Assembly (NCBI RefSeq): GCF_001995095.2
Contig: NZ_MTSD02000001.1
Location: 744,001 to 808,000, forward strand
From: Oceanospirillum linum
GTDB taxonomy: Bacteria; Pseudomonadota; Gammaproteobacteria; Pseudomonadales; Halomonadaceae
Direction: 5' to 3'
Length of the DNA stretch: 64,000 bases
Below, piece after piece: positions 1 to 64,000 of the stretch; the first letter of the stretch is position 1, and each line of letters starts with the position of its first letter. The notes under the pieces are model-generated. The model saw only the letters and a list, made by a program, of their open reading frames with translations, did no database searches and was not told where the DNA came from. The translations under genes and the position numbers were made by a program.

Positions 1-842
1 CCCTCTGAAATAAACTCATGCATATTCCGGTTAGTCGTTGCAATGACACGAACATCCAGCTTTATAACCTTTCGTCCGCCGACCCGCTCTACTTCCTGCT
101 CCTGAAGCACCCTCAGTAACTTAGACTGAAGGTCAATCGCCATTTCAGATATCTCATCAAGAAGTAATGTACCGCCATTCGCCTGTTCAAATTTACCTGG
201 AGCACTGGTATGAGCCCCTGTAAAAGCCCCCTTTTCGTGACCAAAAAGCGTAGCCTCCAGCATTGTTTCGGGGATTGCAGCACAATTTATGGCAACAAAT
301 GGCTTATCACGACGCTGAGAATGACGGTGTATATACTGAGCAATCACCTCTTTACCTGATCCACTTTCACCTGCAATCAGAACCGTAGAATCTGTGACCG
401 CAACTCTTTTTGCCAGCCCAAACGCCTGACGGCTTTTCTCGCTTACCATAATAGGTTCATCGGGCGAGACTGAAACCACCTTCGAACAGTACTTACCGAC
501 CAGCTCCACCAGCTTCTCCGGTTCAAATGGCTTCACCAGGTAATCAACCGCACCTTGCCTCATGGCATCAACTGCGTCAGAAATAGAACCATAGGCCGTG
601 ATCATTAAAAAACTTAACCCAGGGTACTTATTAACTACATGATCCAGCAGTTGATGACCGTCAATACCAGGCATATTGACATCTGAAACAACCATATCAA
701 AAGTATCTTTAGATAGCTTTACAATGGCCGCCTCACCGCAATCAGCATCAACGACCTCGTAGCCTGCTAACTCTAACGTATCGACCAAAGCCTCACGAAG
801 AGCCGCATCATCCTCAACAACTAATAGCTTTCCATTATGCAT
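1..842 (-). CDS. flrC: FlrC/FleR-type sigma-54 response regulator, 3' part cut by window edge
   Basis: Flagellar NtrC-family activator that, once phosphorylated by FlrB, drives sigma-54-dependent flagellar promoters. The reading frame opens with MHNGKLLVVEDD at 842 and runs off the window, so the end of the AAA+ domain and the DNA-binding helix-turn-helix are not visible. Visible parts: receiver domain with the acidic pair and the phospho-acceptor Asp54 in VVSDVNMPG, Walker A GESGSGKE, and the sigma-54 contact loop GAFTGA. It lies 12 bp downstream of flrB on the same strand, which supports FlrC/FleR rather than another NtrC-like regulator. Whether it is intact cannot be judged here. Confidence 0.93.
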   Translation of the reverse strand, partial: MHNGKLLVVEDDAALREALVDTLELAGYEVVDADCGEAAIVKLSKDTFDMVVSDVNMPGIDGHQLLDHVVNKYPGLSFLMITAYGSISDAVDAMRQGAVDYLVKPFEPEKLVELVGKYCSKVVSVSPDEPIMVSEKSRQAFGLAKRVAVTDSTVLIAGESGSGKEVIAQYIHRHSQRRDKPFVAINCAAIPETMLEATLFGHEKGAFTGAHTSAPGKFEQANGGTLLLDEISEMAIDLQSKLLRVLQEQEVERVGGRKVIKLDVRVIATTNRNMHEFISE

Positions 843-854
843 AATAACTATCCG

Positions 855-1991
855 CTAACGCCCTAAGACCGGCAAAGATATAACAAAGCAACACCCGCCC
901 CCGAGCGGGGAGTCGACACTTAACTGCCCTTTATGAGCATTAACAACAGACTGGACAATCGATAAACCAAGCCCCGTCCCCTGACTCTTAGTTGTAAAGA
1001 AAGGCTCAAGGACTTTATCCAATTGCTCCTGCGGGATACCCGGACCATCATCCTTAACATCCACTGACAAAGTATTCACTGTCGCCAAAGATAAGGAGAC
1101 AACAATCTTCCCGGCTCCTGCCTGTACAGCGTTATTCACCAGGTTCAGAATAGCGCCCGAAAGAGAATCAAGGTGACCTAAGAGATCTGCATCTACATCA
1201 GAAGCCACCTGAACGTCGACTCCTGTAGCCATTTTTATACTCTCAGTTTCAGACCTGACAGAGTTCACCAGAGATTCAACAGAGAAAGGCTCTGCAACTG
1301 TGCTGCCTCCACGAGCAAACTGGAGCATATCACCAATTTGTTGCTCAAGATTCTGTAAACGATCAACCAGCTTCGCCGAGAACTTCTCCCTTTTATCTTC
1401 CGGCAATGATCCCGACTGCAAATGCCCAGCATAGAGCATTGCTGCGGAAAGAGGCGTACGAATCTGATGAGCGAGCGAAGCAACCATGCGTCCCATTTCT
1501 GTTAGCCGCTCTCCCCGGCTTACCTGCTCCTGAAGCCGGCGGGTTTCAGTCATATCATTAATGACAATCATCTGCCCGGGTTCTTTCTCTAAGGAACGAG
1601 TGGAAATCGAGACCAGTCGCCCATCTTTAAGAGAAATTTCATAGCCATCGTCCTGCCGTGGCGAAAAACAGCGCTCAATAACATCGACCCAGTTATCACC
1701 AACAAGCTCTCCTGACAATAAGTCTCTGGCGCTAGGATTTGCGCTTGCGACTCTCCCACTGCCATCAATCACGACAACGCCTACCGGTAGCAAAAACAGC
1801 AGATGCTCCAATTTCTCAGCCACCTGCTGTTTCTTCGTCAACTCTTCCGAACGCTGCCTCTTTACGTCTTCCAGCTCCGAGGTAAGCGATACAATCTTTG
1901 TCTGAAGCTGATCATATGAAGTTGTTAACTGCTCGGACAGAGCAGAAAATTCAAGAAAAGCAGCCTGTAACTCTTGGGCAGATGCACTCAT
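855..1991 (-). CDS. flrB: FlrB/FleS-type flagellar sensor histidine kinase
   Basis: Soluble histidine kinase of 378 aa that phosphorylates FlrC to switch on middle flagellar genes. It has an N-terminal coiled-coil-like stretch (about residues 5-65), a PAS domain (about 65-155), an H-box with the phospho-acceptor His175 (SLAHQIRTPLSA), and a HATPase domain with N-box LVNNAVQAGA, G1 DDGPGIP and G2 GTGLGLSIV. No transmembrane segment is visible, as expected for FlrB/FleS. An AAGG ribosome site lies about 7 bases before the ATG. The usual upstream gene, flrA/fleQ, is not present; the next gene is the divergent pseB. Confidence 0.93.
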   Translation of the reverse strand: MSASAQELQAAFLEFSALSEQLTTSYDQLQTKIVSLTSELEDVKRQRSEELTKKQQVAEKLEHLLFLLPVGVVVIDGSGRVASANPSARDLLSGELVGDNWVDVIERCFSPRQDDGYEISLKDGRLVSISTRSLEKEPGQMIVINDMTETRRLQEQVSRGERLTEMGRMVASLAHQIRTPLSAAMLYAGHLQSGSLPEDKREKFSAKLVDRLQNLEQQIGDMLQFARGGSTVAEPFSVESLVNSVRSETESIKMATGVDVQVASDVDADLLGHLDSLSGAILNLVNNAVQAGAGKIVVSLSLATVNTLSVDVKDDGPGIPQEQLDKVLEPFFTTKSQGTGLGLSIVQSVVNAHKGQLSVDSPLGGGCCFVISLPVLGR

Positions 1992-2097
1992 GCGATACCT
2001 TAAGTGTTCTTAATGGCAGAAAAGCCTTGCCTACCATCGATATACTATCAGCTTAAAAAAAGATCTTCTTTTTTTCTTGTTGTGATTTATAAAAACA

Positions 2098-2118
2098 GAT
2101 GTAACAGCCTGTTACATC
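2098..2118. promoter_or_regulatory. Perfect inverted repeat upstream of flrB, possible operator
   Basis: The arms GATGTAACA and TGTTACATC are exact reverse complements separated by GCC. It lies about 107 bp upstream of the flrB start and about 270 bp upstream of pseB. There is no U-tract after it, so an operator is more likely than a terminator. The binding protein is unknown. Confidence 0.4.
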
Positions 2119-2344
2119 AACGGGTTCTCCGTAACCAAGGATTTTACCACGCCCACCTGACGGCACGTAACAAAAGCCCTCTTGTCCAACCAAGCCAAAT
2201 TTAAGGTATAGATCCAGACGATACGGGCTAATATATTTAAATAACACTACTTAACCTTTTAACAGCACTATTGCTAGAATCCACAACTAGTCAATTTTTT
2301 CACATTAGTTTAGAGTTCTCTTGCTAATGAGAGCAGGAACCAGC

Positions 2345-2353
2345 TGATATAAT
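2345..2353 (+). promoter_or_regulatory. Extended -10 promoter element of pseB
   Basis: TGATATAAT matches the extended -10 form TGnTATAAT, 33 bases before the pseB ATG, with no strong -35 hexamer at the usual distance. It is the best candidate for a housekeeping promoter for the pse operon. An AAGGA ribosome site follows near 2371. Confidence 0.45.
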
Positions 2354-2386
2354 TACTTTGCACTCCAGACATTAAGGACATACAAA

Positions 2387-3385
2387 ATGTTTACCGGTCA
2401 AACAATCCTCATCACCGGCGGCACAGGCTCTTTCGGTAACACCTTTGTTCCCATGACCCTGGAGAAATACAATCCAAAAAAAATCATCATTTTTTCCCGG
2501 GATGAAATGAAGCAATGGGAGATGGCCAAAGGCTATCAAAATGACCCTAGAGTGCGGTTTTTCATTGGAGATGTACGCGACAGAGACCGCCTTTATCGAG
2601 CCCTAGATCGTGTTGATTATGTTGTACATGCCGCTGCTACCAAGATCGTACCAACAGCCGAATACAACCCGTTTGAGTGTATAAAAACCAACATCGATGG
2701 TGCCATGAATCTGATTGATGCCTGCATCGACAAAAAGGTTAAAGGTGTTGTTGCCCTTTCTACCGATAAAGCGAGTAGCCCAATCAACCTGTATGGAGCT
2801 ACCAAACTGGCGTCAGATAAACTATTTGTTGCCGGCAACCATTACGCCGGAGGTAAAGGAACTCATTTTTCCGTAGTACGCTACGGTAATGTTATGGGTT
2901 CCCGGGGCTCAGTGATTCCATTCTTTATGTCCATCAAGGACAAAGGGGTTTTACCGATCACAGATGACCGTATGACCCGGTTTATGATCTCCCTGGAAGA
3001 AGGCGTAGAGTTAGTCTGGCATGCATTTGAAGACATGGTCGGCGGTGAGATCTACGTCAAAAAGATCCCTTCAATGAAAGTAACCGACCTTGCCCGAGTC
3101 GTCGCACCTGAAGCCAAGCAGGAAGTCGTTGGCATACGTCCCGGGGAAAAACTTCACGAGCAAATGATCGGCCCTGAAGATGCCTACTTCACCTACGAAT
3201 ATCCTGAACACTACAAAATTCTACCGCAGATAAACAACTGGGATAAGGATTCAAACCGTATCAAAGACGGCAAAAAAGTCCCGGAGGGCTTCGTCTATGC
3301 AAGTGATAACAATACAGAATGGATGACGGATGCTGAGCTGCAAAGCTGGATTGAGGCAAATAGAGAGAAAATCGGGAAAATCTGA
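2387..3385 (+). CDS. pseB: UDP-N-acetylglucosamine 4,6-dehydratase (inverting)
   Basis: First enzyme of pseudaminic acid synthesis: it dehydrates and C5-epimerises UDP-GlcNAc to the UDP-4-keto-6-deoxy-L-altrose-type sugar. The protein has 332 aa, the usual PseB length. The N-terminal NAD(P)-binding motif TGGTGSFG (residues 10-17) and the SDR catalytic LYGATK motif are present. The C-terminal half carries the PseB/FlaA1 features RYGNVMGSRGSV and GIRPGEKLHEQM. It opens the operon and its TGA overlaps the ATG of pseC by one base, which implies translational coupling. Codon use is like that of the flanking flagellar genes. Confidence 0.95.
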   Translation: MFTGQTILITGGTGSFGNTFVPMTLEKYNPKKIIIFSRDEMKQWEMAKGYQNDPRVRFFIGDVRDRDRLYRALDRVDYVVHAAATKIVPTAEYNPFECIKTNIDGAMNLIDACIDKKVKGVVALSTDKASSPINLYGATKLASDKLFVAGNHYAGGKGTHFSVVRYGNVMGSRGSVIPFFMSIKDKGVLPITDDRMTRFMISLEEGVELVWHAFEDMVGGEIYVKKIPSMKVTDLARVVAPEAKQEVVGIRPGEKLHEQMIGPEDAYFTYEYPEHYKILPQINNWDKDSNRIKDGKKVPEGFVYASDNNTEWMTDAELQSWIEANREKIGKI

Positions 3386-4545
3386 TGATTCCATACGGCA
3401 AGCAGGATATTAATCAAGCTGATATTGACTCGGTTCTTGAAGTATTGAATTCCGATTTTCTCACCCAAGGCCCGAAAGTACCGCTATTTGAGCAAACGCT
3501 GGCAAAGAAGGTCGGTGCAAAGCATGCACTCGCAACAAACAGTGCTACCAGTGCACTGCACATCGCCTGCTTAGCTCTCGACCTGGGAAAAGATGACTGG
3601 CTTTGGACAACACCTGTCACTTTTGTTGCTTCGGCCAATTGCGGTCTTTATTGCGGAGCTCAGGTAGACTTTGTTGATATCGACCCTGACACCTATAACC
3701 TCAGCCCTAAAGCACTGGAAGCCAAACTCGTCACAGCCAAGCAGGAAGGAAAGTTACCCAAAGTACTGGTTGCCGTTCACCTCTGTGGACAACCATGCGA
3801 TATGCAGGCGATTCATACTCTGTCACAACGTTATGGTTTCAAGGTTATTGAAGATGCATCACACGCCGTCGGAGGCCGATATCAGGGCGACTATATCGGT
3901 AATAGCCGTTACAGTGACATTACAGTCTTCAGTTTTCACCCGGTAAAAATCATCACCACTGCCGAAGGCGGTATGGCACTGACCAATGATGACCACCTGG
4001 CCGAGAAAATGAACCTGTTCCGCAGTCATGGTGTCACAAGAGACCAGACTCTGATGACCCATGAACCGGATGGCCCCTGGTATTATCAACAGGTAACATT
4101 AGGTTTTAACTACCGTATGACCGAGCTACAGGCTGCATTAGGTATCAGCCAGTCTCAGCGACTGGATAGCTTTGTTGCACGCCGCCATCAACTTGCTCAG
4201 CGCTACAATGAACTATTACAAAACCTACCGCTCACGCTGCCCTGGCAACACCCGGACAGCTACTCAGGCTTGCATCTGTACGTTGTTCGGCTGCAGTTAA
4301 GCAAAATCAGCAAAAACCATCGACAAGTATTTGAAGGCCTGCGAGAGAAAGGTATCGGCGTTAACCTGCATTATATCCCGGTGCATACACAACCTTACTA
4401 TCAGGATATGGGATTCCGTCCGGGAGACTTCCCTGAAGCGGAAAAATACTATAGTGAAGCAATCAGTCTGCCGATGTATCAGGGATTAACAGATCAACAG
4501 CAATCAGACGTTGTGTTGGCTTTAAAGGCTCTGCTGGAGGAGTAA
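3385..4545 (+). CDS. pseC: UDP-4-amino-4,6-dideoxy-N-acetyl-beta-L-altrosamine transaminase
   Basis: PLP-dependent sugar aminotransferase (DegT/DnrJ/EryC1 family), second step of the pathway: it puts an amino group at C4 of the PseB product. It has 386 aa. The PLP-binding EDASHAVGG segment and the Schiff-base lysine in FSFHPVKIITTAEGG are visible, and the C-terminal substrate region includes NLHYIPVHTQPYYQDMGF. The start overlaps the pseB stop. The amino group made here is the one that PseH normally acetylates; pseH is broken in this locus, so the following acylation step is uncertain. Confidence 0.95.
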   Translation: MIPYGKQDINQADIDSVLEVLNSDFLTQGPKVPLFEQTLAKKVGAKHALATNSATSALHIACLALDLGKDDWLWTTPVTFVASANCGLYCGAQVDFVDIDPDTYNLSPKALEAKLVTAKQEGKLPKVLVAVHLCGQPCDMQAIHTLSQRYGFKVIEDASHAVGGRYQGDYIGNSRYSDITVFSFHPVKIITTAEGGMALTNDDHLAEKMNLFRSHGVTRDQTLMTHEPDGPWYYQQVTLGFNYRMTELQAALGISQSQRLDSFVARRHQLAQRYNELLQNLPLTLPWQHPDSYSGLHLYVVRLQLSKISKNHRQVFEGLREKGIGVNLHYIPVHTQPYYQDMGFRPGDFPEAEKYYSEAISLPMYQGLTDQQQSDVVLALKALLEE

Positions 4546-4550
4546 AACGA

Positions 4551-5255
4551 ATGCGTCTTGCTATAATTCCTGCCCGCGGTGGTAGTAAACGAATTCCCCG
4601 GAAGAATATCAAAGTCTTCGGAAACAAGCCTATGATAGCCTGGTCCATAGAAGCTGCATTAAAAAGCGACTGCTTTGATCGCGTTATCGTCTCAACTGAT
4701 GATCAGGAAATTGCAAATACTGCACAGAAATACGGTGCAGAAGTGCCCTTTATACGCCCGGCAGAGCTGGCAGATGACTATGCAGGCACGATTCCTGTAA
4801 TCCGCCACGCCATTGAGCAACTCCAGACTGAAGAACAAACCAAGATCAGTTACGCCTGCTGCATTTATGCAACCGCACCTTTTGTATCCGCACAGGATAT
4901 CCGATCCGGTTTGGAGTCTATCGAAAAAAGTGCTGCTGACTACGCCTTTACTGTCACCAGCTACCCCTTCCCTATCCAGCGGGCAATAAAGCTCACGGAA
5001 CAGGGTAGAATTCACATGTTTAACCCTGAGCATTTTACGACCCGCTCTCAGGATCTTGAAGAAGCTTGGCATGACGCCGGGCAATTTTACTGGGGTACAG
5101 CCAGCGCCTGGCTTCAGGAAAAACCTCTGTTCGCAGAAGGCTCCATCCCCATAAAGCTTCCGCGTCATAGGGTTCAGGATATTGATACACCAGAAGACTG
5201 GCAGCGTGCCGAATGGCTATTCAAAGCGATGCAAGTCAGTCAGGAGGCACCATGA
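4551..5255 (+). CDS. pseF: CMP-pseudaminic acid cytidylyltransferase
   Basis: Last step of the pathway: it activates the nonulosonic acid with CTP to give the CMP-sugar used by glycosyltransferases. The protein has 234 aa and begins with the nucleotidyltransferase signature IPARGGSKRIPRKN (residues 5-18). The internal SYPFPIQRA and DAGQFYWG segments are typical of PseF rather than NeuA. It starts 5 bp after pseC and its stop overlaps the pseG start (ATGA), with a CAGGAGG site ahead of the pseG start. It belongs to the GC-richer, native-looking part of the island. Confidence 0.93.
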   Translation: MRLAIIPARGGSKRIPRKNIKVFGNKPMIAWSIEAALKSDCFDRVIVSTDDQEIANTAQKYGAEVPFIRPAELADDYAGTIPVIRHAIEQLQTEEQTKISYACCIYATAPFVSAQDIRSGLESIEKSAADYAFTVTSYPFPIQRAIKLTEQGRIHMFNPEHFTTRSQDLEEAWHDAGQFYWGTASAWLQEKPLFAEGSIPIKLPRHRVQDIDTPEDWQRAEWLFKAMQVSQEAP

Positions 5256-6334
5256 AAGTCGCTTTCCGCACCGATGCTTCCATACAGATCGGTACCGGCC
5301 ATGTAATGCGCTGCCTGACGCTCGCCACTGAACTGCAGCAGCGTGGACATACCTGTAGCTTTATCTGCCGGGATCATCCGGGGCACCTTGCTGAGTTGAT
5401 TGCCAGTAAAGGCTTTGCAGTTGAACGGCTCCCCCCTGCAGCCCCTGATACAGAAACCTCTGACCTGAACTGGAATGCTCATGCTTCCTGGTTGGGTGCT
5501 TCCTGGCAACAGGATGCGGAACAGACGCGAAGCCTACTTCAAGATCAGCCAGTTGACTGGCTGGTGGTGGATCATTACGCCCTTGACGCACGCTGGGAGC
5601 AAGCACTTAAACTCAATTATAAAAAGCTAATGGTGATAGACGATTTAGGTGATAGAGAACATTTAGCTGATTTACTGCTAGAGCAAAACTATGGCTCTAC
5701 AGCAGAAAAATACCAAGGCTTAGTTCCAGATAACTGTAAAATTTTAGCCGGCACCCAATATGCGTTGTTAAGACCCGAATTTGCCCAATGGCGAGAATAT
5801 AGTCTTAAACGTCGTAAGAATATATCTGAAATAAATAGTATTTTAATCACGATGGGTGGTGTCGACCCAGATAACTACACAGGTAAAATTCTTGAGCAAC
5901 TGGCCAAAACTGAACTAAACCCAAAAAACAAAATTACCGTGGTGATGGGCGCAACAGCTCCACACTTAGCCACGGTTAAACAACAAGCCGCCGCGATGCC
6001 AGTCACCACTCAAGTAAAAGCCAATGTAAGCAATATGGCAGAACTAATGAGTAATGCAGACCTAGCCATAGGCGCAGCCGGGGCAACTACTTGGGAACGT
6101 TGCTGTTTGGGTTTGCCAACCATTCAACTAGTGATTGCAGAAAATCAGCGACAAATAGCCAATGCTTTAGCAAAAGAAAATATGATTATTCTCTTAGAAA
6201 AGTTAGAAGTACTACCTAGTTTGGTGGTTGAAGCAAAATCAAGAATTGATGAGTTAAGTCAACTGAGCGCAAGTAGCTGTGATGGTAAGGGTTCACTTAG
6301 AATCGGCCGTATTATCCTAGAGGGTGAAAAATGA
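5252..6334 (+). CDS. pseG: UDP-2,4-diacetamido-2,4,6-trideoxy-beta-L-altropyranose hydrolase, compositional mosaic
   Basis: It removes UDP from the diacylated altrose intermediate, giving the free sugar for PseI. The start was placed at MKVAFRTDAS (ATG 5252) because a CAGGAGG site lies just before it and the ATG overlaps the pseF stop. Length is 360 aa. The N-terminal GTGHVMRCL motif and a C-terminal GT-B-like half with TMGGVDPDN and GAAGATTWERCCLGLP are present. Base composition changes sharply near 5610, about residue 120: upstream codons are GC-ending, downstream ones are mostly A/T-ending. This reads as a recombination joint inside the gene. The frame is open across the joint, so the product may be functional. 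Confidence 0.92.
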   Translation: MKVAFRTDASIQIGTGHVMRCLTLATELQQRGHTCSFICRDHPGHLAELIASKGFAVERLPPAAPDTETSDLNWNAHASWLGASWQQDAEQTRSLLQDQPVDWLVVDHYALDARWEQALKLNYKKLMVIDDLGDREHLADLLLEQNYGSTAEKYQGLVPDNCKILAGTQYALLRPEFAQWREYSLKRRKNISEINSILITMGGVDPDNYTGKILEQLAKTELNPKNKITVVMGATAPHLATVKQQAAAMPVTTQVKANVSNMAELMSNADLAIGAAGATTWERCCLGLPTIQLVIAENQRQIANALAKENMIILLEKLEVLPSLVVEAKSRIDELSQLSASSCDGKGSLRIGRIILEGEK

Positions 6335-6978
6335 AAATAGCAATTTTAACTTCACCGGGGCAATGGTTTGAACACTATGCTCAAGTACTGTCTGAAAAAC
6401 TTAACAACGCCCCTGTATATTTAGATCATAAAGAAATTGGTTCACCTTTTGATGTGGTATTTATTTTAAGCTACCACAAAATAATTGACTCAAACTACCT
6501 AGAAAAGCATAAGCACAATATTGTTATCCACGAAAGCGATTTACCCAAAGGAAAGGGTTGGGCACCTTTGTTTTGGCAAGTTTTGGAAGGCAATAAAGAA
6601 ATTGTTTTTACCATGTTTGAAGCGGCTGACGGTGTAGACAAGGGTGATGTTTACATGAAAAAAACATTACAACTTACTGGTTCAGAACTTAATAAAGAGT
6701 TAAGAAAAAAGCAAGCAGAGTTAACCCTACAAATGTGCCAAGAATTTATTAATGAATATGACACTTTCAAGCAGCCAACACCGCAAACTGGGAGTGAAAG
6801 CTTTTATCCTAAAAGAACAGCCCAAGACAGCAAGTTAGATGTTAATAAAACGATCAAAGAACAGTTTAATTTATTAAGAATTGTTGATAATAATAGTTAT
6901 CCTGCCTTTTTTGAACTGGATGATTGCCGTTATCGCTTGACTATTGAACTAGATAACAATAAGGAGGAGGGCAGCTAA
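6331..6978 (+). CDS. Formyltransferase-like protein of the pse island (first copy)
   Basis: Small protein of 215 aa resembling the catalytic domain of the Fmt/GART formyltransferase superfamily, which moves formyl from 10-formyl-tetrahydrofolate to amino groups of sugars or other substrates. The hallmark region is VIHESDLPKGKGWAPL (residues 65-80) followed by the acidic GVDKGDVY stretch with Asp103. His67 and Asp103 match the catalytic His and Asp, but the usual Asn two residues before His is Val65. The start overlaps the pseG stop (ATGA), so it is translationally coupled. I infer N-formylation of a Pse intermediate, possibly replacing the lost PseH acetylation. Activity is unproven. Confidence 0.75.
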   Translation: MKIAILTSPGQWFEHYAQVLSEKLNNAPVYLDHKEIGSPFDVVFILSYHKIIDSNYLEKHKHNIVIHESDLPKGKGWAPLFWQVLEGNKEIVFTMFEAADGVDKGDVYMKKTLQLTGSELNKELRKKQAELTLQMCQEFINEYDTFKQPTPQTGSESFYPKRTAQDSKLDVNKTIKEQFNLLRIVDNNSYPAFFELDDCRYRLTIELDNNKEEGS

Positions 6979-7415
6979 TTGACTTGGTTGACCTCAACCT
7001 TGAAGAAAAGCTAAACATATTGGCAATGAGAAACCACCCTAAGGTGCCTGAATGGATGTACACACAAGAATAAATACAAGCTGAACAGCACTTTAGTTTT
7101 ATTAAAAGCTTAATTAACAATAAGCAAAGTCAATACCTTGCAGTAAGGCAGGATAAAAAGTTAGTGGGTGTTATTTATTTTAACCAAATCGACCTTGAAG
7201 AAAAGACAGAATATTTTGGGCTTTATGCTAGATTATTTAAACCAGCAAGAGACGTAGATCGATTATTGGAAGAGATGAGTATGTTTTATGCTAAAAATAT
7301 TTAGCAATTGAAGGCATTAAATTTAGAAGCATTTATAAATAATACGAGAGCAATAAATTTGTATATTAATCCCGAGCTTATTGAAACAGACCGTTTGCAA
7401 AAAAATGGTATTTAA
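6978..7415 (+). pseudogene. pseH: pseH N-acetyltransferase pseudogene with two in-frame stops
   Basis: Between the two formyltransferase-like genes one continuous frame encodes a recognisable PseH-type GNAT protein interrupted by TAA at 7071-7073 and TAG at 7302-7304, ending at TAA 7413-7415. Readable segments are MRNHPKVPEWMYTQE before the first stop, then FIKSL, KLVGVIYF and FGLYA, and after the second stop NNTRAINLY, the usual acetyl-CoA/C-terminal GNAT segment. PseH normally acetylates the C4 amino group of the PseC product. The original start may be TTG 6984; no ATG start precedes the conserved part. There are no frameshifts, only the two nonsense codons, so the decay seems recent. Confidence 0.85.
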
Positions 7416-7447
7416 ATATTATCTATGAGTAAGAGTTTATAATAAAG

Positions 7448-8122
7448 ATGGATTATTTAGTTGCTGCTGTAGGTGAGTGGAATAAAAGCCTTTTTGAACT
7501 AAATTCAAAAAAATTAGAAGGTAGTTGGTATTTTGTATCGACACCTGATGAGCTTAATAGTAAGTTAGAAAAAGGATTGAAACCTCGCTATATATTTTTC
7601 CCCCATTGGCGTTGGATAGTACCTGAAAACATACTCAATCAATACGAGTGTGTGTGTTTTCATATGACTGATGTTCCTTATGGTCGTGGCGGTTCACCTT
7701 TACAAAACCTTATTATTAGAGGCCACCAAGAGACAATTTTAACAGCCCTAAAAATGGAAAAAAGCTTAGATACAGGGCCAGTTTACTTTAAGAAACCATT
7801 AACACTAGCTGGTACAGCTCACGAAATTTATGTTAGAGCATCTAAACTAACCTGGGAAATAATCAAAGAAATGGTTCTGCATGAACCCTTACCCAAGCCA
7901 CAAGCAGGTGATCCTGTAGTTTTCAATCGAAGAAAACCTAGCCAGAGTGAAATTGAACCAAACTTATCTCTTGAGCAACTCTATGACCATATTCGTATGC
8001 TAGACGCACCGAACTATCCCAAAGCATTTCTTAATAAAGATAGCTATTACCTAGAGTTTCAAGATGCCAAACTGGAAGGCAATGAACTAGTCGCAACGGT
8101 AAAAATTCAAATTAAAAGGTAG
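7448..8122 (+). CDS. Formyltransferase-like protein of the pse island (second copy)
   Basis: A 224-aa member of the formyltransferase superfamily, only distantly like the first copy. The core CFHMTDVPYGRGGSPLQNLI (residues 70-89) and SLDTGPVY with Asp108 correspond to the catalytic His/Asp region; His is residue 72 and the canonical Asn position holds Cys70. From memory, proteins with this FHMTD...GRGGSPLQNLI pattern occur in sugar-modification clusters, so the missing Asn may be a trait of the clade. It ends 4 bp before pseI. Likely role: N-formylation of the pseudaminic-type sugar or a precursor; the substrate is unknown. Confidence 0.75.
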   Translation: MDYLVAAVGEWNKSLFELNSKKLEGSWYFVSTPDELNSKLEKGLKPRYIFFPHWRWIVPENILNQYECVCFHMTDVPYGRGGSPLQNLIIRGHQETILTALKMEKSLDTGPVYFKKPLTLAGTAHEIYVRASKLTWEIIKEMVLHEPLPKPQAGDPVVFNRRKPSQSEIEPNLSLEQLYDHIRMLDAPNYPKAFLNKDSYYLEFQDAKLEGNELVATVKIQIKR

Positions 8123-8126
8123 ATGT

Positions 8127-9176
8127 ATGTCTTATATTGAAATTGATGATCGAAAAATAGGTCAAGGCTATCAGCCCTATATTCTGGCAGAGTTATCTGC
8201 TAACCATAATGGTGTTCTACAAAAAGCTCTAGATACGATTACACAAGCTAAAAATTGTGGTGCTGATGCAATTAAACTTCAAACCTATTCAGCAGATACC
8301 ATGACCATAGATTGTGACTCAGAAGAATTTATGATTAAAGGCGGTTTATGGGGTGGTTGTAAGTTATATGACTTATATAAATGGGCACAAACACCTTTTG
8401 AGTGGCACAAGGCAATGTTTGACCATGCACGTAATATAGGTATTACCTGCTTTTCAACACCTTTTGACGAAACAGCGGTTGATTTACTGGAAGATATGAA
8501 TGTACCTGCATACAAAGTTGCATCCTTTGAAGCAACAGATTTACCACTCATTCGCTATATAGCTTCGACAAAAAAGCCCATGATTATGTCAACGGGTATG
8601 GCTAATTTTGAAGAAATATCTGAAATGGTAGCCACTGCAAAAGAGGCAGGATGCCAAGATTTAATTGTATTGCACTGTTTAAGCAGTTATCCAGCACCGG
8701 TAGAGCAGTCAAACTTATTAACCATTCCAGACTTACGTAAAAAGCTTAATGTTCAAATAGGTTTGTCAGATCACACCATTACAAACACAGCATCAATTGC
8801 GGCTACTGCCTTGGGTGCTACGCTGATTGAAAAACACTTTATTCTTGATAGAAATGATAAGGGACCAGATTCTGAGTTTTCAATAGAACCTGCTGAGTTA
8901 ACATCATTAGTTGAACAAACCAAAGATGCTTGGCTATCGCTTGGAGAAGCTGGCTACGAAAGAAAGCCAGCAGAAGAAGCGAATGTTAAATTCAGGCGAT
9001 CAGTATATTTTGTTAAAGATATGCAAGCTGGTGAACCTATTACCCCCGATTCAATTCGCCGTATTCGTCCTGGCTTTGGCTTAGCCCCTAAGTATGAGCA
9101 GGATATTATTGGTAAGCACTTAAAAATAGCCGTTACCCGTGGCACCCCCACCAGTTGGGATTTATTTGATGAGTAA
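8127..9176 (+). CDS. pseI: Pseudaminic acid synthase
   Basis: NeuB-family synthase that condenses the free 6-deoxy-altrose sugar with phosphoenolpyruvate to give the nine-carbon acid. The protein has 349 aa with an N-terminal TIM barrel (ELSANHNG, KLQTYSADT, STPFDETAVDLLED, GLSDHT) and a C-terminal SAF/antifreeze-like domain from about residue 290 (GEPITPDSIRRIRPG). The KLQTYSADTMTID stretch favours PseI over NeuB or LegI. It belongs to the AT-rich part of the island. Its stop overlaps the start of the following deacetylase by several bases. Confidence 0.93.
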   Translation: MSYIEIDDRKIGQGYQPYILAELSANHNGVLQKALDTITQAKNCGADAIKLQTYSADTMTIDCDSEEFMIKGGLWGGCKLYDLYKWAQTPFEWHKAMFDHARNIGITCFSTPFDETAVDLLEDMNVPAYKVASFEATDLPLIRYIASTKKPMIMSTGMANFEEISEMVATAKEAGCQDLIVLHCLSSYPAPVEQSNLLTIPDLRKKLNVQIGLSDHTITNTASIAATALGATLIEKHFILDRNDKGPDSEFSIEPAELTSLVEQTKDAWLSLGEAGYERKPAEEANVKFRRSVYFVKDMQAGEPITPDSIRRIRPGFGLAPKYEQDIIGKHLKIAVTRGTPTSWDLFDE

Positions 9177-9840
9177 AACAGTGTTAGTAGTCGCCGCCCA
9201 CACTGACGATGAAGCTCTTGGCTGTGGTGGAGCAATTGCTAGGCATGTTGCAGAAGGCGAGCAAGTACACCTACTATTTATGACCGATGGCGTAGGCTCA
9301 CGTGAGGTTATAGCAGCAGAAGCAACGGAAAGATTAACAGCAGCACAACAAGCTGCCAAAGTTTTAGGTGTTAGCTCTTTTACTAACCTAAACTTTCCAG
9401 ATAATCGAATGGACTCAGTGTCACTTCTTGATATCGTGCAAAAACTAGAAGCTGTAATCAATGAAGTTCAGCCTGAGGTTATCTATACCCACCATAATGG
9501 CGACCTGAATATTGATCACAGAATAACACATCAAGCCGTTATGACAGCCTGCCGTCCTGTTCCAGGCAGTCCAATTAAAGAAATCTATGCCTTTGAAGTG
9601 TTGTCTGCGACTGAATGGAATACTCCGGGCTTTGCTCCATTCATTCCAAATGTCTTTATTGATATATCAGGTTATATTGATATAAAAATGCAGTCTATTG
9701 AGGCATATTCTCTTGAGATGCGACCCGCTCCACACTCTCGTTCGATAGAAAATGTCAAAAGGTTAGCAGAGTTCCGTGGTAGCTCAGTCGGAATTGAAGC
9801 CGCTGAGGCGATGATGGCAGTTAGGCTAGTTGTTGGCTGA
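9169..9840 (+). CDS. PIG-L/LmbE-family N-deacetylase of the pse island
   Basis: Zinc-dependent de-N-acetylase of 223 aa when started at MSKTVLVVAAH (ATG 9169), which overlaps the pseI stop and matches the family N-terminus. The metal site is visible as AHTDDE (residues 10-15, family AHPDDE) and HHNGDLNIDH (108-117). PIG-L proteins remove acetyl from N-acetyl amino sugars. Its position at the end of the operon suggests it acts on a pseudaminic acid precursor or on the CMP-linked or attached sugar, freeing an amine that a formyltransferase could modify. That role is inference; the fold and metal site are clear. Confidence 0.85.
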   Translation: MSKTVLVVAAHTDDEALGCGGAIARHVAEGEQVHLLFMTDGVGSREVIAAEATERLTAAQQAAKVLGVSSFTNLNFPDNRMDSVSLLDIVQKLEAVINEVQPEVIYTHHNGDLNIDHRITHQAVMTACRPVPGSPIKEIYAFEVLSATEWNTPGFAPFIPNVFIDISGYIDIKMQSIEAYSLEMRPAPHSRSIENVKRLAEFRGSSVGIEAAEAMMAVRLVVG

Positions 9841-9898
9841 TATTATGTGGCGCCACATGCCTTGTACAGGTTTGACTAATCTAGGGCTAGCAGCCAAT

Positions 9899-10956
9899 TC
9901 TGAGTGCAACACCTAATCCAATATCGGATAAGGTGTTGTTATGACTTACAAAGAACTCAACATAGAGGAGCGCGCCACTCTTCAAGTTGGCTTGCTCAAT
10001 AATCTCAGCCTGCGGCGTATTGCTCGTCTCATGGGTCGAAGTCCGTCTACTATCAGTCGAGAGATTCGTCGGAATCAGCTCCCTGATGGACGATATGAAG
10101 CACCAAAAGCTCAGGTTAACCGCTTGGCTCGAAGAGCTGCTTGCTGCCCGAGTAAAAAGCTTATTCAGGGTGAGGGGCTGTTTGAACTGGTCATTTTAAT
10201 GCTGCGCAAGAAGTTCTCTCCACAGCAGATTGCGGGTAACCTTAGACACATGAAACTACCCGGATATGAAGACAGCTACGTCTGTCGAGAGACGATTTAC
10301 AACCCAATTTATGCATTGCCTGTTGGTGAGCTGCGCAAAGAGCTGATTCATTGTTTACGGCAAGGAAAAACGACACGGAGGCGTTGATCGCAGAGGTCAG
10401 ATTCCTGAAGTGGTCAGTATTCACTAGACCGCCAGAAATTGAAGATCGCCTGATGCCAGGTCATTGGGAGCGCGATCTCATCAAAGGTAAAAACAACGCT
10501 TCTGCTGTCGGAACACTGGTTGAACGCACCAGCGGTTATCTCATATTGGTCAAAATGAACGATGCAACAGCCACATCAGCTGTTAAGGGCTTCAGTGCCG
10601 CCTTAAATGGTATGCCTCTGAAACTCCGTAAAAGTATGACCTATGACCAAGGTAAAGAAATGGCCAAGCATGCGGAAATCACGCAACGTACGGGTGTGGC
10701 GATCTATTTTTGTGATCCACACAGTCCATGGCAACGGGGTAGCAATGAGAATATCAATGGCCTGATCCGCCAATATTTACCGAAAGGAACAGATCTGACA
10801 GTGCATAGCCAGGAGCAATTGGATGCGATTGCTTATGAGTTGAACATTAGGCCTCGGCAGCGTTTTGAATACCGTTGCCCAATTGAAGTGATAAGTGATG
10901 TGATGGCTCAGGAATATAATGACACCACATCAGTGCAATAGCGTGTTGCACTCAGA
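9899..10956 (+). mobile_element. IS30-family insertion sequence, decayed
   Basis: About 1.06 kb bounded by perfect 14-bp terminal inverted repeats: TCTGAGTGCAACAC at 9899-9912 and its reverse complement at 10943-10956, with further partial match outward. Inside is an IS30-type transposase broken by two frameshifts. I could not define a target-site duplication. It sits directly after the pse island on the side facing the flagellar genes and may mark the event that brought the AT-rich segment. Confidence 0.82.
9941..10941 (+). pseudogene. IS30-type transposase with two frameshifts
   Basis: The N-terminal part (from 9941) has the IS30 helix-turn-helix, with SLRRIARLMGRSPSTISREI. It is open only to 10387. 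A short stretch in the next frame (about 10375-10425) encodes GVDRRGQIPEVVSIH, and a third frame carries the DDE integrase domain with RPPEIEDRLMPGHWERDLI and SPWQRGSNENINGLIRQYLP, ending at 10941. Reconstructing the family sequence needs two shifts, each moving the frame by +1. Programmed shifting is unlikely because two shifts are needed and a stop follows the middle part. Not expected to transpose alone. Confidence 0.85.
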
Positions 10957-11149
10957 GTCTGCAACTGCCCATTTAAAATACTTATCAGCTATTGTAAATG
11001 GCCAAGCGGCGGGAGAAGCTGGGCCTCTTTCTTATTTTCTCCCGTTTTCAAATCGAAGGATACCCCAGATATAAGTAACTTCTGCGCTACTTTCAGTGGC
11101 AGTATTAAATATACACCCCGGGAGCCATCCTCCGTATATAGACATTACG
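10957..11149. other. Intergenic region between IS30 remnant and fliT, with a hairpin
   Basis: No gene is visible in this stretch. A hairpin with arms CGGGAGAA (11010-11017) and TTCTCCCG (11037-11044), followed by TTTT on the plus strand, could end transcription coming from the pse island before it enters the convergent flagellar genes. The loop is long (19 bases), so this is a weak terminator candidate. Confidence 0.35.
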
Positions 11150-11461
11150 TCAAACTTTCTTATAGGCCGAAATACCCCGATTTCCCCTGGCAAGTTTGCC
11201 AGTCTCATCGGCTAAAGCACTCCGCTTCTTTTTGGCCATTTTAAGGATATCCATGATATCAGAAACCAGGTGATCACCTTCTTCTTTTACCAAGGCCTTA
11301 TCAACATCACTCATCTGCGTAAGTGTCTCAGAAAAAAAGACCTGTAAGTCTCTTTCAAGTTTATCACCACTTGTGGAGACAGCATCCCAATCATCCTTTT
11401 CAGCGAGAGCATGAATTTCCTGTGCAGCATCTCTTAGCTGCCGCCAGTCATCTAACCCCAT
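11150..11461 (-). CDS. fliT: FliT-like flagellar export chaperone
   Basis: Small, charged, mostly helical protein of 103 aa with no signal peptide or membrane segment. It closes the fliD-fliS-maf transcription unit, where FliT is normally found. FliT proteins chaperone the filament cap FliD and can act on flagellar regulators. FliT sequences are poorly conserved, so the call rests on size, helical character (for example WRQLRDAAQEIHALAEKDDW near the N-terminus) and position, not on a catalytic motif. It lies 13 bp after the maf stop. Confidence 0.6.
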   Translation of the reverse strand: MGLDDWRQLRDAAQEIHALAEKDDWDAVSTSGDKLERDLQVFFSETLTQMSDVDKALVKEEGDHLVSDIMDILKMAKKKRSALADETGKLARGNRGISAYKKV

Positions 11462-11474
11462 AGCTTAGCTCCTC

Positions 11475-13649
11475 CTAGTCGAACATGTCATACCGGGATT
11501 CTTGATCCCAGTCCAAACAATGATCCCTGAAGTCAACTTTAACATCCTCAAAAAATAACTTGAGTTGCTCAAACTGGCCATTTAATGACTCCAGAACAGC
11601 GTCTTTAGGCCCGGGAAGCATAGCCGTTGACGTAATCAGGCTTAACATGTAGAGCAGAGAACCATCAAATAATGAGTATAGCCATGCATGTTGATCATCC
11701 AACACTTGATCACTATGAAACTCTTGTATAAAACGATCTGTTAACACAAAAGCCTGTGGTATCTCCGTGACAGGCGATATCATATTAATAGCATAGTCAC
11801 AGGCCTGATCTACCCGATCCTTAACCAACTCCAGATTTTCTAACAAATGATCTGTATGTGACTCAGGACTAAAGCTGAAAAAAGCAGCAAAAACATCATC
11901 CATAAGCTTCTGCTTTTCAGAAGGAACGCTCAGAGAATCAAGCTCAATATCCTCACTACGAAGAGGCGTAGTACCTTCAATCAGGGCACCATCACTACAG
12001 TTATGAAAGTTCAGGGTACCTTGCATAGTGTAGTTCCAGCCTGAAAGAACAGCTTCCAACTCCCTCTTAAACATCGGGTAAAAGCCAGAAGAATAAACTT
12101 CTTTATCATCAAAGTTTGACTCATACACTTCCGAGTTTTTCTTAAACTTAAAGTTCTCAGCTACATCTTTCTTAAGATATTGATAGCTACTATCTTTAGA
12201 GTGGTGTTTCGTTATATCAACCGACCCCATATCTGTGCCAAAGAAATAAAAATCTTTGAACCCCATAACAACCAGAGAGGTCACCGCAGAGTGGACACAA
12301 CTCGGTGCCAGTCGAGGAAGAATAGCAAGACCTTTATTGGGCAAGGCGTAATTAAGGAATGAAGAACCTGTTTCAATGTCCTTTAAGACCATCCCTTTTT
12401 TCTTAAATAATTCAGCAACACCCGGGTGAACCTGAGATACTTGAATGAGGGTAATGTCCTTCAGCGCATCAGAGAAATTTTCAATGCCATCAGAAGATTT
12501 TTTGATCCAGCATGTAACACTAGCTGTACGTTCTAACTCTACATGAAAATCAGGCTTTACTTTATTTTTAAGCAGTGTTCTTAGAGAAGAACCACAACTA
12601 ACGACAACAAACCTATCTTGATGACTCCTAATAAACTCAAGATCCAGATCCAAGGAGGGGCCATTGCCTATGATCATAACGGGCAAATCACTCTGATCTA
12701 GAGTTTTCTTCAACTCTCTATTAGAAGCCAGAATAGGTATATTCGCTTTGAAGTTACCAATAGTATGCGCCAAGCTGTAACGCGAGTCGTCGTAAAAGCC
12801 AAAGCCTGACAGATAACTATAGCTGATAGCCTCTTTTAGGTTTTTAAAAAGATCTTTATAAGCATCTTTATAAAAAGCCGAGTATAAGTATGCACCGGCT
12901 ACATTGTGGCGACCACTAGCTGAAACCAAAGAAGACACTTCATTAAGAAGTAATTTATGGTCTTTTTCGACAATGACATGCAACCGGAAATCATTATCTA
13001 CTGCTTTTTCTAATATCGACTTCCAGTCCAGAAGTTGCAATGAAGCATAAAAAACATCAGGATCAGGCTCAATAACATAGAAATGCTTAATATCATGACT
13101 GGCATACAGCTTTTCAATATCAAAGCCCATACCAACAGAAAAGCAAAACATAGCATTCACAAAACCAGGCAACTGGTGATCAATATTAACTTCTGATTCA
13201 GCTAATTCTTTGTTATCTTTTGACTGTGAACTTATCAGATTAAGTAACTTTTCACCAATAGTACTTAATGCTGAGAATTGAAATTTAGCCAGTTTCTTAA
13301 GATGAGAAGAATGAATATAGTTAACCTTATCACCAACAGCCTTCTTTTCATCTCCAGGCAAAATAAAGAAAGGCCGCTGAACAGGAGCCTTAACATACCC
13401 ACTAAGATTTTCTAAGCATTGTTGAACAGGGTTCTGCCCATATAACAGAATTTCAGATGGTCGGTCAAAAAGATTAATATTTCCATCAGCATCATAAATC
13501 AGGAATATATTTTCTTCTTTGTAGTCAGAGAATTTGGTGTAAATACTCGGAAGATATTGCTTAAACGCCTCCAGATTATCGGTAAGCCGCTTTTCAATAA
13601 AAGCGGCTACTAACTCCTGATCTGAAAACGAGTTAGTTTTATCCTGCAT
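11475..13649 (-). CDS. maf: Maf-type motility-associated flagellin glycosyltransferase (DUF115)
   Basis: A 724-aa protein of the motility accessory factor family, which transfers CMP-activated nonulosonic acids such as pseudaminic acid to Ser/Thr of flagellins in the cytoplasm before export. The central MAF_flag10/DUF115 domain is recognisable by MIIGNGPSLDLDLEFI and later VMGFKDFYFFGTDMG with HHS. An N-terminal region has FCFSVGMGFDIE and FYVIEPDPDVFYASL. The start was set at ATG 13649 (MQDKTNSF) since the codon before it is TTG; it overlaps the end of fliS by 11 bases. Its closeness to the pse island supports pseudaminic-type sugar as substrate. Confidence 0.87.
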   Translation of the reverse strand: MQDKTNSFSDQELVAAFIEKRLTDNLEAFKQYLPSIYTKFSDYKEENIFLIYDADGNINLFDRPSEILLYGQNPVQQCLENLSGYVKAPVQRPFFILPGDEKKAVGDKVNYIHSSHLKKLAKFQFSALSTIGEKLLNLISSQSKDNKELAESEVNIDHQLPGFVNAMFCFSVGMGFDIEKLYASHDIKHFYVIEPDPDVFYASLQLLDWKSILEKAVDNDFRLHVIVEKDHKLLLNEVSSLVSASGRHNVAGAYLYSAFYKDAYKDLFKNLKEAISYSYLSGFGFYDDSRYSLAHTIGNFKANIPILASNRELKKTLDQSDLPVMIIGNGPSLDLDLEFIRSHQDRFVVVSCGSSLRTLLKNKVKPDFHVELERTASVTCWIKKSSDGIENFSDALKDITLIQVSQVHPGVAELFKKKGMVLKDIETGSSFLNYALPNKGLAILPRLAPSCVHSAVTSLVVMGFKDFYFFGTDMGSVDITKHHSKDSSYQYLKKDVAENFKFKKNSEVYESNFDDKEVYSSGFYPMFKRELEAVLSGWNYTMQGTLNFHNCSDGALIEGTTPLRSEDIELDSLSVPSEKQKLMDDVFAAFFSFSPESHTDHLLENLELVKDRVDQACDYAINMISPVTEIPQAFVLTDRFIQEFHSDQVLDDQHAWLYSLFDGSLLYMLSLITSTAMLPGPKDAVLESLNGQFEQLKLFFEDVKVDFRDHCLDWDQESRYDMFD

Positions 13650-14076
13650 CAATACTCACCATTGGCTCATTAGATCTCTGGTTCTCTGCTTCAATCACAG
13701 CATCCGCCGGTATTGAATCCCATCCAGCTTTAATTTCACCCATAACTTTCTCTGCAGCTTCAACTTTTTCAATACTCATCTCAGCAGATGCTGAAATAAG
13801 CTGATTCAGGCAGAAGTCATATAAAGCTAAAAGATTATCGGAAACTTCTTTATTCTTGTCCGACTGCAGGCTTGCGGCCAATGTTGTGATAATCGCCTGC
13901 GCCTTGGATATATGGAACGATTTCTTCTCATAATCTTTATTTTCAATTGCGACTTTCGCCTGCTTAAGGAAAATCATACAGCCGTCAATTAACTTCTTAG
14001 TCACTTGGTAAGGGGAAGCCCCCTCTAAACCACTTTCCACACTAACATTTTTATACTTACTGATTGCCCTGTTCAT
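13639..14076 (-). CDS. fliS: Flagellin export chaperone FliS
   Basis: Cytoplasmic chaperone that caps the C-terminal helix of flagellin and prevents premature polymerisation. The protein has 145 aa, and the FliS pattern SPYQVTKKLIDGCMIFLKQAKVAIENKDYEKKS begins near residue 21 (GASPYQV; key residues S22, P23, Y24, and L29). The conserved Tyr near the start seems replaced by the YKN in SKYKN at about residue 8. The C-terminal tail after about residue 120 is longer and acidic. It is in the operon flaG-fliD-fliS-maf-fliT and overlaps maf. One chaperone must serve eight flagellins here. Confidence 0.9.
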   Translation of the reverse strand: MNRAISKYKNVSVESGLEGASPYQVTKKLIDGCMIFLKQAKVAIENKDYEKKSFHISKAQAIITTLAASLQSDKNKEVSDNLLALYDFCLNQLISASAEMSIEKVEAAEKVMGEIKAGWDSIPADAVIEAENQRSNEPMVSIDAG

Positions 14077-14087
14077 ACAAAACTCCT

Positions 14088-15749
14088 TTAACTTGAGGAT
14101 ATACCAGATAACGCTGCTAGTTGCGGCTGAATTTGAGCCATAATAGCATTCATTTGAGCCATAGATGTATCCAGAGCTGTAAACTGTTGTTGCAGAGTCT
14201 CTCTGTAGCTTTCAATATACCGGGCATGGGCTTCGTACTGCTCTTCAAGATCATCCAGCTGTTCCTGGAAAGAGTCTTCCTGGCCTTTGATAATTCCAGT
14301 GATACCGACATAATTGTCAATCTGATCACTGATCAGATCACCAATCCCCTCACTTGAAACCGCTCCGGCACCGGCAAAAAGCTTCTGCATGCCATCAAGA
14401 TTATTCAACGCATCATCAAGTCGGTCACTGTCCGTAGCTAAGGTGCCATCAGCTTCAATCTCAAGGCCGATGGAGTAAAGAGTATCCATCCCCGGATCTG
14501 CACCATCAACCTGCTGAGTAATCAAACCGTTTAACACCGACTCAACATTACGCACAATAGGGTCATTTGAAAGCTTACCAGCGGTGTAGTTCCCATCTTC
14601 ATCCACCGTACCTTTCAGCTCATTCATTGTTTCCCGAAGCTTGTTATAAGCACTGGCGAAGGCCTGAACTTTAGATTTCACATCACCGGTATTTTCACCT
14701 ACGGTAACACCTGCAGTTTCTACATCAGTAGTCCCTGTACCAGGTGACTGCTTCAGGGCAGTAATCGTCAGTCCTGCGACAGCACTGTCAAATTCATTAC
14801 TATCATTGGTAATAGAGACACCGTCTACTTTAATCTCGGCATCCGTCGCAAGAGACGTCATGCTCATATCACCCGTAGTGGCAAGCTCTGTAATCCCAGT
14901 AACACTAAGGTCGTTACCAGTACCGGTTACTGAAGACTGATACACCAAACGGCCATCGATGATATTGGCAATAACACCAAAATTGTCATCTGCACTGTTA
15001 ACGGCTGCAACAATATCATCCAGCGTTTCATCGCCCGTCAGGGAGACATCAAACGTTTTGCCATCTGCCGCAAAAGAAAGTGTGCCACTCAGGTTGGCAT
15101 CTTTTGCACTCGCAGCTTTCTCAGACATAGAGCCTGCGGTCGTAAAACTGCTCATATCTGCATCACCACTGGTGACTGTTAGTGCCTCACCAGTACCTTC
15201 CGCATAGTACTCCAGGCGCCCATCAGTAATTCTCGCGCCAATACCAGAGAGAGCCGCAATACTATCTTTAATATCACTCAACGAATCACCGGCACCGACT
15301 GTAATATCAACCGCCGTACCACTGTCAATCTGAAAAGATAGCGTTCCGGACTTACCCAGCGCTGAAGAGGTATCCGCGAAACTGTCACTTTGGTACATAA
15401 CCGAGCGCCAGTCAGATGTTACTTTGCTTCCACTGGCCAGACTGACAACTTCAATATCATAGGATGAAGCAACAGCGTTAGTATCAGACTCTACCTTAAC
15501 AAGATCGCCGCTACTGGGCTGAGTTAAAGTAGGTGTCATTGTGGTAAACAATGATGCATCTTTAAGATCATCTGCGGCAGTTTGAAAGTCAGACATCATA
15601 CTCTTAAGAATGCCCAAACCCGATAGCGAATCTTCTGCCAGAATCTCACGTGTCCCCAGCTGCTCTACTTTGGACTGGGATGCAACATTAACCAGCCCTT
15701 CAAGCATTGTTGACAAATCAAGCCCGGAACCAATTCCTAAAAAGTTCAT
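14088..15749 (-). CDS. fliD: Flagellar filament cap protein FliD
   Basis: Hook-associated protein 2, the pentameric cap under which flagellin subunits fold at the filament tip. It has 553 aa. The conserved N-terminus NFLGIGSGLDLSTMLEGLV (residues 2-20) and the C-terminal coiled-coil region (QEDSFQEQLDDLEEQYEAHARYI, about residues 483-505, then MAQMNAIMAQIQPQL) are typical. The middle is the variable, acidic and Thr/Ser-rich surface part. An AGGAG site precedes ATG 15749. It follows flaG by 46 bp without a terminator, so both should be read from the sigma-28 promoter at 16276. Confidence 0.95.
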   Translation of the reverse strand: MNFLGIGSGLDLSTMLEGLVNVASQSKVEQLGTREILAEDSLSGLGILKSMMSDFQTAADDLKDASLFTTMTPTLTQPSSGDLVKVESDTNAVASSYDIEVVSLASGSKVTSDWRSVMYQSDSFADTSSALGKSGTLSFQIDSGTAVDITVGAGDSLSDIKDSIAALSGIGARITDGRLEYYAEGTGEALTVTSGDADMSSFTTAGSMSEKAASAKDANLSGTLSFAADGKTFDVSLTGDETLDDIVAAVNSADDNFGVIANIIDGRLVYQSSVTGTGNDLSVTGITELATTGDMSMTSLATDAEIKVDGVSITNDSNEFDSAVAGLTITALKQSPGTGTTDVETAGVTVGENTGDVKSKVQAFASAYNKLRETMNELKGTVDEDGNYTAGKLSNDPIVRNVESVLNGLITQQVDGADPGMDTLYSIGLEIEADGTLATDSDRLDDALNNLDGMQKLFAGAGAVSSEGIGDLISDQIDNYVGITGIIKGQEDSFQEQLDDLEEQYEAHARYIESYRETLQQQFTALDTSMAQMNAIMAQIQPQLAALSGISSS

Positions 15750-15795
15750 GTCGATCTCCTAATGACGCCATACGCCATTTTAATACGCCAGTGAA

Positions 15796-16230
15796 TTAAA
15801 CTTCATCCGAAAACAAGCTAAATGATTGAGCTGCTGCGCCTGATAAAAACTCTTTCATCACTTCATCAAGACGTTTAGCAATCTCTATCGTCTGCTCTGA
15901 AGGAATCTGCCGAATCACTTCGTCAGTATCCTTATCTACAACCTTAACAACAACCTGTTGTAGCTCTTTTTCCACCTGAAGACGCAGACTAACCTGCTGA
16001 ATTTCAGCATATTGATTAACCTTGTCAACAGCATCCTGAAGCTCTTTCTCCCGATCACTATTGCCACCTTGGCCCGCCATAGCAGACTTCAGGTCATCAA
16101 CAGCTGATGTTCGGGCATTATCGAGCTTAGCTCCTGCCTCTGTTGTTGCTCTACTGACATCAACACCGGCAGTTTTTTGCCGCAATTCATAGCCTTGTGC
16201 AAAGGCATCATTAGAACCATCAACTTTCAT
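15796..16230 (-). CDS. flaG: FlaG-family flagellar protein
   Basis: Small 144-aa protein of the FlaG family, found next to fliD in polar flagellates and affecting filament length. The C-terminal FlaG domain is recognisable by LRLQVEKELQQVVVKVVDKDTDEVIRQIPSEQ (about residues 81-112, with V93, D97, D99, I107, P108) and the following helix. The N-terminal part is polar and probably disordered. A strong AGGAGG site precedes ATG 16230. It is the first gene of the flaG-fliD-fliS-maf-fliT unit and has its own sigma-28 promoter. Confidence 0.88.
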   Translation of the reverse strand: MKVDGSNDAFAQGYELRQKTAGVDVSRATTEAGAKLDNARTSAVDDLKSAMAGQGGNSDREKELQDAVDKVNQYAEIQQVSLRLQVEKELQQVVVKVVDKDTDEVIRQIPSEQTIEIAKRLDEVMKEFLSGAAAQSFSLFSDEV

Positions 16231-16275
16231 GCCAATTCCTCCTAAGCCTTTCGGCTAAAAACTTCATTAATATAA

Positions 16276-16302
16276 CTATCGGCCAGCAAGGGCAAAACTT
16301 AA
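16276..16302 (-). promoter_or_regulatory. Sigma-28 (FliA) promoter of flaG
   Basis: On the minus strand: -35 TTAAGTTT, 11-base spacer, -10 GCCGATAG. The consensus is TAAAGTTT-N11-GCCGATAA, so 14 of 16 positions match. It lies 46 bp before flaG and after the flagellin terminator at 16341. Confidence 0.85.
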
Positions 16303-16340
16303 ACACCCACCCACAAACAAGAAGAATATTTACCAGGACA

Positions 16341-16364
16341 AAAAAATCCCGCCGAAGCGGGATT
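16341..16364 (-). terminator. Rho-independent terminator of flagellin 1
   Basis: Minus-strand hairpin ATCCCGC / GCGGGAT with a four-base loop followed by a U-run (A-tract 16341-16346 on the plus strand). Nearly the same hairpin follows the first seven flagellin genes. Confidence 0.9.
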
Positions 16365-16390
16365 CTTTGATCTTGCTGGCGTTATATCTA

Positions 16391-17584
16391 TTAACGCAGC
16401 AGCGACAGTGCGGTCTGCGGCAGCTGGTTCGCCTGAGACAGAATAGTCGTTGATGCCTGCTGGATGATCTGATTACGAGTCAGCTCAGCGGTTTCAGCAG
16501 CAAAGTCGGTATCCTGAATACGGGAACGGGAGTCCGACACGTTTACAACAGCTGTGGTGTTGTTACGTACCGTTGAGGTCAGACCGTTCTGCTCTGCACC
16601 CAGCTTAGCACGCTGAGAGTCAACCTGAGTGATCAGGCCGCTCATGGCATCCAGCAGAGTATCTGTGAGGTGGCCTGTGATCTTGTCAAGTTGCGCATCA
16701 CTGAAGCCACCAACTGAATCAATATTGGCGGCAGTATCAATAGTGAAAGCACCTGCAATCGCTGTCGCAACATGGGAAGCATTACCGCCAGATACACGGC
16801 CAGGCTCTTCAGTAAGCAGCTTAGTCAGGTTATCGATATTGATCTCAGCGCCTTGGTCAGTCTTGGTACCATAGTCTGCCACTGTGATCGAATCGCCTGT
16901 GCCAAAACCAAACAGCGCCTGGTTAGCAGCAGAAATATTGGAAGTACCTGTCACTGCAGCATAAGCTGCTACCATATCACCCAGTGCACCGTACTGGCCG
17001 ATATTCCCAACTGACATTGCTGACATTTTCAGAGTAGCGGTTGCGCCACTGCTACGGCCATACTCACCGAATAAAGCAGTAAGTTCAGCATTACCTGTGG
17101 TTACAGTATCCTGTTCACCAGCCTGGGCACCGGATTGAATCTGGAAACCGGACTCAGGGGAGTCACCGTTCAGAATCTTCAGTGTGCCGTAAGCAGTACG
17201 ATCTGCAATGTCATTATTTACATTCAGCAGCTTAGTAAACTCCTGACCCAGTGCACTGCGGTCATCAGAAGACAGAGTACGGTTACCGCCTTGTACGACC
17301 AGCTGACGCATACGCTGGATGTTATTGGTCACTTCGCCCAGAGCACCTTCAGCAATCTGCGCAATAGAGATACCATCATTGGCGTTACGGCTTGCCTGGT
17401 TCAGACCGGTGATCTGAGTGGTCAGACGATCAGAAATCTGCAGGCCTGCTGCATCATCACGAGCACTGTTGATACGGCTACCGGAAGACAGCTTCTCAAA
17501 GGAGCTGTTCATGCGATCCGTTACGTTAGACAGGTTTTTCTGACCGTTCAGTGCAGAAACGTTAGTATTTACATATAAAGCCAT
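16391..17584 (-). CDS. fliC: Flagellin 1 of 8
   Basis: Filament subunit, 397 aa. The conserved D0/D1 N-terminus (MALYVNTNVSALNGQKNL; SSGSRINSARDDAAGLQIS; the TLR5-type region near residues 85-100) and C-terminus (RSRIQDTDFAAETAELTRN, ending SLLR) flank a variable, Ser/Thr/Ala-rich middle at about residues 170-300, the likely glycan-bearing surface. The ATG follows an AAGGGG ribosome site. Its body is identical to flagellin 4 as far as I compared; only the last residue differs (Arg here, Gly there). This copy is the left-hand member of the tandem duplication and keeps the ancestral 3' end. Confidence 0.97.
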   Translation of the reverse strand: MALYVNTNVSALNGQKNLSNVTDRMNSSFEKLSSGSRINSARDDAAGLQISDRLTTQITGLNQASRNANDGISIAQIAEGALGEVTNNIQRMRQLVVQGGNRTLSSDDRSALGQEFTKLLNVNNDIADRTAYGTLKILNGDSPESGFQIQSGAQAGEQDTVTTGNAELTALFGEYGRSSGATATLKMSAMSVGNIGQYGALGDMVAAYAAVTGTSNISAANQALFGFGTGDSITVADYGTKTDQGAEINIDNLTKLLTEEPGRVSGGNASHVATAIAGAFTIDTAANIDSVGGFSDAQLDKITGHLTDTLLDAMSGLITQVDSQRAKLGAEQNGLTSTVRNNTTAVVNVSDSRSRIQDTDFAAETAELTRNQIIQQASTTILSQANQLPQTALSLLR

Positions 17585-17667
17585 GGGTACACCCCTTAAA
17601 CTTCCATTAAAAAATAAAAAACTAATGCAATCCTAAAATCCAGACCACTTAAGCTTCTGTGAATACT

Positions 17668-17694
17668 ATATCGACCCTGTTCAGCATTCCTTGA
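17668..17694 (-). promoter_or_regulatory. Sigma-28 promoter of flagellin 1
   Basis: Minus strand -35 TCAAGGAA, 11-base spacer, -10 GTCGATAT; a recognisable but imperfect FliA site about 84 bp before the ATG. Confidence 0.8.
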
Positions 17695-17716
17695 ATAAAT
17701 TCATCCCTTTTAAAAC

Positions 17717-17741
17717 AAAAAAATCCCGCCGAAGCGGGATT
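17717..17741 (-). terminator. Terminator of flagellin 2
   Basis: ATCCCGC-CGAA-GCGGGAT hairpin with adjacent A-tract (U-run on the minus strand), 27 bp after the stop. Confidence 0.9.
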
Positions 17742-17767
17742 CTTTAATCTTACCGGCGTTAAATCGA

Positions 17768-18970
17768 TTAACGCAGCAGCGATAGTGCCGTTTGTGGCAG
17801 CTGGTTCGCCTGAGACAGAATAGTCGTTGATGCCTGCTGGATGATCTGGTTACGAGTCAGCTCAGCAGTTTCAGCAGCAAAGTCGGTATCCTGAATACGA
17901 GAACGGGAATCCGACACGTTTACAACAGCCGTGGTGTTGTTACGTACCGTTGAAGTCAGACCGTTCTGCTCTGCACCCAGCTTAGCACGCTGAGAGTCAA
18001 CCTGAGTGATCAAGCCACTCATGGCATCCAGCAGAGTATCCGTAACAAAGCCGTGGGCAGTATTGACTTGAGCATCCGTTAAACCACCATCAGATGCATC
18101 AGCGATTGCGGCCATGTTCGTTAGCCCCATAGCGGCAAGCATATTATTACCCAGACCCGCAGCGATGTTGCTCACATTTGCCAGTCCGGAGCCCGCTTCC
18201 GTTTCGGCTTCCAGAAGTTTAGCGAAATTGGCAACATTAACCTCAATACCACCGCCCTGATTCGTGCCTATTTCATTGGCTTGAATTGAGCCAGTCGTTG
18301 TACCAAACAACTCAGTTGCAGCCGTCGTAATGTTCGACTGCCCCGTAACAACAGCATAAGCTGCAACAATCTTACCTAAGGTGCCATAGTTTTGCAGGTT
18401 ACCACTCATAGCGGACATGTTCAGAGTAATATTTTCTTTCTTGGCGATCTCTCCAAACAGCGCCGTTAACTCAGCATTACCTGTAGTCACTGTATCCTGT
18501 TCACCTGCCTGGGCACCGGACTGGATCTGGAAACCAGACTCAGGGGAGTCACCGTTCAGGATTTTCAGTGTGCCGTAAGCGGTACGATCTGCAATATCGT
18601 TGTTTACATTCAGCAGCTTAGTAAATTCCTGACTTAGGGCACTGCGGTCATCTTCAGACAGCGTACGGTTACCGCCTTGCACGACCAGCTGACGCATACG
18701 CTGGATATTATTGGTCACTTCACCCAGAGCACCTTCAGCAATCTGCGCAATAGAGATACCATCGTTGGCGTTACGGCTTGCCTGGTTCAGGCCGGTGATC
18801 TGAGTGGTCAGACGATCAGAAATCTGCAGACCTGCTGCATCATCACGGGCACTATTGATGCGGCTACCGGAAGACAGCTTCTCAAAGGAGCTGTTCATAC
18901 GATCCGTTACATTAGACAGGTTTTTCTGACCATTCAGTGCAGAAACGTTAGTATTTACATATAAAGCCAT
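17768..18970 (-). CDS. fliC: Flagellin 2 of 8
   Basis: Flagellin of 400 aa with the same conserved ends as its neighbours and a different central region (about residues 172-300, with KKENITLNMSAMSGN and the acidic LLEAETEAG stretch). It ends SLLR. The protein is identical to flagellin 5, its partner in the tandem duplication. Own sigma-28 promoter and own terminator make it a single-gene transcription unit. The ribosome site is AAGGGG just before ATG. Confidence 0.97.
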   Translation of the reverse strand: MALYVNTNVSALNGQKNLSNVTDRMNSSFEKLSSGSRINSARDDAAGLQISDRLTTQITGLNQASRNANDGISIAQIAEGALGEVTNNIQRMRQLVVQGGNRTLSEDDRSALSQEFTKLLNVNNDIADRTAYGTLKILNGDSPESGFQIQSGAQAGEQDTVTTGNAELTALFGEIAKKENITLNMSAMSGNLQNYGTLGKIVAAYAVVTGQSNITTAATELFGTTTGSIQANEIGTNQGGGIEVNVANFAKLLEAETEAGSGLANVSNIAAGLGNNMLAAMGLTNMAAIADASDGGLTDAQVNTAHGFVTDTLLDAMSGLITQVDSQRAKLGAEQNGLTSTVRNNTTAVVNVSDSRSRIQDTDFAAETAELTRNQIIQQASTTILSQANQLPQTALSLLR

Positions 18971-19057
18971 GGGTATCCCCTTAAACTTCCATTAAAAAAT
19001 CACTAAAAACCATGCGTGATCCATAAAACTACAACCACATTAGTTTCTGTAAATACT

Positions 19058-19084
19058 ATATCGACCCTCTGCCCAAATCCTTTA
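19058..19084 (-). promoter_or_regulatory. Sigma-28 promoter of flagellin 2
   Basis: Minus strand -35 TAAAGGAT, 11-base spacer, -10 GTCGATAT. The -35 is closer to consensus than that of flagellins 1 and 3. Confidence 0.82.
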
Positions 19085-19099
19085 ATTAATTTACCTTTT

Positions 19100-19127
19100 A
19101 AAAAAAATCCCGCCGGAGCGGGATTTT
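19100..19127 (-). terminator. Terminator of flagellin 3
   Basis: Hairpin AAATCCCGC-CGGA-GCGGGATTT with A/T tracts on both sides; works on paper in both directions. Confidence 0.9.
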
Positions 19128-19149
19128 TATTTTACTGGCGTTAAATCGA

Positions 19150-20322
19150 TTAACGCAGCAGAGACAGTGCTGTCTGTGGCAGCTGGTTCGCCTGAGACAG
19201 AATAGTCGTTGATGCCTGCTGAATGATCTGATTACGAGTCAGCTCAGCGGTTTCAGCAGCAAAATCGGTATCCTGAATACGGGAACGGGAGTCCGACACG
19301 TTTACAACAGCCGTGGTGTTGTTACGTACCGTTGACGTCAGACCGTTCTGCTCTGCACCCAGCTTAGCACGCTGCTTATCAACCTGAGTGATCAGGCCGC
19401 TCATAGCATCCAGCATAGTATCCGTTGCAAAGCTGTTAATGCTATTAACTTGGGCATCAGAGAAGCCAGTAGAAATTGCACCTACACCACTCATACCTAC
19501 CAAGGCACCAAATGCAGTAGCAGTATTAGAGTTACCATCTGCAGCAACAGCCTGATCGGACAAGATCTTAGTCAGCTCATCGATATCAACTTTAGCAGTA
19601 CCGCCATTGTTAGTACCCAGTTCATTCGCTGCAACAGAGCCTGTACGGGTACCAAAGATAGCATCAGCAGCTGCGGCCATATCAGACTCACCAGTTACTG
19701 CAGCATAAGCGATAACCAGCTTACCTAAAGTACCGAAACTGGTTGCTGTGGTCGTACTAATTGCAGACAGCTTACCAGTGATACCTTCATCATCTGCAAT
19801 TTTACCAAACAGCGCACTTAGCTGAGCATTACCGGTAGTTACAGTATCCTGTTCACCCGCCTGAGCACCGGATTGAATCTGGAAACCGGACTCAGGGGAG
19901 TCACCGTTCAGGATCTTCAGCGTGCCGTAAGCGGTACGATCTGCAATATCATTATTCACGCCCAGAAGCTTAGTAAACTCCTGACCCAGTGCACTACGAT
20001 CATCTTCCGACAACGTGCGGTTACCGCCTTGGACAACCAGCTGACGCATACGTTGGATGTTATTGGTCACTTCACCCAGAGCACCTTCAGCAATCTGTGC
20101 AATAGAGATACCATCATTGGCGTTACGGCTTGCCTGGTTCAGACCGGTGATCTGAGTGGTCAGACGATCAGAAATCTGCAGACCTGCTGCATCATCACGA
20201 GCACTGTTGATACGGCTACCGGAAGACAGCTTCTCAAAGGAGCTGTTCATGCGATCCGTTACGTTAGACAGGTTTTTCTGGCCGTTCAGTGCAGAAACGT
20301 TAGTATTTACATATAAAGCCAT
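19150..20322 (-). CDS. fliC: Flagellin 3 of 8
   Basis: Flagellin of 390 aa; conserved D0/D1 ends and a shorter variable middle (about residues 172-290; ADDEGITGKLSAISTTT near its start). It ends SLLR. It is identical in protein to flagellin 6. Small differences from the other members in the conserved part include LGVNND near residue 121 and VDKQRAK in the C-terminal D1 region. Own promoter and terminator. Confidence 0.97.
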   Translation of the reverse strand: MALYVNTNVSALNGQKNLSNVTDRMNSSFEKLSSGSRINSARDDAAGLQISDRLTTQITGLNQASRNANDGISIAQIAEGALGEVTNNIQRMRQLVVQGGNRTLSEDDRSALGQEFTKLLGVNNDIADRTAYGTLKILNGDSPESGFQIQSGAQAGEQDTVTTGNAQLSALFGKIADDEGITGKLSAISTTTATSFGTLGKLVIAYAAVTGESDMAAAADAIFGTRTGSVAANELGTNNGGTAKVDIDELTKILSDQAVAADGNSNTATAFGALVGMSGVGAISTGFSDAQVNSINSFATDTMLDAMSGLITQVDKQRAKLGAEQNGLTSTVRNNTTAVVNVSDSRSRIQDTDFAAETAELTRNQIIQQASTTILSQANQLPQTALSLLR

Positions 20323-20405
20323 GGGTACACCCCTTAAACTTCCATTAAAAATTAAAAAACTAATGCAATCCTAAAATTAAGACCGCTTAAGCTTCTGTGA
20401 ATACT

Positions 20406-20432
20406 ATATCGACCCTGTTCAGCATTCCTTGA
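20406..20432 (-). promoter_or_regulatory. Sigma-28 promoter of flagellin 3
   Basis: Minus strand -35 TCAAGGAA, 11-base spacer, -10 GTCGATAT, the same as before flagellin 1. Confidence 0.8.
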
Positions 20433-20454
20433 GTAAATTCATCACTTTTAAAAC

Positions 20455-20479
20455 AAAAAAATCCCGCCGAAGCGGGATT
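20455..20479 (-). terminator. Terminator of flagellin 4
   Basis: ATCCCGC-CGAA-GCGGGAT hairpin with A-tract. This 3' region matches that of flagellin 7, not flagellin 1, as expected from the crossover. Confidence 0.9.
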
Positions 20480-20505
20480 CTTTAATCTTACTGGCGTTAA
20501 ATCGA

Positions 20506-21699
20506 TTAACCCAGCAGCGACAGTGCTGTCTGTGGCAGCTGGTTTGCCTGAGACAGAATAGTCGTTGATGCCTGCTGGATGATCTGATTACGAGTCAGCT
20601 CAGCGGTTTCAGCAGCAAAGTCGGTATCCTGAATACGGGAACGGGAGTCCGACACGTTTACAACAGCTGTGGTGTTGTTACGTACCGTTGAGGTCAGACC
20701 GTTCTGCTCTGCACCCAGCTTAGCACGCTGAGAGTCAACCTGAGTGATCAGGCCGCTCATGGCATCCAGCAGAGTATCTGTGAGGTGGCCTGTGATCTTG
20801 TCAAGTTGCGCATCACTGAAGCCACCAACTGAATCAATATTGGCGGCAGTATCAATAGTGAAAGCACCTGCAATCGCTGTCGCAACATGGGAAGCATTAC
20901 CGCCAGATACACGGCCAGGCTCTTCAGTAAGCAGCTTAGTCAGGTTATCGATATTGATCTCAGCGCCTTGGTCAGTCTTGGTACCATAGTCTGCCACTGT
21001 GATCGAATCGCCTGTGCCAAAACCAAACAGCGCCTGGTTAGCAGCAGAAATATTGGAAGTACCTGTCACTGCAGCATAAGCTGCTACCATATCACCCAGT
21101 GCACCGTACTGGCCGATATTCCCAACTGACATTGCTGACATTTTCAGAGTAGCGGTTGCGCCACTGCTACGGCCATACTCACCGAATAAAGCAGTAAGTT
21201 CAGCATTACCTGTGGTTACAGTATCCTGTTCACCAGCCTGGGCACCGGATTGAATCTGGAAACCGGACTCAGGGGAGTCACCGTTCAGAATCTTCAGTGT
21301 GCCGTAAGCAGTACGATCTGCAATGTCATTATTTACATTCAGCAGCTTAGTAAACTCCTGACCCAGTGCACTGCGGTCATCAGAAGACAGAGTACGGTTA
21401 CCGCCTTGTACGACCAGCTGACGCATACGCTGGATGTTATTGGTCACTTCGCCCAGAGCACCTTCAGCAATCTGCGCAATAGAGATACCATCATTGGCGT
21501 TACGGCTTGCCTGGTTCAGACCGGTGATCTGAGTGGTCAGACGATCAGAAATCTGCAGGCCTGCTGCATCATCACGAGCACTGTTGATACGGCTACCGGA
21601 AGACAGCTTCTCAAAGGAGCTGTTCATGCGATCCGTTACGTTAGACAGGTTTTTCTGACCGTTCAGTGCAGAAACGTTAGTATTTACATATAAAGCCAT
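20506..21699 (-). CDS. fliC: Flagellin 4 of 8, chimeric duplication-junction gene
   Basis: Flagellin of 397 aa. From about 20578 to its start it equals flagellin 1, but its 3' end (20506-20545), stop region and terminator equal those of flagellin 7: for example T at 20545 where flagellin 1 has C, and a final Gly instead of Arg. The switch lies in a 32-bp stretch (20546-20577) shared by all three genes. This is the mark of an unequal crossover between the 3' ends of flagellin 1 and flagellin 7. The product differs from flagellin 1 only in its last residue. Confidence 0.97.
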   Translation of the reverse strand: MALYVNTNVSALNGQKNLSNVTDRMNSSFEKLSSGSRINSARDDAAGLQISDRLTTQITGLNQASRNANDGISIAQIAEGALGEVTNNIQRMRQLVVQGGNRTLSSDDRSALGQEFTKLLNVNNDIADRTAYGTLKILNGDSPESGFQIQSGAQAGEQDTVTTGNAELTALFGEYGRSSGATATLKMSAMSVGNIGQYGALGDMVAAYAAVTGTSNISAANQALFGFGTGDSITVADYGTKTDQGAEINIDNLTKLLTEEPGRVSGGNASHVATAIAGAFTIDTAANIDSVGGFSDAQLDKITGHLTDTLLDAMSGLITQVDSQRAKLGAEQNGLTSTVRNNTTAVVNVSDSRSRIQDTDFAAETAELTRNQIIQQASTTILSQANQLPQTALSLLG

Positions 21700-21782
21700 G
21701 GGTACACCCCTTAAACTTCCATTAAAAAATAAAAAACTAATGCAATCCTAAAATCCAGACCACTTAAGCTTCTGTGAATACT

Positions 21783-21809
21783 ATATCGACCCTGTTCAGC
21801 ATTCCTTGA
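21783..21809 (-). promoter_or_regulatory. Sigma-28 promoter of flagellin 4
   Basis: Copy of the flagellin 1 promoter (17668-17694) shifted by 4115 bp: TCAAGGAA-N11-GTCGATAT on the minus strand. Confidence 0.8.
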
Positions 21810-21831
21810 ATAAATTCATCCCTTTTAAAAC

Positions 21832-21856
21832 AAAAAAATCCCGCCGAAGCGGGATT
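21832..21856 (-). terminator. Terminator of flagellin 5
   Basis: Copy of the hairpin at 17717-17741, ATCCCGC-CGAA-GCGGGAT with A-tract. Confidence 0.9.
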
Positions 21857-21882
21857 CTTTAATCTTACCGGCGTTAAATCGA

Positions 21883-23085
21883 TTAACGCAGCAGCGATAG
21901 TGCCGTTTGTGGCAGCTGGTTCGCCTGAGACAGAATAGTCGTTGATGCCTGCTGGATGATCTGGTTACGAGTCAGCTCAGCAGTTTCAGCAGCAAAGTCG
22001 GTATCCTGAATACGAGAACGGGAATCCGACACGTTTACAACAGCCGTGGTGTTGTTACGTACCGTTGAAGTCAGACCGTTCTGCTCTGCACCCAGCTTAG
22101 CACGCTGAGAGTCAACCTGAGTGATCAAGCCACTCATGGCATCCAGCAGAGTATCCGTAACAAAGCCGTGGGCAGTATTGACTTGAGCATCCGTTAAACC
22201 ACCATCAGATGCATCAGCGATTGCGGCCATGTTCGTTAGCCCCATAGCGGCAAGCATATTATTACCCAGACCCGCAGCGATGTTGCTCACATTTGCCAGT
22301 CCGGAGCCCGCTTCCGTTTCGGCTTCCAGAAGTTTAGCGAAATTGGCAACATTAACCTCAATACCACCGCCCTGATTCGTGCCTATTTCATTGGCTTGAA
22401 TTGAGCCAGTCGTTGTACCAAACAACTCAGTTGCAGCCGTCGTAATGTTCGACTGCCCCGTAACAACAGCATAAGCTGCAACAATCTTACCTAAGGTGCC
22501 ATAGTTTTGCAGGTTACCACTCATAGCGGACATGTTCAGAGTAATATTTTCTTTCTTGGCGATCTCTCCAAACAGCGCCGTTAACTCAGCATTACCTGTA
22601 GTCACTGTATCCTGTTCACCTGCCTGGGCACCGGACTGGATCTGGAAACCAGACTCAGGGGAGTCACCGTTCAGGATTTTCAGTGTGCCGTAAGCGGTAC
22701 GATCTGCAATATCGTTGTTTACATTCAGCAGCTTAGTAAATTCCTGACTTAGGGCACTGCGGTCATCTTCAGACAGCGTACGGTTACCGCCTTGCACGAC
22801 CAGCTGACGCATACGCTGGATATTATTGGTCACTTCACCCAGAGCACCTTCAGCAATCTGCGCAATAGAGATACCATCGTTGGCGTTACGGCTTGCCTGG
22901 TTCAGGCCGGTGATCTGAGTGGTCAGACGATCAGAAATCTGCAGACCTGCTGCATCATCACGGGCACTATTGATGCGGCTACCGGAAGACAGCTTCTCAA
23001 AGGAGCTGTTCATACGATCCGTTACATTAGACAGGTTTTTCTGACCATTCAGTGCAGAAACGTTAGTATTTACATATAAAGCCAT
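21883..23085 (-). CDS. fliC: Flagellin 5 of 8 (duplicate of flagellin 2)
   Basis: Flagellin of 400 aa, identical in protein to flagellin 2 (17768-18970) and offset by 4115 bp, including upstream leader, promoter and terminator. Ends SLLR. No sign of decay or of functional divergence, so the duplication is either very recent or kept uniform by gene conversion. Confidence 0.97.
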   Translation of the reverse strand: MALYVNTNVSALNGQKNLSNVTDRMNSSFEKLSSGSRINSARDDAAGLQISDRLTTQITGLNQASRNANDGISIAQIAEGALGEVTNNIQRMRQLVVQGGNRTLSEDDRSALSQEFTKLLNVNNDIADRTAYGTLKILNGDSPESGFQIQSGAQAGEQDTVTTGNAELTALFGEIAKKENITLNMSAMSGNLQNYGTLGKIVAAYAVVTGQSNITTAATELFGTTTGSIQANEIGTNQGGGIEVNVANFAKLLEAETEAGSGLANVSNIAAGLGNNMLAAMGLTNMAAIADASDGGLTDAQVNTAHGFVTDTLLDAMSGLITQVDSQRAKLGAEQNGLTSTVRNNTTAVVNVSDSRSRIQDTDFAAETAELTRNQIIQQASTTILSQANQLPQTALSLLR

Positions 23086-23172
23086 GGGTATCCCCTTAAA
23101 CTTCCATTAAAAAATCACTAAAAACCATGCGTGATCCATAAAACTACAACCACATTAGTTTCTGTAAATACT

Positions 23173-23199
23173 ATATCGACCCTCTGCCCAAATCCTTTA
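23173..23199 (-). promoter_or_regulatory. Sigma-28 promoter of flagellin 5
   Basis: Copy of 19058-19084: TAAAGGAT-N11-GTCGATAT on the minus strand. Confidence 0.82.
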
Positions 23200-23214
23200 A
23201 TTAATTTACCTTTT

Positions 23215-23242
23215 AAAAAAAATCCCGCCGGAGCGGGATTTT
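23215..23242 (-). terminator. Terminator of flagellin 6
   Basis: Copy of the hairpin at 19100-19127 (CGGA loop, A/T tracts on both sides). Confidence 0.9.
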
Positions 23243-23264
23243 TATTTTACTGGCGTTAAATCGA

Positions 23265-24437
23265 TTAACGCAGCAGAGACAGTGCTGTCTGTGGCAGCTG
23301 GTTCGCCTGAGACAGAATAGTCGTTGATGCCTGCTGAATGATCTGATTACGAGTCAGCTCAGCGGTTTCAGCAGCAAAATCGGTATCCTGAATACGGGAA
23401 CGGGAGTCCGACACGTTTACAACAGCCGTGGTGTTGTTACGTACCGTTGACGTCAGACCGTTCTGCTCTGCACCCAGCTTAGCACGCTGCTTATCAACCT
23501 GAGTGATCAGGCCGCTCATAGCATCCAGCATAGTATCCGTTGCAAAGCTGTTAATGCTATTAACTTGGGCATCAGAGAAGCCAGTAGAAATTGCACCTAC
23601 ACCACTCATACCTACCAAGGCACCAAATGCAGTAGCAGTATTAGAGTTACCATCTGCAGCAACAGCCTGATCGGACAAGATCTTAGTCAGCTCATCGATA
23701 TCAACTTTAGCAGTACCGCCATTGTTAGTACCCAGTTCATTCGCTGCAACAGAGCCTGTACGGGTACCAAAGATAGCATCAGCAGCTGCGGCCATATCAG
23801 ACTCACCAGTTACTGCAGCATAAGCGATAACCAGCTTACCTAAAGTACCGAAACTGGTTGCTGTGGTCGTACTAATTGCAGACAGCTTACCAGTGATACC
23901 TTCATCATCTGCAATTTTACCAAACAGCGCACTTAGCTGAGCATTACCGGTAGTTACAGTATCCTGTTCACCCGCCTGAGCACCGGATTGAATCTGGAAA
24001 CCGGACTCAGGGGAGTCACCGTTCAGGATCTTCAGCGTGCCGTAAGCGGTACGATCTGCAATATCATTATTCACGCCCAGAAGCTTAGTAAACTCCTGAC
24101 CCAGTGCACTACGATCATCTTCCGACAACGTGCGGTTACCGCCTTGGACAACCAGCTGACGCATACGTTGGATGTTATTGGTCACTTCACCCAGAGCACC
24201 TTCAGCAATCTGTGCAATAGAGATACCATCATTGGCGTTACGGCTTGCCTGGTTCAGACCGGTGATCTGAGTGGTCAGACGATCAGAAATCTGCAGACCT
24301 GCTGCATCATCACGAGCACTGTTGATACGGCTACCGGAAGACAGCTTCTCAAAGGAGCTGTTCATGCGATCCGTTACGTTAGACAGGTTTTTCTGGCCGT
24401 TCAGTGCAGAAACGTTAGTATTTACATATAAAGCCAT
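23265..24437 (-). CDS. fliC: Flagellin 6 of 8 (duplicate of flagellin 3)
   Basis: Flagellin of 390 aa, identical in protein to flagellin 3 (19150-20322) and offset by 4115 bp. Ends SLLR. Own promoter and terminator, both copied with it. In the inferred ancestral order it was the neighbour of flagellin 7; after the duplication flagellin 3 instead neighbours the chimeric flagellin 4. Confidence 0.97.
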   Translation of the reverse strand: MALYVNTNVSALNGQKNLSNVTDRMNSSFEKLSSGSRINSARDDAAGLQISDRLTTQITGLNQASRNANDGISIAQIAEGALGEVTNNIQRMRQLVVQGGNRTLSEDDRSALGQEFTKLLGVNNDIADRTAYGTLKILNGDSPESGFQIQSGAQAGEQDTVTTGNAQLSALFGKIADDEGITGKLSAISTTTATSFGTLGKLVIAYAAVTGESDMAAAADAIFGTRTGSVAANELGTNNGGTAKVDIDELTKILSDQAVAADGNSNTATAFGALVGMSGVGAISTGFSDAQVNSINSFATDTMLDAMSGLITQVDKQRAKLGAEQNGLTSTVRNNTTAVVNVSDSRSRIQDTDFAAETAELTRNQIIQQASTTILSQANQLPQTALSLLR

Positions 24438-24520
24438 GGGTACACCCCTTAAACTTCCATTAAAAATTAAAAAACTAATGCAATCCTAAAATTAAGACCG
24501 CTTAAGCTTCTGTGAATACT

Positions 24521-24547
24521 ATATCGACCCTGTTCAGCATTCCTTGA
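24521..24547 (-). promoter_or_regulatory. Sigma-28 promoter of flagellin 6
   Basis: Copy of 20406-20432: TCAAGGAA-N11-GTCGATAT on the minus strand. Confidence 0.8.
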
Positions 24548-24569
24548 GTAAATTCATCACTTTTAAAAC

Positions 24570-24594
24570 AAAAAAATCCCGCCGAAGCGGGATT
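24570..24594 (-). terminator. Terminator of flagellin 7
   Basis: ATCCCGC-CGAA-GCGGGAT hairpin with A-tract, identical to the flagellin 4 terminator region. Confidence 0.9.
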
Positions 24595-24620
24595 CTTTAA
24601 TCTTACTGGCGTTAAATCGA

Positions 24621-25784
24621 TTAACCCAGCAGCGACAGTGCTGTCTGTGGCAGCTGGTTTGCCTGAGACAGAATAGTCGTTGATGCCTGCTGAATAATCT
24701 GGTTACGAGTCAGCTCAGCGGTTTCAGCAGCAAAGTCGGTATCCTGAATACGGGAACGGGAATCCGACACGTTTACAACAGCTGTGGTGTTGTTACGTAC
24801 TGTTGAAGTCAAACCGTTCTGCTCTGCACCCAGCTTAGCGCGCTGAGAGTCAACCTGAGTAATCAGGCCACTCATCGCATCCAGCAGAGTATCTGTTGCG
24901 AAGCCATGAACTTCATTAAGCTGTGCATCAGTATAGCCTTCACTCACCGTACCAGTGATGCCAACTGTAGTTTGCACATTGGCAATAGCCATAATGTTTG
25001 ACGCTGTAGCAGAAGAGGACGTTGCCTCACCTTCAAGAATCGTAGCCAGTGCAGCAATATTCACTACACCAGACACACCATTCTTGCCAAGCTCTGCGAT
25101 TTTACCTTCACGGTTAGAGCCAAACAGAGCATCAGTAGCTACACCAGTACTCACATTGTTAATAACGGCGTAAGCTGCAACCATCTTACCTAGAGTACCT
25201 GCAGTATTAAAGCCTGTACTTAGTGTAGACAGATCACCCGTTACACCTTCAGCTTCTGCAACTCCACCAAACAGGGCTGCAAGTTCAGCATTACCTGTAG
25301 TTACCACATCCTGCTCACCCGCCTGAGCACCGGACTGGATCTGGAAACCCGATTCAGGAGAATCACCGTTCAGGATCTTCAGCGTGCCGTAAGCAGTACG
25401 ATCTGCAATATCGTTGTTTACCTCCAGCAGCTTAGTAAATTCCTGGCTCAATGCTGAACGATCATCAGCAGACAGAGTACGGTTACCGCCCTGGACAACC
25501 AGCTGACGCATACGCTGGATATTATTGGTCACTTCACCCAGAGCACCTTCAGCGATCTGTGCAATAGAGATACCATCGTTGGCGTTACGGCTAGCCTGGT
25601 TCAGACCGGTGATCTGAGTGGTCAGGCGATCAGAAATCTGCAGACCTGCTGCATCATCACGCGCACTGTTAATACGGCTACCGGAAGACAGCTTCTCAAA
25701 GGAGCTATTCATACGGTCCGTTACATTCGACAGGTTTTTCTGGCCGTTCAGTGCAGAAACGTTAGTATTTACATATAAAGCCAT
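24621..25784 (-). CDS. fliC: Flagellin 7 of 8
   Basis: Flagellin of 387 aa started at MALYVNTN (ATG 25784) to match its paralogs; an upstream in-frame extension of three codons is disregarded because AAGGTG lies just before this ATG. The conserved ends are those of the group; the middle (about residues 170-285) is unique, with GGVAEAEGVTGDLSTLSTG. It ends SLLG. It lies outside the duplicated unit except for its 3' end, which took part in the crossover. It has a perfect sigma-28 promoter, so it may be one of the most strongly expressed late flagellins. Confidence 0.96.
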   Translation of the reverse strand: MALYVNTNVSALNGQKNLSNVTDRMNSSFEKLSSGSRINSARDDAAGLQISDRLTTQITGLNQASRNANDGISIAQIAEGALGEVTNNIQRMRQLVVQGGNRTLSADDRSALSQEFTKLLEVNNDIADRTAYGTLKILNGDSPESGFQIQSGAQAGEQDVVTTGNAELAALFGGVAEAEGVTGDLSTLSTGFNTAGTLGKMVAAYAVINNVSTGVATDALFGSNREGKIAELGKNGVSGVVNIAALATILEGEATSSSATASNIMAIANVQTTVGITGTVSEGYTDAQLNEVHGFATDTLLDAMSGLITQVDSQRAKLGAEQNGLTSTVRNNTTAVVNVSDSRSRIQDTDFAAETAELTRNQIIQQASTTILSQANQLPQTALSLLG

Positions 25785-25879
25785 GGGTATCACCTTAAAC
25801 TTTTATAATAAGATCATAAATCAGCATGCTATGCGGCATATAATGGTATACATCAACCACATTAGCTTTGTGATATTTA

Positions 25880-25906
25880 TTATCGGCTCCGCTAAAAAAA
25901 ACTTTA
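25880..25906 (-). promoter_or_regulatory. Consensus sigma-28 promoter of flagellin 7
   Basis: Minus strand TAAAGTTT, 11-base spacer, GCCGATAA: a full match to the FliA consensus, about 95 bp before the ATG. The six duplicated genes have weaker variants. Confidence 0.93.
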
Positions 25907-25925
25907 GTATTTTTTACTCCAGAAT

Positions 25926-25958
25926 AAAAAAACCCTGACTCATAAGAATCAGGGTTTT
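25926..25958 (-). terminator. Terminator of flagellin 8
   Basis: Hairpin AAACCCTGA / TCAGGGTTT with about 10-base loop and A/T tracts on both sides. It differs in sequence from the other flagellin terminators. Confidence 0.88.
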
Positions 25959-26028
25959 AATTCAGATCACAGGCAAAGATTTGCCGCAATATGCAAACCT
26001 TTGTCAGTAGCCGACCTGCAAAGCAAGA

Positions 26029-27195
26029 TTAGCCTAACAGAGTCAATGCAGTCTGTGGCAACTGATTTGCCTGAGACAAAATAGTCGTTGATGCCTGCTG
26101 AATAATCTGATTACGGGTCAGCTCAGCGGTTTCAGCAGCAAAGTCAGTATCCTGAATACGCGAGCGGGAATCAGAAACATTTACTACGGCTGTAGTGTTA
26201 TTACGAATCACAGAGGTCAGGCCATTCTGCTCCGCACCTAACTTAGCACGCTGCTTATCAACCTGAGTGATCAGGTTGCTCATAGAATCAAGCAGGGTAT
26301 CGGTTGCAAAAGCGTGGATGGTATTCAGTTCATCACCGGTCAGGACATCTGACCCGGTGCTTACCAGCCCCATAAAGCCAAGAGCAGCACTAATTGTGGA
26401 CAGAGTAGTAAAACCACCACTACCGGCAGCTTCCTGAGTCAGAACTTTAGTTAGCTCTTCAACGTTAATGGTTGCAGTACCACGCTCCCCAAGATTGTTT
26501 GCAGCAGAAACATTGGCTCGTGGACCAACAATAGCGCTGGCTGCCACAGCAATATCCGACTCACCGGTAACGGCCATGTAGGCACCAATGATCTCACCCA
26601 GAGTACCGTATTGTGACAAGCCATTGGCACTCATATCAGACAGAACACCCGTGATACCTTCATCAGTCAACACACCACCAAACAAAGCAGTCAGCTTAGC
26701 ATTACCGGTTGTAATGGTATCCTGCTCACCGGCATGGGCACCGGTCTGAATCTGAAAACCTGCATCAGGAGAGTCTTCGTTCAGCAGTTTCTGTGTACCA
26801 TATGAAGTCCGTTCTGCAATGCCATTATTAACATCTAACAGCTTAGCAAACTCCTGCCCAAGAGCATCACGATCCTCGGTTGCCAAAGTCCGGTTACCAC
26901 CTTGCACCACCAACTGACGCATACGTTGAATATTATTGGTGACTTCACCGAGAGCACCCTCAGCAATCTGAGCAATAGAAATACCATCATTAGCATTTCG
27001 TGTAGCCTGCTCCAAACCAATCACCTGCGTGGTCAGACGGTCTGAAATCTGAAGACCTGCCGCATCATCCTTTGCACTGTTAATACGACTACCGGAGGAC
27101 AGCTTCTCAAAAGAACTGTTCATCCGTGCAGTAACATCACTCAGATTCTTCTGACCATTCAGTGCGGCCACGTTAGTATTTACAAATAGAGCCAT
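26029..27195 (-). CDS. fliC: Flagellin 8 of 8, most divergent, sigma-54 driven
   Basis: Flagellin of 388 aa started at MALFVNTNVAALNGQ (ATG 27195, GGAAGGGAC ribosome site). It has the same D0/D1 plan but more substitutions than the others (NSAKDDAAG, LEQATRNAND, SVIRNNTTA) and ends TLLG. It is next to flgL and has a perfect sigma-54 promoter instead of a sigma-28 one. In Vibrio the sigma-54-dependent flagellin FlaA is the one essential for the filament; by analogy this is the best candidate for the core flagellin here. Confidence 0.96.
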   Translation of the reverse strand: MALFVNTNVAALNGQKNLSDVTARMNSSFEKLSSGSRINSAKDDAAGLQISDRLTTQVIGLEQATRNANDGISIAQIAEGALGEVTNNIQRMRQLVVQGGNRTLATEDRDALGQEFAKLLDVNNGIAERTSYGTQKLLNEDSPDAGFQIQTGAHAGEQDTITTGNAKLTALFGGVLTDEGITGVLSDMSANGLSQYGTLGEIIGAYMAVTGESDIAVAASAIVGPRANVSAANNLGERGTATINVEELTKVLTQEAAGSGGFTTLSTISAALGFMGLVSTGSDVLTGDELNTIHAFATDTLLDSMSNLITQVDKQRAKLGAEQNGLTSVIRNNTTAVVNVSDSRSRIQDTDFAAETAELTRNQIIQQASTTILSQANQLPQTALTLLG

Positions 27196-27314
27196 ATTCA
27201 GTCCCTTCCGTTTTTTCAGGTATTGGACACGCAGCCTTAAAAAGCCGCAAATCAATTTAATGTCAGGCGCAGCTACCTGCGGTAAAACGCCTGAGCTTGC
27301 CTTACAAAAATAAA

Positions 27315-27330
27315 AGCAAACTACGTGCCA
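27315..27330 (-). promoter_or_regulatory. Sigma-54 (RpoN) promoter of flagellin 8
   Basis: Minus strand TGGCAC-GTAGT-TTGCT, a full match to the -24/-12 consensus TGGCAC-N5-TTGCW, about 120 bp before the ATG. FlrC is the expected activator. Confidence 0.92.
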
Positions 27331-27460
27331 ACTAAAAACCCATTTAAATTCAATAAGTTATATAATCCTACTTAAACAAACCAAGCAATCAGTGCCTTTA
27401 AAATGAGCTAAGCGGCAAGACCGGACAGCAATAGGGAAAAAATTAGCCGGTATAGATGCA

Positions 27461-27487
27461 AAAAGGCCGCTCATTTGAGCGGCCTTC
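27461..27487 (-). terminator. Terminator of the flgJKL unit
   Basis: Strong hairpin AAGGCCGCTCA-TT-TGAGCGGCCTT with A-tract on the left (U-run for minus-strand RNA), 71 bp after the flgL stop. Confidence 0.92.
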
Positions 27488-27557
27488 TTAGATCCGGCAA
27501 TATAAATCCGCAAACATATTCCCTAAGACAGGGTGCGGGGTTATCCAGCCCCAAGAA

Positions 27558-28841
27558 TTAACTAATATAGTTAAACAAACTCATCGAGGCTGTCTTACTG
27601 AAGGTTTGCTGGGATGCCTGCAAAGCTGTTTGCTCGAGAACAAATCGACCAATGGCTTCGGCGTAATCCAGATCCTCCAGGTTGCTCACCTGCTCCTTCA
27701 GATAAAGTTCAACACTGACATTATTGCCACCGATTGCATCAATACTGTTACGGCGAGTACCGTGCTCTGTGCGGGCAACTTCTACACTGTTTAGCCAGCT
27801 ATCTATATCATTGAGCGATGCGGCCAGCATATCCGTGTCTTTTTCTGCGCCAGTAAAATCTTCCAGTGTTTCAGCCAAACGCTGCATACCCGTCAGCATA
27901 TCCTGTTTTTCATTATTGACGCGCAGGGTGAAGCTCTCACCAGCAACAGGTGTAGGGTCAGCGGGAGGTCCAGGGTTAGCAGGGATACTAAGATCAAGAT
28001 TGCCTACAGAAGCATCAGCGCCACTGTTCAAATGATTTTCAAGATCCGCTAAGGTGCCGCCTGTAATAATAGGCGTTCCAGTGGGATCCGTGACATTAAT
28101 AGTCACCGGGTACTCTGGCGGCGCACCAGCCGCAGCACCAACGGCAGTAATTTCAATCTGATAGTCACCAATCTGACTCCCTTTCAGAAAAGCCTGCGTG
28201 CCAGCAACGGCAAAGTCGGCACCACTGGCATTAGCTGCATCTGGATAGCTGCTGACCGGGCTATTAGCAAAAAGCGCTGACTCAATATCCTCGAAAATCT
28301 CTTTACCGGTCATATTCAGTGGCGACCGAACACTATCAGAGATCTGCACGGAGCGCTCCTGATCATCGCCCTGATATTCATAACTGCCATCAGCTTGCTT
28401 AGCAAAAGGAGCCGTATCTACTTTACTACCAGAAAAAATATAATTACCTTGCTCATCCTTGGTATTAACCAGTTTTTCAAGCTGGTCGGTAATCTCCCGA
28501 ATCTCCAGACCGATAGTCTTACGACCATCATCACCAAGCGTATCATTATTTGCCTGGATCATTAACTGGCGAACACGCTGCAAACGGTTATGGATCGTAT
28601 CCAGTGTTGACTCACTGATCTGCAGACTTTTCTCAGCATAATCGATATTTTTGCCATACTGCTCGATATTCGCCAGCTTATTTTTAGCATTAAATGCCAG
28701 CGTGCTGGCAACGGGGTCATCGGAAGGTGTCAGTACACGCTTCCCCGTACCTAACTGCTGCGACGTATAAAACATGTCCGTCTGCTTCTGCAGAATACTG
28801 TTGGTATTGTTATAATTGATCAAAGAGGTTGATACACGCAT
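27558..28841 (-). CDS. flgL: Flagellar hook-filament junction protein FlgL
   Basis: Hook-associated protein 3, the junction ring next to the filament. The protein has 427 aa with a flagellin-like N-terminal D0/D1 (MRVSTSLINYNNTNSILQ; LGTGKRVLTPSDDPVAST at about residues 31-48) and C-terminal helix (QASQQTFSKTASMSLFNYIS). The middle has an insertion rich in Gly, Pro and Asp (about residues 195-295). It follows flgK by 5 bp and ends the flgJKL unit. Its length is above that of enteric FlgL (about 317 aa), like Vibrio and Pseudomonas forms. Confidence 0.95.
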   Translation of the reverse strand: MRVSTSLINYNNTNSILQKQTDMFYTSQQLGTGKRVLTPSDDPVASTLAFNAKNKLANIEQYGKNIDYAEKSLQISESTLDTIHNRLQRVRQLMIQANNDTLGDDGRKTIGLEIREITDQLEKLVNTKDEQGNYIFSGSKVDTAPFAKQADGSYEYQGDDQERSVQISDSVRSPLNMTGKEIFEDIESALFANSPVSSYPDAANASGADFAVAGTQAFLKGSQIGDYQIEITAVGAAAGAPPEYPVTINVTDPTGTPIITGGTLADLENHLNSGADASVGNLDLSIPANPGPPADPTPVAGESFTLRVNNEKQDMLTGMQRLAETLEDFTGAEKDTDMLAASLNDIDSWLNSVEVARTEHGTRRNSIDAIGGNNVSVELYLKEQVSNLEDLDYAEAIGRFVLEQTALQASQQTFSKTASMSLFNYIS

Positions 28842-28846
28842 TTTAA

Positions 28847-31039
28847 TTATCTCCCTACCGCACTAATCAGAGTTGAGAACAGTTGCTGAGAAACTGCTAT
28901 CAACTGAGCAGAAGCACTATAAGCCTGCTGAAATTTCACAAGATTTGCTGCTTCTTCATCCAAGTTAACGCCTGCCACACTTTCCCGTAGTGATATGCTT
29001 TGCTCCAAAATAGCAGCACCGGATTCGGCATTAATATTCGCTTCTGCAGTCTGAATACCTACAAACTCAACGGTATTAGCATAAGCATCCTGATAGGTTA
29101 CCTTGCCATCATCAATAACGCCTTCAGATTGAAGATCGGAGATAGCAGCGCCGTTGGTGTTATCACCAAAGCCATCACGGTTAAACTCAACCAAAACCGC
29201 ATCACCATTCGCAGGTATCCCCCCAAGATCCATACTGAACCCCCAGGTATCCGGAATAACATTCTGTGTCTTGCCTAACTCGAATGCATCGGCACCTGTT
29301 GCAGAATACAAAACGGTCCCTGTGCTTGCATCTACAATGTCATATTCCATTGAAGCATCACCGGCTGCATAGGTATTACCCGGGTCAAAGTCAATTTTAA
29401 TCCCATCCGGCAGGTCGGAGACAGTTGGTACTGCACCACTATCATAAAAACGTAGCTGACCATCTTTCTGGTCAAAGAAAACACTTTGGTCTGCAGGTGT
29501 GCCCAAGCTGGTAACAATAGAGCCTGTATTTGATGTTTTGAATGTAGCTGTAACCTCACGGGAAGCAACAGCAATGGAACCCGTATTATAAGAAGCGGTG
29601 GTTGCTCGCATCGGTGATGCCAAGGCAATTTCATCGCCATCGGTAATTTCGCGCTGAATATCCTGCGCACCATTACGGGTAGGAGAGATCGTAAAATCAT
29701 CCCCCTGATATACTTTGTTAGTGGCTGATGCTGGCAGTTTAAGTCGCACACCGTCAACTTCAATCCGTATATTAGGATCTTTCAGCTCTGCCATGGTAAC
29801 AACAGATTTGTTAACTGTAGTACCGGATGCATCGGTGTACTCAAAGCGCAGTGCATTACCATCAGAATCACGTAAACTGAAAGTAGCATTCGCCGGATTG
29901 GCATCATCACCCGCAGACAGCGCTGACAAGCGATAGTCTTTATTTGTCAATTGACTTGAATCTACAATCTCAACCTGAAGCCCTAAGCTGCCGCTCTTAT
30001 TGTTATCCTGGTAAGGTGTAACACGCTCTTCCATCAATTCACGTTCATTCATATCCCGGAAGAAATTCCCCCCAATCTCATTATTGAGATTCATCCCCAG
30101 ACTATGCTGATCATTGAATGTCTCAGAAATAGTGATCGCCAACCGGCCCAGCTCATTCACTGCAGGGGTCAAGACTTCCTCTCTGAAGCGAAGTAAGCCT
30201 CCCATTTCCCCACCGGTGATCAGCTCAGTGATCATCTTATCGCCTTCTTTCGGGTCAGAGTAGAAGACATCCAGCTCTCTTTGCTCAGCACGCCCTGGGG
30301 CAGCTTTCAGGGTAAAGGACTCCTGATTAATGACCAAAGGAAAGCCATCACCGATGAAAACAGATACAGTACCATCAGCAACATCTGTGGTTTTAACACC
30401 GACATATTCACTCAGTTCACGGAGTTTTTCATCACGCATGTCCAACAAGTCATTTGGCGGCAAACCACCTGTTCGGCCACTGGCTGACGCGATCTCCTTA
30501 TTAAGCTCAGCAATCGCAGTTGAAATGCGGTTAATATCCTGAATGTTAGTGGCTAACTGAGTGTTCAGGTTATCACTGGTATTTTCGTAGCGATCATCAA
30601 TCAGGTTAAAACGCTCAACCAGCGTATTCGCCTCAGCTAATACCAAACTGCGCAAAGGTTGCGAGTCGGGCTCATCATTCAGGGATTCCATCGCCGCAAA
30701 GAACTCATTCAGAGCAGCACCAGGACTGGAAGAAGTATCAGACAAAAGGTTATCCAGCTCCTTGGCATAACCCAAAACAGTCTCATACTCTTTAGCAAGG
30801 CTGGTATCATTACGCACTTGCTGGGTCAGAAAAGTTTCGGAGATACGACGCACAGTGGTGGTCATAGCGCCCATCCCGAAATACCCCTCACCTGTCGCAA
30901 AGGCTGGTGCCGTTTGCTGAATCGCCTGCTGTCGGCTATATCCAGGGGTATCAACATTGGCAATATTATGCCCGGTGGTATTCAGTGCATTCTGGTGCAC
31001 ACTGGTACCGGAATAACCGAGTTTAAGAAGATCTGTCAT
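28847..31039 (-). CDS. flgK: Flagellar hook-filament junction protein FlgK
   Basis: Hook-associated protein 1, the junction ring next to the hook. The protein has 730 aa with the flg_bb_rod-type N-terminus (LKLGYSGTSVHQNALNTTGHNIANVDTPGYSRQ, from about residue 5; key ANVDTPGYSRQ) and the C-terminal rod helix (EEAANLVKFQQAYSASAQLI; stop after ISAVGR). The central portion (about residues 350-620) is the expanded variable domain, longer than in enterics (about 550 aa). It lies 72 bp after flgJ and should be co-transcribed from the sigma-54 site before flgJ. Confidence 0.95.
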   Translation of the reverse strand: MTDLLKLGYSGTSVHQNALNTTGHNIANVDTPGYSRQQAIQQTAPAFATGEGYFGMGAMTTTVRRISETFLTQQVRNDTSLAKEYETVLGYAKELDNLLSDTSSSPGAALNEFFAAMESLNDEPDSQPLRSLVLAEANTLVERFNLIDDRYENTSDNLNTQLATNIQDINRISTAIAELNKEIASASGRTGGLPPNDLLDMRDEKLRELSEYVGVKTTDVADGTVSVFIGDGFPLVINQESFTLKAAPGRAEQRELDVFYSDPKEGDKMITELITGGEMGGLLRFREEVLTPAVNELGRLAITISETFNDQHSLGMNLNNEIGGNFFRDMNERELMEERVTPYQDNNKSGSLGLQVEIVDSSQLTNKDYRLSALSAGDDANPANATFSLRDSDGNALRFEYTDASGTTVNKSVVTMAELKDPNIRIEVDGVRLKLPASATNKVYQGDDFTISPTRNGAQDIQREITDGDEIALASPMRATTASYNTGSIAVASREVTATFKTSNTGSIVTSLGTPADQSVFFDQKDGQLRFYDSGAVPTVSDLPDGIKIDFDPGNTYAAGDASMEYDIVDASTGTVLYSATGADAFELGKTQNVIPDTWGFSMDLGGIPANGDAVLVEFNRDGFGDNTNGAAISDLQSEGVIDDGKVTYQDAYANTVEFVGIQTAEANINAESGAAILEQSISLRESVAGVNLDEEAANLVKFQQAYSASAQLIAVSQQLFSTLISAVGR

Positions 31040-31111
31040 AGTTCTGCTCCAAGATTAAGCCCAGTGCTCAGCATAGCTGGCAAAGTCCCTAACACGTTGA
31101 ATAACCCGGCA

Positions 31112-32107
31112 TCACCCCTGGCTATTTTGGTCACTTTTAACAGCAAGCGTCATATTGCTGCTATTGATAATACGTTGAATTTTCTGTGCATAAGCAGGGT
31201 CAGTTGCGTAACCTGCATCCTGCAGACCTTTAGTAAACAAAACGGGATCAGAAGCGCGCTTAAGGGCTTCCGTATAGCGTGGGTTACTCTGCAGAAAATT
31301 CGCATAATCTTTAAGGCTTTCTTCATAGCTGCCATAGGCACGAAAAGCAGCCTGCTCCCGCTGAGCCACACCCCCACGGTACTCTAAGGTAGAAACAACG
31401 GCAGACTCACCATCCCAGCGACTATCGGCTTTGATACCAAACAGGTTAAAGCTGTTTTTACCTGATTCATCACGAATCATGTAGCGGCCCCAACCTGTTT
31501 CCAGTGCTGCCTGAGACAGCATCACTTTGGGATCGAGCCCCAGAGCTTCAGCCGCTTTTTCTGCGGCAGGGTATAAGGATGTTATAAAGTCCTGCGGTGA
31601 ATCAAAGCCCTGCTCTATCATGTTAGCTTCCGCAAGGGCTGCTTTTTCTTCAGCACGCTCGGCCGCAAACTTATCACGCCAGCTCTGCATTAACTCGGGA
31701 TCATAACGGCTGGCCGGGAAGCGACTACCTCGATCAAGCATCTCCTGAATCGACTTCGGATTGCGGGTCTCATCAGCCTCAGTTTCCAGGCCATAGTCTT
31801 TACTTAACTGACGAACAAGCACATCAGCCAGACCAAAAGTACCGCCCTCAGTGATGGTAACGGCCATTTGCTCATCAAACATCTGCTGATAAAAGCGTAC
31901 CTGCTCACTATCAAAAATACCGTCTTTGGAAAGTAGTTCATTGGATTGACGGGCATTTTTCATAATCATCTGAACCATCATGGCTTCAAACTGACGAGCA
32001 ACCTCTTTCAAAGCTTCAGGGTCATCCTCCCGGGCACCCTTGCGCAAGGATTCCAAACCCTGCACATCGGTAACGACTCTGGCCTGATCGTATTTGCTGT
32101 TAATCAT
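31112..32107 (-). CDS. flgJ: Flagellar rod assembly protein / muramidase FlgJ
   Basis: Two-domain protein of 331 aa. The N-terminal rod-capping domain (about residues 30-110; VARQFEAMMVQMIMKNAR) helps assemble the rod; the C-terminal glucosaminidase/muramidase domain (about residues 165-320; SQAALETGWGRYMIRD, then KNSFNLFGIKAD) opens peptidoglycan. The catalytic Glu is in ALETGWG. No signal peptide, as it is exported by the flagellar apparatus. It has its own sigma-54 promoter upstream, at 32243, so flgJKL can be expressed apart from flgFGHI. Confidence 0.95.
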   Translation of the reverse strand: MINSKYDQARVVTDVQGLESLRKGAREDDPEALKEVARQFEAMMVQMIMKNARQSNELLSKDGIFDSEQVRFYQQMFDEQMAVTITEGGTFGLADVLVRQLSKDYGLETEADETRNPKSIQEMLDRGSRFPASRYDPELMQSWRDKFAAERAEEKAALAEANMIEQGFDSPQDFITSLYPAAEKAAEALGLDPKVMLSQAALETGWGRYMIRDESGKNSFNLFGIKADSRWDGESAVVSTLEYRGGVAQREQAAFRAYGSYEESLKDYANFLQSNPRYTEALKRASDPVLFTKGLQDAGYATDPAYAQKIQRIINSSNMTLAVKSDQNSQG

Positions 32108-32242
32108 GCTGATACCCTTCCACTGTTGCTCGCCACACCTGCCCCGCTACGGGGTTGCTTTCAGCCGGTAAACGGCTCATCAATCTGTACACCCGCTCAA
32201 CCCATAAAGTATTTTGCCGGTTTTATACCCAATGACAGTTAC

Positions 32243-32258
32243 AGCAAAGTATGTGCCA
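32243..32258 (-). promoter_or_regulatory. Sigma-54 promoter of flgJKL
   Basis: Minus strand TGGCAC-ATACT-TTGCT, full match to consensus, about 136 bp before flgJ and just after the flgI stop. Confidence 0.9.
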
Positions 32259-32272
32259 CAAAACAAAAGACC

Positions 32273-33358
32273 TTAAATAACAACTAAATCAGCTTTCAGA
32301 GCGCCTGCCTGTTTTAAAGCCTCAAGGATTGCCATCAGATCTCCGGGAGCAGCGCCAACCTGGTTCACAGCCCGAACAATCTCGTCAAGGGTTACCCCTG
32401 GAGCAAACTTGAACATCGTCGAATCATCCTGACGAATATCAATAGCAGTATTTTCCTGAACCGCCGTTTCTCCGTTAGCCAGCGGGTTGGGCTGCACCAC
32501 TTCCGGGGCCTCCTGAATGGTAACCGTCAGGCTGCCATGGGTAACGGCTGCAGGGGCCACACGTACATTTTGACCAATAACAATGGTGCCGGTGCGGGAG
32601 TTAATAATAATTTTCGCTGAAGCCTCCCCCGGCTGGACTTCAAGATTCTCCAGAACCGAGAGATAACTTACTCGCTGAGAAGGGTCCCGTGGTGCCCGAA
32701 CACGAATAGAAACAGCATCATATGCCTGAGCAACATTATCACCCAGCAAGTCATTAACCCGCTCCGCAACGCGCTTTGCAGTGGTAAAGTCCGGGCGATG
32801 CAGGTTAAAGGTAATACTGTCGCCACCGTAAAAGTTATGAACCACAGCTCGCTCCACAGTAGCCCCATTGGGAATACGCCCTACGCTTGGCACATTAACC
32901 TGAATCCGTGAACCATCGGCACCCTCCGCACCTAAGCCGCCAACCACAAGGCTACCCTGAGCCACAGCATAGGTGTTGCCATCCGCACCTTTCAGGGGGG
33001 TCATTAACAGCGTACCGCCGCGCAAGCTGTCTGCATTACCAATGGAGCTTACCGTTACATCAATACGCTGGCCTGGCTTGGTAAAAGGAGGCAACTCTGC
33101 ATGAATGGTAACAGCGGCAATGTTTTCTGACTTAGGGTCAACACCCGCCGGCAATGTAATGCCGAACTGACTCATCATATTGGCAAAGGTCTGGTTAGTG
33201 AACGGTGCTTTATCACCTGTTCCACTCAAACCAACGATCAGACCATAACCAATCAACTGATTTGTTCTGACCCCATCAACATTCGTGATATCTTTCAGAC
33301 GATCAGCATGGGCAAGAGAAGCCATTAATACAAAAGCAATAGAAAGTAAAATACGCAT
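32273..33358 (-). CDS. flgI: Flagellar P-ring protein FlgI
   Basis: Periplasmic P-ring subunit around the rod in the peptidoglycan layer. The protein has 361 aa with a Sec signal peptide ([18 protein letters not shown], cleavage after residue 18) and the conserved [19 protein letters not shown] and [12 protein letters not shown] segments. The C-terminus [21 protein letters not shown] is typical. It follows flgH by 12 bp. Its assembly normally needs the chaperone FlgA, which is not encoded in this window. Confidence 0.96.
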
Positions 33359-33370
33359 GGATACAAGCTC

Positions 33371-34033
33371 CTAGAAAGGCCACCAGCTGCTATTAAAGAA
33401 TCGGGTCAACCACCCCTGACGCGTTGAGTCTGCCAGATCACCGGTACCACTATAGGTTAAGCGTGCATCCGCCATCTTTGTTGACATCGCTGTATTTTCA
33501 GGAGATACATCTTCTGGGCGCAGCAGGCCACTTACGCGAATAACCTCGGAACCATTGGTCAGATTCAACCACTTCTCGCCCTTTACCAGCATCAGTCCAT
33601 TTGGGTAAATCTGATGCACCGTCACCGTGATACTCCCCTCAAGACTATTACTCTGCCCTGTAGAGCCCTTCCCGGAAAAAGAGGTGTCGTTTTCAATATT
33701 CGTAGCCAGATCCAGGGGCTGCTGACCGAGAATCGTTGGATTCAGCAGATCAACCTCGGTTGACTTTGATAGCGATGCATTTGTCGACTTATTAGAGCTG
33801 GTCGTCTCAGTCAGCAAAATCGTAATAACATCACCCACACGATAAGCCTTGCGATCTCCGTACAGTGTCATGCTGTAGTTTTGCTGATAAAGCGAGCCAT
33901 TCGCTGCCGGAGGTGGCGCAATATGGCTTGGCTGAACAGGGGCGTAAAAGGGATCGTCGGGCTTTACCATCCCTTCTTTGGACTGACAACCTGCCAAAAC
34001 CAAGGCCAATACAAGTCCTGCAACACGTTTCAT
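33371..34033 (-). CDS. flgH: Flagellar L-ring lipoprotein FlgH
   Basis: Outer-membrane L-ring subunit. I set the start at MKRVAGLVLALVLAGCQSK (ATG 34033), giving 220 aa, because it yields a clean lipoprotein signal with lipobox LAGC (Cys at residue 16) and has a GAGGGTGG site before it; the open frame extends 18 codons further upstream. The conserved FlgH parts are RAYRVGDVITILLTETT and GSITVTVHQIYPNGLMLVKG. It lies between flgG (65 bp upstream) and flgI. Confidence 0.95.
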   Translation of the reverse strand: MKRVAGLVLALVLAGCQSKEGMVKPDDPFYAPVQPSHIAPPPAANGSLYQQNYSMTLYGDRKAYRVGDVITILLTETTSSNKSTNASLSKSTEVDLLNPTILGQQPLDLATNIENDTSFSGKGSTGQSNSLEGSITVTVHQIYPNGLMLVKGEKWLNLTNGSEVIRVSGLLRPEDVSPENTAMSTKMADARLTYSGTGDLADSTRQGWLTRFFNSSWWPF

Positions 34034-34098
34034 ATTAAACACCACCCTCAACTCTCGACTATCGACCTTAACTATCAACTGAACCAAACTTTAAAAAA

Positions 34099-34884
34099 TT
34101 ATAAAGTTTGGGTCAGGTTACGCAGCATGCCATCCGCAGCAGATACTACTTTTGAGTTCATCTCATAAGCACGCTGAGTCGAAATCATATTGACCAGCTC
34201 TTCAACGGCATTAACATTTGAGTTTTCCAGCATCTTATGCTCTATTGAGGCAAAACCATCCTCATTCGGCACACCAACAATTGGAGCCCCGGATGCTGCC
34301 GTCTCTTTGAACAGGTTACCGCCTACAGACTGCAAGCCGGTCGGGTTAACAAAGTCAGCAATAGTAATCTGACCAACTTCATCCTCTTCAGGCTGCCCTG
34401 GCAGCTTTACAGAAACGATACCATCCTTACTGATACTGACCGACTGAGCATCTTCAGGAATTTCTATCACAGGCTCCAAAAGAAAACCGGTAGCCGTTAC
34501 CATCTCGCCTTCAGCATTCACCTGGAACTGGCCATTGCGGGTATAGCCCAGCGTACCATCAGGCATCTGGATCTGGAAAAAACCTCTGCCATCCAAAGCC
34601 ATATCAAACGGTGCTTCAGTAATCTGCAGGCTGGTGGTTGTATGTATTTTCTGCGTAGCAACAGTCCGCACACCAGTACCCAGCTGCAACCCGGATGGTA
34701 GCTGAGTATTCAAAGAGGATTGGGCACCAGGCTGACGCACTTGTTGATACAGAAGATCCTGAAAGATCGCCCGTTCTTTTTTGAAACCAACCGTGCTCAC
34801 ATTCGCCAGGTTATTAGAAATGGTACGCAGTTGAGTATCCTGTGCACTTAAACCTGTTTTACTTACCCATAAAGCTGCATGCAT
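34099..34884 (-). CDS. flgG: Flagellar distal rod protein FlgG
   Basis: Distal rod subunit of 261 aa, the standard length. The N-terminal rod motif (AALWVSKTGLSAQDTQL, then TISNNLANVSTVGFKKERA, residues 23-41) and the C-terminal LENSNVNAVEELVNMISTQRAYEMNSKV-like helix (key residues S, N, V, N and QRAYE) are complete. It follows flgF by 25 bp and belongs to the flgFGHI unit read from the sigma-54 promoter at 35789. Confidence 0.96.
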   Translation of the reverse strand: MHAALWVSKTGLSAQDTQLRTISNNLANVSTVGFKKERAIFQDLLYQQVRQPGAQSSLNTQLPSGLQLGTGVRTVATQKIHTTTSLQITEAPFDMALDGRGFFQIQMPDGTLGYTRNGQFQVNAEGEMVTATGFLLEPVIEIPEDAQSVSISKDGIVSVKLPGQPEEDEVGQITIADFVNPTGLQSVGGNLFKETAASGAPIVGVPNEDGFASIEHKMLENSNVNAVEELVNMISTQRAYEMNSKVVSAADGMLRNLTQTL

Positions 34885-34909
34885 TGTCTTGTCCTCAATT
34901 CGGTTTTAG

Positions 34910-35650
34910 TTAGCTCATGCGCATAACAGAAGCGGCCGCAGCCGAGTTTTCATCAACGGTTTTCATCATTTTAGTCTGCATCTCGTACTGACGCGTCAGT
35001 GAAAGAATACTAATTAATTCCTGAGCCGCATTCACATTACTCGACTCAAGAAAACCGGACTCTACTGTTACAAAAGCATCAGTCTCAGCGGGCTCACCCG
35101 AGCGCAAACGCATCAGGCCATCCAAGCCCTTCTCCATCTGCTGCTTATCCGGGTTGACCAGCTTAATACGGTCCACCTGAACCAGCTCATTCGCTTCCGC
35201 TCCCTGAGCCTGAACAGAGATAACCCCATCCACACCAATCTCAACATGAGACGCCGGAGGAATCACAACCGGCCCCCCTTCACCCATTACCGGAAGACCT
35301 TTTCCGGTACGCAGAATTCCATTCGGATCAACAACCATCTCACCTGATCGCGTATAAGCTTCATCACCGGTATTAGACTGCACAGCAATCCAACCATCAC
35401 CCTGAATAGCAATATCCAGAGCACGGTCAGTCTGAATAAAAGCACCACTTTGCATATCCGTGGCGGGACGCTCTGTCAGAGCGTAAACACGAGTTGGAAA
35501 ATGCTCACCAAATACCGGCATAGCCCGTGACTGTTCAAAGTCGGCTTTAAAGCCCGTCGTATTAGCATTAGCCAGATTATTTGCCCGAGCCGTTTGCGCC
35601 ATCATGTTATGTTTGGCACCGGTCATCGCAATATAAAGCGCTTTATCCAT
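34910..35650 (-). CDS. flgF: Flagellar proximal rod protein FlgF
   Basis: Proximal rod subunit of 246 aa. The N-terminus MDKALYIAMTGAKHNMMAQ and the rod motif NNLANANTTGFKADFEQSR are those of FlgF, and the C-terminus carries ESSNVNAAQELISILSLTRQ. It is first in the flgFGHI unit, separated from flgE by 234 bp that contain the flgE terminator and a sigma-54 promoter. Confidence 0.95.
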   Translation of the reverse strand: MDKALYIAMTGAKHNMMAQTARANNLANANTTGFKADFEQSRAMPVFGEHFPTRVYALTERPATDMQSGAFIQTDRALDIAIQGDGWIAVQSNTGDEAYTRSGEMVVDPNGILRTGKGLPVMGEGGPVVIPPASHVEIGVDGVISVQAQGAEANELVQVDRIKLVNPDKQQMEKGLDGLMRLRSGEPAETDAFVTVESGFLESSNVNAAQELISILSLTRQYEMQTKMMKTVDENSAAAASVMRMS

Positions 35651-35788
35651 AGTGGGTTACCTCATTATTATCCATTTGACTAAGCGTCATGGGACAACAT
35701 CAATAGGGTGAGCCTTTGCCGCTTTTTCTTTTCCGCACTCTGTTTGAGGCGCCAAAAACGGCAAAGGGCTTACAATTACCTAAGTAAA

Positions 35789-35804
35789 TGCAAGCCCTAT
35801 GCCA
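35789..35804 (-). promoter_or_regulatory. Sigma-54 promoter of flgFGHI
   Basis: Minus strand TGGCAT-AGGGC-TTGCA; the -24 GG and -12 GC are present with correct spacing. It lies about 140 bp before flgF, after the flgE terminator. Confidence 0.85.
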
Positions 35805-35837
35805 GAAGTGACTTTCATGAGGTCAAGCAGGGAAAAT

Positions 35838-35864
35838 TAAAAAAGCCTCTCCTGGGAGAGGCTT
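35838..35864 (-). terminator. Terminator of flgBCDE
   Basis: Hairpin AAGCCTCTC-CTGG-GAGAGGCTT with an A-tract to its left (U-run on the minus strand), 20 bp after the flgE stop. Confidence 0.9.
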
Positions 35865-35884
35865 ATAAAGTTACGAAACGCTGC

Positions 35885-37975
35885 TTATCGCAGGTTGATA
35901 ATCGTCTGAGTCAGCGTATCAGCTGTTTGCAGAGTTTTAGCATTTGCCTGGTAATCACGCTGAGCAATAATCATCTCAACCAGCTCTTCTGAAAGATCAA
36001 CATTTGAATCTTCAAGAGCTTTAGATGTAATGTTACCGGCAATCCCCACACCAGGGGCATTAACAACCGGATCACCCGACTTAGTGGACTCAGCCCACAT
36101 GGTACCGCCAACCGGGGTCAGACCTTGCTGGTTACGGAAGTTAGCCAAAGCAACCTGTCCTACCAGTTTCGTCTGGCTGTTGGTATAACTGGCAATGATC
36201 ATGCCCGCATCATCAATATCCAGCCCTGCCAACTCACCTGTTGCATAGCCATCCTGAGCCAGAGAGGTTGCTCCAAAAGAGCCCGCAAACTGGGTAGTCC
36301 CGGTCAGATCAATTTCAAAGATCTGAGGTTCATCAGAACCATTCTGATTACCGGTACCATCTTTAGGCACCCAGTCTTTGATCGCCATAGTTTTCAACGG
36401 CTCATCCAAAACACCGAACTCCGTGAAGTTAAAAGAGAAATAGTCCGGAGTATTTTCGTTGGCATCCGTCACCTTTTCACCATCAACCGTTACATGCATA
36501 TGCCAGCGGTTATCTGCTGCTTCAGATTCAAAAGCAGACATTACTTTAACCATGGACTCCTGAGCCGAAGCAAGGTCAAACCAATCCAGCTCTACATCTT
36601 GCAATACGTTCAGTGCCAACTGATAAACACCACCTTCTTCTGTACCGGTGTTGGCATCTCGCTCTACTTCAAGCGCATCCAGCATTTGACGGTAAACATC
36701 CTCATAGTCTGAAGCCGCCGCAGGCAAAGGCACATTAGTCATATTGATTTCTGCCGTCAGAGGGTCGGCAGGAGGTACAAGCGTTGTCATAACCGCCATA
36801 CGCAAATCACCAGCAATGGTATCAATACCCGCGTAAGCCCGTTGGCCGCCAGAGATCACGCCATTAAGCTCTGTCAGTGCATCTTCAAAAACAGCATTAG
36901 ACACACCTGAGCTTGGGACGACCGGAAGAAAGTCATCAAGAGCCTTGTAGGCATCCTCATAAAACTCTTTGGTACGTCCTGTGCTAGCATCAACCATATC
37001 CTGAAGAGCTGTTTTTATTTGCTCCAAACGAGTTCCACGATCTTGATCCGCCGCCAGAGTGGTGTCAGTCGCCAATGGCGGAGCAGCTGCAAAGTCTGCT
37101 GAAAACGTTGGTGGCAATATAGCCGCAATATCAGCATCCAGGACACCATCCCCCGTATTGCCCGGAGAGCCCACACCTGCAGCCGCGGTATCATCCTGAC
37201 CGTCCGCATCACCTGGAAACCGATAACCATCGTCAGATACAGGATAACTAACAGGATTCAGCGCACCCGTCAGGCCATGTTTGGCAGCACCAATCAGGGT
37301 TTGAATCGCCCGGGTTGGCTCACCATACTCCGGCAGATAAGGCGGCTGCTTGACGAAGTACTGGGTCATTGTATGGGAGTTACCCAAGGTGTCATAAACG
37401 ACCGACGGATACAGATGGGTATAAGTATCTGAATCATTCGGGTCAAAAATATAGTTAGTCGGCGCATCTGCACGGGAGTCCAGATTAAAGGCAACATCAA
37501 CTTCAGAGGTCGCATTCGGCGAGATGTTCGCCTGTGGGATAAAGATATCATCAATAGCACCAACAGCAATACCATCACCATTGGCATTAGCAGGGTATCC
37601 CTGAAGCTTATAATCCGTATTGGTTACAACATAACCATCTTTATCTACACCAAACATACCTGCCCGGGTGTAATTGATTTCACCGTTACCCGCCTCAACA
37701 ACAAAGAAGCCGTTACCATCAATCGCCATATCAAGGCTTCTCTGGGTAAAGGATGTCCCGCCCTGAGAAAACTGTTGCGAGATATTGGTAACCTGGACAC
37801 CATTACCTGTCTGATTTGATGTAGACCCCATACCAGATGTTGCGTAAACATCCGCAAACTCTGCACGGGATTTTTTAAAACCTACTGTACTGGCGTTAGC
37901 AATATTATTACCAACGGTATCCAAGTGTTTTTTAGCCGCTGACAGGCCAGAAATACCAAGACTGAATGTGCTCAT
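35885..37975 (-). CDS. flgE: Flagellar hook protein FlgE, enlarged
   Basis: Hook subunit of 696 aa, well above the about 400 aa of enteric FlgE. The rod/hook N-terminus (TFSLGISGLSAAKKHLD; NNIANASTVGFKKSRAEF, residues 24-41) and the C-terminal helix (EDSNVDLSEELVEMIIAQR; ending TQTIINLR) are intact. The extra length is a central region (about residues 215-480) rich in Asp, Ala, Pro and Thr. It ends the flgBCDE unit with a terminator. Large hook proteins occur in other marine polar flagellates, so the size may be a lineage trait. Confidence 0.94.
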   Translation of the reverse strand: MSTFSLGISGLSAAKKHLDTVGNNIANASTVGFKKSRAEFADVYATSGMGSTSNQTGNGVQVTNISQQFSQGGTSFTQRSLDMAIDGNGFFVVEAGNGEINYTRAGMFGVDKDGYVVTNTDYKLQGYPANANGDGIAVGAIDDIFIPQANISPNATSEVDVAFNLDSRADAPTNYIFDPNDSDTYTHLYPSVVYDTLGNSHTMTQYFVKQPPYLPEYGEPTRAIQTLIGAAKHGLTGALNPVSYPVSDDGYRFPGDADGQDDTAAAGVGSPGNTGDGVLDADIAAILPPTFSADFAAAPPLATDTTLAADQDRGTRLEQIKTALQDMVDASTGRTKEFYEDAYKALDDFLPVVPSSGVSNAVFEDALTELNGVISGGQRAYAGIDTIAGDLRMAVMTTLVPPADPLTAEINMTNVPLPAAASDYEDVYRQMLDALEVERDANTGTEEGGVYQLALNVLQDVELDWFDLASAQESMVKVMSAFESEAADNRWHMHVTVDGEKVTDANENTPDYFSFNFTEFGVLDEPLKTMAIKDWVPKDGTGNQNGSDEPQIFEIDLTGTTQFAGSFGATSLAQDGYATGELAGLDIDDAGMIIASYTNSQTKLVGQVALANFRNQQGLTPVGGTMWAESTKSGDPVVNAPGVGIAGNITSKALEDSNVDLSEELVEMIIAQRDYQANAKTLQTADTLTQTIINLR

Positions 37976-38000
37976 AATCCTTAATCCTTACTTTCTAAAT

Positions 38001-38708
38001 TTAGAAAAATTCATTCACTTCGCTTAATGCGATCGAGCCTTCACCGGCAAGGTTTAGCCACACTTCACCGCCATTAGCGATAGTGACGCTGTTCACATTA
38101 GCGTTGGTATAGGTTGTAAGACCGAGTGACTGACCATTAATCTCAGCACTTGAAATCACCTGATACAAACCCGGTTGAGCTGGCTCACCATTATCCATGA
38201 CGCCATCCCATTCAAAATCAATCCGGCCTTCTGAAAAAACACCTGATTCATTACGGTACTGACTGGTATCGACGGTCTTTAGCACCTGGCCATTATTATC
38301 CACAATCATCATATCCAGGTTATTCGCACTGGAAGATAGGAAAACACTGCCTGTGAAACTTCCACCCTCAACAAGATTACCGATATTAGATTGAATCTGA
38401 ACTTTTCGCCCCACCAAAGCAGAAGCCTGTAGCGCCTGAGAGGACTGCAGCGAGGTGATAAAGCCTTCAGTTACGGTATTCAGGTTCTGAATACCCTCAA
38501 CCATCGAAAGTTGAGATAACTGCGCCATATATTCCGCATTACCCTGGGGCTCTAACGGATCCTGGTTATTCATTTGTGCAATCATGAGTTTCATAAACTC
38601 ATCTTTACCCATCTCATTACTTTTAGCTGCATTAGCTGCTGCTTCGGCCTGCTTAACAGCATCAATGCTATTATTTGCCCAGAACTCACTATTCGTATTT
38701 ACCGCCAT
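38001..38708 (-). CDS. flgD: Flagellar hook capping protein FlgD
   Basis: Scaffold cap needed for hook polymerisation. It has 235 aa. The N-terminal FlgD motif is GKDEFMKLMIAQMNNQDPLEP (from residue 34; key FMKLM, QMNNQDP) and the C-terminal half holds the Fn3/Tudor-like domain (RIDFEWDGVMDNGEPAQPGLY). It is between flgC (15 bp) and flgE (25 bp), in the usual order. Confidence 0.95.
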   Translation of the reverse strand: MAVNTNSEFWANNSIDAVKQAEAAANAAKSNEMGKDEFMKLMIAQMNNQDPLEPQGNAEYMAQLSQLSMVEGIQNLNTVTEGFITSLQSSQALQASALVGRKVQIQSNIGNLVEGGSFTGSVFLSSSANNLDMMIVDNNGQVLKTVDTSQYRNESGVFSEGRIDFEWDGVMDNGEPAQPGLYQVISSAEINGQSLGLTTYTNANVNSVTIANGGEVWLNLAGEGSIALSEVNEFF

Positions 38709-38723
38709 GATCCGCTACCTCGC

Positions 38724-39176
38724 TTACTGGCCTAACGTCAGAACACGCTGCATCATTGTTTTTGCAGTATTCATGACTTCAACATTGGTTTGAAATGAGC
38801 GAGAAGCAGACAGCATATCCGCCATCTCTTCCACAACATTAACGTTAGGGTAGAACACATAACCTTCTTCGTTAGCCATCGGATGATCCGGTTCAAAACG
38901 GCGCTGAAGCGGGGCATCACTTTCTACGATACCGCGAACTAAAACACCTTCACCGGCACTATCTCTGGGGTCAAAACTGGTCACGGGATTACCTAACTCA
39001 CCCTGCTTATAATTTTCCAGCATAGGAGCAAAAACTGCCTTACGGGCCCGGTAAGTCTCATCAACACTACTGCTGACACTTTGCGCGTTCGCCATATTAC
39101 TGGCGGTGGTATTCAGACGAAGTGTCTGAGCACTCATTCCGCTACCTGCGATATTAAAAACCTTGCCTAAAGACAT
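38724..39176 (-). CDS. flgC: Flagellar proximal rod protein FlgC
   Basis: Proximal rod subunit of 150 aa with the N-terminal rod motif (NIAGSGMSAQTLRLNTTASNMANAQ, residues 8-32) and C-terminal PNVNVVEEMADMLSASRSFQTN helix. Two base pairs separate it from flgB. Its length and ends are those of the family. Confidence 0.95.
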   Translation of the reverse strand: MSLGKVFNIAGSGMSAQTLRLNTTASNMANAQSVSSSVDETYRARKAVFAPMLENYKQGELGNPVTSFDPRDSAGEGVLVRGIVESDAPLQRRFEPDHPMANEEGYVFYPNVNVVEEMADMLSASRSFQTNVEVMNTAKTMMQRVLTLGQ

Positions 39177-39178
39177 AA

Positions 39179-39580
39179 TTATTCACTCCTCAGCGCTTTG
39201 CTTAACCCTTTGAACTTACTATTCAAAAAGGTAAAGCTTGACTGAAATTCAAGAGAGTTACGGGCATATTGTGCCTGCTCAATATCAGTTTCTACCGTAT
39301 TGCCATCAACAGCAGGCTGAGTCGGAATCCGATACTTCAGCGAGCTCTCTGTCACAACGGCTTCGGCAGGTATATGACGCGCATTGGTACGATTCAGCTC
39401 CATGCGATCACGACTCTCATATTCGCCGCGCAGAATTCCTTTAAAATCCAGATCCCGCGCTTTAAAACCCGGTGTATCTGAGTTGGCAATATTGTTTGCC
39501 AGAATCTCAGAGCGTTCCGTGCGCACACGAAGAGCATCGGGATGAATACCCAGAGCGTTTTTAAAACTGATTGCGGTCAT
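39179..39580 (-). CDS. flgB: Flagellar proximal rod protein FlgB
   Basis: Proximal rod subunit of 133 aa, first gene of flgBCDE. The rod motif ILANNIANSDTPGFKARDLDF (residues 26-46) and the C-terminal ARNSLEFQSSFTFLNSKFKG are present. Upstream there is a sigma-54-like site and then the terminator of the acyl-CoA dehydrogenase gene. The flgA and flgM genes that often sit before flgB are not here. Confidence 0.95.
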   Translation of the reverse strand: MTAISFKNALGIHPDALRVRTERSEILANNIANSDTPGFKARDLDFKGILRGEYESRDRMELNRTNARHIPAEAVVTESSLKYRIPTQPAVDGNTVETDIEQAQYARNSLEFQSSFTFLNSKFKGLSKALRSE

Positions 39581-39614
39581 AATTTGCCCTACCTGTTTGC
39601 TTTGCCCTTATAGA

Positions 39615-39630
39615 TACAAACATCGTGCCA
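39615..39630 (-). promoter_or_regulatory. Sigma-54-like promoter of flgBCDE
   Basis: Minus strand TGGCAC-GATGT-TTGTA. The -24 element is perfect; the -12 element has GT where GC is expected. It is 35 bp before the flgB ATG, the only candidate seen there. Confidence 0.6.
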
Positions 39631-39731
39631 AATAAAAAAAACCTTAAAAAACAAATAGATAAATATTTAAAAAAAACATAAAACAGAAAGAAGTACTTTA
39701 AAAGGAAGTAGTTTGCCGCTTTTCCCAGGCA

Positions 39732-39754
39732 TAAAAAAACCGCCCGAAGGCGGT
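39732..39754 (-). terminator. Terminator of the acyl-CoA dehydrogenase unit
   Basis: Hairpin ACCGCC-CGAA-GGCGGT preceded by seven A residues on the plus strand (U-run for minus-strand RNA). Confidence 0.88.
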
Positions 39755-39786
39755 CAATGGTACACGTTAATGATTGAGCTCCGGGT

Positions 39787-40944
39787 TCAACCCAGCTCCT
39801 TCAGAATTTCCCTTGCGATAATCACTCGTTGGATTTCGCTAGTACCTTCATAAATAGTGGTGACACGGGCGTCCCGGGCAAAGCGCTCCAGTGGGTACTC
39901 TTTGACGTAGCCGTTGCCACCCATAAGCTGTAGAGCACTGTAGCAGGCGGTATTGGCTTTTTCAGTGGCATAGAGTTTGGCCATCGAGGCTTCTTTGGCA
40001 AAAGGTAGACCTTGCTCTTTTTTCCAGGCCGCACTCATCAGCAACAAACGCGCTGCTTCCAATTCGGTATAATGATCCGCCATCATCCACTGTAATCCCT
40101 GAAAAGCAGCCAGTGGCTTACCAAACTGTTCCCGTTCTTTGGTGTAGCGCGCCGCGTAGTCTATAGCTGCACTGCCGATGCCTAGCGCCAGAGAACCGAT
40201 ACCAATGCGCCCCCCTGCCAGTTCTGCCACGGCAATACGGAAACCATCATTCAACTTGCCCATAATGGCAGAGTCCGGTACACGGCAGTTATCAAATACA
40301 ACCTCGTTGGTAGCGGAGGCCTTTTGGCCCATTTTATCCTCTGCTTTGCTGATGGTAATACCAGGATTATCTGCATCAACCAAAAAGCAGGAGATGCCCT
40401 TACCTTTAGGAGCATCTTTATCTGTCACCGCCCAGACCACAAAAACACCGGCATATTCAGCGCTACTGATCCACTGCTTAGCACCGTTGATCACCCAGTC
40501 TTCGCCATCTTTAATGGCACTGGCACGCATACCGGAAGGATCTGATCCCGCATTAGCTTCACTTAAACAGAAGCTACCTGCAGCAAATTCGCCACTGCAT
40601 ATTTTAGGAATATACTTCTGGCGCTGCTCTTCGTTACCCACTTCCTGAATCACTTCGGCCACCATATTGGTTACCGACATGGTAACGGCGGTGGAGGCAC
40701 AGGCCCGGGCAATTTCTGTCATCGCAACGCTAAAAGCAACCACACCGGCTTCAGAGCCGCCATATTCCGCTTTTACATTCAGCCCCATGAAGCCCAGATC
40801 TGAAAGCTTTTTCAGGTTGGATAACAGAGTCTCTCTATTGCCAGTCTGATCCAGTTCTGCAGCCACTGGCTCCAGTTCTGTTTCGGCGAATTTACGCGCC
40901 ATATCCTGAATCATCTGCTGCTCTTCGGTTAATGCCATCTGCAT
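39787..40944 (-). CDS. Acyl-CoA dehydrogenase
   Basis: FAD-dependent dehydrogenase that introduces the alpha,beta double bond in an acyl-CoA, passing electrons to ETF. The start is set at ATG 40944 (MQMALTEEQQ), with GAGGAA nine to ten bases before; 385 aa. The signatures FCLSEANAGSDPSG and QWISSAEYAG and the catalytic Glu region YEGTSEIQRVIIARE are visible. The short-/branched-chain type is likely from its length and sequence style. It is last in the synthetase-SDR-dehydrogenase unit, so it acts on the CoA ester made by the first gene; the chain length is not determined. Confidence 0.9.
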   Translation of the reverse strand: MQMALTEEQQMIQDMARKFAETELEPVAAELDQTGNRETLLSNLKKLSDLGFMGLNVKAEYGGSEAGVVAFSVAMTEIARACASTAVTMSVTNMVAEVIQEVGNEEQRQKYIPKICSGEFAAGSFCLSEANAGSDPSGMRASAIKDGEDWVINGAKQWISSAEYAGVFVVWAVTDKDAPKGKGISCFLVDADNPGITISKAEDKMGQKASATNEVVFDNCRVPDSAIMGKLNDGFRIAVAELAGGRIGIGSLALGIGSAAIDYAARYTKEREQFGKPLAAFQGLQWMMADHYTELEAARLLLMSAAWKKEQGLPFAKEASMAKLYATEKANTACYSALQLMGGNGYVKEYPLERFARDARVTTIYEGTSEIQRVIIAREILKELG

Positions 40945-40991
40945 CGCGGTCTTCCTCAATTCTTCAAATTAAGCGGCATATTCAATATGGT

Positions 40992-41753
40992 TCAAACCAT
41001 ACGAATGGCACCATCCAAGCGGATCACCTCGCCGTTCAGCATGGTATTTTCAATAATATGACAGGCCATTGCTGCAAACTCTGCAGGCTTACCTAAGCGT
41101 TTAGGGAAAGGTACTGAGTTACCCAAAGCCTCAACAGCTTCGTCGGGAATATCGCTCATCATTGGTGTTTCAAATACCCCCGGTGCCAGTGTCATCACCC
41201 GGATACCATGACGGGAGAGTTCACGGGCTAGAGGCAGCGCCATACCGGCAACACCCGCTTTAGATGAGGCGTAAGAGGCCTGACCAACCTGACCATCAAA
41301 GGCGGCAATAGAAGCTGTGTTGATAATAATGCCGCGTTCGTTATCCGCCAGAGGCTCATTTTTAGCCATCGCCTGAGCAGCCAGTCGGTTCACATTAAAT
41401 GTACCCACTAAGTTGATATTCACGCCTTTAGCAAACAGCTCAAGAGAGGCTGGATTCAACTCACGATCCAACAGTTTTTGTACAACAACAATACCGGCGC
41501 AGTGAACAACACCGTGCAGGGCACCGTATGACTCAACGGCTAAATTAACGGCGTTTTGCACATCCTCTTCCGAGGTAATATCAGTGGCGATAAAACTTGC
41601 CGCCTGACCCAGCTCCGCTGCTAGCTCGACACCGGCCTTGTTGATATCAGCCAGTACCACATTAGCTCCCTGCTCGATCAGACTGCGGGTTGTCGCTTCG
41701 CCTAAACCTGAAGCAGCGCCAGTGACCAGAAAGGTTTTTCCTGAAATTTTCAT
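40992..41753 (-). CDS. 3-hydroxyacyl-CoA dehydrogenase of the SDR family
   Basis: Short-chain dehydrogenase of 253 aa resembling type II 3-hydroxyacyl-CoA dehydrogenase (HSD17B10-like), which oxidises 3-hydroxyacyl-CoA with NAD+. The cofactor motif TGAASGLG (residues 12-19), NTASIAAFDGQVGQASYASSK with catalytic Ser, Tyr and Lys, and the C-terminal MACHIIENTMLNGEVIRLDG are present. Lying between an acyl-CoA synthetase and an acyl-CoA dehydrogenase, and near a thiolase, it would complete beta-oxidation, although an enoyl-CoA hydratase is missing from the cluster. Confidence 0.87.
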   Translation of the reverse strand: MKISGKTFLVTGAASGLGEATTRSLIEQGANVVLADINKAGVELAAELGQAASFIATDITSEEDVQNAVNLAVESYGALHGVVHCAGIVVVQKLLDRELNPASLELFAKGVNINLVGTFNVNRLAAQAMAKNEPLADNERGIIINTASIAAFDGQVGQASYASSKAGVAGMALPLARELSRHGIRVMTLAPGVFETPMMSDIPDEAVEALGNSVPFPKRLGKPAEFAAMACHIIENTMLNGEVIRLDGAIRMV

Positions 41754-41773
41754 GGAGTTTCTCTCACGTTTAC

Positions 41774-41836
41774 GTTGCCACGTCGGGCGTGGGAACGAGT
41801 TGACTCTTAACAGGCTCCCACGCTCGGCATGGTAGC
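41774..41836. repeat. REP-like imperfect inverted repeat
   Basis: Two 21-base arms (41774-41794 and 41816-41836), each containing the GCGTGGGA/TCCCACGC core, pair with about four mismatches around a 21-base spacer. This core is familiar from intergenic repeats in many marine gammaproteobacteria. It lies between the SDR and acyl-CoA synthetase genes. Confidence 0.6.
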
Positions 41837-41865
41837 CAAAATAGTTTGTCTTTGCCGCGATAGCA

Positions 41866-41889
41866 TGTCGGGCTAAAGCCCGACCTACA
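41866..41889. repeat. Second REP-like palindrome
   Basis: Perfect arms GTCGGGCT / AGCCCGAC (41867-41874 and 41877-41884) within a longer TGT...CCTACA context. This short hairpin is a known kind of dispersed intergenic repeat; it could also weaken read-through into the SDR gene. No U-run follows. Confidence 0.6.
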
Positions 41890-41929
41890 AAACGATGAAT
41901 GCAAAAGTTACGAGCCGTAAAGCTATAAG

Positions 41930-43636
41930 CTATGCAGTTGCCGCTTCATCTTCAGCCTGTTTGCGAAGTATAAAGCGCTGAATCTTGCCACTTGGAGTCT
42001 TGGGCAGCTCATCAACAAACTCAATTTCCCGCGGGAAGGCGTGAGTCGACAGCCGCTCACGAACCAGATTCTGAATATCCTGCACCAGTTCAGCTGAAGG
42101 CTCATAACCATCACGCAGCACAACAAAAGATTTGATGATATGACCACGCTTAGCATCAGGTTTACCCACGGCAGCACTTTCTGCTACAGCCTCATGCTCC
42201 AGTACTGTACCTTCGACATCAGCTGGCCCGACGCGATAGCCGGCAGTGGTAATGATGTCGTCATCTCGACCGCTAAACTGGAAACAACCATCACGGTTTT
42301 CAAAGACCATATCGCCGGTTAAGTAATACTTGCCATGGAAGGGTTTCTTCTCCTGCCAGGTGTAGCCTTGGAAGAAAAATGCCGGTGAATTTTCCATATC
42401 CACTGCAAACTGCCCCTCTTCGCCAGCACTGACTTCATTGTAGTCCGCATCCAGAGCCACAACACGATAACCCGGCAGTGCATATCCCATCGCACCAATA
42501 TGCACATTGTGCTCCAAAGCATGGTGGTTACAGCAGGTCATGCCAGTTTCAGTCTGACCATAGTGATCCATAACAGGACAACCCAGTACATCACCCACCC
42601 AGTTAACAACCTCCGGGCTTAGCGGCTCACCAGCAGAGCTGGCACGGCGCAATAACAGCTTAGGCTTCATCTCATTATGTGCATCACTGGCCATCATCAT
42701 GCGGTAAGCCGTCGGTGCCGCCGCAAGGTTCGTGATCTGATATTTTTCCAGCATTTCGTAGGTATTTTCGGTGGTAAAGCCTGCCTCATTGAAATGCGTT
42801 GCCACCCCCATGCATAACGGACCGGTAATGGCATAATAAAGACCATAAGCCCAGCCGGGATCAGCCACATTCCAGTACTTATCATCCTGATCCAGGCCGA
42901 TGGCGTATTTCATATAAATATAGAAACCCAACAGCGCTTTTAACGGCACAGCAACGCCTTTGGATTTGCCGACAGTACCTGAGGTGAACATCTGCAGAAA
43001 GGGTTGATCAGCATTCAGAACAACAGGCTCAAACTGATTGCTTTGCGCTGCCATGACTGTAGCAAAATGCAGATCACCTTTAGTTTTAGCTTCTGCTTCA
43101 CTCCCACAAACCTGGACAACAGTTGGTAACCCCTTCACCTGGTCAAACTTATGACGATTAGCCGCATCAGTGACCACTACTTTTGCATCACACTGAGTAA
43201 TGCGATATTCAATTGCTTCATAGCCAAAAGCGGTAAATAACGGCTGATAAACCGCGCCGATACGCCATGTGCCCAACACCACAACCAAAAGGTCCGCAGT
43301 TCGGGGAAGCATACAGGAGATGCGATCTCCTGCTTTTACGCCCTGAGATGCCAGAAAATTTGCAAACTGAGCTGATTTAGCCTGCAACTCAGCCCAGGTA
43401 TGAGTCGAACCGGAACCGTCTGCAGCTTCACAGAAAAGGCCAACTTCATCGCCGCGCCCTGCCAGAACCTGCTTATCGCAGCACTCTATGCAGGCATTAA
43501 ATCCCTCTTTGAGACTCCCAATAAACTGAGTCTCAATCTGATCCATAGAAAAATCAGCCATAAAGGCGGCAAAATGCTGCTTCTCAGCAGCAGAACTTAT
43601 CATAGGGTTTATTTTTTGATCTTTGTTAGCTGTCAT
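41930..43636 (-). CDS. Acyl-CoA synthetase (AMP-forming)
   Basis: Activates a carboxylic acid to its CoA ester through an acyl-adenylate. Started at ATG 43636 (MTANKDQK) with GGAG seven bases before; 568 aa. The phosphate-binding loop TSGTVGKSKGVAVP, the YGQTETGM segment, the hinge region YYLTGDMVFENRDGCFQF / GRDDDIITTAGYRVGP and the catalytic lysine in LPKTPSGKIQRF are intact. Short- to medium-chain or acetyl-CoA-synthetase-like substrates are plausible. First gene of the minus-strand degradation unit; upstream DNA holds a palindrome and a copy of the motif found beside tetR. Confidence 0.9.
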   Translation of the reverse strand: MTANKDQKINPMISSAAEKQHFAAFMADFSMDQIETQFIGSLKEGFNACIECCDKQVLAGRGDEVGLFCEAADGSGSTHTWAELQAKSAQFANFLASQGVKAGDRISCMLPRTADLLVVVLGTWRIGAVYQPLFTAFGYEAIEYRITQCDAKVVVTDAANRHKFDQVKGLPTVVQVCGSEAEAKTKGDLHFATVMAAQSNQFEPVVLNADQPFLQMFTSGTVGKSKGVAVPLKALLGFYIYMKYAIGLDQDDKYWNVADPGWAYGLYYAITGPLCMGVATHFNEAGFTTENTYEMLEKYQITNLAAAPTAYRMMMASDAHNEMKPKLLLRRASSAGEPLSPEVVNWVGDVLGCPVMDHYGQTETGMTCCNHHALEHNVHIGAMGYALPGYRVVALDADYNEVSAGEEGQFAVDMENSPAFFFQGYTWQEKKPFHGKYYLTGDMVFENRDGCFQFSGRDDDIITTAGYRVGPADVEGTVLEHEAVAESAAVGKPDAKRGHIIKSFVVLRDGYEPSAELVQDIQNLVRERLSTHAFPREIEFVDELPKTPSGKIQRFILRKQAEDEAATA

Positions 43637-43738
43637 GACGGATCTCCGAATATCCAATGCCTGATTATTTTTATTCGTGGCGAGCAACCGGTTTTTATTT
43701 ACAGGTATCATTTTTTATGGAAAAACGACAACTTCACA

Positions 43739-43750
43739 GTTTACGTAAAC
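43739..43750. promoter_or_regulatory. Palindrome GTTTACGTAAAC, possible operator
   Basis: Perfect 12-bp palindrome followed by GTAAC, about 100 bp before the acyl-CoA synthetase start. The ACGTAAACGTAA pattern resembles operators of acyl-CoA/branched-chain catabolism regulators such as LiuR as I remember them; no LiuR gene is in the window. Confidence 0.4.
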
Positions 43751-43790
43751 GTAACCTAGTCACTTCAAAAAAAGCGCTCAACTATTAACT

Positions 43791-43800
43791 AGCAAGCGCT
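43791..43800. promoter_or_regulatory. Candidate TetR operator before acyl-CoA synthetase
   Basis: AGCAAGCGCT here is the exact reverse complement of the motif beside tetR at 44542. A further AGCGCT lies at 43773-43778. Shared sites at both ends of the cluster suggest one regulator for synthetase, tetR and thiolase. Confidence 0.5.
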
Positions 43801-43962
43801 CGGTTTTATAACAATTTAGCGATCCTGAAGCAGTCGCGCAAGCCCTTAAAATGCATTTTTCTGTTAAGGGGTGGATTAAAAGCAGGACTCTGTTTTTCTA
43901 GAGCACCTTAAAACGCTGGCAAGACTCTGATCTGCAAACAAAAACAGGCGACGGAGTCAGCC

Positions 43963-44532
43963 TCACCCCAGACCAATCAGCTCACCTAAGGCCTGAGCAA
44001 GATCATCTGGTGTCTTTTCACCGTCAGCATCGTACCACTGAACCGTCCAGTTTAAGGCTCCCAGGGCAAAGCGACGAATCAGCGGCTGATCACCTTTGAT
44101 CAGACCTGTCTCGACACAATCATCTATAACCTGCTGCCACAGCTGCTCATACCGATCACGCATATCAATCAATACGCTCAGAGACTCATCTGTCAGGCTG
44201 CGCCACTCATACAGAGCAACGACATGGGCATTTCTGTCATTCAACAAGGTACTAAGGTGCGCTCTGGCCAGAGCTTTAAACCGCTCTTTCGGCTGAGTAA
44301 GACCCTCCAGTGCCTGATCCGCAATGGTCATGGCGCTTTCCATACCATCCTGTATAACCGCACACAATATTTCCTGTTTGTCGTTAAAGTGATGAAAAAG
44401 ACTGCCGGACTTAATGCCCATGGCATCAGCCAACATACGCACCGTTGTTCGTTCGTAGCCTTGCTCACAGAACAGACGAGCGGCGATGGCTACCAGTTCC
44501 TTGCGTCGTTTTGAATTATTAGTTAGAGTCAT
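43963..44532 (-). CDS. TetR-family regulator of the acyl-CoA cluster
   Basis: Repressor of 189 aa with an N-terminal helix-turn-helix (TTVRMLADAMGIKSGSLFHHF, from about residue 29; key KSGSLFHHF) and a variable ligand-binding C-terminal domain. It is divergent from the thiolase gene, 142 bp away, and lies downstream of no other gene in its strand. Its location between synthetase and thiolase suggests it controls both; acyl-CoA or the free acid would be the likely inducer. The specific ligand cannot be read from sequence. Confidence 0.87.
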   Translation of the reverse strand: MTLTNNSKRRKELVAIAARLFCEQGYERTTVRMLADAMGIKSGSLFHHFNDKQEILCAVIQDGMESAMTIADQALEGLTQPKERFKALARAHLSTLLNDRNAHVVALYEWRSLTDESLSVLIDMRDRYEQLWQQVIDDCVETGLIKGDQPLIRRFALGALNWTVQWYDADGEKTPDDLAQALGELIGLG

Positions 44533-44541
44533 TTCAAATCT

Positions 44542-44556
44542 AGCGCTTGCTTGGTT
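44542..44556. promoter_or_regulatory. Candidate TetR operator between tetR and thiolase
   Basis: AGCGCTTGCTTGGTT lies 9 bp upstream of the tetR start, where binding would autoregulate tetR. Its core AGCGCTTGCT recurs inverted at 43791-43800. Confidence 0.5.
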
Positions 44557-44674
44557 TTTGGTTAATGGCTACCAAATTAACCACAATCCCCCTAAAGCGG
44601 TCAAATATTAGGGAGATAAAATCACAGAGCAATGCGCACCTGTCTCAGGATCAATAACAAAAAGAGGTTCAAGC

Positions 44675-45856
44675 ATGAAAGAAGATGCAGTGGTAATCGT
44701 TTCCGGGGCACGCACCCCAATGGGTGGCATGATGGGCAGCCTGAGCTCTCTGACAGCACCTCAACTTGGCAGTGTTGCTATCGCCGATGCGGTTGATCGC
44801 GCCAACCTTAAGCCTGAAGATATTCAGGAAGTGATTATGGGTTGTGTTCTTCCGGCAAGTCTTGGCCAGGGGCCTGCCCGTCAGGCCATGATGGGGGCTG
44901 ATATTCCTGTTTCCACTGGTGCGACCACTGTCAATAAACTGTGCGGTTCAGGTATGAAAGCCGCTATGCTGGCACATGACCTGATTAAAGCAGGCAGCAA
45001 CGATATTATGGTTGCCGGTGGTATGGAGAGCATGAGTAATGCGCCTTACCTGATGACAAAAGCCCGCAGCGGTATGCGCCTGGGTCATGGCGAGGTTAAA
45101 GACCATATGTTCCTTGATGGTCTGGAAGATGCCCGCACCGGCAAGCTGATGGGCGTATTTGCTCAGGAGATCGCCGATGATCGTGGCTACACCCGTGAGG
45201 CGATGGATAATTTTGCCATTGCATCCCTTAAGAAAGCCATGGCGGCGATTGATAACGGTAAACTGAAAGCGGAAACGGCTCCCGTCACGGTATCCAGCCG
45301 TAAAGGCGAAACAGTCATTGCTGATGATGAACAGCCCCATAACGCGAATATTGATAAAATTCCTTCTCTGCGACCCGCATTTACGAAAGACGGTACGGTA
45401 ACAGCAGCTAATTCCAGCTCGATCTCAGACGGTGCATCTGCTCTGGTACTCATGCGTGAGTCCGAAGCTGAAAAGCGTGGCCTGAAACCTATGGCACGCT
45501 TTGTTGCCCATGCTACTCACTCGATGCAACCATCAGAGTTTACCCTAGCGCCTATCGGCTCCATTCAGAAGGTTCTGGATAAAGCGGGCTGGTCGATCGA
45601 TGATGTAGACCTGTTCGAGATCAACGAGGCCTTTGCCATCGTCACCATGCTGGCGATTGATGGCCTTAATATCCCGTCAGAAAAGGTGAATATCTATGGT
45701 GGAGCCTGTGCTCAAGGCCACCCGATTGGCTCCACTGGCTCCCGTATTCTGGTTACTCTGATGCATGCCTTGCAACAGGAAGGCAAAAAACGTGGTATCG
45801 CTTCGCTGTGTATTGGCGGCGGCGAAGCAACAGCGGTCGCTGTTGAGCTACTGTAA
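44675..45856 (+). CDS. Acetyl-CoA acetyltransferase (thiolase)
   Basis: Thiolase of 393 aa that cleaves 3-ketoacyl-CoA or condenses two acetyl-CoA. The active-site Cys is in NKLCGSGMKA (residue 90 or so), the His in GGACAQGHPIGSTGSR and the second Cys in LCIGGGEATAVAVE near the C-terminus. An AAGAGG site precedes ATG. It is divergent from tetR. With the synthetase, SDR and acyl-CoA dehydrogenase on the other side of tetR it covers three steps of beta-oxidation plus activation. Confidence 0.92.
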   Translation: MKEDAVVIVSGARTPMGGMMGSLSSLTAPQLGSVAIADAVDRANLKPEDIQEVIMGCVLPASLGQGPARQAMMGADIPVSTGATTVNKLCGSGMKAAMLAHDLIKAGSNDIMVAGGMESMSNAPYLMTKARSGMRLGHGEVKDHMFLDGLEDARTGKLMGVFAQEIADDRGYTREAMDNFAIASLKKAMAAIDNGKLKAETAPVTVSSRKGETVIADDEQPHNANIDKIPSLRPAFTKDGTVTAANSSSISDGASALVLMRESEAEKRGLKPMARFVAHATHSMQPSEFTLAPIGSIQKVLDKAGWSIDDVDLFEINEAFAIVTMLAIDGLNIPSEKVNIYGGACAQGHPIGSTGSRILVTLMHALQQEGKKRGIASLCIGGGEATAVAVELL

Positions 45857-45890
45857 TCATCAGATAGCACAATACCGCTGATTAAAGATA

Positions 45891-45929
45891 AAAAAGCCGC
45901 TACTTCTGATAAGAATGCAGCGGCTTTTT
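45891..45929. terminator. Bidirectional terminator between thiolase and chemoreceptor
   Basis: Arms AAAAAGCCGCT (45891-45901) and AGCGGCTTTTT (45919-45929) pair perfectly, giving a U-run in both directions. The two genes converge on it. Confidence 0.92.
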
Positions 45930-45955
45930 AATGCTATTCTCGGTTAAAACCGATG

Positions 45956-47890
45956 CTAAACCTTGAAACGCTCTACCTTTTGGTCCAGTTCATTCACCAG
46001 GGACTCAAGCTCTCTACTGGTTGCTGCAGCATGATCGACAACCTCAAAAGTCATTTTAGCTTCAGCTACAATCTGCTCCAGCGCATGGGTCATGCTCTGA
46101 GCACGTGACGACTGATCCGATGTCATATCCGTGATCTCTTCAAACATACGGTGCAAGTTATCCACAGAGGCACTGACCGTTGCCAGACGTTCATCAGACT
46201 GACGCATGCCTTCAATGCTGTTCCGGGCAATTTCACTGGCATTATTGATCGCCTGAACTGCTTTTTGAGTGCCGGATTGAAGCTCGATGATCTGCTGTTC
46301 AATATCTTCTGTTGATTGCTGGGTTTTACTGGCCAGCATACGAACCTCATCTGCAACAACCGCAAAACCACGCCCGGTTTCCCCCGCCCGGGCTGCTTCA
46401 ATAGCAGCGTTCAGCGCCAAAAGATTGGTTTGCTCTGCGATAGATTTAATCATATCCAGTACATCGCCAATCTGGTCACTTTGCGAGGCCAAACTATTGA
46501 TTACTTCCGCAGTGTTCTCAACATCTGTTACCAAAACCTCAATATCATGGCGCACCTGCCGGGAAATCACCGAGCTCTGAGTCGTTTCCTCACGAATTCT
46601 GTCAACGTTTTTAAGTGTTTCGGCAACACTTTTACTCTCCTCAGAAACACTCTCGGCAATATAAGCCACAGACGATGATGCGTCGGAAGCGGCTCCCTGC
46701 TGTCTTTCGGTAGCCTCAGAAGCCTGTAGCGTGCCTTTATGCATCGTCGAAACGACATCAGTGGTATGACGGGATAGCTGCTGTACATCATTGATGATCA
46801 TTTGTATCGCTACAACAAAGTGATTCACCTTATCCGCCATCTCAGTAATTTCATCATTGCCCGACACTTTGATCCTACGGGTAAGGTCCCCCTCTCCGGC
46901 GGATAGATCCTCCAAGGCATCGGTCAGTACATTAACCCGGCGTAATAAGCGAACGGAAAGTACAATCACCAGTACAACCACAAGTACCAGCGCACTGATC
47001 ACAGACACTAATGTCATATGAGTCACCAACTCATCGGAAGAGCTCTCAATGCTCTTGCCAATACTTTCCCGGGCCGAGTCGTTATTTCTCTGAATGCTGT
47101 CCAGGCGTTTCAAAAGCTCAGCTACAGACTGGGCACCACCACTATCAATACTTGCCTTTACCGAAGAAATACTCTGATCTATCAAGGCATTGAAGCCCGA
47201 CTCCATTTTCTGAGTACCCTGAATCACCGAGTCACGGCTCACACCCAAAACAAGCTGGCCAATGACCGCTCCGTTCGGATTAATAGGCTGCTCAATCACA
47301 ATCAGGCGTTCATGTTTCTTTGCCGCATCTACAATCCGGCTCAGTGTATTATCGCCATCACCTGTTTTCATCAGCTCTTTAACCAGATCGCTTTTGCGGT
47401 TCAAGTAGCGAGTCAGACGTTTACCATAGCCGTCATAAAAACCGGCAAAAACCACATGTTCACTTTCATGTGCCATTTTCACGTATTGCGTTAACTGCGG
47501 TGTATCACGATCCCAGATCGCCTGAGGTGAGACAGCTGCCAGCAGCACCGCCATATTCCGGGATGTCTCCATAAGCGAAGATTCAAGTAAAGCCACTGTC
47601 GCCTTCTTTTCCTGCTCCAGTTGCAGCTGCAACTTTGCAGAAAGATCATCGGAGACACTTTGTGTCATACGGGATATTTGCGCCTGCACGCCTTCACTCG
47701 CAGCCTGGAGCTCATCAGAAACTTTGCCATTTTCAACACTCAGACGACTGCGAATATCCGAGATAAGGTTTTTACCACCAGAGGTAGTCAAAAAAATAGT
47801 CAGCAGGGTCTGTATACCTGCGAGAAATATAATAGCGATGATTACCGGGCGCAGTAATCGACTATTTAATGCAAATGACTGCTTCGACAT
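45956..47890 (-). CDS. Methyl-accepting chemotaxis protein
   Basis: Transmembrane chemoreceptor of 644 aa. Transmembrane helix 1 at about residues 15-35 and helix 2 at about 292-314 enclose a periplasmic sensor region of about 255 aa, partly helical with a double-CACHE- or dCache-like style not firmly assigned. A HAMP domain follows (about 315-370), then the signalling hairpin with the conserved tip [20 protein letters not shown]. The ligand is unknown. No sigma-28 promoter was found upstream. It is transcribed toward the thiolase and ends at a bidirectional terminator. Confidence 0.93.
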
Positions 47891-48261
47891 AACAGCACCT
47901 AATTTTAAAGCAACTTGTGATTGCCTACCCTTTGGTCATATTATTTATGCCGTGGGCGTATTTATTATTTTTCTGAGCTTCAGATCCTTAAAGCGTCAGA
48001 CCCTGACAAAGAATAATACTTTCGTCTCACAATAAAAACCGCTTTATTGTGCTTTTAACCCAAAAAAACACTACTTTTTGCTGAAAAACCGATTAAAACC
48101 CGCCATTTTTATAAAAAGTCCGATAAGTGACGCCCCTACCGGCTCCTGTTATATTCACACACTTTTTTCATGCTCATTGCTGTAGCAAATGGTTGTTATC
48201 TCTTGGCAGGCTCACCATAATTGAGCTAGTTTTAAGTCCTCATTTACTCAATAGCCTGCCC
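47891..48261. other. Intergenic region upstream of chemoreceptor
   Basis: This 371-bp region is between divergent genes. The open frame starting at 48127 covers part of it, but its first 45 codons look non-coding (Cys/His/Leu mix without family features). No convincing sigma-28 or sigma-54 site was seen; a TCCGATAA at 48119 lacks a -35 partner. Confidence 0.5.
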
Positions 48262-48882
48262 ATGGTGTTTGCGATGCGATCCAGAAGTAAGAACAGTGCA
48301 CACTTTTTTATCAATGCCGCCACCGTTGCAGCAGAGTTAAGCGAAGTTCTCACCGAAGCAAAGAATATTTCTCTGGAAGCGATGAATGCAAAGGCATTAG
48401 TTGCCAGGGCTGGTGACAATGTCCGTACTTTTAAGCCCATCACTGATTTCATGGTTGAATTAGCAAACGACACCATTTTGCTGGTCAAGGAAATCAATCG
48501 GGAGGCACTGGTTTTATCCAGAACCTCCCTGAACGAGCTACACAGCTCCGATGCTAATATCCGTTTTGCCAAAGCCCAACAAAAAGCTTCAACTGCGCTT
48601 TATGTGGAAACCCTTGACCCGATGGCAAGAGAAGCGTCCAACCAGCACCACCAGCAGGCTGTTCAGTTAAAGCGCCATATGAGAAAGCTGTTCGAGCTGC
48701 TTGATGAGATTGAGTCCCGTATGCTGGCCGCAAATGTTGTCACGGCAACCTCCCGGCTTGAAGCTGCTACCGCCGCTGACAGCTACCAGGCAAGCCTTGA
48801 AGGCATTGTTGTGAAGCTGGAAAAAGCCGCTAATCGAATTAAACATATAGCAACCAAATGCCGGCGTTCACTGGAACGTTAA
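48262..48882 (+). CDS. Uncharacterised helical protein beside chemoreceptor
   Basis: I do not recognise the family. The protein, started at MVFAMRSRSKN (206 aa; ATG 48274 is an alternative), is soluble and almost fully helical with many Ala, Leu, Glu and Lys, including NAKALVARAGDNVRTFKPIT near residues 50-70. The pattern resembles a short chemoreceptor-type four-helix region, and an MCP gene is its divergent neighbour. No membrane segment, metal motif or catalytic motif is visible. It precedes the metallo-beta-lactamase-fold gene by 69 bp and could share its transcript. The start is uncertain, as no strong ribosome site was seen. Confidence 0.6.
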   Translation: MVFAMRSRSKNSAHFFINAATVAAELSEVLTEAKNISLEAMNAKALVARAGDNVRTFKPITDFMVELANDTILLVKEINREALVLSRTSLNELHSSDANIRFAKAQQKASTALYVETLDPMAREASNQHHQQAVQLKRHMRKLFELLDEIESRMLAANVVTATSRLEAATAADSYQASLEGIVVKLEKAANRIKHIATKCRRSLER

Positions 48883-48951
48883 GGCAGTAAATCATCCACA
48901 TTTTTACGCGGCCCTTCTCCAGGGAAGCAATAAAGTAAAACGGATTCAAAT

Positions 48952-49689
48952 ATGAAAGTTGTAAAGCTTCACGAAGGACGTAGCCATGAATGGTTGGTTT
49001 TTGGGCGGGATGAAGAGCGTCCGAGTAAAATCATTGATACCAACCAATATATGATCAAGACCACTAACCATACCATTATGCTGGACCCGGGTGGTATTGA
49101 GTTATTTTCTGCTATGCTGGCGGCCGTTGTTCATCATGTTCCGGTTAACCAAATTACCCACTTGTTTGCCTCCCATCAGGATCCGGATATTATCTCTTCC
49201 CTCGGGTTATGGGATAAAACATTACCCCACGCCGAGCTATACGCCCCCTGGCTATGGGAAGGCTTCCTTCGTCATTTCGGCTGCAACAGCATTCGCTACA
49301 ACCCATTACCGGACGAAGGTAAAAGTATTCGGCTGGATGATATTGAGCTGCAGTTTATTCCAGCGCATTACATGCATTCCTCCGGCAATTTCAGCGTGTA
49401 TGACCCCCAGGCAAAAATCCTGATGAGCGGAGATATTGGTGCCGCGCTTCTGCCCGACGGTGCTCCGTTATTTGTTGAAGACTTCGACGCTCATGTTGAA
49501 AAAATGCGCCTGTTCCACCAGCGCTGGATGCCATCTAATCGGGCAAAGAAGGATTGGGTTCGCCGCGTGCGCCAGCTTGATATTGAGTATATGGCACCTC
49601 AGCATGGAGCCATATTCAAAGGGCGCGATGTTCAGCGCTTTCTCGACTGGCTTGATGAGCTTGAAGTCGGTACAGGCATACACCAATAA
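48952..49689 (+). CDS. Metallo-beta-lactamase-fold protein, oxygen-binding diiron (ODP-like)
   Basis: Protein of 245 aa with a metallo-beta-lactamase fold of the flavodiiron/ODP branch rather than a hydrolase. Metal ligands are suggested by SHQDPD (His75, Asp77, Asp79; flavodiiron HxExDH), HYMHSSGNF (His142), MSGDIG (Asp161) and a late APQHG His. The last His of the first motif is replaced by Ile. ODP proteins reversibly bind oxygen and in some bacteria work with chemoreceptors. The nearby MCP makes a sensory role plausible, but an enzymatic role is possible. There is no flavodoxin domain. Confidence 0.7.
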   Translation: MKVVKLHEGRSHEWLVFGRDEERPSKIIDTNQYMIKTTNHTIMLDPGGIELFSAMLAAVVHHVPVNQITHLFASHQDPDIISSLGLWDKTLPHAELYAPWLWEGFLRHFGCNSIRYNPLPDEGKSIRLDDIELQFIPAHYMHSSGNFSVYDPQAKILMSGDIGAALLPDGAPLFVEDFDAHVEKMRLFHQRWMPSNRAKKDWVRRVRQLDIEYMAPQHGAIFKGRDVQRFLDWLDELEVGTGIHQ

Positions 49690-50027
49690 ATTGTGCAATG
49701 TTTGCTAAAAAAGCAACCCTGTGCCCAGTGGACTAACAAAAAGTCACTGGGCTTCACACTTAGCTAATAATTTATCCTCCCAGGCCTCTGGCCCGTAACT
49801 TTTTCCATACAGCTATTATAGCCTGAGCATGCGTGCTGCAAACTCTCTCCCCTGCCGTATAAAATAATTTACAGGCTTACTGGATTTAACCCGATTACTC
49901 TCATTACTCGACACCTAAAATCAATCGAAAAAGACGTTAATATCAAGCTGTTATATTGAGCCTTCACGTCTGTGCTCACGGATCAAAACAAAAATATTGT
50001 TATACCCTTTCTGCTTTGGAGCCCTCC
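49690..50027. other. Intergenic region with hairpin before aminotransferase
   Basis: This 338-bp stretch has no visible gene. A long imperfect hairpin (GCCCAGTGGACT at 49723-49734 with AGTCACTGGGC at 49742-49752) could end the upstream gene, but no U-run follows. The aminotransferase promoter should be within the last 200 bp; none is clear. Confidence 0.45.
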
Positions 50028-51224
50028 ATGTTTGAAAATGTAAAAGCCATTCCCGGTGATGCCTTGCTGGCACTCATGATGGAATTTAAGAAAGACCCCA
50101 CACCTGCAAAAATTGATCTTGGCGTTGGCGTATACAAGGATGATGCAGGCCTGACACCGATTCTGCCAGCTGTAAAAAAAGCAGAAGCACTGATTCTGGA
50201 AAACGAACAAAGCAAGGGCTATATCGGCCCGGCAGGAGCCCCTGAGTTAGCGCCACTCCTGCAATCTCTGATGCTAGGTGACCAGCATAATCTGATCCGT
50301 GAAAAGCGCATTGCAACGACTCAGACACCTGGCGGGACAGGTGCTCTTCGGGTAGCTGGCGACCTGATCAACGCACTGAATCCAAACGCAAAAATCTGGG
50401 TGAGTGACCCTACATGGTCCAACCATTTTCACGTCTTCGCCGGAGCAGGTATTGAAGTACGTACCTACCCTTATTATGACGCTCAGCAAAACGCCCTTGC
50501 TTTTGAGAATATGCTGGCTGCAATCCATGAAATACCATCCGGCGATGTGATTTTGCTCCACGCCAGCTGTCATAACCCAACAGGAATCGATCCGACTCTG
50601 GAGCAATGGCAGCAAATCAGCGATCTTGTCGCAGAGCGCGCTCTGCTTCCGTTAATTGATTGCGCATACCAGGGCTTTGGTGACGGTTTAGAAGAAGATG
50701 TACAGGGTTTAAAACTGATTCTGGAAAAGTCTCCCGAAGCTCTGATCACCACATCCTGTTCGAAAAATTTTGGCCTTTATAACGAGCGTATCGGGGCTTT
50801 GAGCGTAGTCGCAGCCGAGCCTGAACATTGCAATAATGTTTTCTCCCAGGCGTGTAATTGCATTAGAGCAAACTATTCAAACCCTCCGGCCCACGGAGCT
50901 GCCATTGTGACCACCATCCTGTCTGATCAGGCTTTGCGCCAGCAGTGGGAGACTGAGTTATCAGAGATGCGTACCCGTATTCATCGCATGCGTACAGAAC
51001 TGGTTAAAAATCTGAGCGCCCTGTCCGATGAACGCGACTTCAGCTTTATTGCGGCCCAGAAAGGTATGTTTTCATATTCGGGGCTGAGCAGAGACGAAGT
51101 AAAATACCTGAAGGACAAGTACGCCATCTACGCAGTAGACTCAGGCCGGATCAATATTGCCGGCATTAATGACGGTAACCTTGGAAGGCTGAGCCAGGCC
51201 ATTGCGGAAGCCATTGACCGTTAA
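50028..51224 (+). CDS. Aspartate/aromatic amino acid aminotransferase (class I)
   Basis: PLP-dependent transaminase of 398 aa, AspC/TyrB/PhhC type. Started at MFENVKAIPGDALL (ATG 50028) because a GGAG site lies nearby and this is the family N-terminus; the frame continues 24 codons upstream without homology. The signature ASCHNPTGIDPT, the DCAYQGFGDGLEED segment and the Schiff-base lysine in TTSCSKNFGLYNERIG are present, and so is the C-terminal Arg region (GRINIAG). Whether aspartate or aromatic substrates are preferred cannot be told. Confidence 0.92.
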   Translation: MFENVKAIPGDALLALMMEFKKDPTPAKIDLGVGVYKDDAGLTPILPAVKKAEALILENEQSKGYIGPAGAPELAPLLQSLMLGDQHNLIREKRIATTQTPGGTGALRVAGDLINALNPNAKIWVSDPTWSNHFHVFAGAGIEVRTYPYYDAQQNALAFENMLAAIHEIPSGDVILLHASCHNPTGIDPTLEQWQQISDLVAERALLPLIDCAYQGFGDGLEEDVQGLKLILEKSPEALITTSCSKNFGLYNERIGALSVVAAEPEHCNNVFSQACNCIRANYSNPPAHGAAIVTTILSDQALRQQWETELSEMRTRIHRMRTELVKNLSALSDERDFSFIAAQKGMFSYSGLSRDEVKYLKDKYAIYAVDSGRINIAGINDGNLGRLSQAIAEAIDR

Positions 51225-51249
51225 GTCGAACATTTTAACAACAATAGAT

Positions 51250-51282
51250 TATAAGGGCTGCAAATCGTCAGCAGCCCTTATA
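51250..51282. terminator. Terminator between aminotransferase and GGDEF/EAL gene
   Basis: Arms ATAAGGGCTGC (51251-51261) and GCAGCCCTTAT (51271-51281) pair perfectly over a nine-base loop. Flanks are A/T-rich on both sides, so it may serve both converging genes. Confidence 0.82.
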
Positions 51283-51315
51283 CTTACTTCTGGCACAAGG
51301 AAGTAACCTTGTAGG

Positions 51316-54042
51316 CTAATGTGCTTTAACCTCAGTGCTGGCGGACTCAGCTGGTTGCGGCAAAATACCGTATGATTCCACATCGTGCACAAAGGTACCG
51401 AAGTCTGAGGCCATCATGGGCTTAGCAAAGAGATATCCCTGACCCTCATCGCACCCCTTTTCCCTTAACCAATCGAACTGGGCAAAGGTCTCAATGCCTT
51501 CAGCGATCACAGGTATATTAAGATTCTTGCCCAGCTGCAAAGCAGCAGCAACAACCGCTTCATTTTGTCCCTGTGAACCAGAGGAAAGAAGTGTATCCCG
51601 CACAAACTCCTGAGCCAGTTTCAGTCGACCGATTGGCAATCGTTGCAGATACAGTAATGATGAATAGCCAGTACCAAAGTCATCAATAGAAAAGCGAATA
51701 CCCAAAGCACGAAGTTGATTCATCACTAATTCTGCCTGATGGATATCCTGGACCAGTACGGTTTCTGTAATCTCAAGTTCCAGTAAGCTCCCCGGAAGCT
51801 GATGCAGCTCCAAAGCATCCTTAACCTGTTCAAAAAAACCCTGCGCCAATAGCTGCAAAGAAGAAATATTAACCCCGACACCACCAAAACTGATGCCCTG
51901 ATCCAACCAGCTTCTTGCCTGACGACAGGATTCATATAAAACCCAGCGTCCAACCTGATGAATCAGGCCTCGTTCTTCTGCAAGAGGGATAAAAACTGCC
52001 GGAGAAATTACCCCTCGGTCCGGGTGCCGCCAGCGAAGCAAAGCTTCACAACCGATAACCGTCTGCCGTTGTAGGGCAACCTGCGGCTGGAATACCAGAA
52101 AAAGTTCATCGTTATGCGGGGCTTTCTCAAGATCTTTAGCCAGCAAGGTGTTTTCATAAATACGCTGGCTCATACGGTTTTCATGAAAACGGTAGCTGCC
52201 TCGCTGCTTGCGTTTTACTTCTGACAAGGCAATATCTGCATACTCCATCGCCTGCTCAATCGTAGCTGCCCCCTCCGTCCAGTATGAGATCCCGATACTG
52301 GCAGAGAGTCTAAGATCATGTCCATCAAGCGCCATTGGCTGGCTCAGCGCTTTCAGGAGATGCTCAACCCTATCGATGACTTCAACATCATCAACAGGGG
52401 TATCCAGCAATACAGCAAACTCATCACCATCCAGTCGGCCAAGGTGACTAGAAGAAGGTAAAGCAGCTTTAATCAGCTCTGCGACACGACAAAGAAGCAT
52501 ATCTCCGATTCGATGTCCTAGTGAATCATTAACCTGCTTGAAGTGATCCAAGTCCACGAGCATAACAGCAAAGGGCCCTCCTTGGGTGTTCAGCTTATGC
52601 ACAGCTCTTTGCAGGATAAGTTTGAACTGCTCACGATTGGCCACACCAGTCAATTGGTCGAAATAAGCCAGGCGTCGCACTTCATCCTCGGAACGCTTGC
52701 TTTCAGTAATATCCATGATAGAGCCACAAATACGGATTGCGCGCCCTGCCGAGTTCCACTGAGCCTGACCACGCATCCTGATCCACAACCAGTTCTCATG
52801 CTGTCCCCGAACACGATAACGAATATCCAGTAATTCATGGTTTTTAATATGTTCCCGCACTGCGGAGCGAACCTTTTGCTGGTCTTTTGGATGAATACGT
52901 TCCAGCCAGGTTTCCGTACCGCGCCACTCCAGGCCATCATCAGGGGCCCTGTATCCCAGGATTTCCAGAAAGCGAGGAGCTAAATAAAGTGCATCAGTTT
53001 CGGTATTCCAGTCCCAGATACCATCATTGGTACCTCGTATCGCCAATTCGAATCTCTCTTCACTAATTCTCAAGGCGGCCTCTACTTCCTGTCGTTGAGC
53101 CACCTCACGGCGTAAGCGTCGGATAGAGAAAAAACCGAATAACAGAAGAGCAACAATTAAAACCGCAAAAATAATACTTCCGTAGCGATACACCAAATCC
53201 TTATTGATAACACCCGATCGTTCAGGATGCAGCCAGCGACGATGAATATCGTCTTTCTCATTACTGCTAATGCTGTAAAGACCTTTTTCCAGCACATCGA
53301 CCAGAAGAGGCAGTGCATCATTGACTCCAAAGCGTACAGCGTAACTGAAATCCGTATCACCGCTGACATCCAGATTGCTGATACCTTCACGTTTTATATG
53401 CCACCAGGCACTTGCCACTACAGAGATCGCAGCATCGACATTACCCGATGATAGTGCCAGCATCAGGTCACGGGAGTTTTTTAACTCCAACGTCTTAATA
53501 TCCGGTTTAAAAAGGCGCAGATGCTCTGCAACTGCAGTCCCCTGAATAACAGCAACAAGCTTACCTGACAAATCATCTAGGGTTTTATAGCTCTGACTGG
53601 TTTTTCTTACAAAAATCTTATTGGACAAAAAGGTATAAGGCGAAGTAAACAGCAGGTATTTTTGTCGCTCCGGCGTTGAGGACGCAGCAAAAACCATATC
53701 CACTTCTCCCGCTTCAGCGCCCTTTAATAAAGCACCATAAGAAGGGTAAAACTGAGTTTTGAACTCTAACGGCAACCTATCTTCAAGCAACGACAAAAAG
53801 TCCATCGCAACCCCGTGATAATCGCCATTTCCATCCTGAGTCAGCGTATGGGGAGGGACAAATGCAATCCCCACAGTAATCAAACTATCCCTTTGTTGCA
53901 GCCACTGACGTTCTGGCTCTGTAAGCGTGATATGGGCATTAGCAGAGTCATGAGCAAACGCGGTTAAAGGTAGTAATAGCAATAATAGTTGTCCAACCGC
54001 CTTGAGTAATCTCTCACGAAATAAACACCCCTTTGGATACAT
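51316..54042 (-). CDS. Membrane-bound c-di-GMP protein: SBP_bac_3-TM-PAS-GGDEF-EAL
   Basis: Protein of 908 aa. Signal peptide to about residue 30, periplasmic solute-binding-protein family 3 domain (about 45-275), one transmembrane helix (about 288-306), PAS/PAC (about 325-450), GGDEF (about 455-620) and EAL (about 640-890). The GGDEF motif is DGDEF (538-542), a variant that may still allow activity or GTP binding. In EAL, most catalytic residues are visible (CEALLRW, NISS, EITET, IDDFGTGYSS, AEGIET), but the usual KID before FV reads KLA, replacing a metal-ligand Asp. The periplasmic part suggests sensing of an amino acid-like ligand. Confidence 0.9.
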   Translation of the reverse strand: MYPKGCLFRERLLKAVGQLLLLLLPLTAFAHDSANAHITLTEPERQWLQQRDSLITVGIAFVPPHTLTQDGNGDYHGVAMDFLSLLEDRLPLEFKTQFYPSYGALLKGAEAGEVDMVFAASSTPERQKYLLFTSPYTFLSNKIFVRKTSQSYKTLDDLSGKLVAVIQGTAVAEHLRLFKPDIKTLELKNSRDLMLALSSGNVDAAISVVASAWWHIKREGISNLDVSGDTDFSYAVRFGVNDALPLLVDVLEKGLYSISSNEKDDIHRRWLHPERSGVINKDLVYRYGSIIFAVLIVALLLFGFFSIRRLRREVAQRQEVEAALRISEERFELAIRGTNDGIWDWNTETDALYLAPRFLEILGYRAPDDGLEWRGTETWLERIHPKDQQKVRSAVREHIKNHELLDIRYRVRGQHENWLWIRMRGQAQWNSAGRAIRICGSIMDITESKRSEDEVRRLAYFDQLTGVANREQFKLILQRAVHKLNTQGGPFAVMLVDLDHFKQVNDSLGHRIGDMLLCRVAELIKAALPSSSHLGRLDGDEFAVLLDTPVDDVEVIDRVEHLLKALSQPMALDGHDLRLSASIGISYWTEGAATIEQAMEYADIALSEVKRKQRGSYRFHENRMSQRIYENTLLAKDLEKAPHNDELFLVFQPQVALQRQTVIGCEALLRWRHPDRGVISPAVFIPLAEERGLIHQVGRWVLYESCRQARSWLDQGISFGGVGVNISSLQLLAQGFFEQVKDALELHQLPGSLLELEITETVLVQDIHQAELVMNQLRALGIRFSIDDFGTGYSSLLYLQRLPIGRLKLAQEFVRDTLLSSGSQGQNEAVVAAALQLGKNLNIPVIAEGIETFAQFDWLREKGCDEGQGYLFAKPMMASDFGTFVHDVESYGILPQPAESASTEVKAH

Positions 54043-54677
54043 ATTGCCTACCTCGTCAGATAAAACAAAGCATATAAAAAATTACAAAAAGACACACAAT
54101 AAAACTCTGGAGAAAATCATGCCTATATTATACCTTTAATAATTAAAAAATAGCAAAACTAAGAAAAAGCAATAACCCACTCTAAACAAAGAAAGCATAA
54201 TATTGTCTGATTACTAGGAAAAAATAATATTTACTAATACTGATATTTTTTCAGAAAAAAATAAATTTAAACAAAGGGAAATTCAGATGATAAAACCAGG
54301 TGCAGCCTCAAAAACCAGATAACATAGCAAGGCCTTAGACTATAAGGTATAAAACATTCGGAATATTTAAGATTACTAATACCTTAGTTCAACCCATACA
54401 ACCATCTATAAAGCAGAGGCTTATAAAGCCATGGAAAGCTAGCTCTATTTAGCTTTCCTGATTGATAAAGCGATACCAGATGAGTAACCGATTTATCTCC
54501 AAAGCTGCCCTCTATCAATTATTAATACTAATAATTTTATTTCAGAATTCCTAAGCCATGACTAATTGGCTCAATAACAGATGAGAGCCTCTGGAAAGAG
54601 GGGGGCAAGGCTACACAGCAAGATGCAGGCAGCCTTAAAACGACTAGCTCTTAGGCAGGATGATTTGATGCATAAAC
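54043..54677. other. AT-rich intergenic region, no gene seen
   Basis: This 635-bp spacer is the longest non-coding stretch in the window and is visibly AT-rich, particularly 54070-54290. The GGDEF/EAL promoter must lie in its left part. I see no open frame with family features, no RNA-like fold that I can defend and no repeat. A short plus-strand frame at 54581 runs antisense into the next gene and was set aside. Confidence 0.55.
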
Positions 54678-55325
54678 TTAAGCAGGACTCCATCGGGTCT
54701 GGATCTGCTGGATCATCACGTCAGCATCTTTATAGTCCAAACCGATCTCAAACCACTGACCCTCTTGCTTCAAAATCAAAGTCGGAAAGCTACGTACACC
54801 TAATTGATGATTAAATGCCAACTCATCCTCCAGTGCTTTATTCGTCTTCTCACTGAGTAGTGCTTCCTCAAATGCTACAGGATCCATACCGATCTCCTGG
54901 GCGCAGGTAACCAGGGTATCCGTATCTGAAGGATTCTTTGCCTCCAGATAATAAGCCTGCTGGATGGCCGCAATCATTGCATCCTCTTTTTTCTCATGAC
55001 GGGCAAGTATAAGCGCCCTACAAGCTGGATAGGTCGAACGCCTGGGCTGACACTGCTGCCAGAAATCATGATTGAATGTAGTGCCAACAGTAGATTCAAT
55101 CTTTCGCCATATCCCGGAGATCTGTTCTTTCTGAGAAGCCGACATAGGCTCATTACTATCAGGGGCCAATCCCCCGGCAAGGGTGTAATAACCCAGTTGC
55201 GGAAACGCTGCACGGATTTCAGCCAGCACGGGCTTGAATGCCCAGCACCAGCTGCACATTGGATCCATGACATAAACTAAAGCTGGCTTATCATCCTGAA
55301 CCAGTTGCTGCAGATACTCACCCAT
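54678..55325 (-). CDS. DsbA-family thioredoxin-fold protein
   Basis: Protein of 215 aa with a thioredoxin/DsbA fold: the active-site CSWC (Cys24, Cys27) sits in VMDPMCSWCWAFKP and the cis-Pro region is LGVRSFPTLILKQ. There is no signal peptide, so it is probably cytoplasmic, like FrnE/2-hydroxychromene-isomerase-like relatives rather than periplasmic DsbA. A role in thiol-disulfide or glutathione-linked chemistry is likely. It stands alone, divergent from rsmE. Confidence 0.85.
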   Translation of the reverse strand: MGEYLQQLVQDDKPALVYVMDPMCSWCWAFKPVLAEIRAAFPQLGYYTLAGGLAPDSNEPMSASQKEQISGIWRKIESTVGTTFNHDFWQQCQPRRSTYPACRALILARHEKKEDAMIAAIQQAYYLEAKNPSDTDTLVTCAQEIGMDPVAFEEALLSEKTNKALEDELAFNHQLGVRSFPTLILKQEGQWFEIGLDYKDADVMIQQIQTRWSPA

Positions 55326-55470
55326 AACGCTCTCTCTTTTATAATTATTTCTGGATACTTTAGCCTGTCAGTCAGGCCAGAATGCATCAGCGGCATTAAC
55401 AGCCGCAGACCAGCAAACAGACTTGCATTGACGGTTAAGCAGATTATGATGCCTGCTTCTAACGCAGGGT

Positions 55471-56184
55471 ATGATGATGAATTTAATCTTACTATATGAG
55501 TCAGACTTTATCAGTGAAGATAAAGTTCGCCTGAATGATTACAGAGCACAACACATACAAAAGGTTCACCGGGCGAACATCGGCGATCAGCTTAAGATTG
55601 GGCGCATGAACCAGTTGATGGGATCAGGGGTTGTTTTGCAGTCAGATGATAAAGGCGTTGTTCTGAGAACCACTTTTGATCAGCAACCGCCCGCCCCTCT
55701 GCCTCTGACGCTGATCCTGGCTTTGCCCCGGCCTCGCATGCTGGCCAGATCTCTGCAACATATCAGCACCCTGGGCGTGAAACGTCTGATTCTTCTGCAC
55801 AGCCAGCGGGTAGAAAAGAGCTACTGGATGTCACCGGAGGTCAGCCCGGAGAAAATTCGTGACAATCTGATTCTGGGGCTTGAGCAGGCTAAAGATACCG
55901 TACTACCGGAGGTGCTTCTGGAGACCCAGTTTAAGCCCTTTGTCGAAGATCGTTTACCGGAAATGGTTACCGGAACCCGTGGTTTAGTTGCTCACCCTGG
56001 CAGCCCTGACGCCTGCCCCAGAGGGCTAACTGAGGAAACAACTCTTGCAATAGGCCCTGAGGGAGGATTCATTCCTTACGAAGTGGAAAAACTGACAGAG
56101 GCTGGCCTGCAACCTGTACACCTGGGTGAACGTATACTAAGGGTAGAGACAGCTGTTACCGCACTGCTTTCCCGGCTGTTTTGA
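55471..56184 (+). CDS. rsmE: 16S rRNA (uracil-1498-N3)-methyltransferase
   Basis: SPOUT-class methyltransferase that methylates U1498 of 16S rRNA in the assembled 30S subunit. Length is about 237 aa. The N-terminal PUA-like part is followed by the knot with LALPRPRMLARSLQHISTLG, then AIGPEGGFIPYE and LGERILRVETAVTALLSRL, all signature RsmE segments. Three consecutive ATG codons (55471, 55474, 55477) leave the exact start open by two residues. Confidence 0.94.
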   Translation: MMMNLILLYESDFISEDKVRLNDYRAQHIQKVHRANIGDQLKIGRMNQLMGSGVVLQSDDKGVVLRTTFDQQPPAPLPLTLILALPRPRMLARSLQHISTLGVKRLILLHSQRVEKSYWMSPEVSPEKIRDNLILGLEQAKDTVLPEVLLETQFKPFVEDRLPEMVTGTRGLVAHPGSPDACPRGLTEETTLAIGPEGGFIPYEVEKLTEAGLQPVHLGERILRVETAVTALLSRLF

Positions 56185-56230
56185 TTGAGCCATCATCAGA
56201 CAAGCTATAGGCCTGTTACCTGTATACTCA

Positions 56231-56266
56231 AAAAAAGCTCCGATGCCCAATAGGCGACGGAGCTTT
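56231..56266. terminator. Terminator between rsmE and hemH
   Basis: Arms AAAGCTCCG (56234-56242) and CGGAGCTTT (56258-56266), with an A-tract on the left giving a U-run for the minus-strand hemH transcript and a short T-run on the right for rsmE. Confidence 0.85.
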
Positions 56267-56292
56267 CTGTATATTCGGTCGTCAACAGAACC

Positions 56293-57333
56293 CTATACGG
56301 TGATCTTCTGCTGAATAAGATCCGCTAAAAAAGCAATGTGATCGTGTCTATCATTCAGCGCCGGAATATAACTCAGCTGCTCGCCTCCAGCTGTACAAAA
56401 AATATCCCGGTTCTCCACCTGAATCTCTTCCAGAGTTTCCAGACAATCCGCCGCAAAAGCCGGGCAGATCACATCAACCTGACGAATCTCTTTCCCCCAC
56501 TGCTCCAAAGTCTTATCAGTATAAGGCTGCAGCCATTCCTCCCGGCCAAAACGGGACTGAAAGCTGCACAGCCACTCAGCCTCTTTCAGGCCAAGCCTTG
56601 CAGCCAACTGCTCAGCAGTATAATGACAATGCTGTGGATAAGGATCGCCATTATCAGCATAACGTTTTGGAATACCGTGGAAGGAGATCAGCAGTCGCTC
56701 CCCTCTACCATGCTCCTGCCAATGATCTTTCACTGATTGTGCCAATGCATCCAGATATCCTTCACGACGGTAATAGTCTCGGATAAAGCTGATCCCGGGA
56801 AATTCAGGTCGTTTAGCAATCACCCTCGCCAGCTTATCAAACACAGCCCCGGTCGTTGTCGCGGAATACTGCGGGTAGAGCGGCAGAACAATCACCTCCT
56901 CCACACCCTGATGATCCAGGGACTGCAGAGCGGAAGATATGGATGGGTTGCCATATGTCATGGCAAGCTCCACAGGCAAACCAAAACCACGATGGTTAAG
57001 CTCTTTCTGAACAGCGAGCTGCTGCTGACGACTGATCGCCAGTAATGGTGAGCCACTATCAGTCCAGACCTCTGCATAAGCTTTAGCCACTCGCTTAGGG
57101 CGCACCTGAAGAATTACACCATGCAGGATAGGGCACCATAACCAGCGCGTCAGATCGACGACACGATGATCATGTAAGAACTCAGCGAGGTAACGCTTAA
57201 CAGCTGCAGGAGTAGGTGCATCAGGTGTACCCAAATTAACCAGAAGTACACCCTGTGAAAGGTTTGAATCACTGCCTGCAGAAGACTCAGTGGCAGCTGA
57301 AGGCGCTTTCGCAGCCAAGATAGCATCGGACAT
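56293..57333 (-). CDS. hemH: Ferrochelatase
   Basis: Terminal haem synthesis enzyme: inserts ferrous iron into protoporphyrin IX. Started at ATG 57333 (MSDAILAAK), with CAGGGA nine bases upstream; 346 aa. The signature LLVNLGTPDAPTPAAVKRYL (from about residue 30), the catalytic His in ISFHGIPKRY, the QSRFGREEWLQPYTD segment and the catalytic Glu in CPAFAADCLETLEEI are present. It stands alone between the rsmE terminator and a long spacer. Confidence 0.95.
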   Translation of the reverse strand: MSDAILAAKAPSAATESSAGSDSNLSQGVLLVNLGTPDAPTPAAVKRYLAEFLHDHRVVDLTRWLWCPILHGVILQVRPKRVAKAYAEVWTDSGSPLLAISRQQQLAVQKELNHRGFGLPVELAMTYGNPSISSALQSLDHQGVEEVIVLPLYPQYSATTTGAVFDKLARVIAKRPEFPGISFIRDYYRREGYLDALAQSVKDHWQEHGRGERLLISFHGIPKRYADNGDPYPQHCHYTAEQLAARLGLKEAEWLCSFQSRFGREEWLQPYTDKTLEQWGKEIRQVDVICPAFAADCLETLEEIQVENRDIFCTAGGEQLSYIPALNDRHDHIAFLADLIQQKITV

Positions 57334-57537
57334 CGTTATTCCCTGTATCAACACATAAACCCTGCTCTATTGCCCTTTCTGTAAGCTCTGTTCGTAACCT
57401 AAGAAAGTCGCTCAGCATCTGAGGCTCTTATACGGTGCTGATATGATAACGTGTCCTGAGGAATAAAAAAAAATAGCTGGGAGGTTTATTTCGATACAAC
57501 CCCGGAAGAAGGAGCTTCAGCCTCGAAATAATATGCT

Positions 57538-57834
57538 TCAGGCAATCTGCGCACGCCATCCCGAACTTACGACTGGTTGCGCCAGGGCTGAAAAGTGAGA
57601 AAGGATACGACGTGACTTAACATGCTCTATCCCGACTTGTTGCAACATATTGCGCGCTGATTCTTCATCACGAAAAACCAAAGGCTTATCTTTATGTCCA
57701 TGCAGGCGGTAGGTTTCTTCGTTGTGGGAGATCTCTACTGTGAAGTACACACCTTCATGGTGAGACTGAATTTGGATCTCAGTTGCCGGATGCTGTTCCA
57801 GCAGATGGTGAAGTTCTGTCATTTTCATAATCAT
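57538..57834 (-). CDS. Small conserved protein, DUF6482-like
   Basis: Protein of 98 aa, started at MIMKMTELHHLL (57834; MTEL five codons in is an alternative). The pattern, an N-terminal helix, a beta-rich centre (EGVYFTVEISHNEETYRLHG) and a C-terminal SARNMLQQVGIE helix, resembles the small DUF6482 proteins of Pseudomonas as I remember them. Function unknown. No signal peptide or metal motif. A 9-bp inverted repeat (TTATTTCGA / TCGAAATAA at 57486 and 57523) lies just downstream. Confidence 0.6.
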   Translation of the reverse strand: MIMKMTELHHLLEQHPATEIQIQSHHEGVYFTVEISHNEETYRLHGHKDKPLVFRDEESARNMLQQVGIEHVKSRRILSHFSALAQPVVSSGWRAQIA

Positions 57835-57972
57835 TATCTCGTTTCTGTCTTATCATTTTAGGGTTGGTTTTTTTACCAACAATCTTATTTTCGCTTTGCG
57901 TAAGCCTATTTATACCCCGGCTAAACGACAGTATTGCGACAAATTTATGACAGTCCCGTGACAACCTTCAGT

Positions 57973-59763
57973 TCATCTTGCACCAGAAGCATACTCTTCT
58001 GATTCTGAGAACAGGTTTACAACAGACCCCGCCAGCTGAGCAACCAGACTGTTGCCTTTGGCATGTTTAGCTTCGTGCTTAATATGACTAAGTTGTCCGG
58101 CAACTTCTTTAGCGGAACTAAAGTCTGCTGAATCTGAATCAATCGCAGCAACGGAGATACTCATCAGGTCAAAAAACCGCTTTTCACCAAAGCGGTCCTC
58201 TGCCCAGATACCACCATCACGCAAATGCTCAGCGCTGTAAAAGTTAAGGCGATGCTGGCTGAACTCATTTAAGATTGCCTGAACATGACGCTGCCAATCA
58301 GGGCTTTTGAAAATAACAACATAATCATCTCCCCCCACATGACCGACAAAATCACGCTGCAAATGACAGTGTTTTTTCAGAAGCAGAGACACATTAAGTA
58401 AGATCTCATCACCTTTAGCGTAACCATATTGATCGTTGTAAGCCTTGAAGTTGTCCAGATCGAAATAGCAGACCACAAAAGATGCCTGACTCTCAATTAA
58501 CTGATCGATCCTTTCCTGAATCAGCACATTACCCGGGAGCCCGGTCAGAGGGTTTGAGCTCTGAGCACTCTTCAGCTGCATCTCTGTGATCTCTTTCAGC
58601 AGGTCAATGACCTGCCCAACACCGTAGTAATAGTTATTTCGGGTGATAATAAAGTCTTCTTCAAGCTGGTGACGGTTTCTTTGTGTCACCTGCTGGCTAA
58701 CCGTTTCTAAGCGCATATGGTGTTCAACCGACATAAACTCCTGATCCAGAATCTGACTGACCGGTTTCTTACTGTACAGGTCACGACCAAAAGCTTTACT
58801 GAGTTTCTGCAGCAACCGTGAACGCATAATGATCCCCACTGGCACCCCGGCAGATACCACAGGAACAGAGAACCAATGTTCATTCTGCTCGAAGATATCC
58901 ACGACATCCTCCACCAAGGTTTCAGGGGTCACCGGTGGAATATCAAGCTTTAAACGACCAATATGTCCATCGTCCTTGCACATTTCTCTGCTCTCCTTGC
59001 TTTGCTTCAGGACCACCCTGGCTGGCCGGGAAACACTCCTGACCGGCCGGGGATGCGGCCGGGCAAAGTAGTAGCCCTGAAAGAAATCAACACCAATATC
59101 GGTAAGAGTCTCAAACTCCTGGCGAGTCTCGATACCTTCTGCCACAACCTGGCTACCCACAGCACGGGCAATCTCAAGTATGGAACGCACGAAATCCCTT
59201 TTCACCTTGTCACGCTCAATACCGGAAACAAAATGCCGGTCGATTTTCACATATTCAGGTTGCAGCTCAGACCAGAGACGAAGGCTGGAGTAGCCAGCCC
59301 CCAGATCATCCAAGGCGATGGAAAAGCCCTCTCCCTGATAGTGGCGAACAGCGCAACACATTAACTCATAGTCATGGGTCGGAGAGTGTTCGGTAATTTC
59401 AATAACAACCTGATCCGGTTGCAAACCATAGTTATTCAGAAGGTCTAATGTTAAGCCTTTGTGGTGGTCCGCCTGCAAAAGCGTTTCAGGCGTCACATTC
59501 AGAAAAAGTTTTCCGGGAAGCTGCTGGCGGGTAAAGTTTTCAATGGCCCGGCGCCGACAGATACTTTCCAAAGCGAAGAGCTGGTGCTGCTGCTTGGCTT
59601 CCTCAAAAAGACGTACCGGGCTACAAAGATAGCTGTCAGAAGGGCCGCGGCTCAGGGCTTCATAGGCAAAAACAGATTCGCCACGGGCGCCAATGATAGG
59701 CTGGAAAAGTGTGTTGATAGTCTGGCTCGCAATAATCTCGGTCAGCTCGGAAGTATGGGGCAT
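57973..59763 (-). CDS. Cytoplasmic EAL-CBS-GGDEF c-di-GMP protein
   Basis: Protein of 596 aa with no membrane segment: EAL domain first (about residues 1-250), a pair of CBS domains (about 280-400) and a C-terminal GGDEF domain (about 405-570). EAL residues AYEALSRGP, FLNVTP, VIEITEH, LDDLGAGYSS, YVKIDRHFV and VAEGIET are complete, so phosphodiesterase activity is likely. The GGDEF site is GHVGGDDYVVIF (GGDDY variant). CBS modules often bind adenosyl nucleotides, which could couple energy state to c-di-GMP turnover. It lies next to rpoS, convergent with nothing, with a terminator after rpoS upstream of it. Confidence 0.9.
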   Translation of the reverse strand: MPHTSELTEIIASQTINTLFQPIIGARGESVFAYEALSRGPSDSYLCSPVRLFEEAKQQHQLFALESICRRRAIENFTRQQLPGKLFLNVTPETLLQADHHKGLTLDLLNNYGLQPDQVVIEITEHSPTHDYELMCCAVRHYQGEGFSIALDDLGAGYSSLRLWSELQPEYVKIDRHFVSGIERDKVKRDFVRSILEIARAVGSQVVAEGIETRQEFETLTDIGVDFFQGYYFARPHPRPVRSVSRPARVVLKQSKESREMCKDDGHIGRLKLDIPPVTPETLVEDVVDIFEQNEHWFSVPVVSAGVPVGIIMRSRLLQKLSKAFGRDLYSKKPVSQILDQEFMSVEHHMRLETVSQQVTQRNRHQLEEDFIITRNNYYYGVGQVIDLLKEITEMQLKSAQSSNPLTGLPGNVLIQERIDQLIESQASFVVCYFDLDNFKAYNDQYGYAKGDEILLNVSLLLKKHCHLQRDFVGHVGGDDYVVIFKSPDWQRHVQAILNEFSQHRLNFYSAEHLRDGGIWAEDRFGEKRFFDLMSISVAAIDSDSADFSSAKEVAGQLSHIKHEAKHAKGNSLVAQLAGSVVNLFSESEEYASGAR

Positions 59764-59938
59764 GGAACAGTCATCTCCGGTAAGGCGCGTGGGGTACGCC
59801 TCTGTTTATTACAAACAATTACACCAATGAAAAATGACAGAATTGCTACAAAGTCCCGTTATCTGGGTAAATGAGATAAAAGTCAGACTCCGGTCAATTT
59901 CCCTCCTCCTTATTTTATATTCAAAAAATCATCGCCCA

Positions 59939-59988
59939 CAAAAAAGCCATGGCGAATTTTTAGGGTTCATTTCAAGCCATGGCTTTTC
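59939..59988 (-). terminator. Terminator of rpoS
   Basis: Arms AAAAGCCATGG and CCATGGCTTTT (about 59942-59952 and 59977-59987), with A-tract on the left, 24 bp after the rpoS stop. Confidence 0.85.
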
Positions 59989-60011
59989 TGAAAACTTAAT
60001 CTGCGCATGTG

Positions 60012-60989
60012 TTAGTCGGCAAAAACTGACTCAATCGATATACCTTGTTTCTCCATCATACGGCGTAGGCGACGCAGAGCTTCAACCTGAATCTGGCGAA
60101 CCCGCTCCCGCGTTAAACCGATCTCTTCCCCTACCTGTTCAAGTGTAGACGGCTCATAGCCATGCAGACCAAAACGGCGAACAACGACTTCAGACTGCTT
60201 TTCAGTGAGTTCAGATAGCCAGAGATCCATATGCTGAGTAAAATCATCTTTCTGCAGCATGCTGGCAGGATCCATATCATCAGCATCGGCGATAGTTTCC
60301 ACCAGAGGCTTATCCATATCCCCACCTATGGGGTAATCCATTGATGTGACCCTTTCATTCAACCCCAGCATTTTCTCCACAGCCTCCACCGGACGATCCA
60401 GTGCCACGGCAATATCCTCAGGCGTCGCTTCATGATCCAGTTTCTGAGTCAACTCACGGGCAGCTCTCAGATACACATTAAGCTCTTTAACCACATGAAT
60501 TGGCAGCCGAATGGTCCGGGTCTGATTCATCAATCCACGCTCAATGGTCTGGCGAATCCACCAGGTCGCATAAGTGGAGAAACGAAACCCTCGCTCAGGA
60601 TCAAATTTTTCTACAGCTCTGATCAGACCAAGGTTACCCTCTTCAATCAGATCCAACAGAGACAAACCCCGATTAAGATACCGGCGGGCAATCTTCACAA
60701 CCAAGCGGAGATTACTTTCAATCATCCGTCGACGCCCTGCTTCATCACCTTTGCGGGCAAGGCGACCAAAATAAACTTCTTCTTCCGGAGAAAGAAGCGG
60801 AGAGAACCCGATTTCATTGAGATATAGCTGAGTGGCATCCAGACTTTTCTCAGTTTTGTCCTCTCGCTCAAGTGCCCGTTCAAAATCAGCCTCAGCCTGT
60901 TTTTCTATCGCTAAGGTATCAGAATGATTTGCTGTATCCGTTGCTACAGCATTTTCTTCTGTTGCAAACTCATGGCTTAAAATCGTCAT
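60012..60989 (-). CDS. rpoS: Stationary-phase sigma factor RpoS
   Basis: Sigma-38 of 325 aa, general stress and stationary-phase regulator. Region 1.2/2 is seen as [39 protein letters not shown] and [20 protein letters not shown]; region 4 as [20 protein letters not shown]. The internal [16 protein letters not shown] stretch identifies RpoS rather than RpoD or RpoH. It is normally preceded by nlpD, whose body holds the main rpoS promoter in enterics; here 498 non-coding bases and a DUF368 gene lie upstream instead. Post-transcriptional control cannot be read from sequence. Confidence 0.95.
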
Positions 60990-61487
60990 AGCAGTATTCC
61001 CATGTCCCGTGGTGAAGTCTTTTCGTAAAAAGCATATTCACTATTATTTTTATCAATACAGGCCTGTGACTGGGTGTTGTGACTGCTCTACTTCCGCTGT
61101 ACTAATGTCTATCACAACCGACCAAATTGGCCTTTGTTTCCTTACTTGAGCATATGCGCCCGGCAGATGATGCGTTCTTATGTAATCTGCAAAGAGCAGA
61201 ATACAAGATTCCCAAAAAACTCTAACCAACTGATTTATAAGCTATTATTTTTATTTGGCCAGATTCCAATGCTATATGATTTTGCAGATAATCAAGAAGA
61301 GCACCTGCAAACCCACACTTAAGACGCTATATCTTTCGCGGTAGGGCCTGCAACTGTTTTTTAAATTCTTTCAGGAAACAGTGATGAAAAATTTTCACAG
61401 AAGAGAGGAAAGCTGCCTGAATAAATATCAAACAGCCTTGGAGATCAGTAACATACGGAAACAAACAAAACACATCAATTGATTAAT
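60990..61487. other. Long intergenic region upstream of rpoS, nlpD absent
   Basis: 498 bp between rpoS and the DUF368 gene. No LysM/M23 (NlpD) reading frame or clear remnant was seen in any frame. The only open frames are short and unlike known proteins. The region is AT-rich in 61200-61480 and must hold an rpoS promoter of its own; I could not identify it. Confidence 0.6.
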
Positions 61488-62459
61488 TTATTTGTCCGCC
61501 TGCCGATAAAAAAACCAAACCAGAGCAAAGCCAAGAATCATAAGAATCAACGCCGGCACCATTTGGGAGCTCATACCGGTTAACTGCTCATAGACAGAGG
61601 GCAAAAGATTATCATGAGTAATGGGAGCAGCCCTGCCATGACTGTCAATTTTATAAGAAACCACCTGACGCCATGGCCAGATCTGAGACAGCGATCCGAT
61701 CAGAACCCCAGTGAGCAGTGCAAGTGTTGTCTGATGAAAGCGATGAAGTAACCAGCTTAGGATCTGTGAGAAACCTAGAATTCCTGCAGCGCAACCACTT
61801 ACAAACCACAGCATGGTCATCAGCTCAAAGCTTTTCACTGCATGCATAACATCACCATAAACCCCCATAATCAATAACAGAAAGCTCCCGGAGATACCCG
61901 GAAGGATCATGGCGCAGATAGCAATAGAGCCCGCCATAAAGATATGTAACGGATTACTGGTATCAAGTGTTGGCAGCAACTGGTTAACCAGTAGCATCAG
62001 AATCACACCTGCCAATAATGCGACGGTGGTTTTCCAGCTACGATCTGTAATCTCACCATAAATAGCCAGTACAGAAGCACTTACTAAACCAAAAAAAAAC
62101 GCAGACAGCAGTACAGGCTGCGCCTCCAGCAGGTAGCTGATCACATGAGCCAACAGTAAAATACTGCTGATAATACCCGCCAGAAGAGTCAGTAAGAAAT
62201 TTCCATCTATTTTTTGCCAGACGGCCTTAAAACCCTCTTTACGCCAGGTCAGCAACAAGCCTGGATTAATACTGCGAACCGACTCAATCAGCTGTTCATA
62301 GACCCCTGAAATAAAGGCAACAGTGCCTCCGGAAACCCCAGGAACAGCATCTGCTGCTCCCATAGCCATACCTTTGAAGAAAACACGAATGCCATACTGG
62401 CGCTTTTTAACCTGCTGTTTCCGGCTACTCTCGGTCTGCAGTTGATTGGAGGTGTTCAA
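61488..62459 (-). CDS. DUF368 polytopic membrane protein
   Basis: Integral membrane protein of 323 aa with about eight hydrophobic segments. The DUF368 signature GAADAVPGVSGGTVAFI (from about residue 34) and the second, internal repeat ILPGISGSFLLLIMGVY are visible. DUF368 proteins have been linked to undecaprenyl phosphate translocation in some bacteria and archaea; that assignment is from family knowledge, not from this sequence. It lies 28 bp after pcm, so probably surE-pcm-DUF368 is one transcript. Confidence 0.88.
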   Translation of the reverse strand: MNTSNQLQTESSRKQQVKKRQYGIRVFFKGMAMGAADAVPGVSGGTVAFISGVYEQLIESVRSINPGLLLTWRKEGFKAVWQKIDGNFLLTLLAGIISSILLLAHVISYLLEAQPVLLSAFFFGLVSASVLAIYGEITDRSWKTTVALLAGVILMLLVNQLLPTLDTSNPLHIFMAGSIAICAMILPGISGSFLLLIMGVYGDVMHAVKSFELMTMLWFVSGCAAGILGFSQILSWLLHRFHQTTLALLTGVLIGSLSQIWPWRQVVSYKIDSHGRAAPITHDNLLPSVYEQLTGMSSQMVPALILMILGFALVWFFYRQADK

Positions 62460-62487
62460 TCAGAGTACTCCCTATAAAATAACCAGA

Positions 62488-63186
62488 CTACACAAGCCCT
62501 TGCTGTAGTGGTACAAAATGAACCGCTGCCAATACGTCCGATGTGTGGCCTGATGCGTTTAACGTCACCCGAGTCAGGGATTGCTCTTCTCCGCTGCCAA
62601 CAGGCAGCACCATAACACCCGTATCACTCAACTGCTCCAGCAGTCGAGGCGGAATAACGTCTGGAGCAGCAGTTACCAGAATAGCATCGTAGGGTGCCTG
62701 AGCTTCCCAGCCGTCATGGCCATCAGCATGATGCAACTCCAGATTATCAAGACCTAAGGCCTGAAAGCATTTTTGAGCTTTAGCCTGAAAACTGCCAATG
62801 CGCTCAAGACTTACAACCCGCTCAAACAGGCTGGCCAGAATCGCTGACTGGTATCCGGACCCCGTACCAATCTCAAGCACCTTCCGGGGGCGCTCGGGCA
62901 TCTCCAGCAACAATTCCGTCATTCTGGCCACCACCCAGGGCCGGGAGAGCGTCTGCTGATGGCCTATGGGTAAGGAGATATCTTCATATGCCCTGTGAGA
63001 CAGCGCCTCATCCAGGAAAATATGCCGAGGCATACGTGACATCAGAGCTAATAGCTCTTCATGCTTGATCCCCTGCTCACGTAAGCGGTTTACCATACGA
63101 TTTCGGGTTCTCTGGGAGGTCATCCCGATACCCTGAAGATTCCATGATCCGCCGGTATGACCCTCGGCCACTCTATAATCAGCCAT
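62488..63186 (-). CDS. pcm: Protein-L-isoaspartate O-methyltransferase
   Basis: Repairs isoaspartyl residues in aged proteins using SAM. Started at ATG 63186 (MADYRVAEG), with TGAGGAG seven bases before it overlapping the surE stop region; 232 aa, about 20 longer than usual at the N-terminus, where MTSQRTRNRMVNRL (starting about residue 22) is the common family start. The SAM motif VLEIGTGSGYQSAIL and the PCMT segment DISLPIGHQQTLSRP are present. It is between surE and DUF368, as in many gammaproteobacteria. Confidence 0.93.
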   Translation of the reverse strand: MADYRVAEGHTGGSWNLQGIGMTSQRTRNRMVNRLREQGIKHEELLALMSRMPRHIFLDEALSHRAYEDISLPIGHQQTLSRPWVVARMTELLLEMPERPRKVLEIGTGSGYQSAILASLFERVVSLERIGSFQAKAQKCFQALGLDNLELHHADGHDGWEAQAPYDAILVTAAPDVIPPRLLEQLSDTGVMVLPVGSGEEQSLTRVTLNASGHTSDVLAAVHFVPLQQGLV

Positions 63187-63195
63187 CAATGCTCC

Positions 63196-63966
63196 TCAGT
63201 CTGCCACCAGCTCAGTTGCTGAGCTGACGGATGAAAGCCAGCTCGCCAGATTCTTTCTGGCACGATCCTGAGTCAGATCCACGTGTAAAGGCGTAATACT
63301 GATATACCCTTCAGCGACTGCATAAAAATCAGTATCGGGCCCGGCATCACGGGTGCCACCGGCAGCAGGAATCCAGTACCTCTGTCTGCCTCTTGGGTCA
63401 CAAACGGGCACAGGCTCACCAGCAGGATGGCGCTTTCCCAAACGGGTCAGACGAATACCCTTAACCTGATCATAGGGGAGATCAGGTACGTTAATATTAA
63501 GGATACTCCCCTCCGGTAAATCCAGCGTGTAGTAACCGCCTAATAACCGGGCAACAAATTCTGCCGCCGTTGCGAAGTATTTTTTTCCAGCCAGAGAAAC
63601 GGCTATAGAGGGCACCCCCAGAAAACGGCCCTCCGTTGCAGCAGCTACAGTGCCGGAATAAAGCACATCATCACCCAGGTTTGCACCGTGATTAATGCCA
63701 GCAATAACCAGGTCGGCCTCAGACTGAAACAGTTGCGACAATCCCATATAGACACAATCCGTTGGTGTACCATCAATGCTGTGAAATCCACTTTCCATCG
63801 TCTCCGGGCAAAGAGGGTGGCTCAGGGTCAGTGAATTACTGGCACCGCTGCGATCACGGTCCGGTGCAACAACGGTAACCTTCTCAACATCGTGCTGCAG
63901 ACGTTCTGCCAAAACCCGCAGGCCTTCAGCACGAACACCATCATCATTTGATAGCAGTAACTTCAT
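63196..63966 (-). CDS. surE: 5'/3'-nucleotidase SurE
   Basis: Metal-dependent nucleotidase of 256 aa that dephosphorylates nucleoside monophosphates; a survival protein. The metal site LLSNDDGVRAEGL (residues 3-15) with Asp8 and Asp9, AGINHGANLGDDVLYSGTV and ATEGRFLGVPSIAVS are all present. ATG 63966 begins MKLLLSNDD. First visible gene of the surE-pcm-DUF368 unit; the 34 bases left in the window upstream hold no complete promoter that I can call. Confidence 0.95.
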   Translation of the reverse strand: MKLLLSNDDGVRAEGLRVLAERLQHDVEKVTVVAPDRDRSGASNSLTLSHPLCPETMESGFHSIDGTPTDCVYMGLSQLFQSEADLVIAGINHGANLGDDVLYSGTVAAATEGRFLGVPSIAVSLAGKKYFATAAEFVARLLGGYYTLDLPEGSILNINVPDLPYDQVKGIRLTRLGKRHPAGEPVPVCDPRGRQRYWIPAAGGTRDAGPDTDFYAVAEGYISITPLHVDLTQDRARKNLASWLSSVSSATELVAD

Positions 63967-64000
63967 TAGGTTATAGACCTCATCTGTGTACCGTTCTTTT

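Follow-up and report, generated by a model that had tools for sequence, protein, structure and literature searches.

The pseudaminic acid (Pse) operon described here appears, on balance, to direct the synthesis of 5,7-di-N-formyl pseudaminic acid (Pse5Fo7Fo) for flagellin. It lies in a window of 64,000 nucleotides of Oceanospirillum linum DNA, and its intact pseB-C-F-G…pseI series also holds two formyltransferase genes, here called FT1 and FT2, a PIG-L deacetylase gene and a dead pseH. As judged from the genes and from their distribution in other genomes, PseB and PseC would provide a UDP-2-acetamido-4-amino sugar, whose 4-amino group (later N7) FT1 is predicted to formylate, standing in for the dead PseH. 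PIG-L is predicted to strip the acetyl that the 2-amine carries over from GlcNAc, after which FT2 would formylate this amine (later N5). PseG, PseI and PseF would then finish the activated sugar, and Maf would transfer it.

Reading frames of the operon

The five core enzymes all score above the NCBIfam equivalog cut-offs for the pseudaminic acid pathway, and all are encoded on the forward strand: the inverting UDP-GlcNAc 4,6-dehydratase PseB (2387-3385; TIGR03589, 547.5 bits, cut-off 407.75), the aminotransferase PseC (3385-4545; TIGR03588, 566.5 bits, cut-off 423.5), the pseudaminic acid cytidylyltransferase PseF (4551-5255; TIGR03584, 350.3 bits, cut-off 205.7), the UDP-sugar hydrolase PseG (5252-6334; TIGR03590, 340.1 bits, cut-off 153.55) and the pseudaminic acid synthase PseI (8127-9176; TIGR03586, 498.4 bits, cut-off 340.25). 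Apart from the dead pseH all pse genes are open, and except around it their ends overlap or almost touch; FT1, for example, starts at 6331, four nucleotides inside the end of pseG at 6334. The sequence-only reading had described two dissimilar formyltransferase-like genes and a PIG-L gene, tightly spaced around a broken pseH, and the coordinates given here confirm that description.

The catalytic triad of formyltransferases is Asn-x-His...Asp, with the NxH motif of ArnA and Fmt. FT1 (6331-6978, forward strand; 215 residues; PF00551, 42.9 bits, cut-off 26.1) keeps the catalytic His67 and Asp103 and carries E68, the mark of subtype II. Its AlphaFold2 model (pLDDT 90) matches PDB 1zgh best, then sugar formyltransferases, Fmt, HypX and ArnA. 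FT2 (7448-8122, forward strand; 224 residues; PF21553, 77.9 bits, cut-off 27; model pLDDT 92) is 26–28% identical to FT1 over the matched part. The catalytic His and Asp are identical in FT1 and 38 of 38 aligned relatives (of 39, L054 being omitted), and likewise in FT2 and 97 of 97. The Asn two residues before the His is absent from all aligned relatives of both proteins and is replaced in the window by Val in FT1 and by Cys in FT2, although the frequency of Cys at this position is biased because the FT2 loci were retrieved with a pattern containing it. Fmt was rejected as the identity of either protein (TIGR00460, 59.2 bits for FT1 and 35.5 for FT2, cut-off 201.5). The FT1 of the window sits on a long branch of the FT1 tree (1.73), is at most 45% identical to its relatives over its length and reaches 49% identity in a local match of 155 residues; together, the long branch and low identity make relaxed constraint possible. 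A separate formyltransferase-like frame of 365 residues lies at C220:563 kb.

Between the two formyltransferase genes stands the dead pseH, an N-acetyltransferase gene (6978-7427, forward strand; NCBIfam PseH, 114 bits, cut-off 93.1). Its reading frame is interrupted by a TAA and a TAG, a third stop comes near its end, and one glycine-rich loop fails to match the PseH profile. No second PseH above the cut-off was found in the genome, which is 98.5% complete and whose next best match reaches 33 bits; thus the sole match above the cut-off carries in-frame stops, and no working PseH was found. The closest intact relatives are pseH genes of Psychrobacter (35–38% identical) and of locus L191 (38%).

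PIG-L/LmbE-type de-N-acetylases share the metal motifs AHxDDE and DLNxDH, and members such as MshB, BshB and the GlcNAc-PI deacetylase use a 2-acetamido sugar. The PIG-L gene (9169-9840, forward strand; PF02585, 106 bits, cut-off 28.2) overlaps the end of pseI, its start being taken as the ATG at 9169 where the ORF tool gave a GTG at 9139. Residues H11, D13, D14, D112, D116 and H117 are each identical in all 94 related operon PIG-Ls. Assignment to BshB1 was rejected (TIGR04001, 73.7 bits, cut-off 182.5), as were BshB2 and MshB, whose profiles gave scores under their cut-offs.

Gene distribution among pse operons

FT2 goes with PIG-L, and FT1 stands in for PseH. The census took in 155 pseI loci out of three draws of genomes, and 138 of these had full flanks; the 17 short-flank loci were excluded, and the window and L035 were omitted from the counts. 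PIG-L was present in 18/18 FT2 loci versus 2/120 others. PseH was present in only one of the 22 FT1 loci versus 83 of the 116 others, so in 21 of 22 FT1 has the slot without pseH; in the window, where FT1 brings a formyltransferase fold to that slot, pseH is present but dead. On the PseI tree (FastTree, with long-branch warnings) FT2 and PIG-L shift together in ten of ten independent pairs (p 0.002; eight of eight in census rows alone, p 0.008), and FT1 and PseH shift oppositely in a mean of 9.6 of 12 pairs (p 0.004; census rows alone, p 0.06). These tests were run without L048 and L172 (one contig, incomplete), L088 and L116 were also named for exclusion, and some organisms occur in the census and again among the FT2 loci (L034/L084, L160/L057 and L241/L092, for example). 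FT1 and FT2 showed no association in the census counts or in the PseI-tree pairs. FT2 was also scanned for with patterns drawn from close relatives; of 158 loci the best 80 were kept, and in 77 of them PIG-L lay no more than 4 kb away. Among the exceptions, L088 has a shortened PIG-L directly after FT2, and L048 and L116 stop in or just past pseI. None of the four labels was found in 32 of the 138 loci, the likely cause being that the PseH profile is narrow or that the gene lies elsewhere. The PseI clade was tried as a marker of N5 formylation and rejected: the tree of PseI shows 19 switches of PIG-L state, so that PseI type is no simple tracker of it.

Three architectures can be told apart. 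In A, FT1 replaces PseH, alone in the pseH slot; B, seen in Litchfieldella anticariensis, has PseH with FT2 and PIG-L; and C has FT1, FT2 and PIG-L without PseH, for example in Pseudomonas, Salinicola (S. endophyticus) and Motiliproteus (M. coralliicola). Because B retains PseH next to FT2 and PIG-L, the latter two would be expected to modify the other amine. The distribution thus points to the 4-amine (N7) for FT1 and the 2-amine (N5) for PIG-L with FT2, which favours a di-formyl product. The sequence-only reading had proposed formylation of the amine that PseH normally acetylates, and deacetylation followed by formylation at the other; both proposals gain support, the former from the usual replacement of PseH by FT1 and the latter from the company that FT2 keeps with PIG-L. 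It had allowed for either a mono- or a di-formyl sugar, and the comparison now favours the second. The gene combination itself, which it did not recognise, proved not to be unique, as further genera and phyla have these genes in an identical order, only with no dead pseH among them.

A mono-formyl sugar would result if only one formyltransferase were working, either with FT1 giving the 7-N-formyl product and PIG-L and FT2 idle or yielding a free 5-amine, or with FT2 active and FT1 decaying. The long branch of FT1, the dead pseH next to it and the IS30 element behind its last gene are consistent with such a state. A lenient search found no PseH near FT1 in 35 of 39 FT1 loci; in the other four (L054, L056, L080 and L139), all with FT2 and PIG-L, a PseH-like domain lies within 4 kb, fused to FT1 in L139 and, as a weak domain, in L080, and in L044 such a domain is some 4 kb away. 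FT1, FT2 and a PseH-like domain make three acyltransferases for two amines, so the simple rule fails there, which also speaks against the di-formyl reading, and the two formyltransferases may not both be required. However, FT1, FT2, pseI and PIG-L are all open in the window, with catalytic residues kept where checked, whereas the pseH between them gained three stops; minus FT1, the genome has no recognisable N7 acyltransferase; and architecture C without pseH is found in other genera and phyla. We consider a mono-formyl product unlikely.

PIG-L and FT2 might instead work on a different amino sugar in the flagellar glycan, or they might replace the acetyl at N7 once PseH has added it, leaving N5 alone. 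PIG-L enzymes do accept several substrates, and the PDB matches include a hydratase. Yet the pair stands beside or near pseI across several phyla, and in architecture C, where FT1 would already formylate N7, an exchange there would be pointless although the pair is retained. Nonulosonates altered at N5 also exist, namely 5-N-formyl legionaminic acid and N5-lactoyl Pse (PMC6137143, PMC7281560), and this reading strikes us as distinctly improbable.

Returning to the di-formyl reading, we tentatively extend it into a two-slot N-acyl code of pse operons, a proposal with slightly less than even prospects. The N7 slot would hold PseH or FT1, and the N5 slot would be empty (native acetyl) or hold PIG-L with FT2 or PIG-L with another acyltransferase, the slots being exchanged independently; the window would represent a change from acetyl to formyl at N7, ending in 5,7-di-N-formyl Pse on flagellin. 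Every combination of the two slots was seen, and in three PIG-L loci without FT2 inspection by eye revealed other acyltransferase-like ORFs ahead of pseI. The subtypes of FT1 may also split by the presence of PIG-L, as if reading the other amine, with subtype I sampled nearly all from the census and subtype II mainly from FT2-seeded loci.

Relation to known enzymes and sugars

N-formyl nonulosonates and the formyltransferase PseJ are already known. PseJ, the name given to the formyltransferase of PDB 6ci2 and 6ci4 and reportedly characterised by Reimer et al. in 2018, is reported to replace PseH in the Pse pathway and to give a mono-formyl sugar, with no PIG-L involved. FT1, likewise a formyltransferase, occupies the pseH slot, in most loci with no PseH nearby, as a replacement of PseH would; such a replacement would be expected to formylate UDP-4-amino-4,6-dideoxy-AltNAc. 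It differs in matching PseJ weakly (E 4e-5, residues 2-132 only), behind 1zgh, ArnA, Fmt and VioF, so that orthology of FT1 and PseJ is unsupported by sequence; the absence of PseJ from the 50 Foldseek matches listed for FT1 and for FT2, and from the VIA list for FT1, excludes nothing.

FT2 belongs to the same family as PDB 1zgh, called 'methionyl-tRNA formyltransferase' of Clostridium thermocellum (E 1.7e-63, 44% identity, TM 0.93). That name looks wrong for the family, given that the examined FT2-type genes are in pse operons and that FT2 falls so far below the Fmt cut-off. The family so named (1zgh and a plasmid record) probably makes surface sugars. One plasmid relative of FT2 was found, in [Synechococcus] sp. 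NIES-970, where an LmbE-like and then a NeuB-like gene come after FT2; no relatives of FT1 were found on plasmids.

Among known sugars, Halorubrum sp. PV6 has a legionaminic acid formylated at N5, and the cluster includes a predicted formyltransferase gene, HrrPV6_1050 (PMC6137143); this sugar is legionaminic and archaeal, and neither 'deacetylase' nor 'PIG-L' occurs in the text of that paper. Pseudoalteromonas distincta KMM 638 makes 7-N-formyl Pse, as architecture A predicts, but retains the N5 acetyl (PMC3210612). In the capsule of Psychrobacter marincola, Pse bears (R)-lactoyl at N5 and is acetylated at N7 (PMC7281560). PIG-L together with another acyltransferase and PseH would be expected to give this pattern, though the N5 group is lactoyl instead of formyl. 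In the open-access literature searched, subscription papers being outside its scope, we found no description of a PIG-L in a pse operon, of a PIG-L/FT2 module for N5 or of a di-formyl Pse, nor a gene candidate for N5 deacetylation and formylation, though the N-acyl groups of nonulosonic acids vary. The PIG-L and FT2 pair is such a candidate for the N5 acyl change: it recurs next to pseI or a short way off in Pseudomonadota, Cyanobacteriota, Verrucomicrobiota and others and can be assayed using purified enzymes, and the acyl pattern may become predictable from the genome.

Origin of the operon and its surroundings

The window contains an architecture C operon with the remains of pseH, in a block probably swapped in via pseG. 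Near 5600, inside pseG, the GC content drops from 0.56 to 0.40, and from there to the end of PIG-L (5600-9840, forward strand) composition and a switch of nearest relatives mark a lower-GC block that was probably imported. The switch falls at about residue 120 of PseG, the later part resembling Psychrobacter-like operons and the first part not, so that pseG is probably a chimera. Upstream, pseB is 90% identical to that of a genome of the same genus (G003); inside the block, pseI is 83–86% identical to pseI of architecture-B operons in Psychrobacter and L191. In the window, one N-acyl pattern seems to have been caught midway in its change to another.

Downstream, a Maf flagellin glycosyltransferase (11475-13652, reverse strand; PF20157, 152.8 bits) probably uses the sugar, and the operon is also followed by at least five flagellin-like genes. 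That the whole operon is dead, decaying since it lost pseH and acquired the IS30 element, is very improbable: pseH is broken and the element lies downstream, but all other pse genes are open and, away from the dead gene, nearly touching or overlapping, the element is beyond the last gene, and Maf and the flagellin-like genes follow. The IS30-family element (9899-10956, forward strand) is bounded by perfect 14-nucleotide inverted repeats (9899-9912 and 10943-10956), and its transposase is split over two ORFs, the first of which matches the IS30 transposase with 67 bits, under the cut-off of 80.

Gene content of the window operon

On the plus strand of the window, the pse operon reads pseB, pseC, pseF, pseG (5252-6334), a formyltransferase-fold gene (FT1, 6331-6978), a dead pseH, a second and unlike formyltransferase-fold gene (FT2, 7448-8122), pseI (8127-9176) and a PIG-L/LmbE-type de-N-acetylase gene (PIG-L, 9169-9840). 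Gene ends overlap or almost touch, except around the dead pseH, and PseB, PseC, PseF, PseG and PseI each score above their own NCBIfam equivalog cut-off. The sequence-only reading had placed a broken pseH between intact formyltransferase-like genes, and this was borne out: the frame at 6978 is PseH-like over ~140 residues, carries stops at 7071, 7302 and 7413, and has unrelated residues at the place of the glycine-rich RGKGLG loop of the PseH profile, the acetyl-CoA loop. Its closest intact relatives are the pseH genes of Psychrobacter (35-38%) and of locus L191 (38%). Since pseH is broken and no further PseH was found above the cut-off in this genome (98.5% complete), the operon lacks the usual N-acetyltransferase.

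The predicted models of both formyltransferases are confident (pLDDT 90 for FT1 and 92 for FT2). PDB 1zgh is closely related to FT2 (44% identity, TM 0.93) and is also the best structural match of FT1 (TM 0.78; Z 20.6, rmsd 3.2 over 204 residues), followed by sugar formyltransferases, VioF and WbkC among them, and by Fmt, HypX and ArnA. The catalytic His and Asp are unchanged across the aligned relatives (97 for FT2, 38 for FT1). The Asn of the NxH motif is a feature of ArnA and Fmt; this position holds Val in the window FT1 and Cys in the window FT2, and Asn in none of the aligned relatives of either, the FT2 set being biased by one search pattern that held Cys. FT2 relatives carry the name methionyl-tRNA formyltransferase (PDB 1zgh; plasmid AP017960.1), and those examined sit in pse operons; for this 1zgh family the name is probably a misannotation.

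An IS30-family element (9899-10956) with perfect 14-nt inverted repeats lies at the end of the operon, its transposase forming two ORFs split near 10385. A Maf glycosyltransferase gene, ORFs that we take to be FliD-like and FlaG-like, and at least five tandem flagellin-like genes on the minus strand (16391-23085, by eye) follow the operon, which makes flagellin the likely target of its sugar. By eye, flagellin-like genes 1 and 4, and also 2 and 5, are near-identical, repeats pointing to a duplicated multi-gene unit.

Formyltransferases, PIG-L and PseH across pseI loci

The NCBIfam PseI model was searched in overlapping draws of 369 class, 390 order and 275 family genomes, and the neighbourhoods of the matches were labelled with profiles built in this analysis. 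The window and a second cluster of its genome (L035) were left out of the resulting 155 census loci, 138 of which extend at least 3.5 kb upstream and at least 2.5 kb downstream of pseI. Among these 138, PIG-L was present in all 18 FT2 loci versus 2 of 120 without FT2 (Fisher p 1e-20, kinship ignored), and pseH in 1 of 22 FT1 loci versus 83 of 116 without FT1 (Fisher p 2e-9, kinship ignored); no association was seen between FT1 and FT2. FT1 stood in the pseH slot without PIG-L (architecture A) in 19/138, and pseH was combined with FT2 and PIG-L (architecture B) in 15/138. Independent pairs were also compared on a PseI tree whose 226 rows comprise the census and FT2 loci. Wherever FT2 differed, PIG-L differed the same way (10/10, p 0.002; 8/8, p 0.008, with census rows alone), while FT1 and PseH differed in opposite ways in a mean of 9.6 of 12 pairs and the same way in 0.1 (p 0.004; with census rows alone, opposite in 5.2 of 6, p 0.06).

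In species genomes, scanned separately, 158 relatives of FT2 were recovered. Within the best 80 of these, PIG-L lay no more than 4 kb from FT2 in 77; of the other three loci, L088 has a truncated PIG-L directly behind FT2, and the sequences of L048 and L116 stop within pseI or shortly beyond it. FT1 was also present in 15 of the same best 80. The window order pseG-FT1-FT2-pseI-PIG-L was found in Pseudomonas composti (L087), Salinicola endophyticus (L092), Motiliproteus coralliicola (L105), Herbaspirillum sp. (L112), a Salinisphaerales MAG (L100), a proteobacterial MAG (L059) and two Opitutae/Opitutaceae MAGs (L095, L108), in none of which a PseH-like match was seen near FT1 at a lenient threshold. 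A variant, pseG-FT1-FT2-PIG-L-pseI, occurs in Moorena bouillonii, Azospirillum soli and locus L046. The search of other genomes proposed with the sequence-only reading thus recovered the gene order in two variants: the combination is present as described but is not peculiar to the window, and its recurrence shows that it is conserved and no local accident.

The rule that FT1 stands in for PseH has exceptions. Among 39 FT1 loci (24 census and 15 FT2-seeded), a PseH-like domain lies within 4 kb of FT1 in four, L054, L056, L139 and weakly L080 (18 bits at a lenient threshold), all of which have FT2 and PIG-L. Single frames match both PseH and FT1 in L139 (5140-6360), L056 (6725-7960) and L080 (6743-7978, PseH weak), and are perhaps bifunctional fusions. 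In L044, a pseH-like gene lies ~4 kb from FT1. The simple rule does not account for three acyltransferases where there are two amines; some domains may be inactive, the products may differ, or the target may be something else.

Proposed acylation of the two amines

Because architecture A has FT1 in the pseH slot without PIG-L, FT1 alone would replace PseH and act on the 4-amine of the UDP-sugar, later N7. Because architecture B holds pseH beside FT2 and PIG-L, FT2 would act where PseH does not, after deacetylation, on the 2-amine, later N5. The acetyl group on that amine comes from UDP-GlcNAc, and PIG-L would remove it to free the amine; the substrate of well-known PIG-L deacetylases is a 2-acetamido sugar. 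The window arrangement, with FT1, FT2 and PIG-L in the absence of PseH (architecture C), would combine the N7 step of A with the N5 step of B. The comparison across loci lends support to the earlier proposal of formyl in place of acetyl at the PseH amine, with the other amine deacetylated and then formylated or left free.

PIG-L without FT2 was found in three census loci (L193, L205, L255), each with another candidate acyl-transfer cassette before pseI (by eye), so PIG-L seems to free N5 to receive a variety of new acyl groups. In L193 (2687-9262) and L205 (4629-9457), ACP-like, AMP-ligase-like, SDR-like and GNAT-like ORFs, recognized by eye, precede pseI and PIG-L and form a candidate module for adding a different acyl group at N5; in L255 the ORF before pseI is GNAT-like, by eye from its translation. 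Natural N5-re-acylated products of the predicted type are described for Halorubrum sp. PV6 (5-N-formyl legionaminic acid, PMC6137143) and Psychrobacter marincola (pseudaminic acid with N5 lactoyl and N7 acetyl, PMC7281560). Formylated nonulosonates as such are not new; what is new is the pairing of PIG-L with FT2 as a module, the logic of two slots and the predicted product with two formyl groups.

FT1 itself may sense the state of the other amine, perhaps through early PIG-L action. In a quick tree search with 40 FT1 rows, including the window, and four FT2 outgroup rows, FT1 splits by PIG-L with two changes in total: one clade (SH-aLRT 100) consists of L054 and 21 operons that lack PIG-L, and PIG-L is present in all of the remaining 17 named rows. 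Directly behind the catalytic His, the PIG-L-less group has Ala in 21/21 (L054 not counted) and the PIG-L group has Glu in 16/17. The window FT1 has Glu here, and we therefore assign it to subtype II, its long branch notwithstanding.

Probable origin of the block, and a second cluster

Near 5600, inside pseG, GC drops from 0.56 to 0.40 and the nearest relatives switch. Upstream, PseB is 90% identical to that of the same-genus genome G003, and the first 120 residues of PseG are nearest to L185, L175, L117 and L031 (59-64%), with Psychrobacter at 46-50%. After residue 120, PseG shares 60-70% identity with L232, L191 and Psychrobacter versus 47-56% with same-genus genomes, and PseI shares 83-86% with Psychrobacter and L191, whose operons (L038-L040 and L191) are of architecture B. 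An architecture-B block thus probably entered by an exchange through pseG. FT1 was probably inserted in front of pseH, which decayed when its job had been taken; the donor, order and timing are what we infer from these comparisons. In the same genus, the slot holds pseH in G001 and G005, FT1 of type I in G003 and neither label in G002, and the NCBIfam PseI search gave no match in G004. In L232 (genome G902), whose pseG ranks among the nearest relatives of the later part of the window pseG, a 337-residue unlabelled protein and a 236-residue HAD-like protein (by eye) occupy the PseH/FT1 place between pseG and pseI (2844-4570).

The second cluster, L035 (G000:C109:48500-68000), encodes a synthase resembling PseI/NeuB (TIGR03586, 428 bits), an aminotransferase-like ORF, a PIG-L (9707-10381 of the locus) 62% identical to that of the window, and two more ORFs that we take to be WbqC-like and methyltransferase-like. 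Its product is possibly another re-acylated nonulosonate.
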